64,000 nt of DNA. Source: Eucommia ulmoides (lineage: Eukaryota > Streptophyta > Magnoliopsida > Garryales > Eucommiaceae). Below, piece after piece: positions 1 to 64,000 of the stretch; positions within the stretch are counted from its first letter, which is position 1; every line of letters begins with the position of its first letter. The translations under genes and the position numbers were made by a program. Location: the NCBI GenBank assembly GCA_016647705.1, contig CM028327.1, forward strand, positions 44,022,017 to 44,086,016, given 5' to 3'. The notes under the pieces were generated by a model. The model saw only the letters and a list, made by a program, of their open reading frames with translations. It had not been told where the DNA came from and did not search any database.

Positions 1-50
1 AGCAGAACAACCGTCATCGTGGTTTTCTGGTTATGACCGTTGCAACATAT
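1..50 (+). CDS. Possible 3' end of a gene entering from the left edge
   Basis: Frame 2 reads an open stretch of 16 codons (AEQPSSWFSGYDRCNI) that ends in TAG at about 49-51. The composition looks more protein-like than its surroundings, and the following sequence looks like AT-rich 3' flank. I do not recognise the protein. With so few codons this may be chance; the call rests only on the residue mix and the position at the window edge. Confidence 0.22.
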
Positions 51-51
51 A

Positions 52-659
52 GTTAAAGAGCCTAAAATTTACCCCATATGTACCAAATTACTAATAACAG
101 TATCTGTTGTATATCTCTGCAATTATATGCGCATTTTTTTGGGCTTTTCAGTTCTATTTTTCTATCAATTTTGTATTCAATTTGGATAAACAAGTTGAGT
201 GAATGAATGATTGAATGATTCTTCATCCTTTTTTTTTTTTTTTTTTTAAATTCTTGTATTCTCGAAACCTTGATGCTCGACTTGGATTTCTTAATGAAAC
301 AGGCTTAACTCGTGTCGGTGCAAATGGGCAAATTTGGCAAGAATTTGCTGCACAATTTTGAGCCCACCTGCCTAACAATTTTGTGCACGATCTGGATCCC
401 ATGGCCCAGGTAAATATGCCTTAGATAAAGCTATACTGAGTTTCAGCTATATGCTGCATTAAAACTCCTGTTTGCATAGGGCTGCAAGTGATCTAAAATT
501 ACCATATTGTTGCTTAGGATCCCAACAAGTTATGGATAGGGTGGGCCCACTTTTTGATATATATATATATATATATATATTAAAGCAACTCAATTTTTAT
601 CTCATGAGATATTTTACGTAGTAAGATCATATTTTCGATCCAACAACTCATATATAATG
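52..659. other. AT-rich flank with an (AT)n microsatellite
   Basis: No gene is seen. The stretch has a poly-T run near 230-247 and an (AT)12 microsatellite at 557-580 directly before the TRIM-like block. Confidence 0.5.
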
Positions 660-1078
660 CAAATGTTGAATCTTACATTGATGTTAGGCCCTCTGATATC
701 TGTTAGCAGTGGTTTGTCAAAGTCCACCTTGCACGAGTTGAATCCCATATCGCTTGTGGTACCTGATCTTAAGGTATGTACAAATCTAGAGGCATTCATC
801 CTCTTTCGAGACATCTTTTGAGAGTGAGTTAAACCCATTGGGTTTGTACATGGTATCTGAGACACATATCTAATGTTGGGTTTGTTGAATCCCACATCAA
901 TGTTGGGGCCCCCCCGATATCCGTTCGCAGTGGATTGAAGTTCGCTCTGCGCGTAAGAGGGCGTGTTGAATCCCACATTGCTTTTGTTATTTGATCTTGA
1001 GCTATATATTAGTCTAGAGGCATTCATTTTCTTTTAAGGCGTATTTTGAGAGTGAGTTAGACCCATTGGATTTTTGCA
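660..1078 (+). mobile_element. TRIM-like element, family 1, chained copy
   Basis: Two short LTR-like units of about 115 bp (about 735-850 and 964-1078) are separated by an internal segment. The unit starts near TGTTGAATCCCA and carries the family's shared core (gagagtgagtta...cccattgg). Directly after the first unit comes a primer-binding-like stretch related to TGGTATCAGAGC. A purine-rich run (gtaagagggc) precedes the second unit. A further internal-type segment lies at 660-735, so the copy looks like part of a chain. No coding capacity is seen. The same family recurs at 1638, 15363, 34544 and 48259. Fossil, well decayed. Confidence 0.7.
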
Positions 1079-1446
1079 CCAAATGGCAATATATTTTTCG
1101 TTTACAGCAATTAGATGAATACAACATAACTAGAGAATATATGTATATATATATTATATGCATAGATATATTGATGTTAAGAAGGTTGGATTGGATCATT
1201 TATTTGTCTGGTTGGGGTGGTGTCAAGAGGATAGGGGGCATTCTCGTCAAGTGGATTATAGAAGGCCATGTCCCATTTGCTTTTTGTGTCATGTAGAAGG
1301 CCAAAAACAATGTGTCCACACCACAAGTACTTAGTTTTGGCAGCCCCGGGAGAAGAGTCTTTCATGCCATGGAGACCACAAAACAGGTAGCTTGTGGCCT
1401 TGTCTTTTCTTAGACATGTCTATTTCCCCTACCTATGGACCCTGTT

Positions 1447-1469
1447 CCCCCCCCCCCCCCCCCCCCCCC
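1447..1469. repeat. Poly-C homopolymer of about 23 bases
   Basis: An uninterrupted run of cytosines lies in otherwise unremarkable intergenic DNA. Runs of C this long are rare in plant DNA, and its exact length is likely to be uncertain from sequencing slippage. Confidence 0.85.
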
Positions 1470-1637
1470 TCGTCCTCCTTTCCTTAGTTTACTTAGAACA
1501 AACCCTAAACACCCATGGTTCTTTTGGGAAGAGCTAAAGAAAAAGAAATTCCATTTGAAGTCGTGAAATAGATCGAGTTGGATTATTGCAGGGCTCTGTC
1601 AGGTTTATAGTTGAAATGTAATGTCAGGTATAGTTTT

Positions 1638-1862
1638 TGTGGAAACTCAATGGAACTAACTCACTCTCAAAAGACGCCTTGAAAGAGGTGAATTCTTTTA
1701 GATTTATATATAGCTCAGGATCAGGTAACAGAAGTGATTGGGGGTTCAACATGCCCCTTAACACATATCGGGAGGCCAAACATCGCGAACAACATCTGAT
1801 GAACTTTGATAAACCATTGCGAATGGATATCGGGAGGCCAAACATCAATGTGGGATTCAACA
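1638..1862 (-). mobile_element. TRIM-like fragment, family 1, inverted
   Basis: This is the reverse complement of the family 1 unit. An LTR-like segment (about 1638-1752) contains the core actcactctcaaaagacgcc and is followed by internal-type sequence with two copies of the gatatcgggaggccaaacat block, ending near 1862. One LTR and part of an interior remain. Fossil. Confidence 0.65.
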
Positions 1863-2639
1863 GTTTTCGAATATTAGTTTTAGAAAACAGATTTTGAAAA
1901 TTATGAAAATTTGTTTGTTTTAAGTCAAAAAATTAAATTATTAATAATGTGTTAAAGTTTTAAAAACCGAAGATGATGTAATTAATTGATATATGATGTT
2001 GAAAAAAAGCACATATAAAGAAAAAAAGCTGAAATTAAATTTCTAAAAAATCAAAATATAATATTAAAAGTAGGTGGTGTGATAGGTTTAATATCGTGAA
2101 AATTGTTACGTAGAAGTGATTTTGAATTGTGTTTTTAGAAAAAAAAAAAAACTTTTCAACCAAACATGGTCTTAATATTTTCTTTTATTGTCCAAAATAT
2201 AATAATTATTAATGGAATGCCCCATGGTTGGTGAAGCAAAATGATAGCCCACCCTAATCAAATATTATACCAACCCAACTAAAAGCAAAGGCCCCCCCCT
2301 TAAGGTGAAAGTGAAAGGACAAGCCATGAAAGGGAAGGGGAGATGTGATATGTAGGCCATGATTGATAAGAGTTATATCCACACACATATATCTATATCT
2401 TGTAGTTCAATGGTAAATTTTGGTGTCTTAGAAATAATTTGAGTCATTAGTGTAGGGTTTGTAATCTTATTGGTAAAACTTTTCTTTTTTGTGAGGTAGG
2501 CCCAACAGGTTGAAATTTATGACGAGTTTGGCAGTAATCCAGTTGACTTTTGTATTAATAATTACTATTCAAAGTTGAGTTGAAAAATACAGATCAACTT
2601 TTAGTAACTTTTATCGGATTACAACAGGTTCGATATTAT
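1863..2639. other. AT-rich intergenic DNA, nothing recognised
   Basis: Both strands are dense in stops. I see no gene, RNA or clear repeat here. Confidence 0.5.
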
Positions 2640-2752
2640 AAGGTGGTCTTGATCTCTATCAATTCCAAAAGTTAGCTCAAGAGGTGAGGTTTTCCTTCAT
2701 ACTTATAAACTGACCACTAAACTCTTCTACATCCAATGTGAGAAACCCAACA
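2640..2752 (-). mobile_element. Solo LTR-like fragment, TRIM type
   Basis: Read on the minus strand, this begins TGTTGGGTTTCTCACATTGG and runs through cctcacctcttgagcta, a pattern typical of short plant TRIM LTRs. No partner LTR or interior is seen nearby. The call rests on remembered family resemblance. Confidence 0.45.
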
Positions 2753-4239
2753 GTTACAAAACTCAATTTTACTGGTAGTGTTTTTTTTTTTTAATCAATA
2801 ATTCAATTAGCTTGTGTATAAAGAACTACTATTCAAATTTAATTTAAACTATATAATTTGAGTTGGACTACTGAAATATTATACGGGAGGAACTCGGGTC
2901 AGGGTTTGTGCTTGTGTAACTGTCGTGACCTAGGAAGTTGTCATCACGACCTTGAGCAAAACAAACCAGTAAGAACTTCAAATGCACATATCTCTTTCGT
3001 TTGAACTCTATTTTATCTGTATGATCACTTGTTAAAAAATTTAAGAAGTCTACTTTTATATTCAACTAGTTTTATTGTAAAATTTCAACTACATCATTAG
3101 TTATAGCTAAAAGAGAGCACAATGTTCTACATTGTAACATTCGTAGAATGCGCATTTTAGTTTTACTTTTATTAAAACACTCTAAACATGCATGAATATA
3201 AAAAATGAACTTACTAAAAATTTACACACTAAAAAACATAGAAAATTTATATTTAGGGGGATAAAATAGATACGAAGAACAAATTAACTATTGCAAAGTA
3301 ATTTAATTTTACTGGTAGAAATTATTTTTTTGTGAAATTAAACTGACATGTCAAAAGTTACGACGAAGTTTGTTTTTTATATATTAATCCAACTTCCAAA
3401 GTCTAATTGAAATTTTTATATAAAAAAGTGTAGAGGGTATGGTCCAAATGGTGATAGCTTAGTCATGTAGACCCCCTTCTTGTTGATTATCAAAAATAAT
3501 ACCCCACAAAAAACCAACACATTCCATCAATCTCTCCTCATCTCTCTCAATTGTAGACCAAGGAAAAGGTAATCATGGAAAAAAAAAAAAAATTGAAGGC
3601 AAAAGCACCTCAAAAATAAATAAAATAGAAGAAAATACATGTGTTAAACAAAGTATTTATCACCCGTTAAATTTAGTTCAACCGAAATCAAGCACATATA
3701 TAAATATAGAGTTGATTTTTATCCAAATTTTTAATATTGTGTCACTCCGTACACTGTATCTGATATCTTACTGATCATGATGTTTATAATTATGCTTGAA
3801 ACACCGGGTGTTTTACAAATATTGTTTTTTATAGTTGTGTGTGACCCATCTTGCACTGTTACCAGACATCAATATCAACCTGGTGTTATAGTATTATTTC
3901 TTTATTACCGTTAGTAATAGAAAAGGTAAAAGACTATATAAAAATCTAGAAATTAAACGGTATTTTCTAATTAAAAACTTACACGAAATAAATTATTAAT
4001 ATTTAAATATGAGTTTAAAAAAACATTAAAAAAAATAAAATTAGGTGCTTCTCCAAAAAACAGGACTTTGGATTCCACCTCAATATACAACTACATATGA
4101 ATTGTTAATTGCCCCATTATTTGGACTTGAAAGAAGCCATATTTTTGTCCCTACATGCAGCTGTTTCCAAATCTGAATCTAATCCTCCTCAATTCACGCC
4201 ATTTCAACTGATATCATTCCTAACCAAATTGACAAATAT
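2753..4239. other. AT-rich intergenic DNA, nothing recognised
   Basis: Only short chance ORFs and A/T runs are present. No domain, RNA gene or clear repeat could be supported. Confidence 0.5.
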
Positions 4240-4690
4240 ATTTATACTTTATCCAACGTTGAAATGGGTCGGTGTTCAAGTTATAAGTATGAGAAAAAAC
4301 TTTATCTTGTGAATTAATTTTTGAGATTGAGAGAGATTCAAGGTCACTCTACACTAATATTAGAGCCCAAATTACAGCAATTCTAACCCAATAACCACAA
4401 AATGAGAGACTGATCGAAGGTTAACCGACCAAAAGTCCAATGTGTGAGAAAAAAATTATTGGGTTTATCCACATCAAATGTGAAAGAGACTACACTGGTA
4501 CTAGAGCGTAGATTACAATAACACAAAGGGGGAGACTGGTTCAGGGTTGACCGACCAAAAACCCGATGTATGAGGGAGAAATTGTTGGGTTTATCCCACA
4601 TCACATGTGGAAATGAGTAGTGGTCAGATTATAAGTGTGAGAAAAATGCTCACCACATGTACTAGTTTTGAGGGTTTAAATAGACCCAAG
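4240..4690 (+). mobile_element. Degenerate TRIM-like cluster, family 2
   Basis: Diverged direct repeats with a spacing near 128 bp share blocks such as cgaccaaaa...tgtgtgag and attgggtttatcc...cacat. Two copies are followed by tggtactagagc or tattagagccc, which resemble a tRNA-Met primer-binding site. The last unit starts TGTTGGGTTTATCCCACATC. The structure fits overlapping short LTR units. Old fossil with no coding capacity. Confidence 0.45.
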
Positions 4691-5823
4691 ACTACCCTAC
4701 AAATATAAATCTCTATTAATGATTAATGTTAGTTTCTTTATGGGTTAGTTAGATCCCTAAAGTTTTTAATTAGTGTCAATATGAACCCCAATATTTTAAC
4801 CTTTTTTTTTTTAACGTACGTACAATTTCAAAATTATTTAAATTTGATCGTTGAAGTTAAATTTTGTTATATCCACCATTTGAGCGGGTATGGGCAACTT
4901 TCTTTTGGGACTAAAGTGGGATGATTGCAAAATTTTAGGGGTCTTAATTGAAATATATGTGTTCTTTAGAACACATAATTTTGTTAATGGATTTACCAGA
5001 ATTTAGTCTCGGGGTCTAAATTCGAATATTATGAAACTTTGTAAACTTGATTGAAAATAAAATAAGATATCATAGTTCAAATTGACATTAATCTCAAACC
5101 TTAAAGAACTTGATTTTACAAAAAGAATAAAGTTCAAGAACATAATAAAAATAAAAATGTAAAAAAAAAAAAATATCTTTTCGAAGAACCTAATTCTCAT
5201 CAAATGGCCAAATGTTTTTTGTTTGTACAAAGGTCAACTATATCTTGATCAACAGTCTCATATATCTCATCTTTCAATTTTTCTGCAAAATCAACGTCAA
5301 AATACCTAATTATAATCATTGAATGCAAGTATAATTAATAAAAAGTACGAATCGTGTAAAACAGTGGATCCAGAAAATTGATTGAGCGGGACTAAATTTC
5401 TAGATAGTTTATTGCGTATTTTTATAATTTAGGCGGTTTATGTAAAAAATTTAGGGTTTTTCACTCTTTTTATATATATAATATAATCTAGGGTTGACAA
5501 TTTACACTTTAGTGTTTCGTTTTATTCCGATCAGATCTGACCAATTTTATGCTGAATATTAACACGTGTCAAGCACCGTAGAGACATTTTCATGATAAAA
5601 AAAACCCTTAAATTCGGTGGAGAGTTTCATGAAATTCCTTCATCTCTAGTATAAAATTGGTCGAGTCTAGTCAAAATTGGCAGTTAAACACAAATGTGAA
5701 ATTTCGGAGGGACAATATAATGAAATTAAAATATTGAGGTACAAAATGTAACTTAATTCATACTTTTAGGGTGCAAAGTGTAAAAAAAAAGATGAAGAAA
5801 CATTTACCATGAATGTTTAACTA
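4691..5823. other. AT-rich intergenic DNA downstream of the bHLH gene
   Basis: No gene is seen. This is the 3' flank of the minus-strand bHLH gene and presumably holds its polyadenylation region near 5700-5820. Confidence 0.5.
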
Positions 5824-7941
5824 TTAATTTTGGCCAAATCCCATTCGAATAAGGCTTTGAAAATCATCTTCCCATAACTTAGAATCCTGAAAATCAAAAT
5901 AAATAAAAAATAAAAAAATAAAAATAATTGTCATGGTTAGAGTTTTGGAAAATGACACTTTATACCCCCTATTTTCCCATTAATTAGAAAAAAAATTATG
6001 TAATTACTTGAGAGGCTGCAGCTTCACCAAAACCAGTCATTGGAGGCAAGTGGGCAGCATTCAATTGGTTGATTGAGAAGAAATTATGTGACTGATTTGA
6101 CCCTTGTTGAGATTGGAATCCATATGTTGTTGAGCCTCCCATTGGGTAGATAGACTGGAAAATCTAAGGGTATTTTTGGAAAAAAAAATGAAAATTGAAT
6201 TGTCAAAAATAAAATAAAATTGAGGACCAATTTGTTTAGAAATATTTGTGTTCTCAATTTTTATTTTTTTATTTTAAATATATATATATTTAAAATAATT
6301 TTTTTTAGAATAGAATTGTGTTCCGTTGAAAAAAAAAATTACACAATTGAAAACGCAATGACTTACATCTTTTGAATCCATCATCGGATTAACATTAGCT
6401 AATTTCATAGAAAGGAACTGCAAAAATAAAATTAAAAATAAATTAGTGGTAAACTCAAATTTAAATTGTAGTGTGGGACCTGTCAAAAAAATATTTATTT
6501 ACCTCGACCTGACGTTGTAGTGATTGAACATAGTTAATGATTTCATCAAGCATAACTGCTTTACCTGTCACCTATTTAAAAAAAAAAAAAAAAAAAAAAA
6601 AAGAGTTTAAAAATCTACAAACATGTCATCTAAAAATTTAACTATCCAAATTAGCTTCTTTTTTTTTTAAAAAAAAAAAAATTACCTTATTGCACCCAGG
6701 TACGAGATCTTGAAGAAACTTCATTCTTTCGCCGATCTTCTCTCTCCTGACCTGCCATACCCCGAACAATGGTTAAATACTCGTTCGTTATGTGGCGGCA
6801 TTTGGTTTTACATAATTGGAATTAATCAAATTTCAATTGGGAAGATCCAAATTCATAAAATAAATTTTTTTTTTTTTTTTTTTTTTTCAAATAATAATAA
6901 AAAAATAGGGATTTTGAAACTTCCATTTGAGATTTTCGAACTGTCTGCCAAACAGGTACTTACTCTTTCAGCAAGACTATGACTATCAGTGGCTTGACCC
7001 CTTCTTGCTCTAACATGAATATAGTCCTTTATAGGCTCTGTTGGTGGCTTTTGATTTTCATTGCTCTGTTTTTCATTTTCATTTGATCTTGCTTTTTCAC
7101 TCTCAATTGCTTCAGATTCAGTCTGAATTATCAATTTTTGGATCAAATTTTGAACAATTTATTGCCTGCAGTCATGAATTGAAAGAGAAATTTTGCTGAA
7201 TTTGACAGAAAATTGGATTACCTCGGCTTCTTGGGGTTTGAAAAACAGAGGAATTTCTTTCTCTTTTCCTCCCGGATTTGATTTTCTTTTTCTTGGATTC
7301 GTATGATTTTGAGCTTTGATTTCGATTTCTGCACCTGGGTTCTTCTCAGAAACAGAGGATTCATCCTTGGAATCTCCGAATTCTCCATTTTCAGACCTCG
7401 AAAAGGTAGTGATTTTGTTGTCTGAAGGTGGAATCTTTGTTGATCCATGAGAAAATCCATTGAAATTCAACCCAGTTTGGCCTTTCAGGCCGCCGGGATT
7501 TCCATTGCCGAGCCAAGAACATGTCGGATTCCCGCCGGAAAATCCCGGTTCGCCGGAAAACAGAGTGGAATTGGGAAGAAACGGCGAATTCCCACTGATC
7601 CGGTGATCCAAAACCATAGTACTATGACAAGCACTCTTCTTGTCGTTGCCGGAATTTGAAATGCTACCCAGTTTTCCGACCAGTTCCCGGAGCACAAAGC
7701 AATCGTCACCAGAAGTTCCGGCAACCGGCGTCGCCGGAGACGAGACAATTGAACTCAACGCGGACTCAAATGGGTCGGTCTGATCACCGGAAGTCTTCCA
7801 ATTGGGATCGAAAAAGCAATCGGAAAGCAATTCCGAACCAAAATTCAGGCTGTTGTGATGAATTTCCGGCACGAAAATCGAATTATCCCAATTGGGTGCT
7901 TCTGTTTTTGCTTGATTTCTAAACATTTTTCCGTTTTCCAT
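5824..7941 (-). CDS. bHLH transcription factor, bHLH62/77/78 (CIB-like) type
   Basis: The reading frame runs through seven exons: 7941-7222, 7122-6964, 6751-6686, 6571-6503, 6417-6367, 6154-6008 and 5886-5824. It has GT-AG borders, every join falls on a codon boundary, and the protein is 424 aa. The basic region [14 protein letters not shown] ends at residue 293. The DNA-contact triad H288, E292 and R296 is intact, which predicts E-box/G-box binding. Helix-loop-helix residues follow ([20 protein letters not shown], then [19 protein letters not shown]). The C-terminus [17 protein letters not shown] matches the conserved tail of the bHLH62/78/CIB group. The N-terminal 240 residues are low-complexity and poorly conserved, as usual in this family. 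It acts in the nucleus, probably as a homo- or heterodimer; the exact orthologue cannot be fixed by eye. The start is the first ATG of the open exon. Confidence 0.93.
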
Positions 7942-8304
7942 TGGAGTGAAGAATAGTGTATTGGGTTGGTTGAAATGAAATAAATAAAGAGAGCAAAAAG
8001 GTGGAAGAAGAAAGGCTTATGAGTTGGAAGAGGGGGTGTGATTATACTTCTTCTTCTTCTTTTTGTAATTCAAAAAGGAAGGAGAGAGAGAGGAGAGAGA
8101 GTAAACAAACATTTGTTCTTTCATTTTTGCCCTTAAAATTTTTTATTAATATACAAAAACGTGTTTGATAAACATATTTATGCTCTCAAAATTTTGAGAG
8201 TGATTCTTAAATTCTTTAAAAATACGAGAAATAACAAAATATTGATTCATATTTACTCTTACAAAACTATTCTGACCATCACTAAATGATGGTCACAATA
8301 CATT

Positions 8305-8340
<36 letters not shown>

Positions 8341-8955
8341 ATAACTAAATGTGTTTCTTGTTCCGTTTTTATAAATTAGAAGAAATAATTTTAGGATAAT
8401 AATCATTACCAAACATGTTTTTATTACCAAATACTTCAAAACGAAAACTTAATTCTCATTCCAGTTTATTTGAAGTAGAAATGAAAAGTCACCTTAAGGG
8501 TTAATTGTTTTTTGACCCCATTGTACTTTTATTTTATCTTATTTTAATCCCATTGATTTAAAAATTTACGCATCACTCACTTTTATTCTTGATTGACAGG
8601 AGAAACGTGCATTTTATTTAAAAAATACAAAAAAAAAATATATATTTTTTATTTTTTAAATTTAAATTCAATATTTAAAGATACGCCATGTTTGATAAAT
8701 GCTTAATGCTGAAAACTTTTAATGTTGAAATTATAAGTATTAAATTCATTAAATGATGAATATATTAAGTATTCAATTTTGTAATAATTTTAACTTAAAA
8801 ATATTTAGCTTTGTACAAAAAAAAATTCTAAAGTAATTCTCGCAACCTTTTTTTTCCTCTAAAATTCTCTCTATAACATTCTCTCTCTATTTTATTTCAA
8901 TTTATTACTTTCTCTCTATATAATTTTTTGTAAAAAAATTTTTTCGCAAAACTTT
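7942..8955. other. Upstream region of the bHLH gene, with microsatellites
   Basis: This holds the presumed promoter and 5' UTR of the minus-strand bHLH gene, including CTT/GA-rich tracts at about 8048-8102, and an (AT)n microsatellite at about 8307-8338. No gene is seen. Confidence 0.45.
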
Positions 8956-9950
8956 AGGTTGTGTTTGGGTAAGGAAATTATAGGAGGGATTTCATTTAGG
9001 TACAGGATTTGTAAATTCTTTTTTGACAAATCTCTTGTTTGGAGAGTTAAAAGATTTTAGGAAAGAGGATTTGTCAAATCCTTTGGGGAGTGAAATGAAG
9101 GATTTCGAAAAAAATTTAGGAAAGGCTGAATTTGTGAAATCTTTTGATTGTGTCTTCTGTTTTGTCGCTTGTTCTTCTGCTTTTGTGCTTCTTCTTCATT
9201 CTTTGTCATCTGCTTCTGTGCTTCTTCTTCGTTCATGTCTTCTGATTTGTTCGAATATGTTCTTCGATTTTGAAATATGTTCTTCGATTTCAACACGAAA
9301 TCGATTTCAAATATGTTCTTCCTCATCTCAATTTCGTTTGTCGTCTTCAACTTCGTGGTCTTCAGCTTTGTCTTCTTCGTCATCTAAGCGTCGTTGTCTT
9401 TTTCATTGGTTGTCTTCTTCTTCGTTCGTCGTCTTCAGCTTCGTCAGTGGTTCATTTTCGTCTTCTTCTTCGTCGTCTTCTTCGTTGTCGTCTCAATTTA
9501 GAGTTCCAATTTCGACTCCATTTCGAACGAATAATTTTGATTTCGAACACGAACGATTGCGATTTCGAACGAACGAACGATTGCGATTTCGAATGAACGA
9601 TTGCCACTTCAACACGAATGAACGATTTCGATTTTGAGCGAACGATTGCGATTTTGAACAAACAAACGATTTGAACGATTTCGATTTGGGTTTTTCTTGA
9701 ATTTGTTCTTGGATTTGGTTGAATTTGTTTTTGGATTTGGGTTTAGTATGGCATTTGGCGATAGGTTTCGGTTTTTGTTCCCATAAATTTTGTTTTGTGC
9801 TGTTTTGTTCCCATAATTTGTTGAGATTACACGTTCAAATATTTCGGCTCAAACTATTATCCAAATAAGAGATTTATGAAATGAACGGATTTCAAAATCC
9901 AGGATTTTGAAATCTCTTCATTTAACAAATCCCTTACCTAAATGCAACCT
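8956..9950. mobile_element. Non-autonomous TIR element, about 1 kb
   Basis: The ends are imperfect inverted repeats. The left end reads AGGTTGTGTTTGGGTAAGG and the right end, inverted, reads AGGTTGCATTTAGGTAAGG. Further inward, further similarity runs through the gatttgtaaa and aaatcc-rich stretches. The interior is serine/TTC-rich low-complexity sequence plus short tandem repeats built on cgaacgattgcgatttcgaa (about 9545-9660). No transposase is seen. A clean target duplication could not be found, so the superfamily is open (hAT- or Mutator-like). Confidence 0.55.
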
Positions 9951-10489
9951 CATAGTATTGATGTTAAACGATTGTGGTAGTGATTAGATATTTTATGATA
10001 TTTAGTGAGAAGTTTTAAAAAAAAAAATGAATCACACATCATTTAAAATATTGAATAAATTTTAAGTGATATTTATATTTTAAGTGATTGTTTGATTCTG
10101 CTATCAAACACACTTAAACTAATAATGTTGTCTATTTCATGTAAAATTTAGATAAAAATCAATAGGGGGTAAAATTCTTGAATACACTGTACATTTAGTT
10201 ACATTTTTATTTTATTATTTATTGAAGATTTATAGTGTCTAAAGACACTGTATCGTTTTTTAAACTTATTAGTGTAAAAAGATATTATATAAAAGAATAT
10301 TTTTTTGGGGCATACACCATTAACTTCCAAAATACAAAAGAAATTACAAATTAAGCCTATCACTTTTTTTTTTTTTTTTTGCACCAATAATTCATTTTGT
10401 CTTTTTTCTGACCAAAATACTCCTTTGTGGAATGTAACATCATTTTTTTATGATGTTATCTTTTTCTAACCAAAATACCTCTCCTATGG

Positions 10490-10825
10490 GTGTTGAAAGT
10501 GTTGAATGTAACATCAATTGTTTTTTTTTTTTACACGTTGTTACATTTAACACATGTGAATGCAACATCAATTATTCTTTTATTTTTGTATGCGAAGTAA
10601 AATTCATATGATATTACACTCAACACCTGTGGATGTTAAATGTAACATAAATTGTTCTCATGTTTTTATGGATTGTATTATGAGTGGATATTACATTCAG
10701 TACATGTGGATGTTGAATGTAAGATCAATAAATGTTCTCCTATTATTTTATGTATTCACGGTTAAAAATCATATGATATTATATTCAACACCTGTGGATG
10801 TTGAATGTAACATCAATTACGTTTT
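10490..10825. repeat. Degenerate tandem repeat with a hairpin in each unit
   Basis: About four units of roughly 80-100 bp each contain a variant of ttacattcaacac, then ctgtg, then gatgttgaatgtaa. The two outer parts are inverted copies of each other, so each unit can form a hairpin. The units are separated by T-rich spacers (atttttatgtat...catatgatatta). Confidence 0.65.
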
Positions 10826-11806
10826 TCTCATTACTAATTAAACCAAGGTGCAAAGTCAAAACAATTGTAGGGTGAAAAAAGTAAATATGTCAAGATGGTG
10901 AAATATCTCTTAGATGGTTCCAGCTGTCATGCAAAAAGAACAAATTTCATTCCTGTTAGACCATTCATATCATTGTTAGAGAGAAACAATGGTGGGGTGT
11001 GGGAGCAATTCGGGATGAAACTTCGAATCGAAGAATAATTGTTCAGCTCACAAGAATTGTTAATTGTCTCCTTACAAGAATCGTTAATTGTCACTGTAAG
11101 TCGGCAAATCGAAGCTCAAACCTACAAATTGACAAGGAGGATAATCCAATCAAATAAAACTTCGAATCGAAGCTGCAACTCGAACGAGGAAGCGAACGGA
11201 TCTGAATCTAAAACAGTTAGAAGTCGAAGAAGGAGCGATTTGATTCATCGATCTTTGCGGTGGGATGGGTCCAGATCTAGCCATCGCCATCGCCAATTCA
11301 ATGTCAGGATCAATAGCAATGGTGGAAGGGGTATTTTGGTAAACTCGTCCCTCTTCGTTTTTGAAAATTGGAGTTTTCAGTGCAAGATTTACCGGCGATG
11401 GAAGTAATCGGTGCAAGAAAAAAGGGTCGATGGAAGTAATCGGTGCATGAAAAAGACGGTGGGAGTAGGTGGTAAATAGTTTTTTTTTTTTTTTTTTGGA
11501 GTAATCAATAATTTTCCCCATTTTTTTTCGGTTGTAATCCCAAATTTCATATTTCATTATTCATAAAATACGGTTGGAATAATAACTTTTTGAGAAGTCT
11601 AATTTTTTATATGTAAAAATTGCCGTAACTTTTATGTAGTATAATAATTTTAAATTTTTAAAAAAATTACTATAACGGATTGATTTAACAAAAAATTTAA
11701 GTTTTTGAACTGTTTACCCAAAACCTCATAATGACCAATTAAACACCCAAAATTATTAATTTGAGACCCCAAAATAATGGGCCGGGCCTTAATTTATTAA
11801 ACTTTT
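10826..11806. other. Intergenic DNA, nothing recognised
   Basis: A moderately GC-richer patch at 11040-11450 contains chance ORFs on both strands, but no domain could be recognised. Confidence 0.4.
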
Positions 11807-12125
11807 ACGTTGCGTTTGATACGCTGGAATAGAATGAAATGGAATGAAATGATAATAAGATTGAAATTAATATGGTAATAAAATGGAATAATCATTACTA
11901 TTCCTATATTTAGTGACGAAAGAGATTATATGTGGTATTGAAATGACATAAAAACGTAATATAATAATTTAATTAAATTTTGAAACAGTATAATAGTTAA
12001 TTTAATTAAATTTTATTCTAATTCAAATATTTATTTAGTATTTGATCTTATTTTTTGGTAAATATAATTTGATGTAATTGGGATTAATTAATACCAAATG
12101 ATTTGCGTGTACCGAACGCCACCTA
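11807..12125. mobile_element. MITE, about 320 bp
   Basis: Imperfect terminal inverted repeats flank an AT-rich interior: left GTTGCGTTTGATACGC, right inverted GGTGGCGTTCGGTACACGC. The type (gcgtttggtac ends) is common near plant genes. It ends about 190 bp before the TOP3B start codon, so it lies in the TOP3B promoter. No clear target duplication was seen. Confidence 0.5.
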
Positions 12126-12314
12126 ACGGACCATAAGGAGAAAGCCCAATATTTTGATATATTACACAAAGTACCCCTTCTTTTCTCACAAATAACACTC
12201 AAGTCAAATCATTCATTTTTTGTTCTTCGTAACAACGCTGCTCTGGTCTGGAAACCCCAAGGAGGAAAAATTGGGAGGGAAAATCCGTAGCAGAAGCTTA
12301 GGCAGACTGTAATT

Positions 12315-15300
12315 ATGGCGCCCAAAGTTCTCATGGTGAGACAAATCTTCTTTTACTTCCACTTGTTGTTTGCTCACAAACCCTTTTTTTTTTTTTTCGT
12401 TTTTTTTGACTGTTTTGCTGAAAAATCCCATTTGAATTTCTGTTTTGGCTCTCTTCTCATGATCTTCTCGTATATGTTTGTTCGGTGTTTTCTTCCCTCA
12501 GGTGGCGGAGAAGCCTAGCATTGCGCTTTCGATCGCCACAGTACTCTCCGGTGGTCAAGTATGCAACTGCCATGTAGCTTAATGATTGTTTCTGTTTTCA
12601 AAAACGATGTTCGTTGCTAGTTTGTTTGAATTCATTTATATGATAATTGTCTAGAAATTGAATTGAAATTTCAAACGGAGAGATAAGCTGAGAAGGGGTG
12701 GAGTGATGAATTTTAGTTCATTTGCATTTTCTTTTGGTCGGTGGGGAAGTTTAATTACAGAAGAAATTTATGTTCTTAGTTTCTGTTCTTGATGTAGAGG
12801 TGGACTCTATACAGTCTCTCTCTCTCTCTCTAGTTACTGTTTGAGTTTTTAGTTTGAATTTGAATGTTTGTTTGCACTAGTGAAATTTCTGAAAGTAACT
12901 ATGAATTACGGGTGATATTGTGTTGCAGATGTTGACCAGGAGAGGTAGTACTGAGGTCCATGAGTTTGATGGAGTATTTTTGGGATCTCGGGCACAATAT
13001 AAAGTCACATCAGTGATTGGACATGTTTTCAGGTTTCCCTTCCAACCTATCAGTTGTCATGGCGAAGTAACAATCATTACGTATAATGCTAAAATTAGTT
13101 GAAATGTTTAATGCAAATTTGAGAATGCTCATATTGTATATATGAGATGTTCAAGTTTTTGGGTTGTAGTTCTTTTTTAATATTCTTCAATTTAGACTAT
13201 ATTTGCTCTTTTGGTTTGCACTCTCTGTATATGTGTAGATACATGCATACGTGTCTGTACTCAAGTTTTTTTCTATTCCTTGGTTAGTTATCTTGTTGAG
13301 TGATGCAATGGTTGATACTTGATACCTGGGGCCAATGCCCTTCTATTCCAAATCATCTATGTTATATCTTGTAATAATATTTTAAATTCCTAAGTGTATT
13401 TTAAGTACTGCTCTTCATGATTTTCGTCTAATGACTTAAAAGTTCTTTTTCTGTGTGCAATTGAACGAAATTGGCCTCTACAAGATAGAGTTTTCCTCCT
13501 TTTTCACCATTAAAAGAGGAAAACACACACGTAAAAAGTGGAGCGGACTACCTCTTAGTTACCCTTGCTATTAGATCACATGGTTGCATTTGATCGATTC
13601 TGAACAAGGAATATGTAGAAACTTTGAATTTGATTTTCTTGTATCTTTAGGTGCATTATTGACTAATGAATGCTGCCCAAATTTTAAAATTTGTCCTTCT
13701 TATACCTAGTTTGCACATGATTTGTAGGTTCCATAGGAGAATATGGACTTAAGAAGTTAGAATGGTATTAAGGAAGATAAGTAATGAAAATGCAGTATGG
13801 CAGCCTGGATGAGATCCCGATAGATATTTGGAAGAGTTTGGTAGACCTTGGGGAAGATTGGTTGACTATGATATTCAATGGCATATTGAAATATAACAAA
13901 TGGTGGATGATCGGAGGAAGCATTTTAGTGTCTAATACAAAAATAATGGAGATGTCTAACGTTTCTCAAATTATCGGGGCATAAAACTTATGAGTCATAT
14001 ACCATGAAACTTTGGGAGTGAGTGAAAAATTATAGGGTAACACATGAGAAGAGCATAGAAGAGAATCAATTTGAATTTTTGCCCAACTGGCTGACAGTTG
14101 AAGCCATATATTTACTTAGGCAATTGATGGAGAAATATGGGGAAAGGTAGAAAGATTTACATATTGTTTTTGTAGGCTTGGAAAATGCTATATGATCGGG
14201 TATAGAGAAGTACTATGGCGGGTTCTAGAAAGAAGGAAATATCCAATGATTATATTGAGGACATGTATGACGATATGGTTACTAGTGTTCAAACTGTGAG
14301 AGGTGCTACTTGTGTTTTTTTAATTAATATATGTTTGCATCAATGATCATCTTTAAGCCTTTACCCCTTTGTTTTAGTGTTGGATGATGAACTCATGAAA
14401 CATATTCAAGATGGATATCATAAATTATGTTGTTTGCAGATGAGATAGTATTATTAATTGATGAAATTAGAAAAGGTCTTAACAATAAATTAGAATATTG
14501 GAGAGAAATCTTAGAGTTTAGAGGCCTTTAGGATTATTAAAAGTATGACAAAATATATGCATTGTGATTTTGGTAATACTCAGAAAGTTGGTGACATGGT
14601 AAAAATTTGAGATCAATAGGCCCACAGGGTTGATGATTTTAGATACTTAGTTTCTATATTTAAGGGGAATGGAGAAATCGAGGAACACTTTATGCATGGA
14701 GTCAGTCAAACATGATGGTTAAAGTGGAGTAATGCAGTTGGGGTAATTTGTAATTGTAGGATATTTTTGAAACTGAAAGGAAAATTCCACAAATTTGCAA
14801 TAAGATTGGCGATACTCTATAGTTCAGAATGTAGGGCAGTAAACAAGAAGTAGTTAAGAAAATAGGTGTAGAGATGATGATGTTAAGGTGGATTAGTGGT
14901 CACACAAGGATGGATAAAGTTAGGATGAGATTATTAAGTGGGGGTTAGGAATAACAACTATTAAATATTAGATGAGAGAAATTGTATACAATGGTTTTGA
15001 CTTTGTGCATAGAAGTCCTAAGGACGCTCCAGTGTGAAAATGTGATTTTATTCAAGTGGAAGATACTCTAACGGGGAGAGTTAGGCCTAAGAAAACTTGG
15101 GATGAGCCCATTAGGAATGATCTACTTGCTTTGAATTTAAATGATCGAGATCTCCTTTTGCTTGAAAGAAGGGCAACTTTAAGGATTGTTTCTTCTCATT
15201 TAGAAAGGTGAAGGGAGTCAAATACGCAGTCTCATTGTGCAAGTTGGCACCCGCTTCTTTTGTTGTATGAAATGAATTTCTGGTTTGACTGTTAAATAAT

Positions 15301-18300
15301 CTATATGGCGCAAATAGATTCATGTAGTCGACCTTTTTTAGTTGAGACAAAAGCTTTGTTATAGTTGAATCCCACAAATCTTGTGTTATCTCATCCTGAG
15401 CTATATCTAAGCCTAGAGGCAATCTTTCTCTTTCAAGGTGTCTTTTGAGAGCGAGTTACACCGAATTGGTTTTCAAATGGTATCAAAGTCAAACCTCTTG
15501 TCTGATGTTGCCCCCTCGATATCCGTTTGCAGTGGTTTGGCAAAGTCCACCATGCGCGTAAAGGGACAATGTTGAATCCCACTTTGATATCCGCTCACAG
15601 TTGTTTGACAAACTTCACGCAGCGCTTAGGGGGCTTGTTGAATCCCATATCACTTGTGTTACCTCATCCTTAGCTATATATAAACCTAGGGGCAATCCTC
15701 CTTTCTCAAGGTGTCTTTTGAGAGTGAGTTAGGCCCATTGGATTTCTACAGGGTATCAGAGCCTGGCCTCTTATTTGATGTTGAGTCCCCTGATATTCGT
15801 TTGCAATGGTTGAAGTCTATCATGTGAGTTTGTGTGTGTGTGTTGGGGGGTGGGTGGGGGGTGGCGTGTTGAATCCCATCCCGATATCCGTTCGCTGTGG
15901 TTAAGTCCACCCTGCACGTGAGGGGGCTTGTTGAATCCCATATCACTTGTGTTACCTCATCCTGAGCTATATCTAAGGCTAGAGGCAATCCTCCTCTTTC
16001 AAGGCGTCTTTTGATAGTGAGTTGGGCCCATTTGGGTTTCTACAGTTGTTGTTGTTGTTGTTGTCATCTTTCCTGTGCAATGTAACGCGAGTCTGCATTG
16101 CTCTGTTATGTCAGTAATACCCTTGAAATTGGCTTCATAATAGGTGGTGGTGGTGCTTAGTGTTGATTGATCTCTATGAAGCGCTATGCTCGCTCATTTC
16201 ATTGTAGTACTGGACAATTGATAGTATAGGAGCTGAAAGATTGAACCAGCATCGTACAGACAAAATGAGATTACACGATCAATACAAGGTTATGTTTTGA
16301 ATTTCATGTAATAACGAAATTGCTACTGACCAAATTTTTTCATATTCAATCAGATAAAGAAAATCTACAGCGTTGTATAGGAATGAGAAGTTCCAGCTGC
16401 ATATGCCATAGAGATAAAGTTGGTCTTGTCTGAGTGTTCAGTGACAAAAATGGTTGCTTGATAGATTTGAAGAGTTTCATTAACATATTTGATTGGGAGT
16501 TTAGAAAAAAGTGTAACGAATTCTGCAAGAAATTATAGATTGCTAGTTGCATGACGGGAAACCACTCAATGTTGAAGTTTGCACATGATGTGAATTGTGA
16601 TAATGCTCCTTTTGTCAAGGGTGTCTGCCATATTTTATCAGCATATATGATAGATTATAGAGAATTTTTCTAGACTTCGCCATCACTATTATAAGAGCTA
16701 GAAATTGAAGTTTAACTGGATTTTGATTTATGAGCAATTATGCTCTACCAATGTTCCACCAATATCAAGTGAAATGCAGTTCAATTGATGGTTTGCATAC
16801 TCAGCCACAATAATGTGATGGTCGCAATGCTGATTGTAGATTTTTGTATTTGTGCAAATCTAGTGTAGATTTTCCGGCAGCTTATCAGAGTTGGGCAGAT
16901 ACAGATCCTCTTGATCTTTTTGAAGCTCCAGTTGTGAAGTCAGAGTCAAACCCCAAGGTGTGAGCTACTTCATTTTACCAGTAATTGGTTGTGGTGGCTA
17001 TAAATAAGGGCTTTCACTTTCTGGAAATATGAGCAGGTCGAGGAGTGAGAATTTTTTTAAGTTTCTCATTTTCACTTATATTATTCCTACCACGTCTTGG
17101 GGAAATATAAGGTTGTGAAATGAATCTATAAATTAATGGAAAACCCACATGGATGGAGATGTTGCTAGATATGGCAATATTGCCCTACTCCTCGTGGAAA
17201 ATTTAAATGTGTTCGTACCATAGGATTGGGGACACCATTGGGTTGTAAATACATGTTCTGATTCTGGGTGGGCATAGTATACGCCTACTCTGCCATCTGA
17301 ACCATATCTTCGTTTCACTGCTAGATTGTTTAAATGATGATGATGTTGTACGTTCTACACAAATCATCCAACACTTTCAAGAAATTGGTAATACTTGTTG
17401 GAATATTCAATATTGGTAGTATTTGTATATATGGAAAGTCAAATATACAGATTAGGAAAATATAGTTAATTGTAATTAGTTATTTACCTTTTTTAGTTCT
17501 TAAGTTTTCCTATATGTAGTCTCATATTGTATGATTAATAATATACACAATTGATTAATGCATTTCAAGTTGGTATCAGAGCAAAAAATCCAAAAAACCC
17601 TAGCCTCTGTTCAGCCGCCGGCCCTTTACAAGTTTTCGAAGTTCGCCGCCGGCCATTGCAGTCGTCGACGACGTTCGCTGGCATCCAACAACAACCGACG
17701 AAGGTTCGCCAACGTCTCTTACAGCCATGCGACGAACGAAAGCTCCCCTACAGCCGACGACGAGCCCTCATTACAACTGACGAAGCCTCGCCGGTCCTCT
17801 ACAGCCGCCGACGAACACTCTCCGACCTTCTACAACCGACAACGAAGCCTCGTTAGTCCTCTACTTGCCGCCGACAGCCTCGCCGGAGCCCTAGCAGTCG
17901 ACGAACGGACCCTCGCGAGATCTGTACGAAACAGATCTTGCGATTTCAACTCGATTGCGGCCACCGACGAACACTCGCGGCCACCGACGAACACTCGCCG
18001 CCCTAGCCACCGCCACCGCTGCCGGATTTGCTTGAAAACGACGAAACCGAGTCAACTCAGTGAGTCAACTCAGCATCCAGCAACTTGGTTTCGCGAGATT
18101 TACTCGTTGAAGGCCAACCCGTCGATTCTTAATTTCTGACGGTATTTCCCCTTGCCTTTACCATGTCCGACGTTACCTCGGAATCCATCCCAAGGTCCAG
18201 CCAATTTACTGAACTAAAGCATCTCCCTTCCGAATCCCACTCCATCCAAATCACCTCTGTTCGTCTGAATGGAACCAATTTCTTACGTTGGTCTCAATCG

Positions 18301-21300
18301 GTGCGAATGTATATCCGTGGACGAGGATGGATGGGATATCTAACCGGTGATGCAAAGGAGCCCTCCATCAAAGATCCGTCGCATACGACTTGGGATGCTA
18401 AAAACTCCATGGTGATGACATGGCTTGTAAACTCTATGGATGAGGAAATCAGCTCCAACTACATGTGCTACCCTACGGCGAAAGAACTTTGGGACAATGT
18501 AAATCAGATGTATTCTGATATGGGAAACCAATCTCAAAAGTATGAGTTGACTCTAAAACTCCGTGATATCCGTCAAGGCGAAGACAGTATCACCAAATAT
18601 TTCAATTCATTGAAGAGAATATGGCAATATTAAGATATGTTCGACGATCATGAATGGCATTCGACCGAGGATTATAGCCACTATAAGAAGTTGGTGGATG
18701 ATGATCGTGTTTTTAAGTTCCTAGCAGGTCTAAAACCGGAACTTGACGAAGTTAGGGGACGAATCATTGGTCGTCAGCCTCTTCCCTCAATTAATGAGGT
18801 TTTCTCGGAGGTCCGAAGGGAGGAGACCCGTCGGAACGTTATGCTTAACAAGCCACAAACTATCAGCCCTACAGTTGCTTCAATTGACCAGTCTGCTTTG
18901 GTTGCTGCTAATGCTTACTCCAGCAGGTTTCCACGCTGAGTAGAGGGATGTCCTCGTATATGGTGCGACTACTGCAACAAGCCCCGTCATACACGGGAAA
19001 CATGCTGGAAAATCCATGGGAAACCAGCAAATTTGAAGAGCAACAAAACGGGAGAAAAATCTAACCGATCCTATCCTTCCGCGCATGAAGCTGCCACCAC
19101 TTCATTCAACAAAGAACAGATTGATCAACTTCTGAAACTGCTGACTGTCAATTCATCATTTGGTACTCCTAATGCTTCCTTAGCTCGAACAGGTAGTAAA
19201 TTTAGAGCCTTTTCTTGTTCCTTAAACTCAGCACCTTGGATTATTGATTCAGGTGCTTCTGATCATATGACAAGTTTTTATCACCTTTTCAATACCTACT
19301 CACCGTGTTCTGGTAATGAAAGAATTAGAATTGCAGACGGTAGTTTCTCACCCATTGCAGGAAAAGGCCAAATAACAATCTCAGATAGTGTTAATCTAAA
19401 AACGGTCCTCCACGTTCCTAAACTTACTTGTAACCTCTTATCTGTAAGTAAACTATTGCGAGATTCGAATTGTCATGCCATTTTTTCTGAATCTCAATGT
19501 TTCTTTCAGGACCTGAGCTCGGGGAAGATGATTGGCAGTGCTAGATTGGTGGATGGCCTGTATTACTTCGATGATAACTCCTTGAGGAATAAAACAACTC
19601 ACGACACCAGTAGTATGAGTTCAACGTCTGTTCGTGATAAAATCATGCTTTGGCACCTTAGATTAGGACATCCAAGTTTTCAAAACAGAAACGAAACTGG
19701 AACATCATAACAACGAATTAATCAGAATCAATATCAACTACAACGACATTTGTTTCCGACGTTATTTACGAATATGGATTGTTCTTCCTTTTATTGTGAA
19801 AGTTGTTTGTTTGCAAAAAGTCAGCGTATTTCTTATATTTCAAAACCATATCGTGCATCTAAACCATTTTATTTAATTCACAGCGATGTATGGGGTCCCT
19901 CAAAAATCACAACACTATCCGAAAAAAGATGGGTTGTGACATTTATTGATGATCATAAACGTTTAAGTTGGACATATTTGATGCGTGCAAAATCTGATGT
20001 AGCAGTTTTATTTAAAGATTTTTGCATCATGCTAGAAAACCAATTTCAAATGAAACCTAGCATTCTTCACACAGATAATGGAACAGAATATTTCAATGAA
20101 TGTTTAGGCAGTTTTTTGAAAACAAATGGTATTCTACATCAATTCACGTGTCGTGACACGCCCCAACAAAATGGCATTGCTGAAAAAAAAAAAAAATACT
20201 TACTCGAAGTCGCACGTGCACTCATGTTTTCTATGCATATTCCAAAATATTTGTGGAGTGATACTCTTTTAACAGCCGCATATTTAATAAATCGCATGCC
20301 TACACGTATTCTAAATTACACCACACCATTTGATAACTTCAAAACACACTTTCTAGCTTCTAGGATATCAGCTGACCTGCCTCTTAAAATATTTGGCTGC
20401 ACCTCTTATGTTCATATTCCTAGCCAATTTCGGTCTAAACTTGATCCTAGAGCAGAAAAATGTGTTTTCATCGGTTATGCACCAAATCAAAAAGAGTATA
20501 AGTGTTACAATCCACAAACCAAGAAAATTCATGTTAGTATGGACGTCACGTTTTTGGAAAATATTTCCTTCTTTGACAAAAATCCCTTTCAGGGGGAGAA
20601 TGTAATGGAAGGGAATTTTTGGGTCACTGATGATCCTTTCCCTACCACAGTCTTGGAAATTTTTCCTCCAAATCAGTCAAAAACAAATGATGACAATATT
20701 GAAAAACAAAAAGGGATCCCTAAAAAGAATACAGATCAGCCTACTGTTCTAGCACAAGATCAATCCGACTCCCCAAGCAATGATTCAGGTAATCCTATAT
20801 CTTTACCACCTCCTGATGAATCTTCTCATTCCAGTACTCCTCCAGATCTTAATATCCCTATAGCCATCAGGAAAGGAGTTAGAACCTGCACCAATCATCC
20901 CATATCTAGATATGTATCCTACACAAAACTTTCCGAACCTTATAGAGTCTTTACTCCTAAAGTTACTAATCTGTTTATTCCAAGGAACATTGAGGAAGCA
21001 CTAGGTGATACAGGTTGGAAGCTAGCAGTTCTGGAAGAGATGAATGCTCTTAAAAGGAGTGGTACGTGGGAAATAGTTGATTCGCCAAATGATACAAAGA
21101 TAGTCGGGTGCAAGTGGGTATTCACAGTTAAGTGTAAGGCAGATGGAAGCATAGAACGGTATAAAGCAAGGCTCGTGGCTAAAGGGTTCACGCAGACATA
21201 TGGAATAGACTACCAAGAAACATTTGCTATTCGGGTTCTATTGTCCTTAGCTGTGAATCTTGATTGGCCATTACACCAATTAGACGTGAAAAATGCCTTT

Positions 21301-24300
21301 CTAAATGGAGACTTGGAGGAAGAAGTGTTCATGAGTTTACCACCGGGCTTTGAGAGAAAGATAGGACAAGGAAAGGTGTGCAAGTTAAAGAAGTCACTAT
21401 ACGGCCTAAAACAGTCACCAAGAGCGTGGTTTGAACGCTTTGGAATTACTGTAAAAGGTCAGGGTTATCAACAAAGCCAAGCAGATCATACTATGTTTTA
21501 TAGACACTTAATTGATGGTAAGATTGCCATTTTAATTGTCTATGTAGATGATATTATCTTAACAGGAAGTGATAGTGACGAGTTGAGAAGACTTAAAGAA
21601 AACTTGCTGATAATTTTGAAATCAAAGATTTAGGACCATTAAAATATTTTCTTGGAATGGAATTTGCTAGATCAAAGGGAGGCATATTTGTGAGTCAAAG
21701 AAAATATGTACTCGACCTACTGAATGAAACAGGGTTACTCGGGTGCAAAGCTGTAGAAACTCCAAGTGAACCGAATGAGAAACTGCAACCGGTCAAACCT
21801 GAAGCTGTGATAAACCAAGAATAATATCAAAGACTAGTGGGGCGGTTAATCTACTTATCACATACCCGTCCTAATATAGCCTTTACCGTAAGCATGGTCA
21901 GCCAATTCATGCACTCACCAGGACAAGAACACTTCGATACTGCCTATAGAATACTAAGGTACTTAAAGGGTACTCCTGGAAAGGGAATTTTGTACAAGAA
22001 ACGTGGTCACCACCTTGTAGAGGTTTACACCGATGCAGACTGGGCTGGGAGCATCACGGACAGGAGATCGACCTCCGGTTAATGTACTTTTGTTGGTGGG
22101 AACCTCGTCACATGGCGGAGCAAGAAACAGAATGTCGTAGCTAGAAACAGCGCAGAAGCGGAGTACAGATCAGTGGCTCACGGCATCTGTGAAGTGTTAT
22201 GGATTAACAGATTACTCGGAGAGTTGAAGATATCTAATTCAATACCTATGAAGGTCTACTGTGATAACAAATCAGCCATTGCGATTGCTCACAATCCGGT
22301 GTTGCACGATCGGACAAAACATGTGGAAGTGGACAAGCATTTCATCAAGGAAAAGATCGATAGTGGACAAATATGTATGCCATATGTATCGACTACTGAA
22401 CAGATCGCAGACATTCTAACAAAAGGATTACCAAAGAAGAGATTCGATTATCTAGTATGCAAGCTGACAATGGAAGATATCTTCATACCAGCTTGAGGGG
22501 GAGTGTTGGAATATATTCAATATTGGTAGTATTTGTATATATGGAAAGTCAAATATACAGATTAGGAAAATAGTTAATTGTAATTAGTTATTTACCTTTT
22601 TTATTTTTTTTAGTTCTTAAGTTTTCCTATATGTAGTCTCATATTGTATGATTAATAATATACATAATTGATTAATTCATTTCACGTATACTCCAGAAAC
22701 CCAACTCAATTTTTTTTCCTTGATCATTCCGATATGTCTCTTTTGCATCTATGTTTGGCAAACACAAAGAGAACTGACCTCATCATCTTTCATCTCTCTG
22801 CCCCGCTCTCTCCCTCTCAAGGACGCAGTCACAGCTGCTAATGGTATATTTGTCTTGCTCTCCTCCATCGCAGGACACAACCCTGCTCTCTCTCACAGGC
22901 ACAGAGCTGCTCGATCTTTGTTGACTGAACGTCCCTCCTCTCTTTCTCGCTCACACATGCACACACAACACACACACACACACACACACATTGATGATTG
23001 AGCAGTGTCTGCTTGCAGATTTGTTTTTTACCCTTTTGTCTGTGGTGTCCTTATCTGTATGTCTAATATTGTGGATGCCTAGTCTGTGCGAGTTCTTTAC
23101 AAAGTAATTATAATTTTTCTAAAAAAAAAATACTGGAATCACATATATATATACACATATTTACATTAAGCCAATAAAATGGATTTTGAAAATCCGATTA
23201 TTGAAAAATGGATTTTGGATTTTAAAAATTCGTATTTGGCAAAAAAAAAAGAAAAAAGAAAAAGACAAACTGATTATAAAAATCCGTTTATGCGATCAAC
23301 ATTTTTTCTTTTTATAAAATACATGAAACGGAGATCAAATCTCCGTTTCATGCATTACCTCCATTTCGGAGTTCCCCCCCGCCGCCTCCCCCCTCCCCCA
23401 CTCTCCCTTCTTTTTCATGAATCCCCAATTCCCCATTCTTCTTTTCTCCTTTCCGAACCCCCTTCTCCATTTTTCTCGTAACCCTAATCCTAATCTTCAA
23501 TTAGTGTTCTTTAAATTTAATATGTGAGTTGATTTTTAAAATAGAAATTTTGGATGAATATATTTAGCATATGTACGCATTGTTTTAAAAATATACTAGT
23601 TTTAGAATGTTAACCTACAAGTTTTTAAAAATTAAACTACAATTTATATAATAGTGTTTAAAATTTGACTGTTAACATTTAAAGTTTTTTTTTTTTAATT
23701 TCATGTTTAATAATATTTTTTTAAAAATAAACAATACATTTAGGGAAAAAAAAAAATTTAGATCACTCTCATTTGTTTTCACACCTAAAAATAAAGAAAT
23801 AAAGAGCTAAAAAAATTTAAGTATTAAGTTCCAAGAGGATATATATAATTATTTAACTTTTTAATATGTGTTTGGATAACAATTTTATTTATTTATTTTT
23901 AGATTTTTTAATTTTGTTTTTCAGGTTAGGTTTTAAGCAATATAATAGCTCTCAATTTGTGGTGGTTGGTAAATTTAATTTTTAAAATTTTTATTAATGA
24001 TTATCAATAAAAAAAAGTCACAATAAAAGAGGAAAAAAGAGAATGTACAACTTTTTTAACCAATTTTATATGTCATATTTATTAAAAAAGAAAATAGACA
24101 TTTCGAATGGAAAGAAAATTAAGGAAATACTTGGATAATTATTACAATGAATACAATTAATATAAGTGAGGGATTGATCTCAAAGCAAAACAACTGAAAA
24201 TAACCGATATAGACATTAAATTGAAATTAAACACGATGACAAGTACAAGTAATCTTAAAAATTAAAAAAAATAAAACATTAGATAAATTAAAAATACTAT

Positions 24301-27300
24301 ATCATTGAATTTTTTTAACATCGATAACTACTTAGTTTTATTAAACCATTCGTAGTAAATCTTGTCATCTTCGTAATCAGACAGTTTGGGTCATCTATGT
24401 ATTTGGGATCAGTAAAGTACTTTAAACGTCTACTCGTTTGCATTTGGCGCATTGCTCTTCTGAATCTTGTGAAGTTGTTGTTTGACATGAATCTGTTTCT
24501 CCATTTCTTTTATTTCTCGTTTCAATGCGCGACAAATTTTGCTGATGTTATTCGATTCGTTTTTCAATATTTTGAAAGACCGTAATTTCAGAATCTTAAG
24601 GTGGTACATATGAGATCTTGCCTCATAAAGGTTTCCTCTTTATCATTAGTGTTGGCCATTGTAAATTTTTTGTCTCTTCGCTATCTTTGCCCCATTCGGT
24701 GTAGTTGTAACTCTCGTGGTAACGACGATTGACCCAACGAATAGTTTGTTTGAAAGGATGACCGTGTACTAAGAAAGTTTGTTTCCTTGTGATGGGATTC
24801 AACCATGCACCAGAGAGATATAGTTGTCGTTGAACACCAGTGCAATTTGTAATAACATCCCATGGACCACAAAACGAATTGGGGTAACACAACTTATCTC
24901 GGGCGTCATACCATACTAGTGGGCGTCGCAGTTCGTCTTTGCTCTAATGTATGACCTTTGACCGGCGTATCTGGATTTCATACCACGTATGTATCTCATC
25001 TTGGTACTTAGCATGGTTTTTCATCCCTGAACCCCCATCAGTGCAATGGATTTTCATTGGTTCCTTGCCTTTGCTCTTACTCTTGTCGTTTTCTGACTCG
25101 CTTGCCATTTGAACTGATTTTTTGAGTAATGAAAATGGAGAAGAGAAATGAATGTGGTGTGAATGATAATTCTGCAAGTATAGATGTATATATAGGCAAA
25201 ATTTTGGCGCCAAAATAATATTTCGCCGACAACTTTCCCAATTTTTTCACTAATTTCCCCCCAAACTATTCCCCTCCAATTTGATGTATTTTTTTCCCCC
25301 AAAATATTTTTCTCCATTTTCTTTTTCATTTCCCTCCAAGCTTCCATGATCCAAGGCTTTATGATTGTAGAAACACGTGTGTTGCCCATTGTACTGCATA
25401 ATCTGGAACATGCCGTGACTCTTTTTCAGAGCCGCCCGCATCCTCCACTTGCAACTGTGTTTGCATTTAATCGATCAAACTTTAGTGTGCGTCTTCACCA
25501 CATACAACTCTTTATTTTTCATAATATGGTAATATTTCTTGTCATTCTGAACATGTTTCTTGTCCTTAAAGACGATGCCACTATGGAATTCGTCCATTTT
25601 CGAGGTCCAGAAATTATTCCACAACTTTGGTTCATACTTTGCCATGTCATCGTCATCACCCCATTCCAATTGATTATAAAATGGAATAACTCTGTGTAAC
25701 GGCAATTGTTTACTCGCTTGCCCGCTTGGCTCAACATCCATATCTTCATTTTCATCCCCACCATTCTCTTCTTCCTCCAATGCAACAACACCATCTAACT
25801 TTGTCTGCTCAACATTGTGAAAACTATCGATTGTATTTAGCTCACCCTCCATGTTCCCATCATACCTAGAACCTACCACAATTGTTGTCATGCGGTGGAC
25901 TGGTTGGCGAATGATGGTGATGTGGAGTTGCAGAACTGGTGCCTGCATCACGGTTGATCATGGTATGGGGATGATATTCTTCGGGAATATAGGGCGATTG
26001 GAGAGTGTAATTGAATTGAACAACTTGGGGGTCGGACATGGGAATGTTATGCGAAGAAAATTGTCCGGATAACGCAATACCATAAGGATTGAAACTCTGA
26101 GTTAAAAATTGGGTAAAAGGACCAGGTTAGGAAGAAAATATTGTAGCGTGATCAAATGCTTGCTCTACCTTGACATAAACCTCAACACCAAGCAACACCG
26201 CATCCTAAGAGGTAACTGAAGCATATGGTCTAATGCCGCATTGTCCTCGATTGAAAACAACATGTATCTATAATTTCCCGGCCCAATAACAGCTATCGGC
26301 AACCTACACTTTAACTTTAAATTTCCATCAATTCCATCCTCAAGGATACAACGTTGTAACATACCAATCAATTTGTTTAACGTAATCCCCTGACAAACAT
26401 TCAACGGTTTTACCGCAGACATGCTATATGACACTTCAATTTCAGTTCCTTCTAATATCCTGCCATCTCAATACAAATAAAATGTGACATTCTCCATTTC
26501 AAATAGCTAGTATTTCACAAATCAAAACAAAACCAAAAAAATATTATTATCATTATCAATCATATATACGCAATTACTTACTATAAAATCATCTTATTTT
26601 CTTTTTAAAAGTTTAAAGAACACCAAAAAATTAATAAAACGTCACCTAATTAAATATTACAATTTTTTTTAATTATAACTAATTAAAAAAATGAGAAAAA
26701 AGAAGAAGTTGAATTCAACAAGAAAATCAGTTAAAAAAATGTTGAATTTATGAAATGGATTGAGCCAATTCATAACCACATAAACATCAACATTTTGAAT
26801 TAGTTTTCATCAAAAAAAGATGATCAGGACACCTATCCAACTAGAAGTACAAACAATGGAAAATTTTCATAGAAAAAGCGAAAAAGTTGAATTCAACCAG
26901 GAAAATAGTTAAAAAAAAGAGTTGAATTTATGAAAAGAATTGATGTAATCCATAACCGCACAAAATTAACATTTTTCAAGTACTATTCAAATGGATTGAG
27001 CTAATCCATGGCCACATCAAAATCAACATTTTCAACTTCTTCTTTTTTTATATCAATAAAAACAAAGTCACATCATCAATAAATCTATAAGATCTACAAC
27101 AAAATCATCTTATTTTCTTTTTAAAAGTTTAAAGAACACCAAAAAATTAATAAAATGAGGTCTCAATAAATATTACACAAAAACGTTTAATTAGAACTAA
27201 TTAAAATATGAGATCTACAAAAAATACAATCTATCCCTAAGCCCTAGAGTTGTTTACATTAAAAAAAAAAAAAATTTAGATAAAAAAATAAAACTGAGAT

Positions 27301-30300
27301 CCCCAATGTGTGTCCGAACCGAAAATCCGAAATAAAAAAAACCGAGATCTAAAACCGAGATTAAAAACTGAAATCTAACTACTAATCCCATGTCCGAACC
27401 AAAAATCCGAAATAAAAAAAACTGAGATCTAAAACCAAGATCTACACAAATAAAAATCGAAATCTAAATCTAATTAATTAACACAAACCCTATACCCCAA
27501 ACACAAGCACAAACACAAATACATACACAAACACAAACCTAAACAATTAATAATTAGCAAAAAAATAAATTGCCACTGAAACAAACAAAAAAAAAGAAAA
27601 AAAACCTAACCAACTTGAACAAAAATGGCTCACCTTAGCAGCAACAGGGACGGACGGCGAAGGTTGATGGCAACGACGGCTTCTGGAGTGAGGAGCAACG
27701 GCGAAGCAAAAAGAGAGAAGGAAGAGAGGAGGAGAAGTTCGTAGCAGCGGCGGCGGTTTGGGAGAGAAGGAGGAAATGAAAACAAAAGACCACGCTAGGA
27801 TTTTCATACAAGAAATGGATTTTGGAAATCCATTTCTGTATTCCCACACAGAAACGGAGATTTGATCTCCGTTTCATGCATTTTATTAAAAAAAAAAAAA
27901 TGTTGATCGTATAAACGGATTTTTATAGTCCGTTTCTGTCCTTTTTTTTTTTTGGGTCAAAAATGGATTTTGAAATTCCGTTTTTCAATAAACGGACTTT
28001 CAAAATCCGTTTTATTGGTTTAATGTAAATATGTGTATATATATGTGATTTCAGTATTTTTTTTTTAAAATTATAATTAATTTGTAAAGAACTCTAGTAT
28101 GTGCTGTTCCCTTTATGTGCTGTTCCCTTTTTGCTTTAGCCATCTAGAACCTTTGTAGGATGGTTGCTAAGGTAGACGTATAATGTTAGGTGGATTCGCA
28201 AGTCCTAACTTCATGTGAGCACTGTTGATTAGTTTTAAAAATAAGATGGCGTTTGGTAATCGTTTCTATTTCCATTCCAGCAGTGGGATGGGAATGGGAT
28301 GGGATGGGATGGAATTTTGTTTTCTTTTTGGGAGTAGAATCGCGTTTGGTAACGATAATTTTTTTTTTGTTTTGGGAAGAGAATTGTGTTTGGTAACGAT
28401 TTTATCCTAAAATCTTTTTTTTTTTTTTTTCTTTTCTGTTTTGGCCTGACGGCGGTGGCACCGTCACCGGCCGGCCGGCGGTGCTCCGGCAACGACCACC
28501 GGCAGTTCTCCGGCGTCGTCGCCGGCGATGACTGGACGGCGGTGGCGCCGGCCGGAAGACAATGGCGCCGTCGCCGGCGACTGCCGGAAGTGGCCGGAAA
28601 ATTTCCGGTCGGACGGTGACCGGCGACGGCGGCGGGCGGTGGTCGGCCGGTATGTGAATAGGGACCATGGGTTTTGGGAATGGAATGGAAATAATGAGAA
28701 ATAACTTTTTTTTGTTTCTCATTTCTTAAGAAAAAAGTGGGTACAATTCTCAAATGGGAATGAAATGGAAACAGAAACAAAAATTATCAAACGCTATTTC
28801 CAAACAGCATTCCCAAAAATCTGGGAATGGAATGGAAATTTTTGGGATGGGATGGGTTACCAAACGGGGCCTAAATTGTTTCGGCTTTTGTTCCTGATCA
28901 GTGGAGTACCTAGATATCTTTCCTGCTTAAAGAACAAATTGAAGCAAATGTTCAGCTCTTTAGTTGCTACTAATTATGTTTGTGCCTTTTGTCTAAGTAG
29001 TTATCTGACTAAAACTTGTGGAAATAAGGCTCAAATATGCAGACACATAAGCCAAGAAGCGCGCGGTTGTGGACATTTAGTCTTATGGTTGGATTGTGAT
29101 CGTGAAGGAGAGAATATATGCTTTGAAGGTACCTTTTTCATACGTTATTTGTCCTGCTAGTCAGTAGATTGAAACTTTTATGATATTGACGCACTCCAAT
29201 TTTCGCAAAATGTTTTGTTAATTTCAAAATTCTTTTTTCAAAGGTGGGACTTGATGCGAAATAATTTTTCTTTAAGAAGGAACAAGGTTTTTTTTCAGAT
29301 GGAGTGACCACTAAATTAAATTACCTAATTTTATTTTAATTGACAAATATGTGTCCCGTAATCATGTTTGTGAAGGCAGAGAATTTTGTTAATTTGGTTA
29401 TCTGCTTGGATTAAAATTTTGATGGCTGGTTGGATTCCTAAATTTGGGGGAGAATGGTTCATTCTTATTTCTTGTTTTGTTAATTGGTGATTCATGGTTG
29501 TGTACTGTGAGACACTTTTTTTGGTCTCCTATTGTACTGGTCTTGTTTATTGTTGATTTATCTCTTGAAATTATGTCGGATCCTAGTTCAGTCTGTTATT
29601 TATCCTATTTCAGTTATTGAGTGCACTGGATTTCGGATGAATGATAATAGAAGAGTTTATCGTGCACGATTTTCTTCTGTTACTGAAAAAGATATTTCAA
29701 AGGCGATGAGCAGCCTTGTTGAACCTAACAGAGATGAGGCATTGGCTGTGGATGCCCGCCAAGAGATAGATTTGAAAGTGGGAGTTGCATTTACACGATT
29801 TCAGACAAGTTATTTCCAGGGCAAATATGGGAATCTTGATTCAAGAGTCATCTCGTGAGTTTTTCTTTAACTGCACATGCTTTGCTATGAAAATATTCTT
29901 CTGCAGTAATGTCTCTCTGGACCATACCTTCCCCTTCCCCCCCCCCCCCCCTTCGGTTTGCGAAATTTTAACATTATTATTTAAGAATTGATGGAACAAA
30001 TAATTTACCGTAGGAAGCACATTATAGTGCTTCTGTATACCATATATGTGATTCAATGTAGTACTCAATGACAGACAGATGGTTGAAGCTTTCCCATGGG
30101 ACCGTTCACGATTATGCTATTAACTCTATGTTGTTGGACTGTAAGCTGTGCTGACTGTCTGATGAGAGTCTCCAATGGAGAATATGAAACTGTCTAGATT
30201 TAGAGTTGCTAACTGACTGATTAACTTCATGTTCAATTTTGCCTGTCTGGTGGCTGAGCAGCCTTCATTTTTGTGTGGCAGCCGCACTTAGTTTTGTGAG

Positions 30301-30835
30301 ACTGTTGATACACTTCTGCCCTAGCCATTTTAAATTTTCCATCTTCAAGGTTTTATTTTCTGCTCGATTACCAACATGGTACTATTGATTTTGAATCATC
30401 ATCCTAGTTTCAATGTGTTTGGCCTCGTGTCGGTTTTATTTAATCAGGTGGACATGCTTAATCTTTTTTAAGTACATCTTTGATCCTTTTATGTTACAAT
30501 TACGTTCCCACTCTTTATTCCTCATTGAAATGGGAGAGTCGTCTTGTATTCAAATTTGTTTATCTGCTTCTGGATTTTTCACATGTAAAATGTAACTGTC
30601 ATCACCTTTGCATTTGTTCAGTTGTTCCAAACGTTATATTTACGTTATGTCCTGAACTGGTCTGTACTTGTCAAATGCTACAGTAGAGAAGTCTTTTCTC
30701 TCTCTCTCTCTCTCTCTCTTTTTGGTCCAAGTGAATAGTATAGAAATTATATGCTAGAATTGAGGAAACTAGTAGAGCTCGCCTTTTCTCATTTTGTGAA
30801 AGATGCTCATATGAGTTGGTTGATTACTTAAAGAA

Positions 30836-30866
<31 letters not shown>

Positions 30867-33800
30867 CTTGTGGGCACACGTGGATTCATGTGCTAAGACA
30901 TGAAACTTTTAAATTTCTTCTTGCTTGTTTCAGATATGGACCATGTCAAACTCCTACTCTTGGATTTTGTGTACAAAGATACTTGCAAATCACTTCATTC
31001 AAGCCTGAAAAGTTTTGGACTTTGCATCCCCATATAATGCATCATGGTTATGAACTTAAGCTAGAATGGGAGCGTGACAAGCTGTTTGACTTGGATGTAA
31101 GAGCCCCCTTAAGCTGAGTTTTGTGAACTTTTATAACTAAGGAGCTCCTTTGAATGTTTCCAGTGGGCTTGAATTGCCCCCATACTTCTGCGGTTGATGG
31201 TAAAAGGAAAGGAGAAGCCCAACTTGGCGTGGAAAAATTTCATTGTTGCCTTATTTTCTTTTCAGACTTGGACCAAACCAAAAATGAATATTTTAAAGGC
31301 TGTCCTTTCAGCTAGTTCTGATATCTCAAACCCCACCAAGTCATCTGAACTCATGAGCTGCTTATGTTTTACTAATATAGGTTGCTGAGATGTTCCGCAA
31401 ATTAGTAATGGATGATGGAGTTTTGCGAGTCACAGGCACAACAGAGAAGCAAGAATCCAAAAGTCGGCCTTCTGGCCTTAATACGGTGAATCTTTTGAAG
31501 GTTAGAACAATTAAAGGATTTTGAGTTCTAAGTTTCTTCCTAATTCTAAGCTGTAAATTTTTGTGGTAAAAATTATATACTCTATGCTTGGGTGCTTCTT
31601 TGCTTTAGCAGCACCACTCGGGAAGAGATAGAGTCATCTAACTTCTCTAGTAAATGACTTATCACAGAGAAAAACAAACTGAACTATTGTTTTATTGTGA
31701 AAAACTAATAACTAGGTCATTCTATTAGAAAGCTTAATAGTGGTCTTAGTGAGGGTGATGGCACAGTTGTACATCACAATTGCAGTCTTGCATCGCTAAT
31801 GATATCATTAGAGTCTTTACGTTTAGCTGTTAGCAGTGGAACCTCTTTTAACGTGAGACTACTTCATTTTCTTCTAATTTTGCTCATACAGCCTTCTTGT
31901 CTACTTCATTACTAGGTTTTAGAAGAGTGTGATCACTTGACTTGACTAGGTTGTTTTGTTTTCCCGCCCCCTTCTTATTTGTCATGTTCAACTAGGCATA
32001 GTTTGAGAGTAGTTGATGACACTTTATTTTCTTTCTGGGAAGAGTTAAATCCATTTTTCCTTATACATCCCTATATTTTGTTTTCCATGTTCCAGTTATC
32101 TACTTAACTTCTTTTGGTCAGTAGTGTTGCTGAAATCTTTGAATTACTTTTCCCCATACATTGTGTTATCTAGGAACTAGCATTGGGAGAATAATTGGCG
32201 GTGGTAGATTACATGGTTATACATTTTTTTTTTTTTTTGTCTTCTCATAGTTTTTATTTGTCCCTTCCTTGTATTCAGGCCCTTGAAACGTCCTCTGCTC
32301 TCCCAAACATGTGTAGTAACATGACATCTTGAATGCTTGTCTTTTGATTCACTAGGAAAACTTTATCCTCGTTTAGTGAAGCAATTCCATCATGATATTC
32401 TGTGTATTGGTTGTTTAATTAGCTAAGCATTAACACTCATCCTATAGGTAAAAGGTAGTTATTTGTTAGTTGCTGTTAGGATTATTGCTGTGAGCACAAA
32501 AACTCGTAGTACATAGAACTTGAAAGAAAAAATTTACCGTACGTGAATACTAATACTTTAGGTACTTTGATGAGTTGATCTACTCCCAATTGTAACACTC
32601 TTAGAATAACTGTAGCATGGTTAAGGAGAAAAACAGTCTGCTTTTGATGGGTGTTTTGGTTTCCTCTCGTTTTGATTTTTTATATTCCCTCCCTTATATT
32701 CATTACAAGTCCACCCTCCACTATTTTTTGGTAAGGATGCTAGTATTCTATGTTCAGTTTATCCTAAAATATAATGGCTGGCTTTTAATCATGGATCTTT
32801 TGGTTCATCTGCAAGTTCCCTTGCAAAATATATTTTGCCCTAGCAGATGATTGTATTTTCTTATCTAATTCAGGTTGCTTCAAGTGCATTAGGTTTTGGA
32901 CCTCAGTTGGCTATGCAATTAGCTGAGCGCTTGTATACTCAAGGTTTCATCAGGTTTTCCTCGAATGTTCCATGTACTGTATTTTGACAATTCAATAATC
33001 GTGTTATATAAGATCTCTAGTGGTTGTTATGTGTAAATGGTACTGCACATGACTAATAAAAAGTGGAGCTTTTATAGGAACGTGTTTGATGAGTATAAAT
33101 GTTTCTTGGTGTGCCAATGACACATGGGTGAATCAGGATGGCTCATATTAAATATGTATTCTAATTGTGACTCATCATAGGCACTTTGAATAAAAAAGTT
33201 CTTTTTAGTGGAAAAGCCGAAGTGTACATTTGACAAATCATAAGTTGATTCCTCACTTAAATAAATGAATGATTAGAAGCAAAATTGTAGCTATTACTTA
33301 TAAGCAGGACAATTACCTTTTTTTTTTTTTAAATATATATTTTTGAAAGCTAGCACAAGTTGTAGCAAACTTTCTTTACTATTATTTCTCATCGTTCATT
33401 TTTGTCCATTTCTTGTGCTCCTATAGTTATCCACGTACAGAGAGTACAGCATACCCTTCATCATTTGACTTCAGAGGCACGCTTGTAGTACTAGTAAACA
33501 GTGCTGAGTGGGGTAGTTATGTACAGACACTGCTATCTGATGGTTATCATAAGCCGCGATCAGGAACTGATGTAGGTGATCACCCTCCCATTACTCCAAT
33601 GCGTTTAGCCACTGAGGATATGCTTGGTTTTGATGCTTGGAGACTATACCAGTATGTCTGCCAACATTTCCTCGGCACTCTGTCGCCTGACTGCAAATAT
33701 ACAAGGTAGAAGCTTGGCTTTCTCCACATGCCTTAAAGATATCAATCTTTCTTTATAGCATACTGAGGCATTGCACATATTGTAGCCTTATGATGTTTTT

Positions 33801-36205
33801 TTAAGGTTTGGTGATTTCATGAACTCTCTTTTGGAACAAATATATCATTTGGTGTAAAATTATAATATAACAGGGAAACAAATATATATAATGTCCAAAT
33901 TGTTAGGGTAGAAGTAGAATGATGGAAAATTTGGGCAGGGTGATCCTTTTGTTGCTTCACCCTTGGTTGCGAGTCTTATCAATTGGAAAGTATCATCTTT
34001 TCCTTGCTTCCCGAATCAATAAACATAAGTCCATTTTTCTGGTCATTCATATGGTAGGCTTCTTGCTCAAAATGAATGTTTGCAGGGCTTACTGGTGCTC
34101 TCGTTGCGTTAATATTTTGCCATCTTCTTCCATATTTGAATTTTTTTTGAGTCGTAACCAAACGAACCCTTATTTTATTATGGTCATTATCATGTTCATT
34201 ATTAATATATTATTATTTTTTTTTTTTTGGGTTTTTGTTTTCTTGTTTTGTTTTTGTTCTTTATTTGATTATGGCAGAAAAATTTGTGCCATAATGTAAG
34301 AGAATTAATTTCAACTGCAGGAGGAAGATTGAATTTTCTGTTGGAGGGGAGCACTTTTACTGTACTGGGCAGCAAGTTACATCCAAAGGATTTACATCAA
34401 TCATGCCTTGGTTGGCTGTAAATGAGAAAAATCTTCCACGTTTTACCGAAAATGAGGAAATAAAGATTTCAAATGTTGAGCTCTATCAGGTATTTCTCTC
34501 AATCCTCCCCTTTCTGCATTTTTGGTATTTTTGACTGAATATTTGTTGAATTGAAATTGCTTGTGTTTCCTGATCTGAGCTATATATAGAGTCTAGGGCA
34601 ATCTCATCTTTCGAGGCGGCTTTCGAGAGTGAGTTAGGCTCATTGGGTTCCTATATGGTATCAGAGCCATGAATCTTATTTGATGTCGGGTGTGTTGAAT
34701 CCCACATTGATGTTGGGCCCCTTGATATCTAGTCACAATGGTTTGTCAAAAGTCCAATCTGCGTGTGTGGGGAAGTGTTGAGTGTCAAATCGATGTTGGA
34801 TCATTCCCTCTGATATTTGTTCATAGTGGTTTGTCAAAGTCTACCTTGAATCCTGAATTGCTTGTGTTTCTTGATCCCGAGTTATGTATAAAGTCTTGGG
34901 CAATCCTTCTCTTTCAAGGCGTCTTTTGAGAGTGAGTTACGTCCATTGGATTCCTACAATATTTATGCATTCGATTTTTCTTGTCTTAGGTTTCCTGAAT
35001 CTACTCACTGTAAGCATCGAATCAACCTACTCTCATTGTTACGTTTGTCAATTGTCATAGATATGTAAAATCAGGACGATCCATGCTTCTCTCTCTCCCC
35101 CTTCCCCCTCCCCCTCCTTTGTGTGTGTATGTGTGTTTGGGGTGTTTTGAGCATTAGTATTTAGTGGCTTGCACTTCATTAATTGTGCCTCTGAATTTTG
35201 GAACGCATAGGGTAACACCACACCGCCGGATTATCTAAGTGAGAGTGAGCTTATCTCTTTGATGGAGAAACACGGTATAGGAACAGATGCATCTATTCCA
35301 GTTCATATTAACAACATATGTGAACGCAATTATGTACAGGTTTGTCATAATCTTCTTTCTTTATATGTCGGTTTTTTTTTTTATAAAAGAAAATTGTAGT
35401 AACACTAGTGGTTCCCCGTTCTGCCCCGAAGGCGCTATAAAAACAAACTGTTTTTTTTTTTTTTTTTTTTTCACAAAGCAACCCTAACCATTAAAGTCAT
35501 ATAAATACTCGTAATAAAAATCTGGCTTTAAAATTTATTCTTTTGATAAAAATCCGGCATTAACAGTCGAAAAGACATTTCCAACTGATGATTTAGATTT
35601 GTTGAGAAACTAAATAACAAACTTTCAACAAAATGTCTTTTCATAATTAATGTATTTAAACAAACTATAGGATATTCAAAATGAATATATTGAATTAAAT
35701 TTTTTGTCTTTAGGCACGAGGTATTCATCCAGTGGCGGAGCCATGTTGGCCAACGGGAGACTAAAGTCTGCCCTCAACTTCTGATTTTTTATTTTTTATT
35801 TTTACCCTTATATCTTTATAAAAATTCAATTAGAACTCTGATTTAGCTAAAAAAAAAATTAGCTCCCCCTCAATCAATTTTCTAGATCCGCCGCTGGGTA
35901 TTAGGGATGGTCATGGGCCGGGCTCGGTCTGGGTTTTGACTAGGGTATTACACAAAAATGTTAGGCCCTAGCCCGGCCCGACCCTCTAATCGGGCCCTAA
36001 TTTCATGCCCAAACCCGGCTCTACAAAAAAAAATTAAGCCCAGGCCCGGCCCTATATTTTTTTTTAAAAATTTAAAAACTAAATACTAAAATTACAAAAT
36101 GGCTCCTCAACTCTCTCTCTCTATGGAGAGGAATGAAACTAAGGTTTGCTAAATTATCTAGCTGAAATCGAAAATTACAAAATGGCTCATCAACTCTTTC
36201 TCTAT

Positions 36206-36279
<74 letters not shown>

Positions 36280-38603
36280 TATTTTTTATATTTTAAAAAA
36301 GTTCGGGCCGGCCGGCCATACACAAAAATGATCAAGCCCTAGCTCGGCCCTAAAAATGAAGGGGCCTTAGTCTTTAGGCCCTAGTCCGGTCTATGGGCTC
36401 AAACACCAAGCCCAAGCCTTAAAAAATAGAGCCGGGCTGGGTGGGCCGATCGGGCCCATGACCATCCCTACTGGGTATGTGCTGGTGTGTGTGTGTATAT
36501 ATGTATGTATATATATAAGGTATGTGTTTTTGTGTTCCATTTGCGATTTCTTCATGCTGCTTTCATACTACAGGTACAGGGTGGAAGGAGGTTGGTTCCT
36601 ACTGCTTTAGGTATCAGCCTAATAAGAGGCTATCAATGTATAGATCCAGATCTCTGTTTGCCTGACATTCGAAGTTTCATTGAGCAACAAATTACATTAG
36701 TTGCAAAAGGGCAAGCAGATCATTGTCTTGTCGTGCAGCATGTTCTTGAGCAATTTAAGCAGAAGTTCAGTTACTTTGTTAAGCAGGTATATATACATAT
36801 ATCTATATCTATCTATCTATATATATATTATCAAGCTTTTCTCTTGAATCTAGTTCTAGTGTTAAACCCGTGCGATGCATGGAATTTTCTGATATTTAAC
36901 CTGAATAATTATCTATGCTCTCTACATTAAACTAAACATATTTAATTGATTGTTTAGTTAAAAAATTTAGCAAAATGATAAAATTTTATCTTCTAAAATC
37001 CGTACTTTTTTTTAAAAAATTATTTGACTTTAATTATGATATCAATACAAATTCAACATATAGTTGATATCAACTATATGAATCCAACATCCACTCGAAC
37101 TTACCAAATGACAAAAAAAGAAAAAAAAGGGAAAAAGAAAAAAATCGCATGACTAAAAATAGAAAAAAACATGGATAAAAAATTACAAATGGATAATACG
37201 ATAAATTTTCCTATAAAAAATGCAAAATTCTTTTTCTTTCCCTATTGAAATCTTGCCCTTTTCTGGGTGCAGATTGATAATATGGATGCATTGTTTGAAG
37301 CCCAGTTTTCTCCGCTTTCGGATTCTGGGCGTGTGCTTAGCAAATGCGGTAAATGCCTGCGCTATATGAAGTACATCTCCGCCCAGCCTTCACGGTTATA
37401 TTGTGGTACATGCGAGGAAGTATACTATGTTCCTCAAAAAGGCAGCGTCAAGGTAAATTTAAAAATCATCATTTTTAGGTGCTAAGGTACTGTATGATGA
37501 CATTTTTTTTGAAGTATTTTTTCTGGTTAATAAATAAAAAAAATGTAAAAATAAAAGTGGAGTTTGTTTTGCTCTTTAAAATTTGAAAATAAGGAAAATA
37601 AAAGGTATTTTTTTGGTGGTGGGGGCGGGTGGTGGGTGAAATAGTCATTTTTCTTATTGTTTTTTTCCCTCAAGAAACTTGGAACAAAAACAAAAATATG
37701 AGAATAAAAAAACCCATAATTTTATCATGTTTCCAAAATTTTATTCTAAAAATCTTGGAACACAACAAAAACATATTTTTTTGGTGTTTTTTATGTAAAA
37801 AATTACACGACTTTATTTCCAATTCCAATTCCAATTCCAATTCCGAACTTTGAATTTCATGCCACCAAACGTTACCTAAATCCTTTTTTCACCCTAGTTC
37901 CCTGAAATTCATATATATGTGTGTGTTTATGTATATATGTATTGATGCGGTTATTTAATTCTTTATGCAGCTATACAAGGAACTAACTTGCCCTCTAGAC
38001 AATTTCGAGCTGCTGATATTTTCCCTGCCTGGTCCGGAAGGCAAAACTTTCCCATTTTGCCCGTACTGCTACAACAGCCCACCGTTCGAAGGTATAGATA
38101 CCCTATACGGTGCCGCTAAATCGGGTCCCACTTCTAAACTAGGTAAAGGAGCCGGTATGCCCTGTTTCCTCTGTCCACACCCCACTTGTCCTCATTCTGT
38201 CGTCGCCCAAGGCGTGTGCGCCTGTCCAGAATGTTCCGGAACACTAGTCCTCGATCCCGTCAGCGCCCCCAACTGGCGGTTATATTGCAACATGTGTAAC
38301 TGTCTCGTGTTTCTTCCTCGTGGGGCACACAGGATATCGACCACGAAAGAGAAGTGTCTTGAGTGCGATTCGACAATTATTGAAGTGGATTTCAACAAGA
38401 AAACGAGCCCCTTGGAGGGCGGAGCAACTTTGCACGTTGGGTGTGTTCTTTGTGACGAGTTGTTGCATTCGCTAGTGGAGATGAAGCACGGGAGGTCGTT
38501 TTCCCGGCGAATGGGCGGCAGGGGGAGGAGGGGAAGGGGCAGAGGAAGGGGACGTGGTGGTCGGAAAGTGGAAGATCCAAAAATGAGTTTTCGGGATTTT
38601 TGA
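12315..38603 (+). CDS. TOP3B: DNA topoisomerase 3-beta, complete, 15 coding exons
   Basis: This is a type IA topoisomerase, which cuts and passes single strands; animal TOP3B also acts on RNA. Coding exons are 12315-12335, 12502-12558, 12929-13032, 16864-16957, 29029-29128, 29614-29854, 30934-31096, 31381-31500, 32874-32953, 33427-33705, 34321-34489, 35211-35339, 36574-36786, 37273-37452 and 37971-38603. All phases agree, giving 860 aa, close to the family's usual length. The Toprim domain has VAEKPSIA near the start and DCDREGEN with D114/D116. The catalytic tyrosine is Y328 in SYPRTES. Other family motifs are [23 protein letters not shown] and [17 protein letters not shown]. Cysteine-pair zinc motifs fill residues 610-820, and the tail [17 protein letters not shown] resembles an RGG box. 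Motifs such as GFCVQRY and the RGG tail match beta rather than alpha. The gene is stretched by transposons in introns 3, 4, 11 and 12. Confidence 0.95.
13700..15200 (+). mobile_element. Decayed LINE reverse transcriptase in TOP3B intron 3
   Basis: Scattered frames give the C-terminal half of a plant LINE reverse transcriptase in the right order. Near 13797 is [21 protein letters not shown]. Near 14290 is ...AKTVRGATC-like sequence. A stretch around 14440 resembles the catalytic FADD region. Around 14640-14700 is the FKYLGS-like stretch followed by [14 protein letters not shown]. Near 15010-15170 are HRSPKDAPV and [16 protein letters not shown]. Many stops and frame changes are present, and no intact ORF remains. 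It has the same orientation as TOP3B. Ends and target duplication were not found, so the limits are approximate. Confidence 0.75.
15363..16044 (+). mobile_element. TRIM chain with three LTR units, family 1, in TOP3B intron 3
   Basis: Three LTR-like units lie in a row: about 15363-15477, 15636-15750 (115 bp) and 15929-16044. The unit begins TGTTGAATCCCATATCAC and ends GGATTTCTACA. The second is followed by gggtatcagagcc, which fits a tRNA-Met primer-binding site. The second and third are preceded by purine runs (tagggggc, tgagggggc) that fit a polypurine tract. Interiors carry the gatatccg...gcagtggttt block. This is the shape of a non-autonomous TRIM joined tandemly by shared LTRs. It has no coding capacity. 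Fossil, with the later two LTRs close to each other. Confidence 0.78.
16045..16863. other. Remainder of TOP3B intron 3
   Basis: A (GTT)n microsatellite at about 16045-16063 is followed by unremarkable intron sequence up to the acceptor before exon 4. Nothing else is recognised. Confidence 0.5.
17396..17567 (+). repeat. 5' LTR of the copia element
   Basis: Runs from TGTTGGAATATTC to GCATTTCA and is followed after three bases by TGGTATCAGAGC, complementary to the initiator tRNA-Met 3' end. Confidence 0.92.
22504..22684 (+). repeat. 3' LTR of the copia element
   Basis: Near-identical to the 5' LTR and slightly longer, mainly from an extended T run. It is preceded directly by the purine-rich gcttgagggggag. 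Confidence 0.92.
22685..23079. other. TOP3B intron 4 between the copia element and the MULE
   Basis: A CT-rich segment of about 395 bp with a (CA)n microsatellite near 22965-22990. It may be original intron sequence. No gene is seen. Confidence 0.5.
23090..23349. repeat. Left TIR of the MULE
   Basis: Inverted copy of 27851-28094 with small indels. It contains ccgtttatgcgatcaacatt and the terminal palindrome around cggagatcaaatctccg. Confidence 0.88.
23350..24380. other. AT-rich interior of the MULE, no gene seen
   Basis: Low-complexity A/T-rich sequence between the left TIR and the second ORF, with no recognisable coding sequence. Confidence 0.5.
24440..25108 (-). CDS. Unrecognised second gene inside the MULE
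   Basis: An ATG at 25108 opens 54 codons ([17 protein letters not shown]..., rich in Ser, Lys and Glu). A TAG at 24944-24946 follows. The same frame then continues open to 24623 with a well-formed globular-looking sequence ([44 protein letters not shown]). Beyond it another frame gives a heptad-like, coiled-coil-prone stretch ([20 protein letters not shown]). A TATA box lies 77-88 bp upstream. I do not recognise the family. It could be a MULE accessory gene or a captured host gene; the internal stop means either decay or an unseen intron. It is on the same strand as the mudrA remnant, unlike the convergent mudrB of maize MuDR. Confidence 0.45.
25185..25195 (-). promoter_or_regulatory. TATA box of the second MULE gene
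   Basis: On the minus strand this reads cctatatatac, about 80 bp before the ATG at 25108. A CT/CA-rich leader lies between, a typical plant promoter layout. Confidence 0.5.
25250..26497 (-). pseudogene. mudrA-like transposase remnant, N-terminal part
   Basis: From an ATG at 26497 the minus strand gives a MULE N-terminal region ([20 protein letters not shown], then [15 protein letters not shown] and [16 protein letters not shown]). It has an in-frame stop early in the sequence (after FYLY). A second block at 25951-25475 is acidic ([20 protein letters not shown]) and then gives the plant-MuDR-type DNA-binding region ([20 protein letters not shown]). This continues in a third piece with [18 protein letters not shown] and YNGQHTC. 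The DDE catalytic domain that should follow is absent and is replaced by unrelated sequence leading into the second gene. It is therefore a deletion relic, unable to make full transposase. Confidence 0.7.
27851..28094. repeat. Right TIR of the MULE
   Basis: Inverted copy of the left TIR. It adjoins the leader of the mudrA-like gene, so it probably supplied its promoter. Confidence 0.88.
28246..28872. mobile_element. MITE with a GC-rich core in TOP3B intron 4
   Basis: The left end is ggcgtttggtaatcg and the right end, inverted, is ggccccgtttggtaaccc. The subterminal parts are rich in gggatgggatgg and its inverted form. The centre (28443-28660) is a strongly GC-rich patch of ccggcg/gccggc repeats unlike the rest of the intron. 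No transposase is present. No clear target duplication was found; the ends resemble common hAT- or Harbinger-like MITEs. Confidence 0.6.
34539..34963 (+). mobile_element. TRIM, family 1, with perfect target duplication, TOP3B intron 11
   Basis: The LTRs are 34544-34655 and about 34845-34958. The 5' LTR is followed directly by TGGTATCAGAGCC, a match to the tRNA-Met primer-binding site. Flanking ATATT occurs at 34539-34543 and again at 34959-34963, a perfect 5-bp duplication as made by LTR-element integrases. The interior of about 190 bp has no coding capacity and carries the gatatc...aatggtttgtcaaa block shared by the family. It shows that the family 1 repeats are true short LTR elements. It looks structurally whole; the LTRs are noticeably diverged, so it is not young. 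Confidence 0.85.
35729..35897. mobile_element. Short MITE with CCAGTGGCGGA ends, TOP3B intron 12
   Basis: Terminal inverted repeats flank about 140 bp of AT-rich DNA: left CCAGTGGCGGAGCC, right inverted CCAGCGGCGGATCT. The ends match a widespread plant hAT-like MITE pattern. Another MITE has inserted at its right edge. Confidence 0.7.
35894..36478. mobile_element. hAT-type MITE with perfect 8-bp target duplication, TOP3B intron 12
   Basis: The element spans 35902-36470 and begins TAGGGATGGTCATGGGCC. Its inverted right end is TAGGGATGGTCATGGGCCCG. CTGGGTAT flanks both sides (35894-35901 and 36471-36478), an exact 8-bp duplication, the hAT signature. Subterminal parts are rich in gcccggcc-type repeats. 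The centre holds a long (AT)n microsatellite at about 36208-36271. No transposase is present. Confidence 0.9.
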
Positions 38604-40700
38604 AATGTATGTTTTTATTTTATTTTAGAGAATTTTATTTATATAATTCTCAAAAGATCTACAACTCATAAAATGAATTTTTCACGCGGATCAATAAATT
38701 TTTTGGTTTTTACAAAATAGTCCATAACATTTGCCCTCCAAATGATATTGTATTTATAAAACTATGTCATCTGAACTGTGTAACTGTTTCTTTTATGGGA
38801 AGTACATAGTTCTCAAATATATCTCCACCGTTTGAAAAAATGCGTTGCTATGAACCAAATCCCTGTTCAAAAAATAAAAATATATGCATTAAATTAATGT
38901 AGAAAAAATCATCTTTCTAATGATATAATTTGTGATTTTTTTGAAAAATAATGTGAATTTGTGAATGTTCATATGACCATTCAACCTGAATAATTTATCT
39001 AGTGCAAAACATTCACAAAAATAAATCTAATAAAACAACATTCACCAATCGTAAAATTAACATTCATAAAAAAACATCATCAAGAAATAAACGTTCAAAT
39101 CTGGGTATTTTATGTGATTATTCAACATGAATATTCACCTAGATCTATTTCAGTGCAAAACATTTACAAAAAATAATTGAAAAACATTGACAAAGAACAA
39201 AATAAAATATTCACAAAAAATAAATTGAAAAATTGACAAAGAACATAATGCGTTGGTTTAGAGAGAGGGAGAGAGAGAAATCTGAATGTTCACCTATCTG
39301 TTTGAATGTTCATCCTTTTGCCTTGACCTTTGTGGCTCTCATACATCCATATCTGGCAGTGGAAGAGAACAGAATAGAAAGGGACGTCGTCGCCATCAAA
39401 CATTCACAAACCTAGATGCCTGTAACAGTGTCGGAGAGGATGAAATTAATCAGCATGGGAACGAAGTTCATCGTCGACGGGAGCACAGGGACGATGGCGG
39501 CGGTTCGGTATAGAGAGAGAGAGAGAGAAAATGGGTTGTCGACATTTGCTCACTAAAATGAGGGATTATTGTTTCTATTTACCCTTATATATAAAAGGTA
39601 AATATATCCATTCATGTTCATGAAATGATTGAAAAATAATTATTTTTTGTTAGAAAATTAAATAATAATCTCATTTCTATAATAATTTGTTGACGACAAA
39701 GAATGAAAATCCTTTTATTAAACCTTGGACAATGTGTTTTTTTTCCTTACTTTAAGGTACTTATTTATTTTTAAGGCAAAAATGTACTTAATAACTTTTG
39801 CAAGTCAAAAAAATATTTTTGAAAATTGAAAAAATTAAAATATGATTTTAATTATTTTTTTTGAGAAATATTTTTTTAAAAAATTTTCTACACTATTAAA
39901 TACTTTTTTATTTTTAGCATTTGTTTTCAACTAAAAATATTTTTTTTATTAAATTGATTCGGCCATTTGAAACTCGTAATTGGAAGTTGAAAAGAAAATA
40001 GGGTTCTTTATGCCTAGTATATAATTTTTTTTTTTTTGTTGCCATACGATTCCCATGTACAATAATTTTTTGGCCATACAGTTCACGAATAGTCCACGAA
40101 CCAAATTTTTTAGCCTTTACAGTTCACGTATTATAATAACTTTTCAGAAATCCAAAGTAATTATTAAAAGTTCAAAAGTCATTGTATGATTATATGAAAA
40201 AATCGCAGTAACATTTGACTTCTAAAAATTTATTGTAGTGTGTGAACTGGATGGGTGAAAATTTTAATTTCATGGCTTGTTCACCAAAAATGTTCATCGT
40301 GATTGCATATGTATTTACAATAATTTTCATATAATTCAGTAATTTTGGACTTACGTCTGAATGATTGGACTTCTCTGAATATTCCTCTAACGAGTGGATT
40401 CGAAGAATAGTGGATTCCGAAATTTGGAAAAAAGGGGTTATTGTGCAAATATAAAAAAAGAGGTGAATTTGAAAATATTCAAAATTATGGGGGTTGTTTA
40501 TGATATTATCCTAATGTATGAGGAATAGGGCTAGTTTTGTGCGTGTGGGCATGAGGAAGACACATGGATGAATGATGATCCAAAATTTCTCTCATGAAAA
40601 TCCGCCATAACTGTATGTTACGTTATCTTCATTAGCCAGTCGTTTGGGCTGAAGGCCTGATCTGATTTTGATCGGTTTTTGAGCTAACCAATCGTAGACG
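38604..40700. other. Intergenic DNA between TOP3B and the S1-domain gene
   Basis: AT-rich, with a diverged direct repeat of about 60-70 bp (about 38969-39025 and 39110-39180, sharing ttcaac.tgaat and gtgcaaaacatt.acaaaaa). A short patch at 39240-39520 has purine repeats. No gene is recognised. The presumed promoter of the S1-domain gene lies at the right end. Confidence 0.5.
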
Positions 40701-43294
40701 ATGCACTTTCTTACTGCTTCACTGGGCTCTGCTTCTGGCCTAGCCTTTATGTCGCACCATTTCACCGGCGATATCGCCGCTCCGTCACCTTATTCGTCTC
40801 CGGTATCGGTTCCCGCGATTCCGCCTCTAAACTTCCCTAATTTATGCCGGAGTTGTTCAATTAAAAAGTCGCCGGTGTATGTCCCGAAAGTGTCTAGAAC
40901 AGAAGGCATAAACGGGGTTACCACTGCCGGAGCTGACGAAGAATCTACAGAGGACATTCGACTTTCTCGGGTGAGTTCGCCCTTTTCTTCTGATGGAGTT
41001 TAATGTTGTATACTTCTGTTGATTAATCTGGATTGCACTTCAGCTGACCTAGTTTGTAATTTTTTTAGTTTGATTGCTTTACTGGTCCCATAATCGAAGG
41101 GTTTGATCATTGCGTAGGACATGGAGAAGGGTTTTTCAACTCAAAGAAATGGTTGAAATACATGAAATGTTGATCCATTTATAGCACATTTGTGGACATT
41201 TATGCATGATTTTAATTTGTTTTTGGATAATCATGTCAGTGACCGTGTAGAATTTGGCTCTCTTCAACATGATAGTACTTAATGGAGCTCAGTTTAGTAC
41301 TGAGATTTCTGAAACTGTATAATGTTATTCATTTTAAGAGGCAAATGACGTTTTAATTGCTTGGACGCCAATTGCAAGAGTCTTAGATTTTACCCAAAAT
41401 TTGTTAAGTAAGATCAAGAAACCTGTGCAAGTTGCAACGTGATGCTAATGTAATGTCATACTCAAATTAGTCGGCCAAGGTATATGTGTTTAACACGCTA
41501 TGACACACCGGAATACGCATCCGACATGCCTAAATTCGTGTTTGATATTTTGTAATATAATTTATTGTTTGGAACTTTGGAAACTTTACTCGAGGACATG
41601 TATCCATCTACCAATCTCCCTTCCCTCAATTTTTTTTTTTTCCAATTAATTGTCCTTAATGGTGCTACTATACTGAATCAAGTGATCACTGAACGGGGGG
41701 AATATAACTTTTTCTTTTCTTTATGTTTATTTATGATGTATTAATGACATTTTAAGTTTTTGTCTTCAGTAATTTGAAGTTTAGATTCTATTTTCTATCG
41801 CTCTTGTTCAGTTTTTGTCTTGAGCAATTTGAAGTTTAGATTCTATTTTTATTACTCTAATTCAGTTGTTTGAAGTGTATGACACCCCCCAACGCACTTC
41901 TTACTAAGAAATTGTTGTGTCCTATATTTTTAGAATTTAATGTGTCGCCATGCTGTGTCCCGCTGTTACCGCTTCCCGTATCCGTGTTTGTGCATCTTAG
42001 TTTACTTGGGACTTATTGTGATAATATTATATAATAAATAGTGTAAATTTCGGTTGGTGCCAGGACTTTGACATTGGAAGGATAAAAGTTTGGTGATTGT
42101 TCTTCTATCATATTTATGTGGTTGAGACTTGGGATGTGCATGCTGATTTTCCCTTTTTTTCTTTTGTGAAAATTGGAGCGTGTGACTGTGTGATTGTTGA
42201 ATTTTTTTATTAAATGTCAACTGATCTTGGATCATCGGTATATCCAAAATCGGGGAGAAGGGGGGAGGGGATTTACGCCTTCCTTGTCGCTTGTGCAATT
42301 TTCATAAGAAAAAGCTGGGTAGTTAACTCATAAAATGCATAAAATTATTAGATGAAAGAAGAAAAAGATGGACAGTTAACTCATAAAATGCATAAAATTG
42401 TTAGATGAAAGAAGAAAAAATGGAAAGTTAGCTCATAAAATGCATATACTTGTTAGTTGAAAGAGTATGTCTTGCGGAATGTGAATGATATTGGATAATG
42501 TTTGCTTCAAGAACTAGAAAAACATGTCTTATTTTTGTCCCCACTAAGTGAGAGTCTGGGAGGGGATAGGACAATATGTCCTGCAACTATCAAGAAAATT
42601 GATCGCAGTGGGGGGTGGGGGGGAATTTTTTTTTAGAGATGTACCATATATTTTCAGCGCCGTTGTCAGGATTTTGCATTGCTTTACAAAATAGAAGAGA
42701 TATGTGAGTGTCTCTGTATTGTTTGTTGCTTGGGTATTTAATATATGATTTATTTTTATTTTTTTATTTTTTTAAGTACTGTTAAAAGGTGGTTTTGTCT
42801 AATATTTTTTTGTTTGCAAAGAAGTAGGTATCTGCTGATTGGAAGGCAGCAAGAGCTTATCAAGAAAAGGGGCTAATCTATGAGGGCATGGTTGGAGGTT
42901 TCAATGCTGGAGGCCTGCTTATTCGATTTTTTTCTCTTGTGGGTTTTCTTCCCTACCCACTATTGAGCCCGTCTCATTCATATGAAGGTACTTAATCTAC
43001 TCCAAAAATCATATTCTTGCTTTTTCGTATTTTGGATTTTTTCCTCTCTATATACCGATGTTACAACGAGAAAAAAAGTAAAAAAGCAAGCAAGATAGGG
43101 GTCAAGTAAATAAAAGACAAAAATTCGATAATGGTAGTTTGTCACAATCTCTTTTCTCTTTCTGTTAATATTTGTAGCACATTGTAATTTAAGTTTGAAT
43201 ATAATTGTAGTTGCTAAAGACTTAAGGCACACCAAGGTGCCAAGGACTCCTTGGAGCCTAGGTGCAAAGTGAGACAAATCTGACTGAAGTTGAA

Positions 43295-43328
<34 letters not shown>

Positions 43329-46136
43329 TGTATGTATGTATGTATGAGAAAGACATGCATAGAGTACTATAACACATTGTTGTAAAGAGCCATATGAGTA
43401 TACATGTTTGGCGAACCATATAAAAAGGGATGTTGATGTATCATCTCATTGTGGGAGAAATAATGGCGGTGGAAGAATGTTTCCCAGGGATTTTAGATCA
43501 GAATCTCCCTAATGGGTAGCAGCAGCTATTTTTTGAATTATTAAATAGTTAGAACTTAGAAGTAGAGAAAAGAATGAAGTAGAAAAATCATCCGCTCGTG
43601 AATGTAATCCTATAATGAACTAAATGATACAGAGTCTTAATCACATGCTCTCGTTCCAATATAAGCTCTTTCATCCATTGTCATTGTGAGAATCAATCTG
43701 AATACATCTCTTCTAGCCATTGTTAGAATTGTGGTTTTAGAACTTGCATGACATGGCATATAAATTAACATTTGTTGAGGTTTTCACATTGTCAAGCCAT
43801 GATTTACTTGATCAAACTTTATTGTATTTTGCATTTATATCTTTATGATGGTTAAAAAGTACACTTCAGCAGTGAAGTACGCAGAATGTTTTTCGTGATA
43901 GTTTCGGTCTTGTAATTTCTAATCTATTGTCATCTTTCTTTGATGCGTTGTCATGTAGCACGAAACAAGAAGATACAAGAGATCGCAAGAGCTCTATTGG
44001 GTTCTATTATTTCTATTCAGGTATGTCAACACTGACACATTGTTTTCTTTTAACATTGTTTACATTATTTTGCCTATAGGAGCTAAACATAATAATAAAT
44101 TATAGCTAGGTTGTTGTGTTGACTTCCATGAATGTACAAGAAGCCTTCTTGGCATGGTGAATAATTGTAATGTTTGAACACTTCTCTTAGATAATCGAAG
44201 TTGATGAAGAGAACAGGAGATTGATATTCTCTGAGAAGAATGCCTTGTGGTCAAAGTTTTCGCCACAGATTAATGTGGGAGATGTGTTCAAAGGAAGGGT
44301 TCGTTCTGTTGAGGATTATGGTGCCTTTGTTGATATATGTTTCCCAGATGGTAAAGCTTCTAAAATATTGTTGCTACTTTATATACGCACATTATTTTTG
44401 AATATTCAGTAGTTAGTTCAAATATATTAATCATGAAAAGACATTTTGTTGAGAGTTTATTATTCAGTTTCTCAACAAATCAAATTCAATATTTGGAAAT
44501 TTCTCCAGTACTATTCAATGGTAAAAAATGTCTGAAATGTAAATTATGTCCCTATTTATTATATATATCTATATGTGTGGATTTTTCTGAGAATATTAAC
44601 CCTTGTTAGAACTATGTTGCAGGTTGTTATCATCTCACTGGACTTGTACATGTCTCCGAGGTCTCATGGGATTTAATTCAAGATGTGAGAGACATCCTAA
44701 GTGTGGGTGATGAAGTGAGGGTTAAAATTATCAACCTGGATAGGTATTCTACATGCAGCTGCTTTATATACGTTCACTTTCCAATTGGCTTTTCCCTTTC
44801 CATTTTAAGGTCTTTTCCCTGATTAAGCCACGATCTATTTTAAGATTATTTATGATCCCTTTTTCATGATGTCCGCGAAGCAATTTTAATGTTCGGATTA
44901 GCCTGTCTTTCTTGTGTTGATGTTAATATTGATGCTTATGAATATATTTTATGAAGGCATTGATGTATGTCAAATGTAATAAATATATTGGTAAATGTTT
45001 GTTATAGCATGCACACTTGGTTTCTGATCTTAGGCAATGGAGACGATTCGTGCCATTTATTTCGTAACATTAATGGATCCCCTATTGCAGGGAGATGCTA
45101 AGGTTAAAATTATCAATAAGGCAATTGGAAGAAGATCCACTTCTAGAGACTCTGGAAAAAGTAATTCCTCAGGTGTGCATGTTGAACAACACTTTATCAT
45201 TTTTCATATTGCATTTTATGGCTTTTCTTTTTCATTAATTACTGAAAATTCACAGAATGGCTCAGTTGATCTTGATGCTTTGAGCAAAAGCAGTGGTTAT
45301 GATATTGAACCTCTTCCGGGGCTTGAAACAATAATTGATGAGCTACTGCAAGAAGATGGGTATGACCACATAATCTGTCTCATTTTTTTGTTTCTCTTTC
45401 TAGTTTTTAGAAATTTCAAAACAGAATTATATGCTGTTTATGTTTGTGTTCTTCCCGAGATATTTTTAGAAATTCCCTTGGCTTAGATAGACAATTCTGA
45501 TGTTTTTGTGTCAATAGGAAAAATTCTGGTGAATTCTTCCAACCCTTCTGGTTTTCCAACTATGTTTATTTATTTTCGTGTAAAAATAAAAGCAATAAAA
45601 ATAAAAGCAACCAATATACATATGTTTTTAAAATGTTTTTGTCATTATTTGATTCTGTAAAGAACATAATGTTTTTGTCTTTATTTGATTCTATAAAGAA
45701 CATAAATATGTTCTTGGTCTATAACATGGTATATATATTTTACATTTCTGCTCTTCATCAGCATAAGAGATATAAGGATCACTGGGCAAGGATTTGAGAA
45801 ACGGGTAGTTTCACAAGATCTCCAGCTTTGGCTTTCGAATGTAAGTGTTCCTTTTGGTATAATAGCATAAAATACACTACTTTACCCATTAATTTTTGTT
45901 ACATATTGGGAAAATTTTCTTTCTGTTACTGCAGGCACCGGCCGTTGGAGAACAGTTCATTCTTCTTGCTCGAGCTGGAAGACAGGTATTTTAGTTGGCT
46001 TCTCTAAGTTCTCTCTCTCTCTCTCTCTCATGTTGTTTTGGTGGTGATTCAGGTGCAGGAAATACTACTGACGACATCACTTGATCAAGAAGGAATTAAG
46101 AAAGCGCTACAAAGAGTATTGGAACGTGTGCCCTGA
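40701..46136 (+). CDS. SRRP1: Plastid S1-domain RNA-binding protein, SRRP1 type
   Basis: Ten coding exons read through: 40701-40970, 42828-42987, 43959-44020, 44191-44350, 44623-44743, 45091-45172, 45256-45359, 45762-45840, 45935-45985 and 46053-46136. All phases fit and the protein is 390 aa, close to Arabidopsis At3g23700 (SRRP1, chloroplast S1 RNA-binding protein). The N-terminal 60-90 residues are Ser/Ala/Pro-rich, as expected for a plastid transit peptide. A first S1-like segment (GLIYEGMVGGFNAGGLLIRF, then LVGFLPYPLLS) lies near residues 105-140. A second, better-formed S1 domain (GDVFKGRVRSVEDYGAFVDI, then LTGLVHVSEVSWDLIQDV) lies at about 195-275. The C-terminus has EPLPGLETIIDELLQEDG, GQGFEKRVVSQDLQLWLSN and LLTTSLDQEGIKKALQRVLE. 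It is likely to bind plastid RNA and affect splicing or translation, as reported for SRRP1. Exon 6 was placed from the homologous frame. Confidence 0.93.
43130..43275. repeat. Dispersed repeat, copy 1, in intron 2 of the S1 gene
   Basis: About 145 bp from atggtagtttgtcacaatct to cctaggtgcaaagtgaga, highly similar to 61061-61206. It holds the block caaggactccttggagccta. The unit may be a SINE or other small dispersed element, as no inverted ends were seen. Confidence 0.75.
43296..43346. repeat. (CA)n and (TATG)n compound microsatellite
   Basis: An uninterrupted CA run of about 14 units is followed at once by about five TATG units, directly beyond the dispersed repeat. Confidence 0.85.
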
Positions 46137-46882
46137 AGTTGAAATGAGATCATCTTTGATTGTAAAAAAATACCATTATCGAAGTCTTTAGAAGGGACAA
46201 TATATTTTACTTTGTACAGCAAGCATTTCCGCAGGAAATTCACTCTGCTAATACAGTGGCTTGTGTTCCTTCACTTTGTTTTATGAAATTATTCTGTTTT
46301 TGTTTATGTTTTCAAATTTAGCTTTGTAGATTGTTGCATTTTTATTTTATCAAAAATATTTGATCCTATTAATTATCATACTTTGTATGCTTGATGTTTA
46401 CACTCAGATTAAATTTTGCTCCACAACTTCTAATTGAAACACATTGTACCTTCCAAGCTTGTAAATTGTGTTTCAATCTTATAAATTGTGTACAAGGATG
46501 CTCAATTGGCCAATTCCAACCACGTTATTAATGTAAAATAGTTTTTTCTGGTGAGGATTTGGTGCTTTCTGGTGATTCCTTCACATAAACAAAATTTTCT
46601 TTATTCTCATATTTTTATTTCTCCCAACTTTCTAGGAAATAGAAAAGAGTATGGAGAACTTGCGATAAGAGCCTAAAGTTTTTCAGTTAGCTGCTGTCTT
46701 CTTCTGCTGGTGCTTCACTTGCCCTTGTAAGTACATTTATTCATTTCTACTATTTATTGTTATATATGATGTCTAAGTTTGGTGAGACCCAAAAACTCGA
46801 CTGACAATTAAATTTGAAATCGGATTAGATATAAGTTCATGGGATTACGGGAAATTCTCAGGTGCCGCAGAGGATGCTGTCT
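46137..46882. other. 3' flank of the S1-domain gene
   Basis: This presumably includes the 3' UTR and polyadenylation region. A segment around 46540-46590 (ctggtgaggatttggtgctt) recurs in diverged form at 53640-53670, part of the duplication described separately. Confidence 0.5.
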
Positions 46883-47014
46883 TTGATTAGGAATATAAGG
46901 ATTTTGCCGCCTTGGGTTCATGCTTCGATCTCTCATTGTTACAAGGAAGCTAACACAGCTGTTGACTTTTTGGCTGAGCTTGAGAGTGTTGGTGAGAATC
47001 GGAGTTTGGTCTGA
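46883..47014 (+). pseudogene. RNase H-like fragment of non-LTR type
   Basis: One frame gives 43 residues containing WVHASISHCYKEANTAVDFLAELESVG before a stop. The HCYKEANTAVDFLA pattern resembles the C-terminal part of RVT_3-type RNase H domains found at the end of plant non-LTR elements and in related host relics. Upstream and downstream sequence is not recognisable, so only a small remnant survives. Confidence 0.55.
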
Positions 47015-48258
47015 ATCAATATTGTCTGGCATTTGTTCGTGGTTGTCTAAAGGCTGAATAGGCTTCATTTCCCTAATTTTCGGGATAAGTTAAGGTTGGT
47101 TCATTCTGCATTATATTTTGACTCTTTTTATTCATTTAGTTTTGTTGTTTGCATTTATCATTATTTTTTGTTAGTTGGTTTGTTTTAGAGGTCTGGTTGG
47201 GCCCCTCCTTATTTTTATATTCTTTTTTAAAAATCAATTAAGTCTTCCTCGCTCCGGTGAGGTTCCCAAAAAAAATGAAGAATACACTACGTTAGGCGAC
47301 AAGTATCATCATTTCTTTTTTTGCACATTTTTTTTAATGTCCATTTCTCGTTTCCTAATAGGTGATGTTTGTTTAGAGACTATGGACGAGTCAGTTGTCC
47401 GCCGTTATAGATCAAGAGAGAGACAAACACGGCTGCAGTGATTAATAATATGAACTAACATTTTTGAAATAAATAATTTCATTTGTTGTTCGCACAGACA
47501 ATGAAGAAATGTGGGTGAACGAGAATCAGATTCATAGAAAGATGAAATGCCTTGTCCATGCCTGCCTTCTTCAGCTCAAAACACATCTCCCTAAAATCTG
47601 GTGCGTGATTAAATATGTGACCCCCTTTACACTATTTTCCAAATCACTTTCTGATTAAAGAATTCTTAAGCCTTCTGGCATTGCATGATAATGATGACAA
47701 AGTGGCCAGCTAATACTGGCAATTAATAATATTATTGTGGGCCTGAGACAATAAATTAATGAAGTTTCGGCCGATCATAATTTGGCGTTTTCCATTGATA
47801 TTTTGGCCGGCGAGTTGTTTACTGAAACAAATTTTCTTTGTTCTCAAATTTCTGATTTTATTCCTGAATTTCTTGGAAAAGAAATAATGAAATAGAAACA
47901 CTAAACCAAACGTTACTATATTTATTAGATAATATGAAATATACAACAACTAAGCCTATGTCTCATTTAAGTAAGATCAACTACATGAATCCGTTTACGC
48001 TATAGTGATTGACCAAGGGTCATCCCCTCAGTTAGGTTTAATGTCATCAAATCAATTTCATGTCATAAAAGTTCTGACAAAGTTTAATGCAAGTCTTCTC
48101 ATTTACCCAGGTTTGGGACTGGCTGTGTAAAGAATAAAGTATAAAACGCCCATAGGCGGAATTACAAGTGTTGAACCCTAAACCATTCAAAAGCATAAAG
48201 TGTAATTACCACTTGGTCAGAAATATACTTATATGAAATATATGATTGAATTAGTGCA
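47015..48258. other. Intergenic DNA, nothing firmly recognised
   Basis: A short minus-strand stretch at 47480-47600 (FREMCFELKKAGMDKAFHLS) looks protein-like but is too short to assign. No other gene is seen. Confidence 0.4.
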
Positions 48259-48324
48259 TGTTGAATTCCAAGTCGTTTGTGTTACCTAATCCTGAGAGTG
48301 AATTAGGCCCATTGGATTTCTATA
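48259..48324 (+). mobile_element. Shortened family 1 LTR remnant
   Basis: Starts tgttgaattccaagtcgttt and ends gaattaggcccattggattt-like sequence, matching the two ends of the family 1 LTR with its middle missing. Fossil. Confidence 0.6.
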
Positions 48325-48480
48325 ATACATTCCAACGTGTAGAATGTAATAAAAATCCTAAGAATATAGGTGGTAAAGTTTTGCAATAAACTTTGATTAA
48401 CAGCAAGCCTACACATATCAACAAAACAACAAAAGACTTGGAACGTTGTAGACCCAACCACTTGCAAAAAAAAGGTGCAT

Positions 48481-48796
48481 GTAACTGTGGAATTTTTGTC
48501 CGATCAGTTGAGAGTTCCCAAATCACTATATAAGTCAAAGGAGTTACTCCACTTAATACCATATAGTTTTAAGTTGGAATCTTCTAACATGGTATCAGAG
48601 TCAAAATTATGGAAATTCGTCTCTCATTCCCCCGTAGTCAAATCATCCGTGCGAACCGAGGGATTCCACTTAAGACGGATGTTAGATTCTTGTCCCACAT
48701 CGATCACTTGAAAATATCCAAACAACTATATGAACAAAAAGAACTACACCACTTGTAATCATATAGTTTTAAGTTGGAATCTTCTAACACAGTAAC
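48481..48796 (+). mobile_element. TRIM of a second family, upstream of the NLR gene
   Basis: The LTRs are about 48486-48589 and 48680-48789. They share the end catatagttttaagttggaa and tcttctaaca. The first is followed directly by TGGTATCAGAGTC, a primer-binding site for tRNA-Met. GTAAC flanks the element at 48481-48485 and 48792-48796, allowing two extra bases at the right end. The interior is only about 90 bp with no coding capacity. It lies about 410 bp before the NLR start codon, within the likely promoter. It looks structurally whole, with moderately diverged LTRs. Confidence 0.75.
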
Positions 48797-49138
48797 TGTA
48801 ACCATAATTGCAACCTTTAAAAAAGATGCAATAATGCAAAGGTATTTCATCAATATTTGTAAATATATATTTGTGGGTGTGTATTTATTTGTCTCAGCAT
48901 GTCTTATGAACCTACCACCCCACTTATTAAAAAAACAAAAGTTGGATGGTAGCAAGTGTTGATAGCAACCAACCATTATTGTATTGCGTGGGCTATTTTC
49001 TCGCAATTGCCATCCTCTCTTTCTGATTCAAGATCATAAGCTATAGTATTCAACGTCCCTCTCTCTCTCTTCCTGTATTTTGAAAGCTATTCAATCAATA
49101 CAGACTTACCACGCCCTTCCTCTCTAGATCTCTCTCTC

Positions 49139-49149
49139 TATATATATTC
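49139..49149 (+). promoter_or_regulatory. TATA box of the NLR gene
   Basis: The stretch tatatatatat lies about 60 bp before the chosen ATG, within a CT-rich region of the kind often found at plant core promoters. Transcription would start near 49170-49180. Confidence 0.5.
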
Positions 49150-49207
49150 TCACTGTAGAACTCTCTCTTTGGACCTCTCACTATTTCTCTGTGATACTCA
49201 TACAACA

Positions 49208-52200
49208 ATGGCAGAAGCTCTGATTGGTGCTGCTGCAGAATTGATTCTATCACAGTTGTTTTTTGGAATCCGTGAAAACATCTGCCTGATATCAGAGTTC
49301 AAGACTGAATTGGATCACCTCAAAGATGAAGTGGAAATGATTCGAGCTGTGCTACGTGATGCTGAGAGAAGCATAGCCAGGAATCATGAAGATACTGAGG
49401 CTGTGAGGCTGTGGATGAGGAAGCTCCAAGATTTTGCTTATAAAGCTGGTGATGTGTTGGATGAGCTAGCTTACGAAGCCCTTCTGCGCAAGGTGAAGAA
49501 TGTAAGTACTTCATCATCTTCGGAATCATCAAATATATCCAAAAGAAAAGAAGTGGCTAAAAAATTCAAGGAGATCTTCAAATCTTCAGAAGAACCATCA
49601 ATTTTTTCCAAAAGAAAAATGGCTAAGAAAATTAAGGAAATATTCACGTCTTTGGAAAGCATTAACAAGCAAGCCTCTGCTTATGGACTCCAGATGGGGA
49701 AGTATATGGCTCCTCCTTTTCCTCACGTCCGACCTAGTCGAGAGACTGACTCGTTTGTTAACTTCTCGGACATTGTGGGAAGAGAGGATGATGCATCCAA
49801 TATAGTGAAAATGTTGTTGACTTGCCAAAACAATCTACAAGCTCTCTCTGTGCTTCCCATTGTGGGATTGGGAGGCGTTGGAAAGACAACTTTGGCAAAG
49901 TTGGTTTATAACAACGGGCAAATGAAAGTAATTTTTAAGAGGATTTGGGTGTGTCTCTCTGATGATTTTGAGGTGAAGAGTCTTTTGAAGAAGATGCTAG
50001 ACTCCCTCAAGAATGAAAAAAGTAATGTAGATACCATAGATGCAGTACTTCAAGGCCTTCAGAAAGAGTTGGACGGGGAAAAATATCTGCTTGTACTAGA
50101 TGATGTATGGAATCAAGATCCTAACAAGTGGAATGATTTCATTAGTCGTTTGCGAAACATTAACACATCGGGTGGTAGCAAAATTGTGGTCACCACCCGT
50201 AATATTGAAGTTGCATCAGTTGTGGGAACTTTTGACAGTCCTTATTCTTTGAAGGGACTATCAAATGACGAGTGTTGGTCCATATTTAGTGCGAGAGCTT
50301 TTGCAAATGGAGGAGTCCCACCAAATGGGGATTTTGAGTCTATAGGAAGAGAAATTGTAAACAAATGTGGAGGTTTGCCTTTAGCAGCAGAGGTAGCAGG
50401 GGGTATGTTGCGCTCCAAGAAAAATAAGCATGAGTGGTTGTTGATTGCTAATAGTGGAGTTTGGAGTTTTCGTGGGGACCAAAGTGGTGTCTTACCTATA
50501 CTAAAGCTGAGTTTCGATAATTTACCATCAGCATCTCTAAAGCATTGCTTTATTTATTGTTCTATTTTCGCTAAAGATTCTATCATGCAAAAAGATGAAT
50601 TAATTCAGCTTTGGATGGCATTAGGATATCTTCAACCGAATGAGGGAGATCATATGGAAATGGAAGATATTGGGAACAAGTATTTCAACATCTTAGTGCA
50701 AAATTCATTATTTCAAGATATTGAGATGGATTATTATGGTAATATCGAAACTTGCAAAATGCATGATCTTGTGCATGATCTGGCTCAATTTATTTCAAAA
50801 CCCCTAGTCTTTGTTGCGGAAGCAAACACGAGATTAGACAAACTAGAGGTTTCTCATATTCGACATATGACATCATACTATGACGGAGTAGAACTTGACA
50901 CCATTCGGGAAGGAGGAGCTGAGAAATTGCGTACGTTGTTTTTGGGTCATATTGAATTTTGCAAAGGCTTGGTCGACTTCAAATGTCTGCGGGTTTTGGT
51001 TTTGAAGTCACTTGGATATGCCAACAAGAATGATTCAACTTCAATAAGTAAGTTGATACATTTGAGGTATCTCGACTTGTCAACACCTTACATCGCTATT
51101 TTGCCAGATTCTATCTCAAAGCTCTACCACTTGCAAACATTACGACTTGGGCGTGTTGGATACTTTCCAAAGGACTTAAGAAATTTGATTAACTTAAGAC
51201 ATCTTTATTTCAGTAGGTCAGTTGTCCACGATTTTCAGATGCCACTTGAGATAGGTCGTTTTACTTGTCTTCAAACATTACAACTCTTCATTGTTGGCAA
51301 AGAGAAAGGCCGTGAAATTGAAGAGCTCGGTTCCTTGCTAAATCTAGGTGGACAACTTGAGATACGGGGTCTAGAAGAAGTGAAGTCCAAGGAGGAAGCA
51401 GAACGTGCAAATTTGTGGAGAAAAGAAAAAATATACAAGCTGGAATTGTGTTGGACTTCCTATACGGGGATCAAAGTCGATGGTAAGATTGCTGAAGATG
51501 TGTTGGGAGGGCTTCAACCTCACCCGAATTTGAAAGGCTTAGAGGTCAACAGCTTTGGAGGCGACAATTTTCCGGTTTGGGTGATGAATATGGAAGTTAG
51601 TAAAGCTAGCAAGTCGTTACTTGAAAATTTGATGGAAATAAAATTAAAGAACTGCGAAAATGTTGAAAAAATTCCAATGTTGGGACACTTGCCACTTCTT
51701 CAGCGTCTCTCATTGTCTAGACTAAATGGAGTAAAATGCATAGGTGAGTCATTTTATGGTGGTGTATCATGTAGGAATGGTGGATCGTTTCCTGCATTGA
51801 AGGAACTTGGTTTGTGGAACATGGGGAAGCTAGAAGAGTGGATGGAAGCAAAGGTAAATACAACAACAACTGCAAAAGAAGAAGCAGGGATGCCGGAGGT
51901 GACGGTGTTTCCTTGTCTTGAAAAGTTGACTATCTATTCTTGTCAACATTTAAAAACCGCTCCCAGTCATTTCCCTCGTCTCAAGAAATTGAAGATTGTG
52001 AATGTTGATAGCGGGTTACCATTAGTAAGCATATGCAACAAGGTGACCACTCTTACCAAACTCACCATCACAGATGTGTTGAAGCTCATTTCTCTACCGG
52101 ATGGGTTATTGCTGAACAATAGGCATCATCTCATGAAGCTGGACATCATGTATTGTCATAATCTAAAGTCAATCCCAAGCTTACAGGGCCTCAATTCTCT

Positions 52201-52849
52201 TACGTATCTATATTGCTGTGATTGTGAGATGTTGGAGAGTCTGCCACAAGGTCTACAATCCTGCACATCTCTCGACTACTTGCATATAATAGATTGCAAT
52301 GGTCTAAAAGTATCCGTTGAAGACGTGCATTCACTGCCGCCTTCTCTCTCCTCCCTAACCATAACTGGATGTCCCAAATTTACATCTTTTCCTTGGGAGC
52401 TTTGTTTCCTCCCCCGTTTAGTAAAGCTGCATATTCAAGAGGGTGTATATGGTCAAAGACGTGTGCAAGACTCTTTGGCAATGGACGATTTTGGCGGCAT
52501 TCAACAGCTACGGGTTTCCCTCCGTGAATTGACATTGACTGGTCAACCTGAATGGGACACTCTACCTGAACAACTTCAGTACCTCACTGCACTGACTTCT
52601 ATAGATCTAAGGCATTTTGGAGTCGAAGTTTTGCTAGATTGGTTTGGGAACCTCGAGTCCTTGGAGAGAATAAGCCTATGGGATATGGTAAAGCTCAAGT
52701 ATCTTCCCTCGTCGGAAGCCATGCGAAAACTCACCAAATTAAGGGGATTGCATGTTGAGAACTGTCCACTGTTGAAGGCAAGATGCAAGGAGGGGGACCG
52801 CCCCGAGTGGTCCAAGATTTCCACCATCCCTGGCGTCACCTTCCGCTGA
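49208..52849 (+). CDS. CC-NB-LRR disease-resistance protein, RGA-like, single exon
   Basis: This is an intracellular immune receptor of the CNL class, expected to sense pathogen effectors and trigger defence. The frame is open from 49169. I chose the second ATG ([11 protein letters not shown]) because CNL proteins of the RGA2/RGA3 type start this way and acaacaATGG is a good plant context; this gives 1213 aa. The coiled-coil region has [19 protein letters not shown] in place of the EDVID motif. The NB-ARC domain has the P-loop GLGGVGKTT (220-228, K226), kinase-2 LLVLDDVW (294-301), [14 protein letters not shown] (389-392) and MHD (518-520). All key residues are present, so it looks functional. 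Leucine-rich repeats fill about 560-1200, with an Arg-rich C-terminus. A small insertion rich in Ser and Lys ([18 protein letters not shown], repeated in part) lengthens the CC-NB linker. Flanking sequence shows duplication of neighbours. Confidence 0.96.
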
Positions 52850-52990
52850 CACTTGTAGTAAAGGTAATTGCATGATGACTCTTGTTTCCTTATTTTGGAT
52901 ATCATACTCCCATGTCTGCTTTAAATTCTGCTCTCCACATTATATATATGTGTATATATCTTGGCATTTCTCATTTTGTTCAACACAATT

Positions 52991-53214
52991 GATAGTGTAA
53001 AAATGAATGGGCATGGATTTGAGAACCAGGTAGTTCCACTATATCTACAGTTTTTGACTTTCAAATGTAAGTATTCCTTTTGTTGTAATTAAATTAAATT
53101 CAGTTTTTTTTTTTTTTTTTTTTTTTTCATAGTGAAAAGTTACTATTTATGTGTTACTACAGGCATCGGCCATTGAAGAACGCTTCACTCTTCTAGCTCG
53201 AGCCCGAAGATAAA
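52991..53214 (+). pseudogene. Partial copy of the SRRP1-type gene (exons 8-9)
   Basis: The first part (about 52996-53066) matches exon 8, sharing gggca.ggatttgagaa.c.ggtagtt and ending tcaaatgtaagt like the original donor. An intron-like stretch with a poly-T run follows. Then ctacag and an exon 9-like piece (53163-53213) read ASAIEERFTLLARARR and a stop, against APAVGEQFILLARAGRQ in the gene. Exon 10 is not seen. Retained introns show a DNA-level duplication, not a processed copy. It lies about 150 bp beyond the NLR stop codon. Confidence 0.85.
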
Positions 53215-54410
53215 CTGAATTGAAGGTTAATTTTTTCCGTTCTCTTTGCAACTATCTTCTCCAATATCCTTTTGAAATTTATGCAGTATATTCCATTTGT
53301 ATTATTGTTTTAATGTAATAATTGATTTTCAATATCCTTGATTGAAACTTTATGTAGTATATTTTTTTTTCCCGTTTGTATTTATGGTTTTTATATAATA
53401 ATTAATTTTTAAATTTTTTTCAGCATTCTAAATTAGAATGTTGTATTCAATTGATTTTTAGATGAACTCTCAATTTCTGTCTAAATTGATGCAGTTTGAT
53501 ATTTAGTTCAGATGATTTAATAATGCTTCTTTGGGCAAAATATGTTTGTTTGTGCTGATTATTACATTTTTGTTTGTCTTGCTTGGCAAACATAAAATCC
53601 AAGTACAAATTTCGGCTAATTCCGGCCAAATTATGAATTTTTCCGGTGAGGATTTGGTATTTTCCGGTGATATTTTGATAGAAACAAGAAAAATGGAGAA
53701 AATGGTGTCCACGTAACAATAAATTTAATTAAAAATATTGAAATTCAAATACGAGTTAACAATCCATATATAAATAAAAGTAGTGCAATGTATATGTGTG
53801 TGTGTGTATATATATATATATATAAAGAATTGAAGAATGTATTCATGCATATTTCATACAAAAAGAGTTGTCTCCAACAATTGGGATCATAGCACAAGAC
53901 TATTATCACTTCATATAATAGATATGGTGATATGCAAAACTATTCTACACAGAGACTTTGGCACTGGAATCAACTGCTGGTACTGCCAGAGGCTTGCAAT
54001 CAGTCTCCCCAGAGAACAATCTTCAGCCTTTTTCAGATAGCATTTGCAGGTGGATGAAGCATGTAAGACGGTCCTGTCATGTATGGCCATTTCTCCCACT
54101 CATTCGCAAATGATAGCCCGTAACAATTCTCAATATCTAAAATCATGTAATATTGGTATTAGTAAAAAAAAAATAAAAATAAAAATAAAAATAGGAAGAA
54201 TTATAAAACCAATTAACAAAAAAAATAAAAAAATAAAAAATAAAATAAATGAAGTACCATGTAATAAAAACACCTACATATAAAAAGAGAGAGGTTCAAT
54301 CACAATTTGTACCTCTAATACTTCAATGCAATCTCAATATGCATAAATATTTTACCCAGTCTAAAATCAAATAAATATTTCAAAAATCTAAAATCACTAC
54401 CAAACATAAC

Positions 54411-54458
<48 letters not shown>

Positions 54459-54882
54459 TTTTTATATAAAAATAATTTTTGTTGTGAAAAAAAAATTAGA
54501 ATAACTTTCAAACGGTACAAAAAATGACTTTGAGCATCTGAAAAAATTACTTGCCACTCCCGAAATCAAACTTCAAGAAATACATTGCAAAATGTAAAAC
54601 ATTAGGTGCATAATGAGACCTTACTCATACCTTAAAGGGTGCAAAGTGTAATTTAAGCCAAAAATTTTATATGAAACAATAGGTACCTTGAGAGAGGGAG
54701 TTCTTTACCTTTCTTAAAAACGAAAAAATAAAAAAAAAATAAAAAAAATAAGAAGAAGATGGAAATTACCTAACTAATAGCCTTTCCAACTTATTTCCAA
54801 ACTAGGAAAAATCAGCTTGGACTAGGCCGATTTTTTTTGAAATCAACCGTATCCCGATTGATATTTTTTGTTTTTGTGACTG
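53215..54882. other. Intergenic DNA with microsatellites
   Basis: A patch at 53610-53670 (cggtgaggatttggtatttt) resembles the 46540-46590 flank of the S1 gene, extending the duplication. An (AAT)n microsatellite lies at about 54410-54458. A region at 53900-54120 has somewhat gene-like composition but no recognisable product. Confidence 0.45.
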
Positions 54883-54952
54883 GAAATCGGCCCAATCTGG
54901 GCCGATTTCTGGTGGGATGGAGCACCGATTGGGACTGGGCGAGTGCTCCATC
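54883..54952. repeat. Two adjacent perfect hairpins
   Basis: GAAATCGGCCCA and TGGGCCGATTTC are inverted copies separated by three bases (54883-54909). Directly after, GATGGAGCAC (54916-54925) and GTGCTCCATC (54943-54952) form a second hairpin with a 17-base loop. Both are GC-richer than their surroundings. Confidence 0.85.
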
Positions 54953-55489
54953 CGACCTACTTTATAGGTTGCTACTTTGCAGGGAGTTTGCAAAGGTGCT
55001 CGCTCCTCCCTTTCCCATGATACAAACAAACCCCTATTTATTTTTTAATTTAAATAAAATTATTTTTTATAAAAAAATATTTATCATATTTAATTATTTA
55101 CTTTTTTTGTAATATATTTTAAAAATATTTTTCATTAATTTTTAAGAAATCAAATCATTATATATATATATTTAAATTTGACTATTTTTCAAATTTATAA
55201 TTTTAAAAAAAATAATTTTAAAAATTAATATATTTATCATATGTAATAGTTTACTTTTTTTTTTTAATAACATATTATGTCAAGATTACAATGACAACGC
55301 AATGTTTTTTTTTTTTAACATAAACTCTGTTAATAACACTTCATAGTCCAACTTAGTAAATTGAAAACAGATTAGTGAATAAGTTTTAAAAATTTGTCAA
55401 AATTGTCTGGATGGATTGTTTTGAACACAACACCGTTTTTTTCCGTCACCAAATTAAGACGACTGCGAATCTTTAAATGTTTAATGTTG

Positions 55490-55562
55490 TAGGCAGGATG
55501 CATCATGTAAGTAGGAAAACTGCCCTGAGTCCAAGATTTCACCGTCACTAACGTTAGCTTCA
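55490..55562 (+). pseudogene. Relic of an NLR gene 3' end
   Basis: The stretch aggcaggatgcat...ctgag, then tccaagatttc.acc.tc, matches the last 70 bases of the intact NLR gene (aggcaagatgcaagg...gagtggtccaagatttcc), which encode the typical CNL tail [11 protein letters not shown]. It is frame-broken and has nothing NLR-like upstream, so only the end of a duplicated receptor gene remains. Confidence 0.6.
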
Positions 55563-55601
55563 GTCAATTTTGGTTCCCTGATTTCTATTCTTACTCTTAA
55601 A

Positions 55602-55836
55602 TTTTGGGATTAATATACATGAACGTGTTTAGTTATGTTCCTAAATTTTTGTGGGTAATTTGAGCGTAACTTCTAAATTCTTTAAAAATCTGATAAAATT
55701 TGATAATTTGAGCGTATCTTTAAAAATCTGATAAAATCTGATAATTTGAGCGTAATTTTTGGGATTAATATACATGAACGTGTTTAGTTATGTTCCTAAA
55801 TTTTTGTGGGTAATTTGAGCGTAACTTCTAAATTTT
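55602..55836. repeat. Direct repeat of about 78 bp
   Basis: The stretch tttttgggattaatatacat through gtgggtaatttgagcgtaac and cttctaaatt occurs at about 55604-55680 and again, essentially identical, at about 55758-55834. The second copy abuts the left end of the foldback element. Confidence 0.8.
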
Positions 55837-55962
55837 TTACGGAAGTAGTGCTACCCGGGATTCGGATCCCCGAGTTTGTGGGGCCGGCGGTATACCCGGG
55901 ATTCAGAATCCCGAGTATACCAAACAAAAAAAAAAAAAAAAAAATTTGGCATACGTGGTTTA

Positions 55963-56019
55963 TACCCAGGGTTTGGTACCCCGGTTCTATGTAGAACCCG
56001 GGGTATCAAACCCCGGGTA
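55963..56019. repeat. GC-rich hairpin in the left foldback arm
   Basis: A near-perfect palindrome built from TACCCAGGGTTTGGTACCCC and its inverted form, centred on ggttctatgtagaacc. Its partner is at 60512-60569. Confidence 0.88.
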
Positions 56020-56403
56020 TAACCCCAATTTTAAAAAAAAAAATCGTTTTTGCCCAAGAAAGTTTTAAAATTTTCGGTAACTTTAAGTTGATTAACGGTG
56101 GTCTATTGATATTTTAAATAAATCTAATTTTTTTGTGCATAAATTAGGTTCAAAACACTACATAATGTTTTTTACAACACTAAAAACGGACAAGTGGATG
56201 AATTTTAAAAAAGGGTAATTAATTTTTTAGTCCTCTATAGAGACCCAATAGAAAAAAAAAGACCCTCTGATATGAACAATTAAGTTTTAAGACCCCACAG
56301 ATTTTTTAGAAAAAAGTCCTTCATTATGATCCCCCTGTTAACATTTATTTACAAGTCTGTCATTCTGTCATTATGCAAGAAGACAAATTTGGACAACAAA
56401 GAG

Positions 56404-57370
56404 TGTTAACGTTAACATAAACTTATTCAAGTAAATACCACTTACCAATATTACAATATTACATTGGGAATTGACGTTAACGTTGTTGAATTCATTTTTT
56501 TTTTAATTTTTTTTTTGCAAGTTAACGCATTATCTCCCAATCTGTCTGTTTTGTGCATTACGTTAACGTTAACTCATTTTATCATTAGATGTATTGTATA
56601 TTTTTTCTCTTGAATATTTAGCATATTTTGTGTGTGTTTTATGTTAATGCATCTTATTAATTTGTGCGTGTGTTAACGTTAACGCGAGTAAATTAAATGG
56701 ACTGAATTGTAAATACATTAATGTTAACGCAATTAATTATTGGGTTGAGATGTAATTGCATTAACATTAACGTAAGTAAGTTACATGTGTTGGTTTGTAA
56801 TTGCATTAACGTTAACACAATTAGTTATCGGGGTTGGGATTGTAATTGCGTTAACGTTAATGCAATTAAGTTACATATGTGGGTTGTAATGGTGTTAACG
56901 TTAACTCAAGTAAGTTAAATGGGTTGGATTATAAATACGTTAACGTTAACACAATTAATTATTGGGCTGGAGTGTAATTGCGTTAACGTTAACGCAAGTA
57001 AGTTACATGTGTTGATTTATAATTACGTTAACGTTAACACAATTAGTTATTGAGATTGTAATTGTAATTGCGTTAACGCAAGTAAATTACACATGCTGGT
57101 TTGTAATTACGTTAACGTTAACACAATTAGTTGTTGAGGTTGGGATTGTAATTGCGTTAATGTTAACGCAATTAAGTTACATGTGTGTGGGTGGTAATTG
57201 TCCCATTTAACTTACTTGCGTTAACGTTAACGCAATTAGTTATTGGGTTAGGGGTGTAATTGTGTTAATGTTAATGTAATTAAATTACATGTACTAGGTT
57301 GTGATTGCGTTAACGTTAACACCATCATCTCATAATTTGTCTGTTTTTGTGCGTTACGTTAACGTTAACT
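56404..57370. repeat. GTTAACGTTAAC palindrome array
   Basis: About 19 copies of GTTAACGTTAAC or close variants occur, most at a spacing of 43-46 bp (for example starts near 56758, 56803, 56848, 56892, 56936, 56979, 57025 and 57070). Spacers alternate between forms such as gcaagtaagttacatgtgtt and acaattagttattggggttg. Each copy is a self-complementary palindrome. Confidence 0.88.
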
Positions 57371-57402
57371 TATTTCACCACCAGACGTTAACTTTAAATC
57401 TG

Positions 57403-57755
57403 GCTGATGGTCGGCGGTGGTTGCCAAATTTGGCTAATGGTGGGCGACAGTTATCCGAATCGAAAATGAACATCACCACCGCCGAACAACATTACCAAAT
57501 CGAACATCAAAACACCACTGCAAAACACCACAAACATGAACAAACACCGTCAAATCGAACATTAAACCCAAAAAAAAAACAAAAAAAAAACAATAAGAAT
57601 TCCATGAATTAGAGAGAGAGAGAGCAGGGGGAGGTTCGGATCTAACTGGTAGCCGGCGGTGGTTGCCGGATCTGACTAGTGGTGGCTGATGGTTGTCCGA
57701 AACGAACATCAACACCGCCAATAACATCCGCCGAATCAAACATCAACACTGCCGA
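57403..57755. repeat. Duplicated GC-richer block inside the Pack-MULE
   Basis: About 115 bp containing ggcggtggttgcc and aacatca.caccgcc occurs at about 57403-57530 and again at about 57645-57755. Its source is not recognised. An (AT)n microsatellite lies just beyond at 57818-57857. Confidence 0.65.
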
Positions 57756-57811
57756 AGAACACCACCAAAACGAACAACATCCATCACTACCAAGAATCAG
57801 AAAAAAAACAT

Positions 57812-57861
<50 letters not shown>

Positions 57862-58229
57862 GAGAAATACCTGTCACCACCACCACTTCAAAAATTATAC
57901 AAAAAAACCCACAAATCTCACAAAAATAGAGTCTCGATCATCATCAAACAACTTATTTTTCATTTTTCTGATCTAAAATCAACAAGAATGCAAAACAACA
58001 AGAATTTGCGAATGCTAACGAAATTCACAGTTTAACCCACAATACCCACAAATCCCACATTACCCACAATATAGAAAGCCACAATACCCACAAAATCTCC
58101 TTTGCTCCCATTCAACTAGCTCCCGTATTAACAACATAATCCTTTAGAAGCTAATTCACAAATTAAACAGCCGAATTGCTTGTGTGTGCTCATGTGGAGG
58201 AATTGCATTGGGGATTTCTGAAGATGAAC

Positions 58230-58366
58230 CTGTAAAGGTAGGGCATCCATGCCGGCTCGAAGAGCGACTATTGGGGAAGAACCGGAGCCAATTTGAGTAA
58301 CCAATCCAGTTTTGGCGAAAGGAAAATCGCAAGAGATTCCGAGTTTATCGAGTTCGCCTCGAATTC
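58230..58366 (-). pseudogene. Captured exon of an ILR1-like IAA-amino-acid hydrolase
   Basis: One open piece reads [20 protein letters not shown], then [20 protein letters not shown] and ALPLQ. It matches the N-terminal part of plant M20-family amidohydrolases that release IAA from amino-acid conjugates. It is bounded by an AG acceptor (before 58366) and a GT donor (after 58230, at the LPLQ junction known from this family), so it looks like one exon with splice sites. The metal-binding residues further along the enzyme are missing, so no activity is possible. Confidence 0.8.
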
Positions 58367-58588
58367 CTGACGTTGACGACGGTCGCCTTTCTTTGCTCGC
58401 TCGTCGTTTACAGGTAGCTGAAGAATCAAATAAGGAAGATAGTTTTCTAAAACAGATTACGGTTTTGCTCATTTAAGAAATGAAATCGATATTCAAAATC
58501 TGAACAATGACACAAGTGTGTGTTTATGTATTTTTAGGGGAAGAGAGAAATAAAGAGAGAGAGAGAGAGAGAGAGAGAAGAGGATTAC

Positions 58589-58713
58589 AGGCTTGTCGGG
58601 GACGATATGTTTGCCGATGGGGAGGCCCATGCCGGAGCAGAGGCGACGGATCGAGAGACGACGCCGTTTCCGCCCATAATTCGCAATGCTACATGGCTCA
58701 ATCTTCCAGCCAT
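58589..58713 (-). pseudogene. Captured first exon of NDUFB8 (mitochondrial complex I)
   Basis: From an ATG at 58713 the minus strand gives MAGRLSHVALRIMGGNGVVS and RSVAS, then in a second frame GMGLPIGKHIVPDKP, ending at a GT donor after 58589. This matches the start of plant NADH dehydrogenase 1 beta subcomplex subunit 8. The change of frame between the two blocks breaks the exon, and no later NDUFB8 exons are present. It lies about 220 bp upstream of, and on the same strand as, the hydrolase exon, separated by a (CT)n tract. Confidence 0.8.
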
Positions 58714-60511
58714 TTTCCGGCAATTGAGATTTTGCTCAAGGAATCAGAAAAACTTGTAGTACACATTTGAAAACCCCAAAAAAAGAGATGAAGATGGTCT
58801 GCTAGGTTTTTAGAGAAAGAGAGAGAGAGCATTTAGAGAGTGAATGTGGGTAAAATTTAGAGAGAGGGTGAGGGTGTGGATCAGATATGAGAGTTAACGT
58901 AAAAACGTAAATGTGATGTTAGGTTTAGAGTGAGAGAGATAAATGGTTAATGTAAATGAGAGAGGGATATATATATCTTTTTACATCCTATTTTGTCCTA
59001 TCTAAGGGTTAAAAACTTAATTGGTTGTACTGTTTGGTCTGAATTCTATCCAAACTTATGAAAATATTTTTTTTCTTAATGGTCTCTCTATGGGGGACTA
59101 TATAATAAAAAACTCTTTAAAAAATCGTAAAAGTTGACCAGACGAGTTGTTTCGATAACGACAGAATTTTTTTGGGTAATTTAGAATTAACAAAAGATTG
59201 CATGTCTGTAACAGAAATGAACCAAATTTTTTGTATATAAACTATGTTCATAACACTATATAACAAAACTTAGAACACTAAAAATGGACAAGTGGATGAA
59301 TTTTAAATAATCGACAAAGTTGATCAGACGAGTTGTTTCGATGACGATGTAGTTTTTTTGAAACTTTGAGTTAACAAAAAATGGTCGTCTATCAGTAACA
59401 AAAATGAACCTGATTTTTTTTGCGTACAAACTATGTTTATAATACTAAATAATAAAATCGAGAATACCAAAAATGGATTAGTGAATAATTTTTAAATAAT
59501 GGTTATTATCATAACATTTTATTGCTCTTCAACGTTTCAAAAACACTATATTGCTCTTCAATGTTTGGATGGACATAACTTTACGCTCGGTGATCCATTG
59601 GGGGCATTTTTTTTTTTAAAAGTTGGGTCTGATTTGAGTCATCACTCTGACTTTTGAAGATTTCAATTTTATCAACAGAACAAGACACACGTTCGCAACG
59701 AATATTACAAATTTATTCACCCAACACTTTGAATCCAAAATTGAAGGTGCAAATGGGCTTTATTTGAAAAAATATTGAACCTTTGGCAGTTTGCCATGCC
59801 TAAATCTCGAAAAAATACCTGAAATAAAAAATAAAAAAAAAAACAAAAAAAAAAAAAAACACCCCAAACCGACCATTGAGCGTAAAGTTATGTTTATCCA
59901 AACTTTTTTTATTATTTTACATAAGTTTTCTCTTCTCTCAACACCATATATTCTCTTATCCGTTTTTTGTATTCTCGATTTTATTCTTTAGCGTTATGAA
60001 CGTAGTTTGTTTACAAAAAAATCAGGTTTATTTCTATTACGGATAGACAACCATTTTTTGTTAACTCAAAATTTTCAAAAAAACTGCACGTCATCGAAAC
60101 AACTCGTCTGATCAACTTTGGCGATTATTTAAAATTCATCCATTTGTCCGTTTTCAGTGTTCTAAGTTTTGTTATGTAGTGTTATGAACATAATTTATAT
60201 ATAAAAAAATTGGTTTATTTATGTTACAGACATGCAATCTTTTGTTAATTCTAAATTGCCGAAAAAAATTTCGCCGCTGTCGAAACAACTCGTCTGGTCA
60301 ACTTTGGCGATTTTTTAAAATTCATCCACTTCTCCGTTTTTAGTATTGTAAAAAATATTATGTAGTATTTTAAACCTAATTTATGCACAAAAAAAATTAG
60401 ATTTATTTAAAATATCAATAGACTACCCTTAATCAACTTAAAGTTGCCGAAAATTTTTAAAAAAAATTGGGCAAAAATGATTTTTTTTTTTTTTTTTTGA
60501 AATTGGGATTA

Positions 60512-60569
60512 TACCCGGGGTTTGGTACCCCAGGTTCTATGTAGAACCCGGGGTACCAAACCCCGGGTA
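60512..60569. repeat. GC-rich hairpin in the right foldback arm
   Basis: Runs from TACCCGGGGTTTGGTACCCC to GGGGTACCAAACCCCGGGTA with arms of about 28 bases. It is a palindrome nested in an arm that is itself half of a larger palindrome. Confidence 0.88.
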
Positions 60570-60690
60570 TAAATCACGTATGCCAAAAAAAAAAAAAAAA
60601 AAAATTGTATACCCAGGGTTCTGAACCCCGGGTATGCCATTGGCCCCATAAACCCGGGAATCCGAATCTTGGGTAACATTACTTCGGTAA

Positions 60691-61060
60691 ATAAGATGAA
60701 AAGTATTCTATTTTAATAATTTTGTTTTAAATTTGTATTAGAAATGTAAACAACTCTTCTTCAATTTGTGCTGCAACCGAAAATTTGACAGATAAAGAAA
60801 GAAGACAGATTATTTGGGAGTGACTTCCACTGCTGACAAAAGTCCCAAATTTAATTGATAAATGGAACAAGCTTCCAAAACTCCTTTCAAAAAACGTGTT
60901 GGCTTTTGCTCAATTATTTCAAAAGGTAGCTATTATTTTCAAAAGAAGCCAATCACATATCACAAAAGAAAGATCTTTCATTTTTGTCAAAAGAAAAGGG
61001 CCCACCATTGAAAAAAGAGCCTACTTTCATCATTCCTCTCTATAGTCTATACCAATTCAA
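60691..61060. other. Intergenic DNA right of the foldback element
   Basis: AT-rich, with no gene recognised. Confidence 0.45.
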
Positions 61061-61206
61061 TTATGGTAGTTTGTCACAATCTCTTTTCTCTTTCTGTTAA
61101 TATTTGTAGTACATTCAAAATTTAAGTTTGAATATTATTGTAGTTACTGAAGACTTAAAGGCACACCAAGGTGCCAAGGACTCCTTGGAGCCTAGGCGCA
61201 AAGTGA
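61061..61206. repeat. Dispersed repeat, copy 2
   Basis: Closely matches 43130-43275 in the same orientation, sharing tttgtcacaatctcttttct and ccaaggactccttggagcct. Confidence 0.75.
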
Positions 61207-62152
61207 GAGCAGCAGACCCCATCACTTAAAAAACAAAAAACAGAGTTGAATTTAACTGTACTCATAATTGCAAGGCTACAAAAAAATATACAATAATTTA
61301 TTGCATGGGTTGCCACCCTCAATAATTATAAAGAATAAGAGGTGTATATGGTATTAAAAGATAAAATATTATCCCGTTATTTATCTCAAAGATAGAGGGT
61401 GTCTCATGTTCATCCGGGTCAGTCTAGTGGCTTAATCCATGCCACGTACCTTCTCATTGCCCACACCTTAGTTTACAGTAATTGACGGTGCTCAAGGCTC
61501 TAATTTTGCTTAGCTAATAAGCATCATCTTCAATGCCCAAGGTAAAGCTCAACTATCCTTCTTAAAACAAATACCCGTCTATTTCTCTGGAGCTATTATT
61601 TTCACACCGAAAGGACTTCGTTAGACATATCCCAGCGAGTCGTTGTGCAGGTGCATGCTTGGACTAAGGAGAACGTTGACCAACGGCCGCACATCGAATA
61701 CAACCCACCGAATACTTGAACTCCACCTTAGTAAGAAATCTCTACGTGTACGTTGACTGGACTAATTGGAGATGTTGATCAATTTTAGACACCAACAAAA
61801 ATATTGTTCTATTTTAGCGAGATGTTGATTAATTTTAGACACTAACAAATTTATTTTTTTCTAGCTAGATGCTTAACAATATTAGATGCCAATAATTTTT
61901 TATTTTTTTTTCCTAGATGATTGTGTTATATTAGAAAGAATAATGTAAAACAGAAGACTTGATAATAATAACAAGAATAAGATCTTTTGTTTCAAGACGG
62001 TCTTAGGTTTTTCCAAGATGTAGCCTACCATTACTAGGTGTGGGGGATTCACACTCACACGGGATTGACAAATCATTTATTTACTTTATTTTATTAATTT
62101 TATTTTTTTTTTAAATATTTTCTTTTTTTATATATTGAAGACTGTTACAGCA
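61207..62152. other. Unassigned region with a GC-richer patch
   Basis: 61245-61320 resembles the NLR upstream region (48785-49000), sharing taactgta..cataattgcaa and ttattg.attgc.tggg. A GC-richer patch at 61380-61760 has no long ORF and is not recognised. Confidence 0.4.
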
Positions 62153-63127
62153 AGTTTGGTTGAACGGAATTGGGGGGCGGAATGGAATCGCATTCCGCCC
62201 TCCATTCTTATTCCGCTGTTTAGTTTTTCAATGTAATCACTTTTGTGATTCCATTGGAATGAAAATCAAGGGAATGAGATTCTATTTTAAATAAGTTGGA
62301 ATCGAGTCCAGTCCAATGGAATCAAAACTAAAATTACAAAAAAAGTCTATCGCTGATCCATCCTAATCCAAAAATTAGAGAACAAAAACAGAAATTTGAG
62401 GACAAAAATATAAATTAGAAAACAGAAAATTGAGAACATAAATTGAAAATTGAGAACAGAAACAGAAAATTAGAGAACAAAAAATTGAGAACAAAAAATT
62501 AAAATTGATAATAGAAACTGAAAATTGAGAACTGAAACTGAAAATTGAGAACAAAAAATTAGATAATATAAAATTTGAGAACTGAAAATTCAGAACAGAA
62601 ACTGAAATGATAAAATAGAAATTTAAAATTAAATAGAATAGTGAAATATAATAAAATGAAGGAATGAATAAAATAACAAAATATAATAAAATTTTATGGT
62701 TAATTATACTTTACCCCGTGATTTGGCCAATTTACACTTATTCCCCTATAATTTGAAAATCGCCACTTATTTCCCTGTGGTCAAATATTTGGTGTACTTA
62801 TCCCCCTACATCAGGGGAGTAAGTGGTTAGAAAATCTGACCATAGAGGGGTAAGTAGCGATTTCTAAATCACAGGAGAGTAAAGTACAATTTGACCAAAC
62901 TATAGGGAGGTAAAGTGTAATTAATCAAAAAATTTATTATGAGGACATAATGAAAATTTTATTATATTTTACTATTTTATTACTTCCCTCATTCTATATC
63001 AATCAAACAACAAGTGAATGGAAGAAAATTTCTATCGACAATTCTATTACATTCATTCTCTTATTCCATTATTTCTTTCATTTTATTTTATTTCACCCTC
63101 ATTTCATTCCGTCCAATCAAATGAGCC
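62153..63127. mobile_element. TIR element of about 1 kb with a nested foldback MITE
   Basis: The left end is gtttggttgaacggaat and the right end, inverted, is catttgattggacggaat. Subterminal parts are rich in ggaatggaat-type sequence. The interior (62390-62640) is a degenerate repeat of gaaaattgagaacagaaact. No transposase is seen. A second MITE lies inside it at 62699-62930. Confidence 0.55.
62699..62930. mobile_element. Foldback MITE of about 230 bp, nested
   Basis: The two halves are inverted copies: left ggttaattatactttacccc and right, inverted, gattaattacactttacctc. Pairing continues inward (cttattccc, aaatcgc.acttat, tggtca). The TTAATTACACTTTACC end is a common plant MITE pattern. A near match of aaaatttta and aaaaattta flanks it, so the target duplication is uncertain. 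Confidence 0.7.
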
Positions 63128-64000
63128 ATTAGAGCAATAATTAACTCCACCAGTCTTCCTTCTAAATTTTTCATTAGGCATGCACTTGTGCTAAATTATA
63201 TATATATATATTTATTTATTTATTTCCTATTTAAAAAATATGAACCCTGCGCATCCGAATGCTTTGGTTCTCAAATTTAGTATTATTCTATTTTTAATGG
63301 GTTGGATTCATTTATTAATGAAAAGTTATATTATATTTTGACCCCTTTTATATTACAAATTGACCCTTTCATAATGTAATATAGCTTTTCTATTTTTTCG
63401 TTTTAATCCTATAGCTATTGGACAAATGGTTTGGAGTTAGGGTAGGTAGATTAGAGTGTATAGTCATTATTTAATTTACTCTCTTTTTATTTATTTATTT
63501 TTTTTTAACAAAAATACCCTCTATAAATTATTTAAATTTTTTTATAAAATTATTCTCAATCAATATTAAAATAATTTAATCTGTAAAAAAAATATTCTCA
63601 ACACTAAAAAAACATCTAATAGCTAAATTTGTTCTCCGAATTACAATAAAAATTGAGAATTAGCTTAAAACCTACAAACTCTAAAAGCAAAAACTATAGA
63701 TTTCAAATTTAAAACTAAAGTAGGATTAAAATGTGTGTTTATATTCTAAAAAAAATATATTTTTTCCCATATATTGTTTTGGGAATATAAAAATAATATT
63801 CCGAACGAGATATTTTTTTGGATTTTTTTTTTTCGAGTTTGGGAATAAAAGTAATTTTTTTTCTTAAATTTTTGTTTTGATTTAATGATAAAATAATTTT
63901 TATTGTTATTTTGTTTTTGGATTTTATTAAAATATTCAGATAGTAAATGGATATTTCGAGTGGTATACTTATAAAAATAAATAAATTAAAATAAGGATAT
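63128..64000. other. AT-rich intergenic DNA at the right edge
   Basis: An (AT)n run lies near 63198-63210. No gene or clear element is seen up to the window end. Confidence 0.5.

Follow-up and report, generated by a model that had tools for sequence, protein, structure and literature searches.

How does a stretch of genome come to hold one transposon inside the arm of another, and how did the inner one come to carry pieces of two host genes? Both questions are raised by a 64,000-nucleotide stretch of Eucommia ulmoides DNA (the window), where a Pack-MULE-like insert interrupts one arm of a foldback. We hold with high confidence that the foldback came first and the insert second, that recombination between sisters of the insert gave a hybrid cargo that was then amplified, and that transposase would have come from elsewhere.

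The insertion and its empty site

The foldback and its immediate surroundings are laid out as follows.

55598..55839, plus strand: local duplication of ~155 bp (98% repeat) adjoining the truncated left end
55837..56212, plus strand: outer left arm of the foldback (82% inverted match; terminal ~70 bp missing)
56204..56212, plus strand: left 9-bp target duplication TTTAAAAAA (direct reading)
56213..59115, plus strand: Pack-MULE-like insert, 2903 bp, GGGTAATTAA...AAAAAACTC (all 20 other left arms lack it; sisters have the same ends)
59116..59124, plus strand: right 9-bp target duplication TTTAAAAAA (direct reading)
59125..59617, plus strand: inner left arm, ~187-bp tandem units (repeat and inverted matches)
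59618..59848, plus strand: foldback loop (conserved among copies; inverted match on either side)
59849..60756, minus strand: foldback right arm, unbroken (arm alignments)
60751..60756, minus strand: true right end of the foldback, CAACTC (comparison with other copies)

A preliminary description of this locus had claimed that the left arm is split by 2.9 kb, that a 9-bp duplication flanks the insert, and that the right arm preserves the intact site. This is borne out. The insert lies between two exact copies of TTTAAAAAA, and the alignment proposed in that description, of the left arm minus the insert with the inverted right arm, is continuous over the insertion point. Here, a 646-base sequence made of 56033-56212 and 59125-59590, in which only one copy of the repeat was retained, was locally aligned with 59875-60491 in inverse orientation. 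Both sequences align from their first base to base 543; of the 541 aligned positions 488 are identical, gaps take up 4 columns, and there is no break at the junction, GAATTTTAAAAAATCG; the empty-site copy in the right arm is at ~60301-60330. The outer arm parts, 55833-56212 and 60311-60694, give an 82% inverted match. Each arm contains ~187-bp tandem units, so that some of the matches between arms are out of register.

The genome search, also proposed earlier, scored the best 40 of 1992 candidates, which makes its counts lower bounds; the 20 copies fetched and compared are those ranked 2-21 among 40 full-length matches, the other 19 being left out. All 20 are without the insert. The site is unbroken in every left arm and in all 19 right arms open to reading; the twentieth, that of L041, of which only a ~160-bp piece is present, was not located there. 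The exact 9-mer TTTAAAAAA is found in 38 of these 39 arms, one substitution in one arm being the sole deviation. The insert, then, entered the left arm of an existing foldback, duplicating 9 bp.

The very large palindrome that had been described stands, with different measures. Its arms are ~0.9 kb rather than ~0.8 kb, and its loop is ~230 bp rather than 285 bp, as the inverted match picks up again at 59560-59617/59849-59906. The element ends with CAACTC at 60756, and not, as had been claimed, at 60690. At the other end, further copies reach ~70 bp beyond 55837, to GAGTTG, bases that the window copy is without. Two side observations concern the flank: ~130 bp of the duplication there is ~75% similar to a dispersed repeat found in the genome search, and the arm unit has a weak relative beyond the element, at 55307-55443.

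Two other readings of this arrangement have to be weighed. The arms might be independent dispersed repeats inverted by chance, or an assembly artefact, and the ~10-13% by which the window arms differ, like the stray relative of the arm unit just mentioned, would fit this. The preliminary description had itself named misaligned or independent arms as what would undo it. However, left arm, loop and right arm stand together in 19 of the 20 fetched copies, and outer 10-bp duplications are recognisable in 17 of them (identical in 12, with one mismatch in 3, shifted by an indel in 2; absent from 3). Further, 25 inward-facing pairs of exact foldback termini lie 0.9-2.1 kb apart among the 100 of 105 termini listed. 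In most copies the arms also cluster by side, left with left and right with right; the exceptions are L042, whose two arms are nearly identical, and L039, whose left arm clusters with right arms. This grouping implies that the divergence of the arms is mostly older than the spread of the copies. Mean differences are 0.080 between left arms (a similarity biased upward, since the window's left inner arm was the reference by which copies were ranked for similarity), 0.105 between right arms, 0.119 within one element, and 0.127 between left and right arms of different elements. Chance inversion or an assembly artefact is hardly credible.

Nor is much credit due to the idea that the insert is ancestral in the arms and that the right arm and every other copy then lost it precisely. 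Transposons can in principle excise, of course, but this would require loss from 39 of 39 readable arms in the 20 other copies, each time back to one copy of the site and, save for one substitution in one arm, with no footprint, and the insert's own family occurs at separate locations with 9-bp duplications. We consider such a history extremely improbable.

Ends, families and transposase

The usual combination of features in Mutator is a 9-10-bp duplication, inverted ends that start with G, and the capture of gene fragments. The family of the foldback is present in high copy number and bounded by GAGTTG...CAACTC. Its target duplications are 10 bp long, within the 9-11 bp expected of Mutator, and in 15 of 20 copies the two repeats agree at 9 or more of the 10 positions. 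The foldback's long, repeat-structured inverted arms, its short loop and its movement as a unit, seen in the two-armed copies, are those of a foldback transposon. On these sequence features the foldback is most likely Mutator-like.

The insert has the following parts.

56213..56250, plus strand: left terminus (imperfect inverted match to 59076-59115, common core TAGTCCYCYATAGAGA)
56670..57325, plus strand: ~45-bp tandem array rich in GTTAACGTTAAC (repeat comparison)
58103..58365, minus strand: captured fragment A, ILR1-like (94% to L053)
58366..58398, plus strand: A-B linker (exact stretches GACGTTGACGACGG, ACGGTCGCCTTTCTTTGCTC)
58399..58769, minus strand: captured fragment B, NDUFB8 (match to L051)
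58770..59115, plus strand: right end (sister comparison)
59076..59115, plus strand: right terminus (alignment; sister ends)

Its first 23 bp have at least 110 exact copies in the genome. The search with the insert scored the best 40 of 959 candidates, so that counts of its relatives are lower bounds. Loci L056-L065, L074 and L075 also gave hits and lie outside the comparisons given here. Nineteen copies were examined; nine of them, the window's own among these, could be read at both ends, and there the 9-bp duplications are perfect in six, carry one mismatch in two, and are absent from one with degraded ends. The earlier naming of the insert as Pack-MULE-like is supported by its host-gene fragments, with donor candidates outside transposons, and by its exact 9-bp duplication, within the 8-11 bp of a Pack-MULE; that its terminal inverted repeats are short and imperfect counts against it. 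As expected of such an element, it appears to encode no transposase: the window gave no PF10551 match among the best 150 of 2936 candidates, and of two open reading frames of at least 100 aa in the insert, the one scanned had no Pfam match.

Where, then, is the transposase? A by-eye comparison of 100 of the 105 foldback termini, the 110 insert termini listed of at least that number and the best 150 of 2936 MULE-transposase candidates placed none between paired ends, as far as those lists reach, and no autonomous partner bearing GAGTTGTTTACATTT or GGGTAATTAATTTTTTAGTCC termini came to light. Consequently, Mutator membership is based on duplications and architecture rather than on a shared transposase, and the strict label of MULE is unproven for foldback and insert alike. 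Against one autonomous-type family, compared over a stretch that stops short of its ends, the insert gave only short, low-scoring matches. A kinship of the foldback arms with this family, an abundant MULE family having a 757-aa frame flanked by inverted ~186-191-bp tandem repeats of its own, was considered and rejected; the best score of the unit, 31, is no better than that of 20 shuffled sequences (mean 34, maximum 48). One 50-base match of the foldback to that family (78%, E 0.001) was taken as AT-rich chance.

One or the other element could belong to another superfamily with 9-10-bp duplications, as the failure of these comparisons to find a shared transposase would allow. Their duplications, G-starting inverted ends and gene-fragment capture nevertheless make up the usual Mutator set, and we judge another superfamily improbable. 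Duplications of 8-11 bp have been used for MULEs (PMC3903597).

Two gene fragments and the junction between them

Fragment A is antisense and comprises the end of exon 1, the intron and the first codons of exon 2 of an ILR1-like IAA-amino-acid hydrolase. Its donor candidate (L053, C7:35.04 Mb, 94% identity) has a product that matches 1xmb (E 1.9e-47); an NCBIfam amidohydrolase model matches it below cut-off, as expected for a fragment, and the only other element sequence there is one 28-bp low-scoring match. Fragment B, also antisense, comprises the 5' UTR, exon 1, intron 1 and the start of exon 2 of the complex I subunit NDUFB8. Its donor candidate (L051, C6:19.58 Mb; 95% identity ungapped, 87% counting gaps) has a product that matches NDUB8 8e73 (E 1.2e-60) and no Pfam model, and no other element sequence was found there. 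Since each fragment retains an intron, both were captured from DNA.

The cargo does not behave as a maintained gene, at least where an open reading frame spans A and B (58128-58472, minus strand, 114 aa, no Pfam match). That it might be maintained was rejected because the frame decays in the five other A+B copies: L046 alone keeps the ATG and meets a stop after 29 codons, L045 keeps the frame and has lost the ATG, L047 and L048 have one gap column each and a different frame, and L049 has no ATG and a stop after 22 codons.

Twelve genomic matches to 58100-58780 were found: six with A and B, window included, two with A without B, and four with B without A. The single-fragment sisters L052, L050 and L055 are built on structurally different backbones, one for each type. 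The A-type sister L052 has a longer A, adjoining the tail of a third gene fragment, C, and no B; in the B-type sisters L050 and L055 nothing passed the thresholds set for a match to A. The GTTAACGTTAAC-rich array has the same orientation in the window as in L052 and is reversed in L050 and L055. Sisters of one backbone have in common the left part, to ~58059-58108, and the last ~110-220 bp, and differ in what lies between: fragment C, from an alpha/beta-hydrolase; other GC-rich sequence; or A with the tail of C.

The linker carries both types. GACGTTGACGACGG is exact in L070, at the point where fragment C stops and element sequence restarts, and ACGGTCGCCTTTCTTTGCTC is exact in L050, immediately before B. 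The exact stretch of the one type is 14 bp in L070, 11 in L072 and 8 in L052, and that of the B type is 20 bp in L050 and 10 in L055; the longest match in 300 shuffles was 10 bp for either stretch. The 14-bp and 20-bp stretches follow in succession, with a 4-bp overlap. To the right, the hybrid is like the B-only type throughout from 58376. Its right end, 58770..59115, is common to the B-only sisters over its full length, and to L052 and L070-L073 over the last 106-223 aligned columns only.

Single-capture sisters on different backbones, together with such a linker, make recombination between sisters the most likely source of the hybrid; the joining of two single-capture lineages by recombination, and the multiplication of the product to at least six copies, are strongly indicated. 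The alternative is that A and B were gathered by stepwise capture and internal deletion in one lineage, the A-only and B-only sisters being later losses or independent captures. L052, which stacks its longer A beside the tail of C, does indicate that serial capture occurs in this family. Yet a single lineage does not readily give a right part of B-only type from 58376, an array in A-type orientation, a linker that passes from one type to the other within a 4-bp overlap, or B-only sisters in which A is not matched. Stepwise capture is a rather unlikely course. On balance, we lean toward a family of Pack-MULE-like elements in which cargo has a standing position, where multi-gene cargos arise by recombination between single-capture sisters and where the hybrid of the window is one outcome, which kept its junction frozen and was later amplified.

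The history, then, runs as follows. A ~2-kb non-autonomous, Mutator-like foldback, a member of a large family, landed here first; a 2.9-kb non-autonomous Pack-MULE-like element later entered its left arm, duplicating 9 bp. The cargo would come from A-capture and B-capture sisters that recombined, the hybrid then being amplified. Transposase for both movements was most likely supplied from elsewhere in the genome.

Relation to known elements

FARE is a foldback family of Arabidopsis, and the present family is likened to it as a plant foldback transposon with long arms, by general description. The literature on Eucommia gave, among its top-ranked matches, no name for the foldback or insert family, which is weak evidence. 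Tm1, a Mutator/Foldback family of root-knot nematodes, makes duplications that are mostly of 9 bp (8-10) (PMC3169594); like ours, it has composite foldback-type inverted repeats and examples with another element nested inside. Unlike Tm1, the present family has a plant host, 10-bp duplications, ~187-bp tandem arm units and no coding copy found. Among coding MULEs of maize and rice, nested insertions occur in more than a third of candidates (PMC3903597). The window likewise has a transposon inside a MULE-like element, but neither partner yielded a transposase, and the empty site is within the same element.

Pack-MULEs and other Pack-TYPE elements are known in rice, maize and tomato (PMC8903248, PMC3310237). 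The insert resembles them in being non-autonomous and multi-copy, in carrying host gene fragments, sometimes from several loci, and in its duplications of the 9-bp class; it differs in its short, imperfect ends, to which no autonomous element is linked, and in having donor candidates, single-capture sisters and hybrid all in one genome.

The nested pair is a well-documented case of a known type, and modestly interesting. It offers a relative date, of course, the foldback copy in which the empty site lies being older than the insert. Nesting in itself is ordinary; the relatives of the insert are unusually clear on how gene pieces are picked up and combined. Multi-gene Pack-MULEs are known, and how their pieces were joined has usually had to be inferred from one element at a time. 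In the present genome, a hybrid with a readable junction occurs together with single-capture sisters and donor candidates, so that recombination versus serial capture is directly testable.

The foldback and its copies

The window (C3:44022017-44086016; GC 35%) was compared with itself and with the genome, the searches covering 946.7 Mb in 391 contigs. Within the foldback, self-comparison gave two inverted matches, one pairing 59116-59487 with 59949-60319 (89%) and the other 55833-56212 with 60311-60694 (82%). The arms hold tandem units of ~187 bp and GC-rich hairpins.

With 59200-59590 as the query, the genome returned at least 73 matches (best 40 of 1992 candidates scored). The 40 full-length rows comprise the window copy, the next 20, which were analysed, and the last 19, which were left out. 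The preliminary description had treated the arms as one foldback unit, and both arms and the loop indeed recur together in 19 of the 20 other copies; in the copy L041, the second arm is only a ~160-bp piece. Copies are 1.8-2.1 kb long (n=18, setting aside L032 and L041, where both ends were not found).

The ends first proposed, however, were too short. The sequence common to the copies extends ~65-70 bp further, to GAGTTGTTTACATTT...CAACTC. A terminus pattern has 105 exact occurrences in the genome, against 0 for a reversed control; the 100 places listed include 25 inward-facing pairs, all spaced 0.9-2.1 kb apart. The 10-bp duplications at the ends are identical in 12 of 20 copies and carry one mismatch in three; those of L025 and L027 match with an indel, and none is readable in the remaining three (L029, L032, L041).

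The right end of the window copy is 60756. At its left end, a local duplication (55598-55839) has taken the place of the terminal ~70 bp; part of this duplication is similar to a dispersed repeat, and faulty break repair may account for the replacement. Just outside this truncated end, 55307-55443 is a diverged (~67-74%) relative of the 187-bp unit, and a comparable remnant occurs in the copy L036 (4985-5401). In another copy, L042 (C5:48.94 Mb), the difference between the arms is just 4% (mean of the copies, 12%), and part of the loop and arm is deleted; arm-to-arm conversion is a possible cause of this near-identity.

The insert and its family

The view that the left arm was interrupted by a later insertion is borne out. 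Aligned across the junction, with the second copy of the repeat counted once, the left arm and the inverted right arm are identical at 488 of 541 positions (543 bases aligned). The site is likewise uninterrupted in all 20 left arms and all 19 readable right arms of the other copies. Therefore, the insert is younger than the foldback copy that carries it.

The left 308 bp of the insert have at least 40 matches (best 40 of 959 candidates), of which 39 lie outside the window, at 89-95% identity; its first 23 bp occur exactly at least 110 times, against 0 for a reversed control. The two ends are imperfect inverted repeats of each other and share a TAGTCCYCYATAGAGA core. Nineteen copies were examined, with both ends covered in nine; in the other ten, one end lies beyond the sequence analysed or was not recognised. 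Among the nine, the 9-bp duplication is perfect in six and has one mismatch in two; the copy at C8:52.96 Mb has none. Four of the sisters are short, at 0.9-1.2 kb.

Captured fragments and the joining of A and B

58103-58365, minus strand: fragment A, from an ILR1-like IAA-amino-acid hydrolase
58399-58769, minus strand: fragment B, from NDUFB8

Both fragments are antisense to the element, and both retain an intron. Pack-MULEs prefer GC-rich 5' parts of genes; the GC of A (0.445) and B (0.429), higher than that of the element (0.358) and the window (0.346), is in line with this preference.

A genome search with 58100-58780 gave 12 matches from 12 candidates, all scored. Six carry A and B together (the window and L045-L049), two A without B (L052, L053), and four B without A (L050, L051, L054, L055). 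L053 and L051 are candidate donors of A and B, respectively; L051 has no other element sequence, and L053 none beyond one 28-bp low-scoring match. Translated conceptually, L053 gives matches to Arabidopsis ILR1-like 2 (1xmb, E 1.9e-47) and Peptidase_M20, and L051 gives one to complex I NDUB8 (8e73, E 1.2e-60) but none in Pfam. L054 is related to B more distantly and matches the element nowhere else.

In L052, A is longer, covering 504 bp of the donor at 94.6%, and after it comes the tail of a third fragment, C. This fragment is a piece of an alpha/beta-hydrolase (the L072 frame matches PF00561, E 5.4e-12). The candidate donor of C, L076 (C8:19.05 Mb), has no match to the window's insert. Four further relatives, L070-L073, were picked as matches that reach about the border of A and were not among the A carriers of the search with 58100-58780. 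L070 and L072 have C without A; L071 and L073 have other GC-rich sequence in its place.

L052 and L070-L073 match the window over the left part and, at the right end, over no more than the last 106-223 aligned columns. In the B-only L050 and L055, it is the right part that matches, from 58376 or 58418 onward, and their tandem arrays are oriented opposite to those of the window and L052. Within the 33 bp that link A and B lies GACGTTGACGACGG, found exactly at the end of C in L070, with 11 bp in L072 and 8 in L052; of its 14 bp, about 8 are hydrolase sequence and the rest element sequence. Overlapping it is ACGGTCGCCTTTCTTTGCTC, found exactly in L050 directly before B, with 10 bp in L055. In 300 shuffles, the longest stretch was 10 bp with either. 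The linker recurs, with few differences, in the five other copies having A and B.

How might A and B have come together? The main rival explanation is serial capture with deletion. Judged from sequence comparison, the likeliest origin is recombination between two single-capture sisters, giving a hybrid that was then amplified.

Coding capacity, neighbours and known kinds

There is no evidence of a gene product from the insert. A 114-aa open frame spanning B and A is not maintained; the only other frame of at least 100 aa lies at 57301-57612. Most simply, foldback and insert are both non-autonomous cut-and-paste transposons. MULE transposases are numerous in the genome; among the best 150 of 2936 candidates scored, none is linked to the ends of either. 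A 757-aa open frame occurs in 18 of these 150 rows, 15 of them with equal score. The loci L066, L068 and L069 (C3:5816800-5828300) and L067 represent this multiplied family, whose frame is flanked on both sides by long, inverted ~186-191-bp tandem arrays; the ends of the family lie beyond the sequence analysed.

Other features of the window are as follows.

49169-52849, plus strand: intact-looking CNL disease-resistance-type gene adjoining the nested transposons; single 1226-aa frame with Rx_N, NB-ARC, winged-helix and LRR domains
18163-22496, plus strand: Copia-type retroelement frames, the coding region split over several; 627-aa frame with integrase, SH3-like and reverse-transcriptase domains
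36487-36927, plus strand: frame with a weak DNA topoisomerase family match (PF01131, E 4.4e-5, under the Pfam cut-off), suggesting that exons of a topoisomerase gene lie close by
61054-61208 and 43122-43274: 155-bp repeat, two copies 18 kb apart, 93% identity

The nested pair belongs to known kinds of element. Earlier work describes insertions nested within MULEs (PMC3903597), foldbacks of the Mutator type that contain nested elements (PMC3169594), MULEs whose inverted ends are repeated (PMC3310237), and Pack-TYPE elements that carry pieces from several loci (PMC8903248); gene capture is the subject of a 2026 review (PMC13317346). The value of the present case is that one genome holds the candidate donors, the single-capture sisters and the putative hybrid together.
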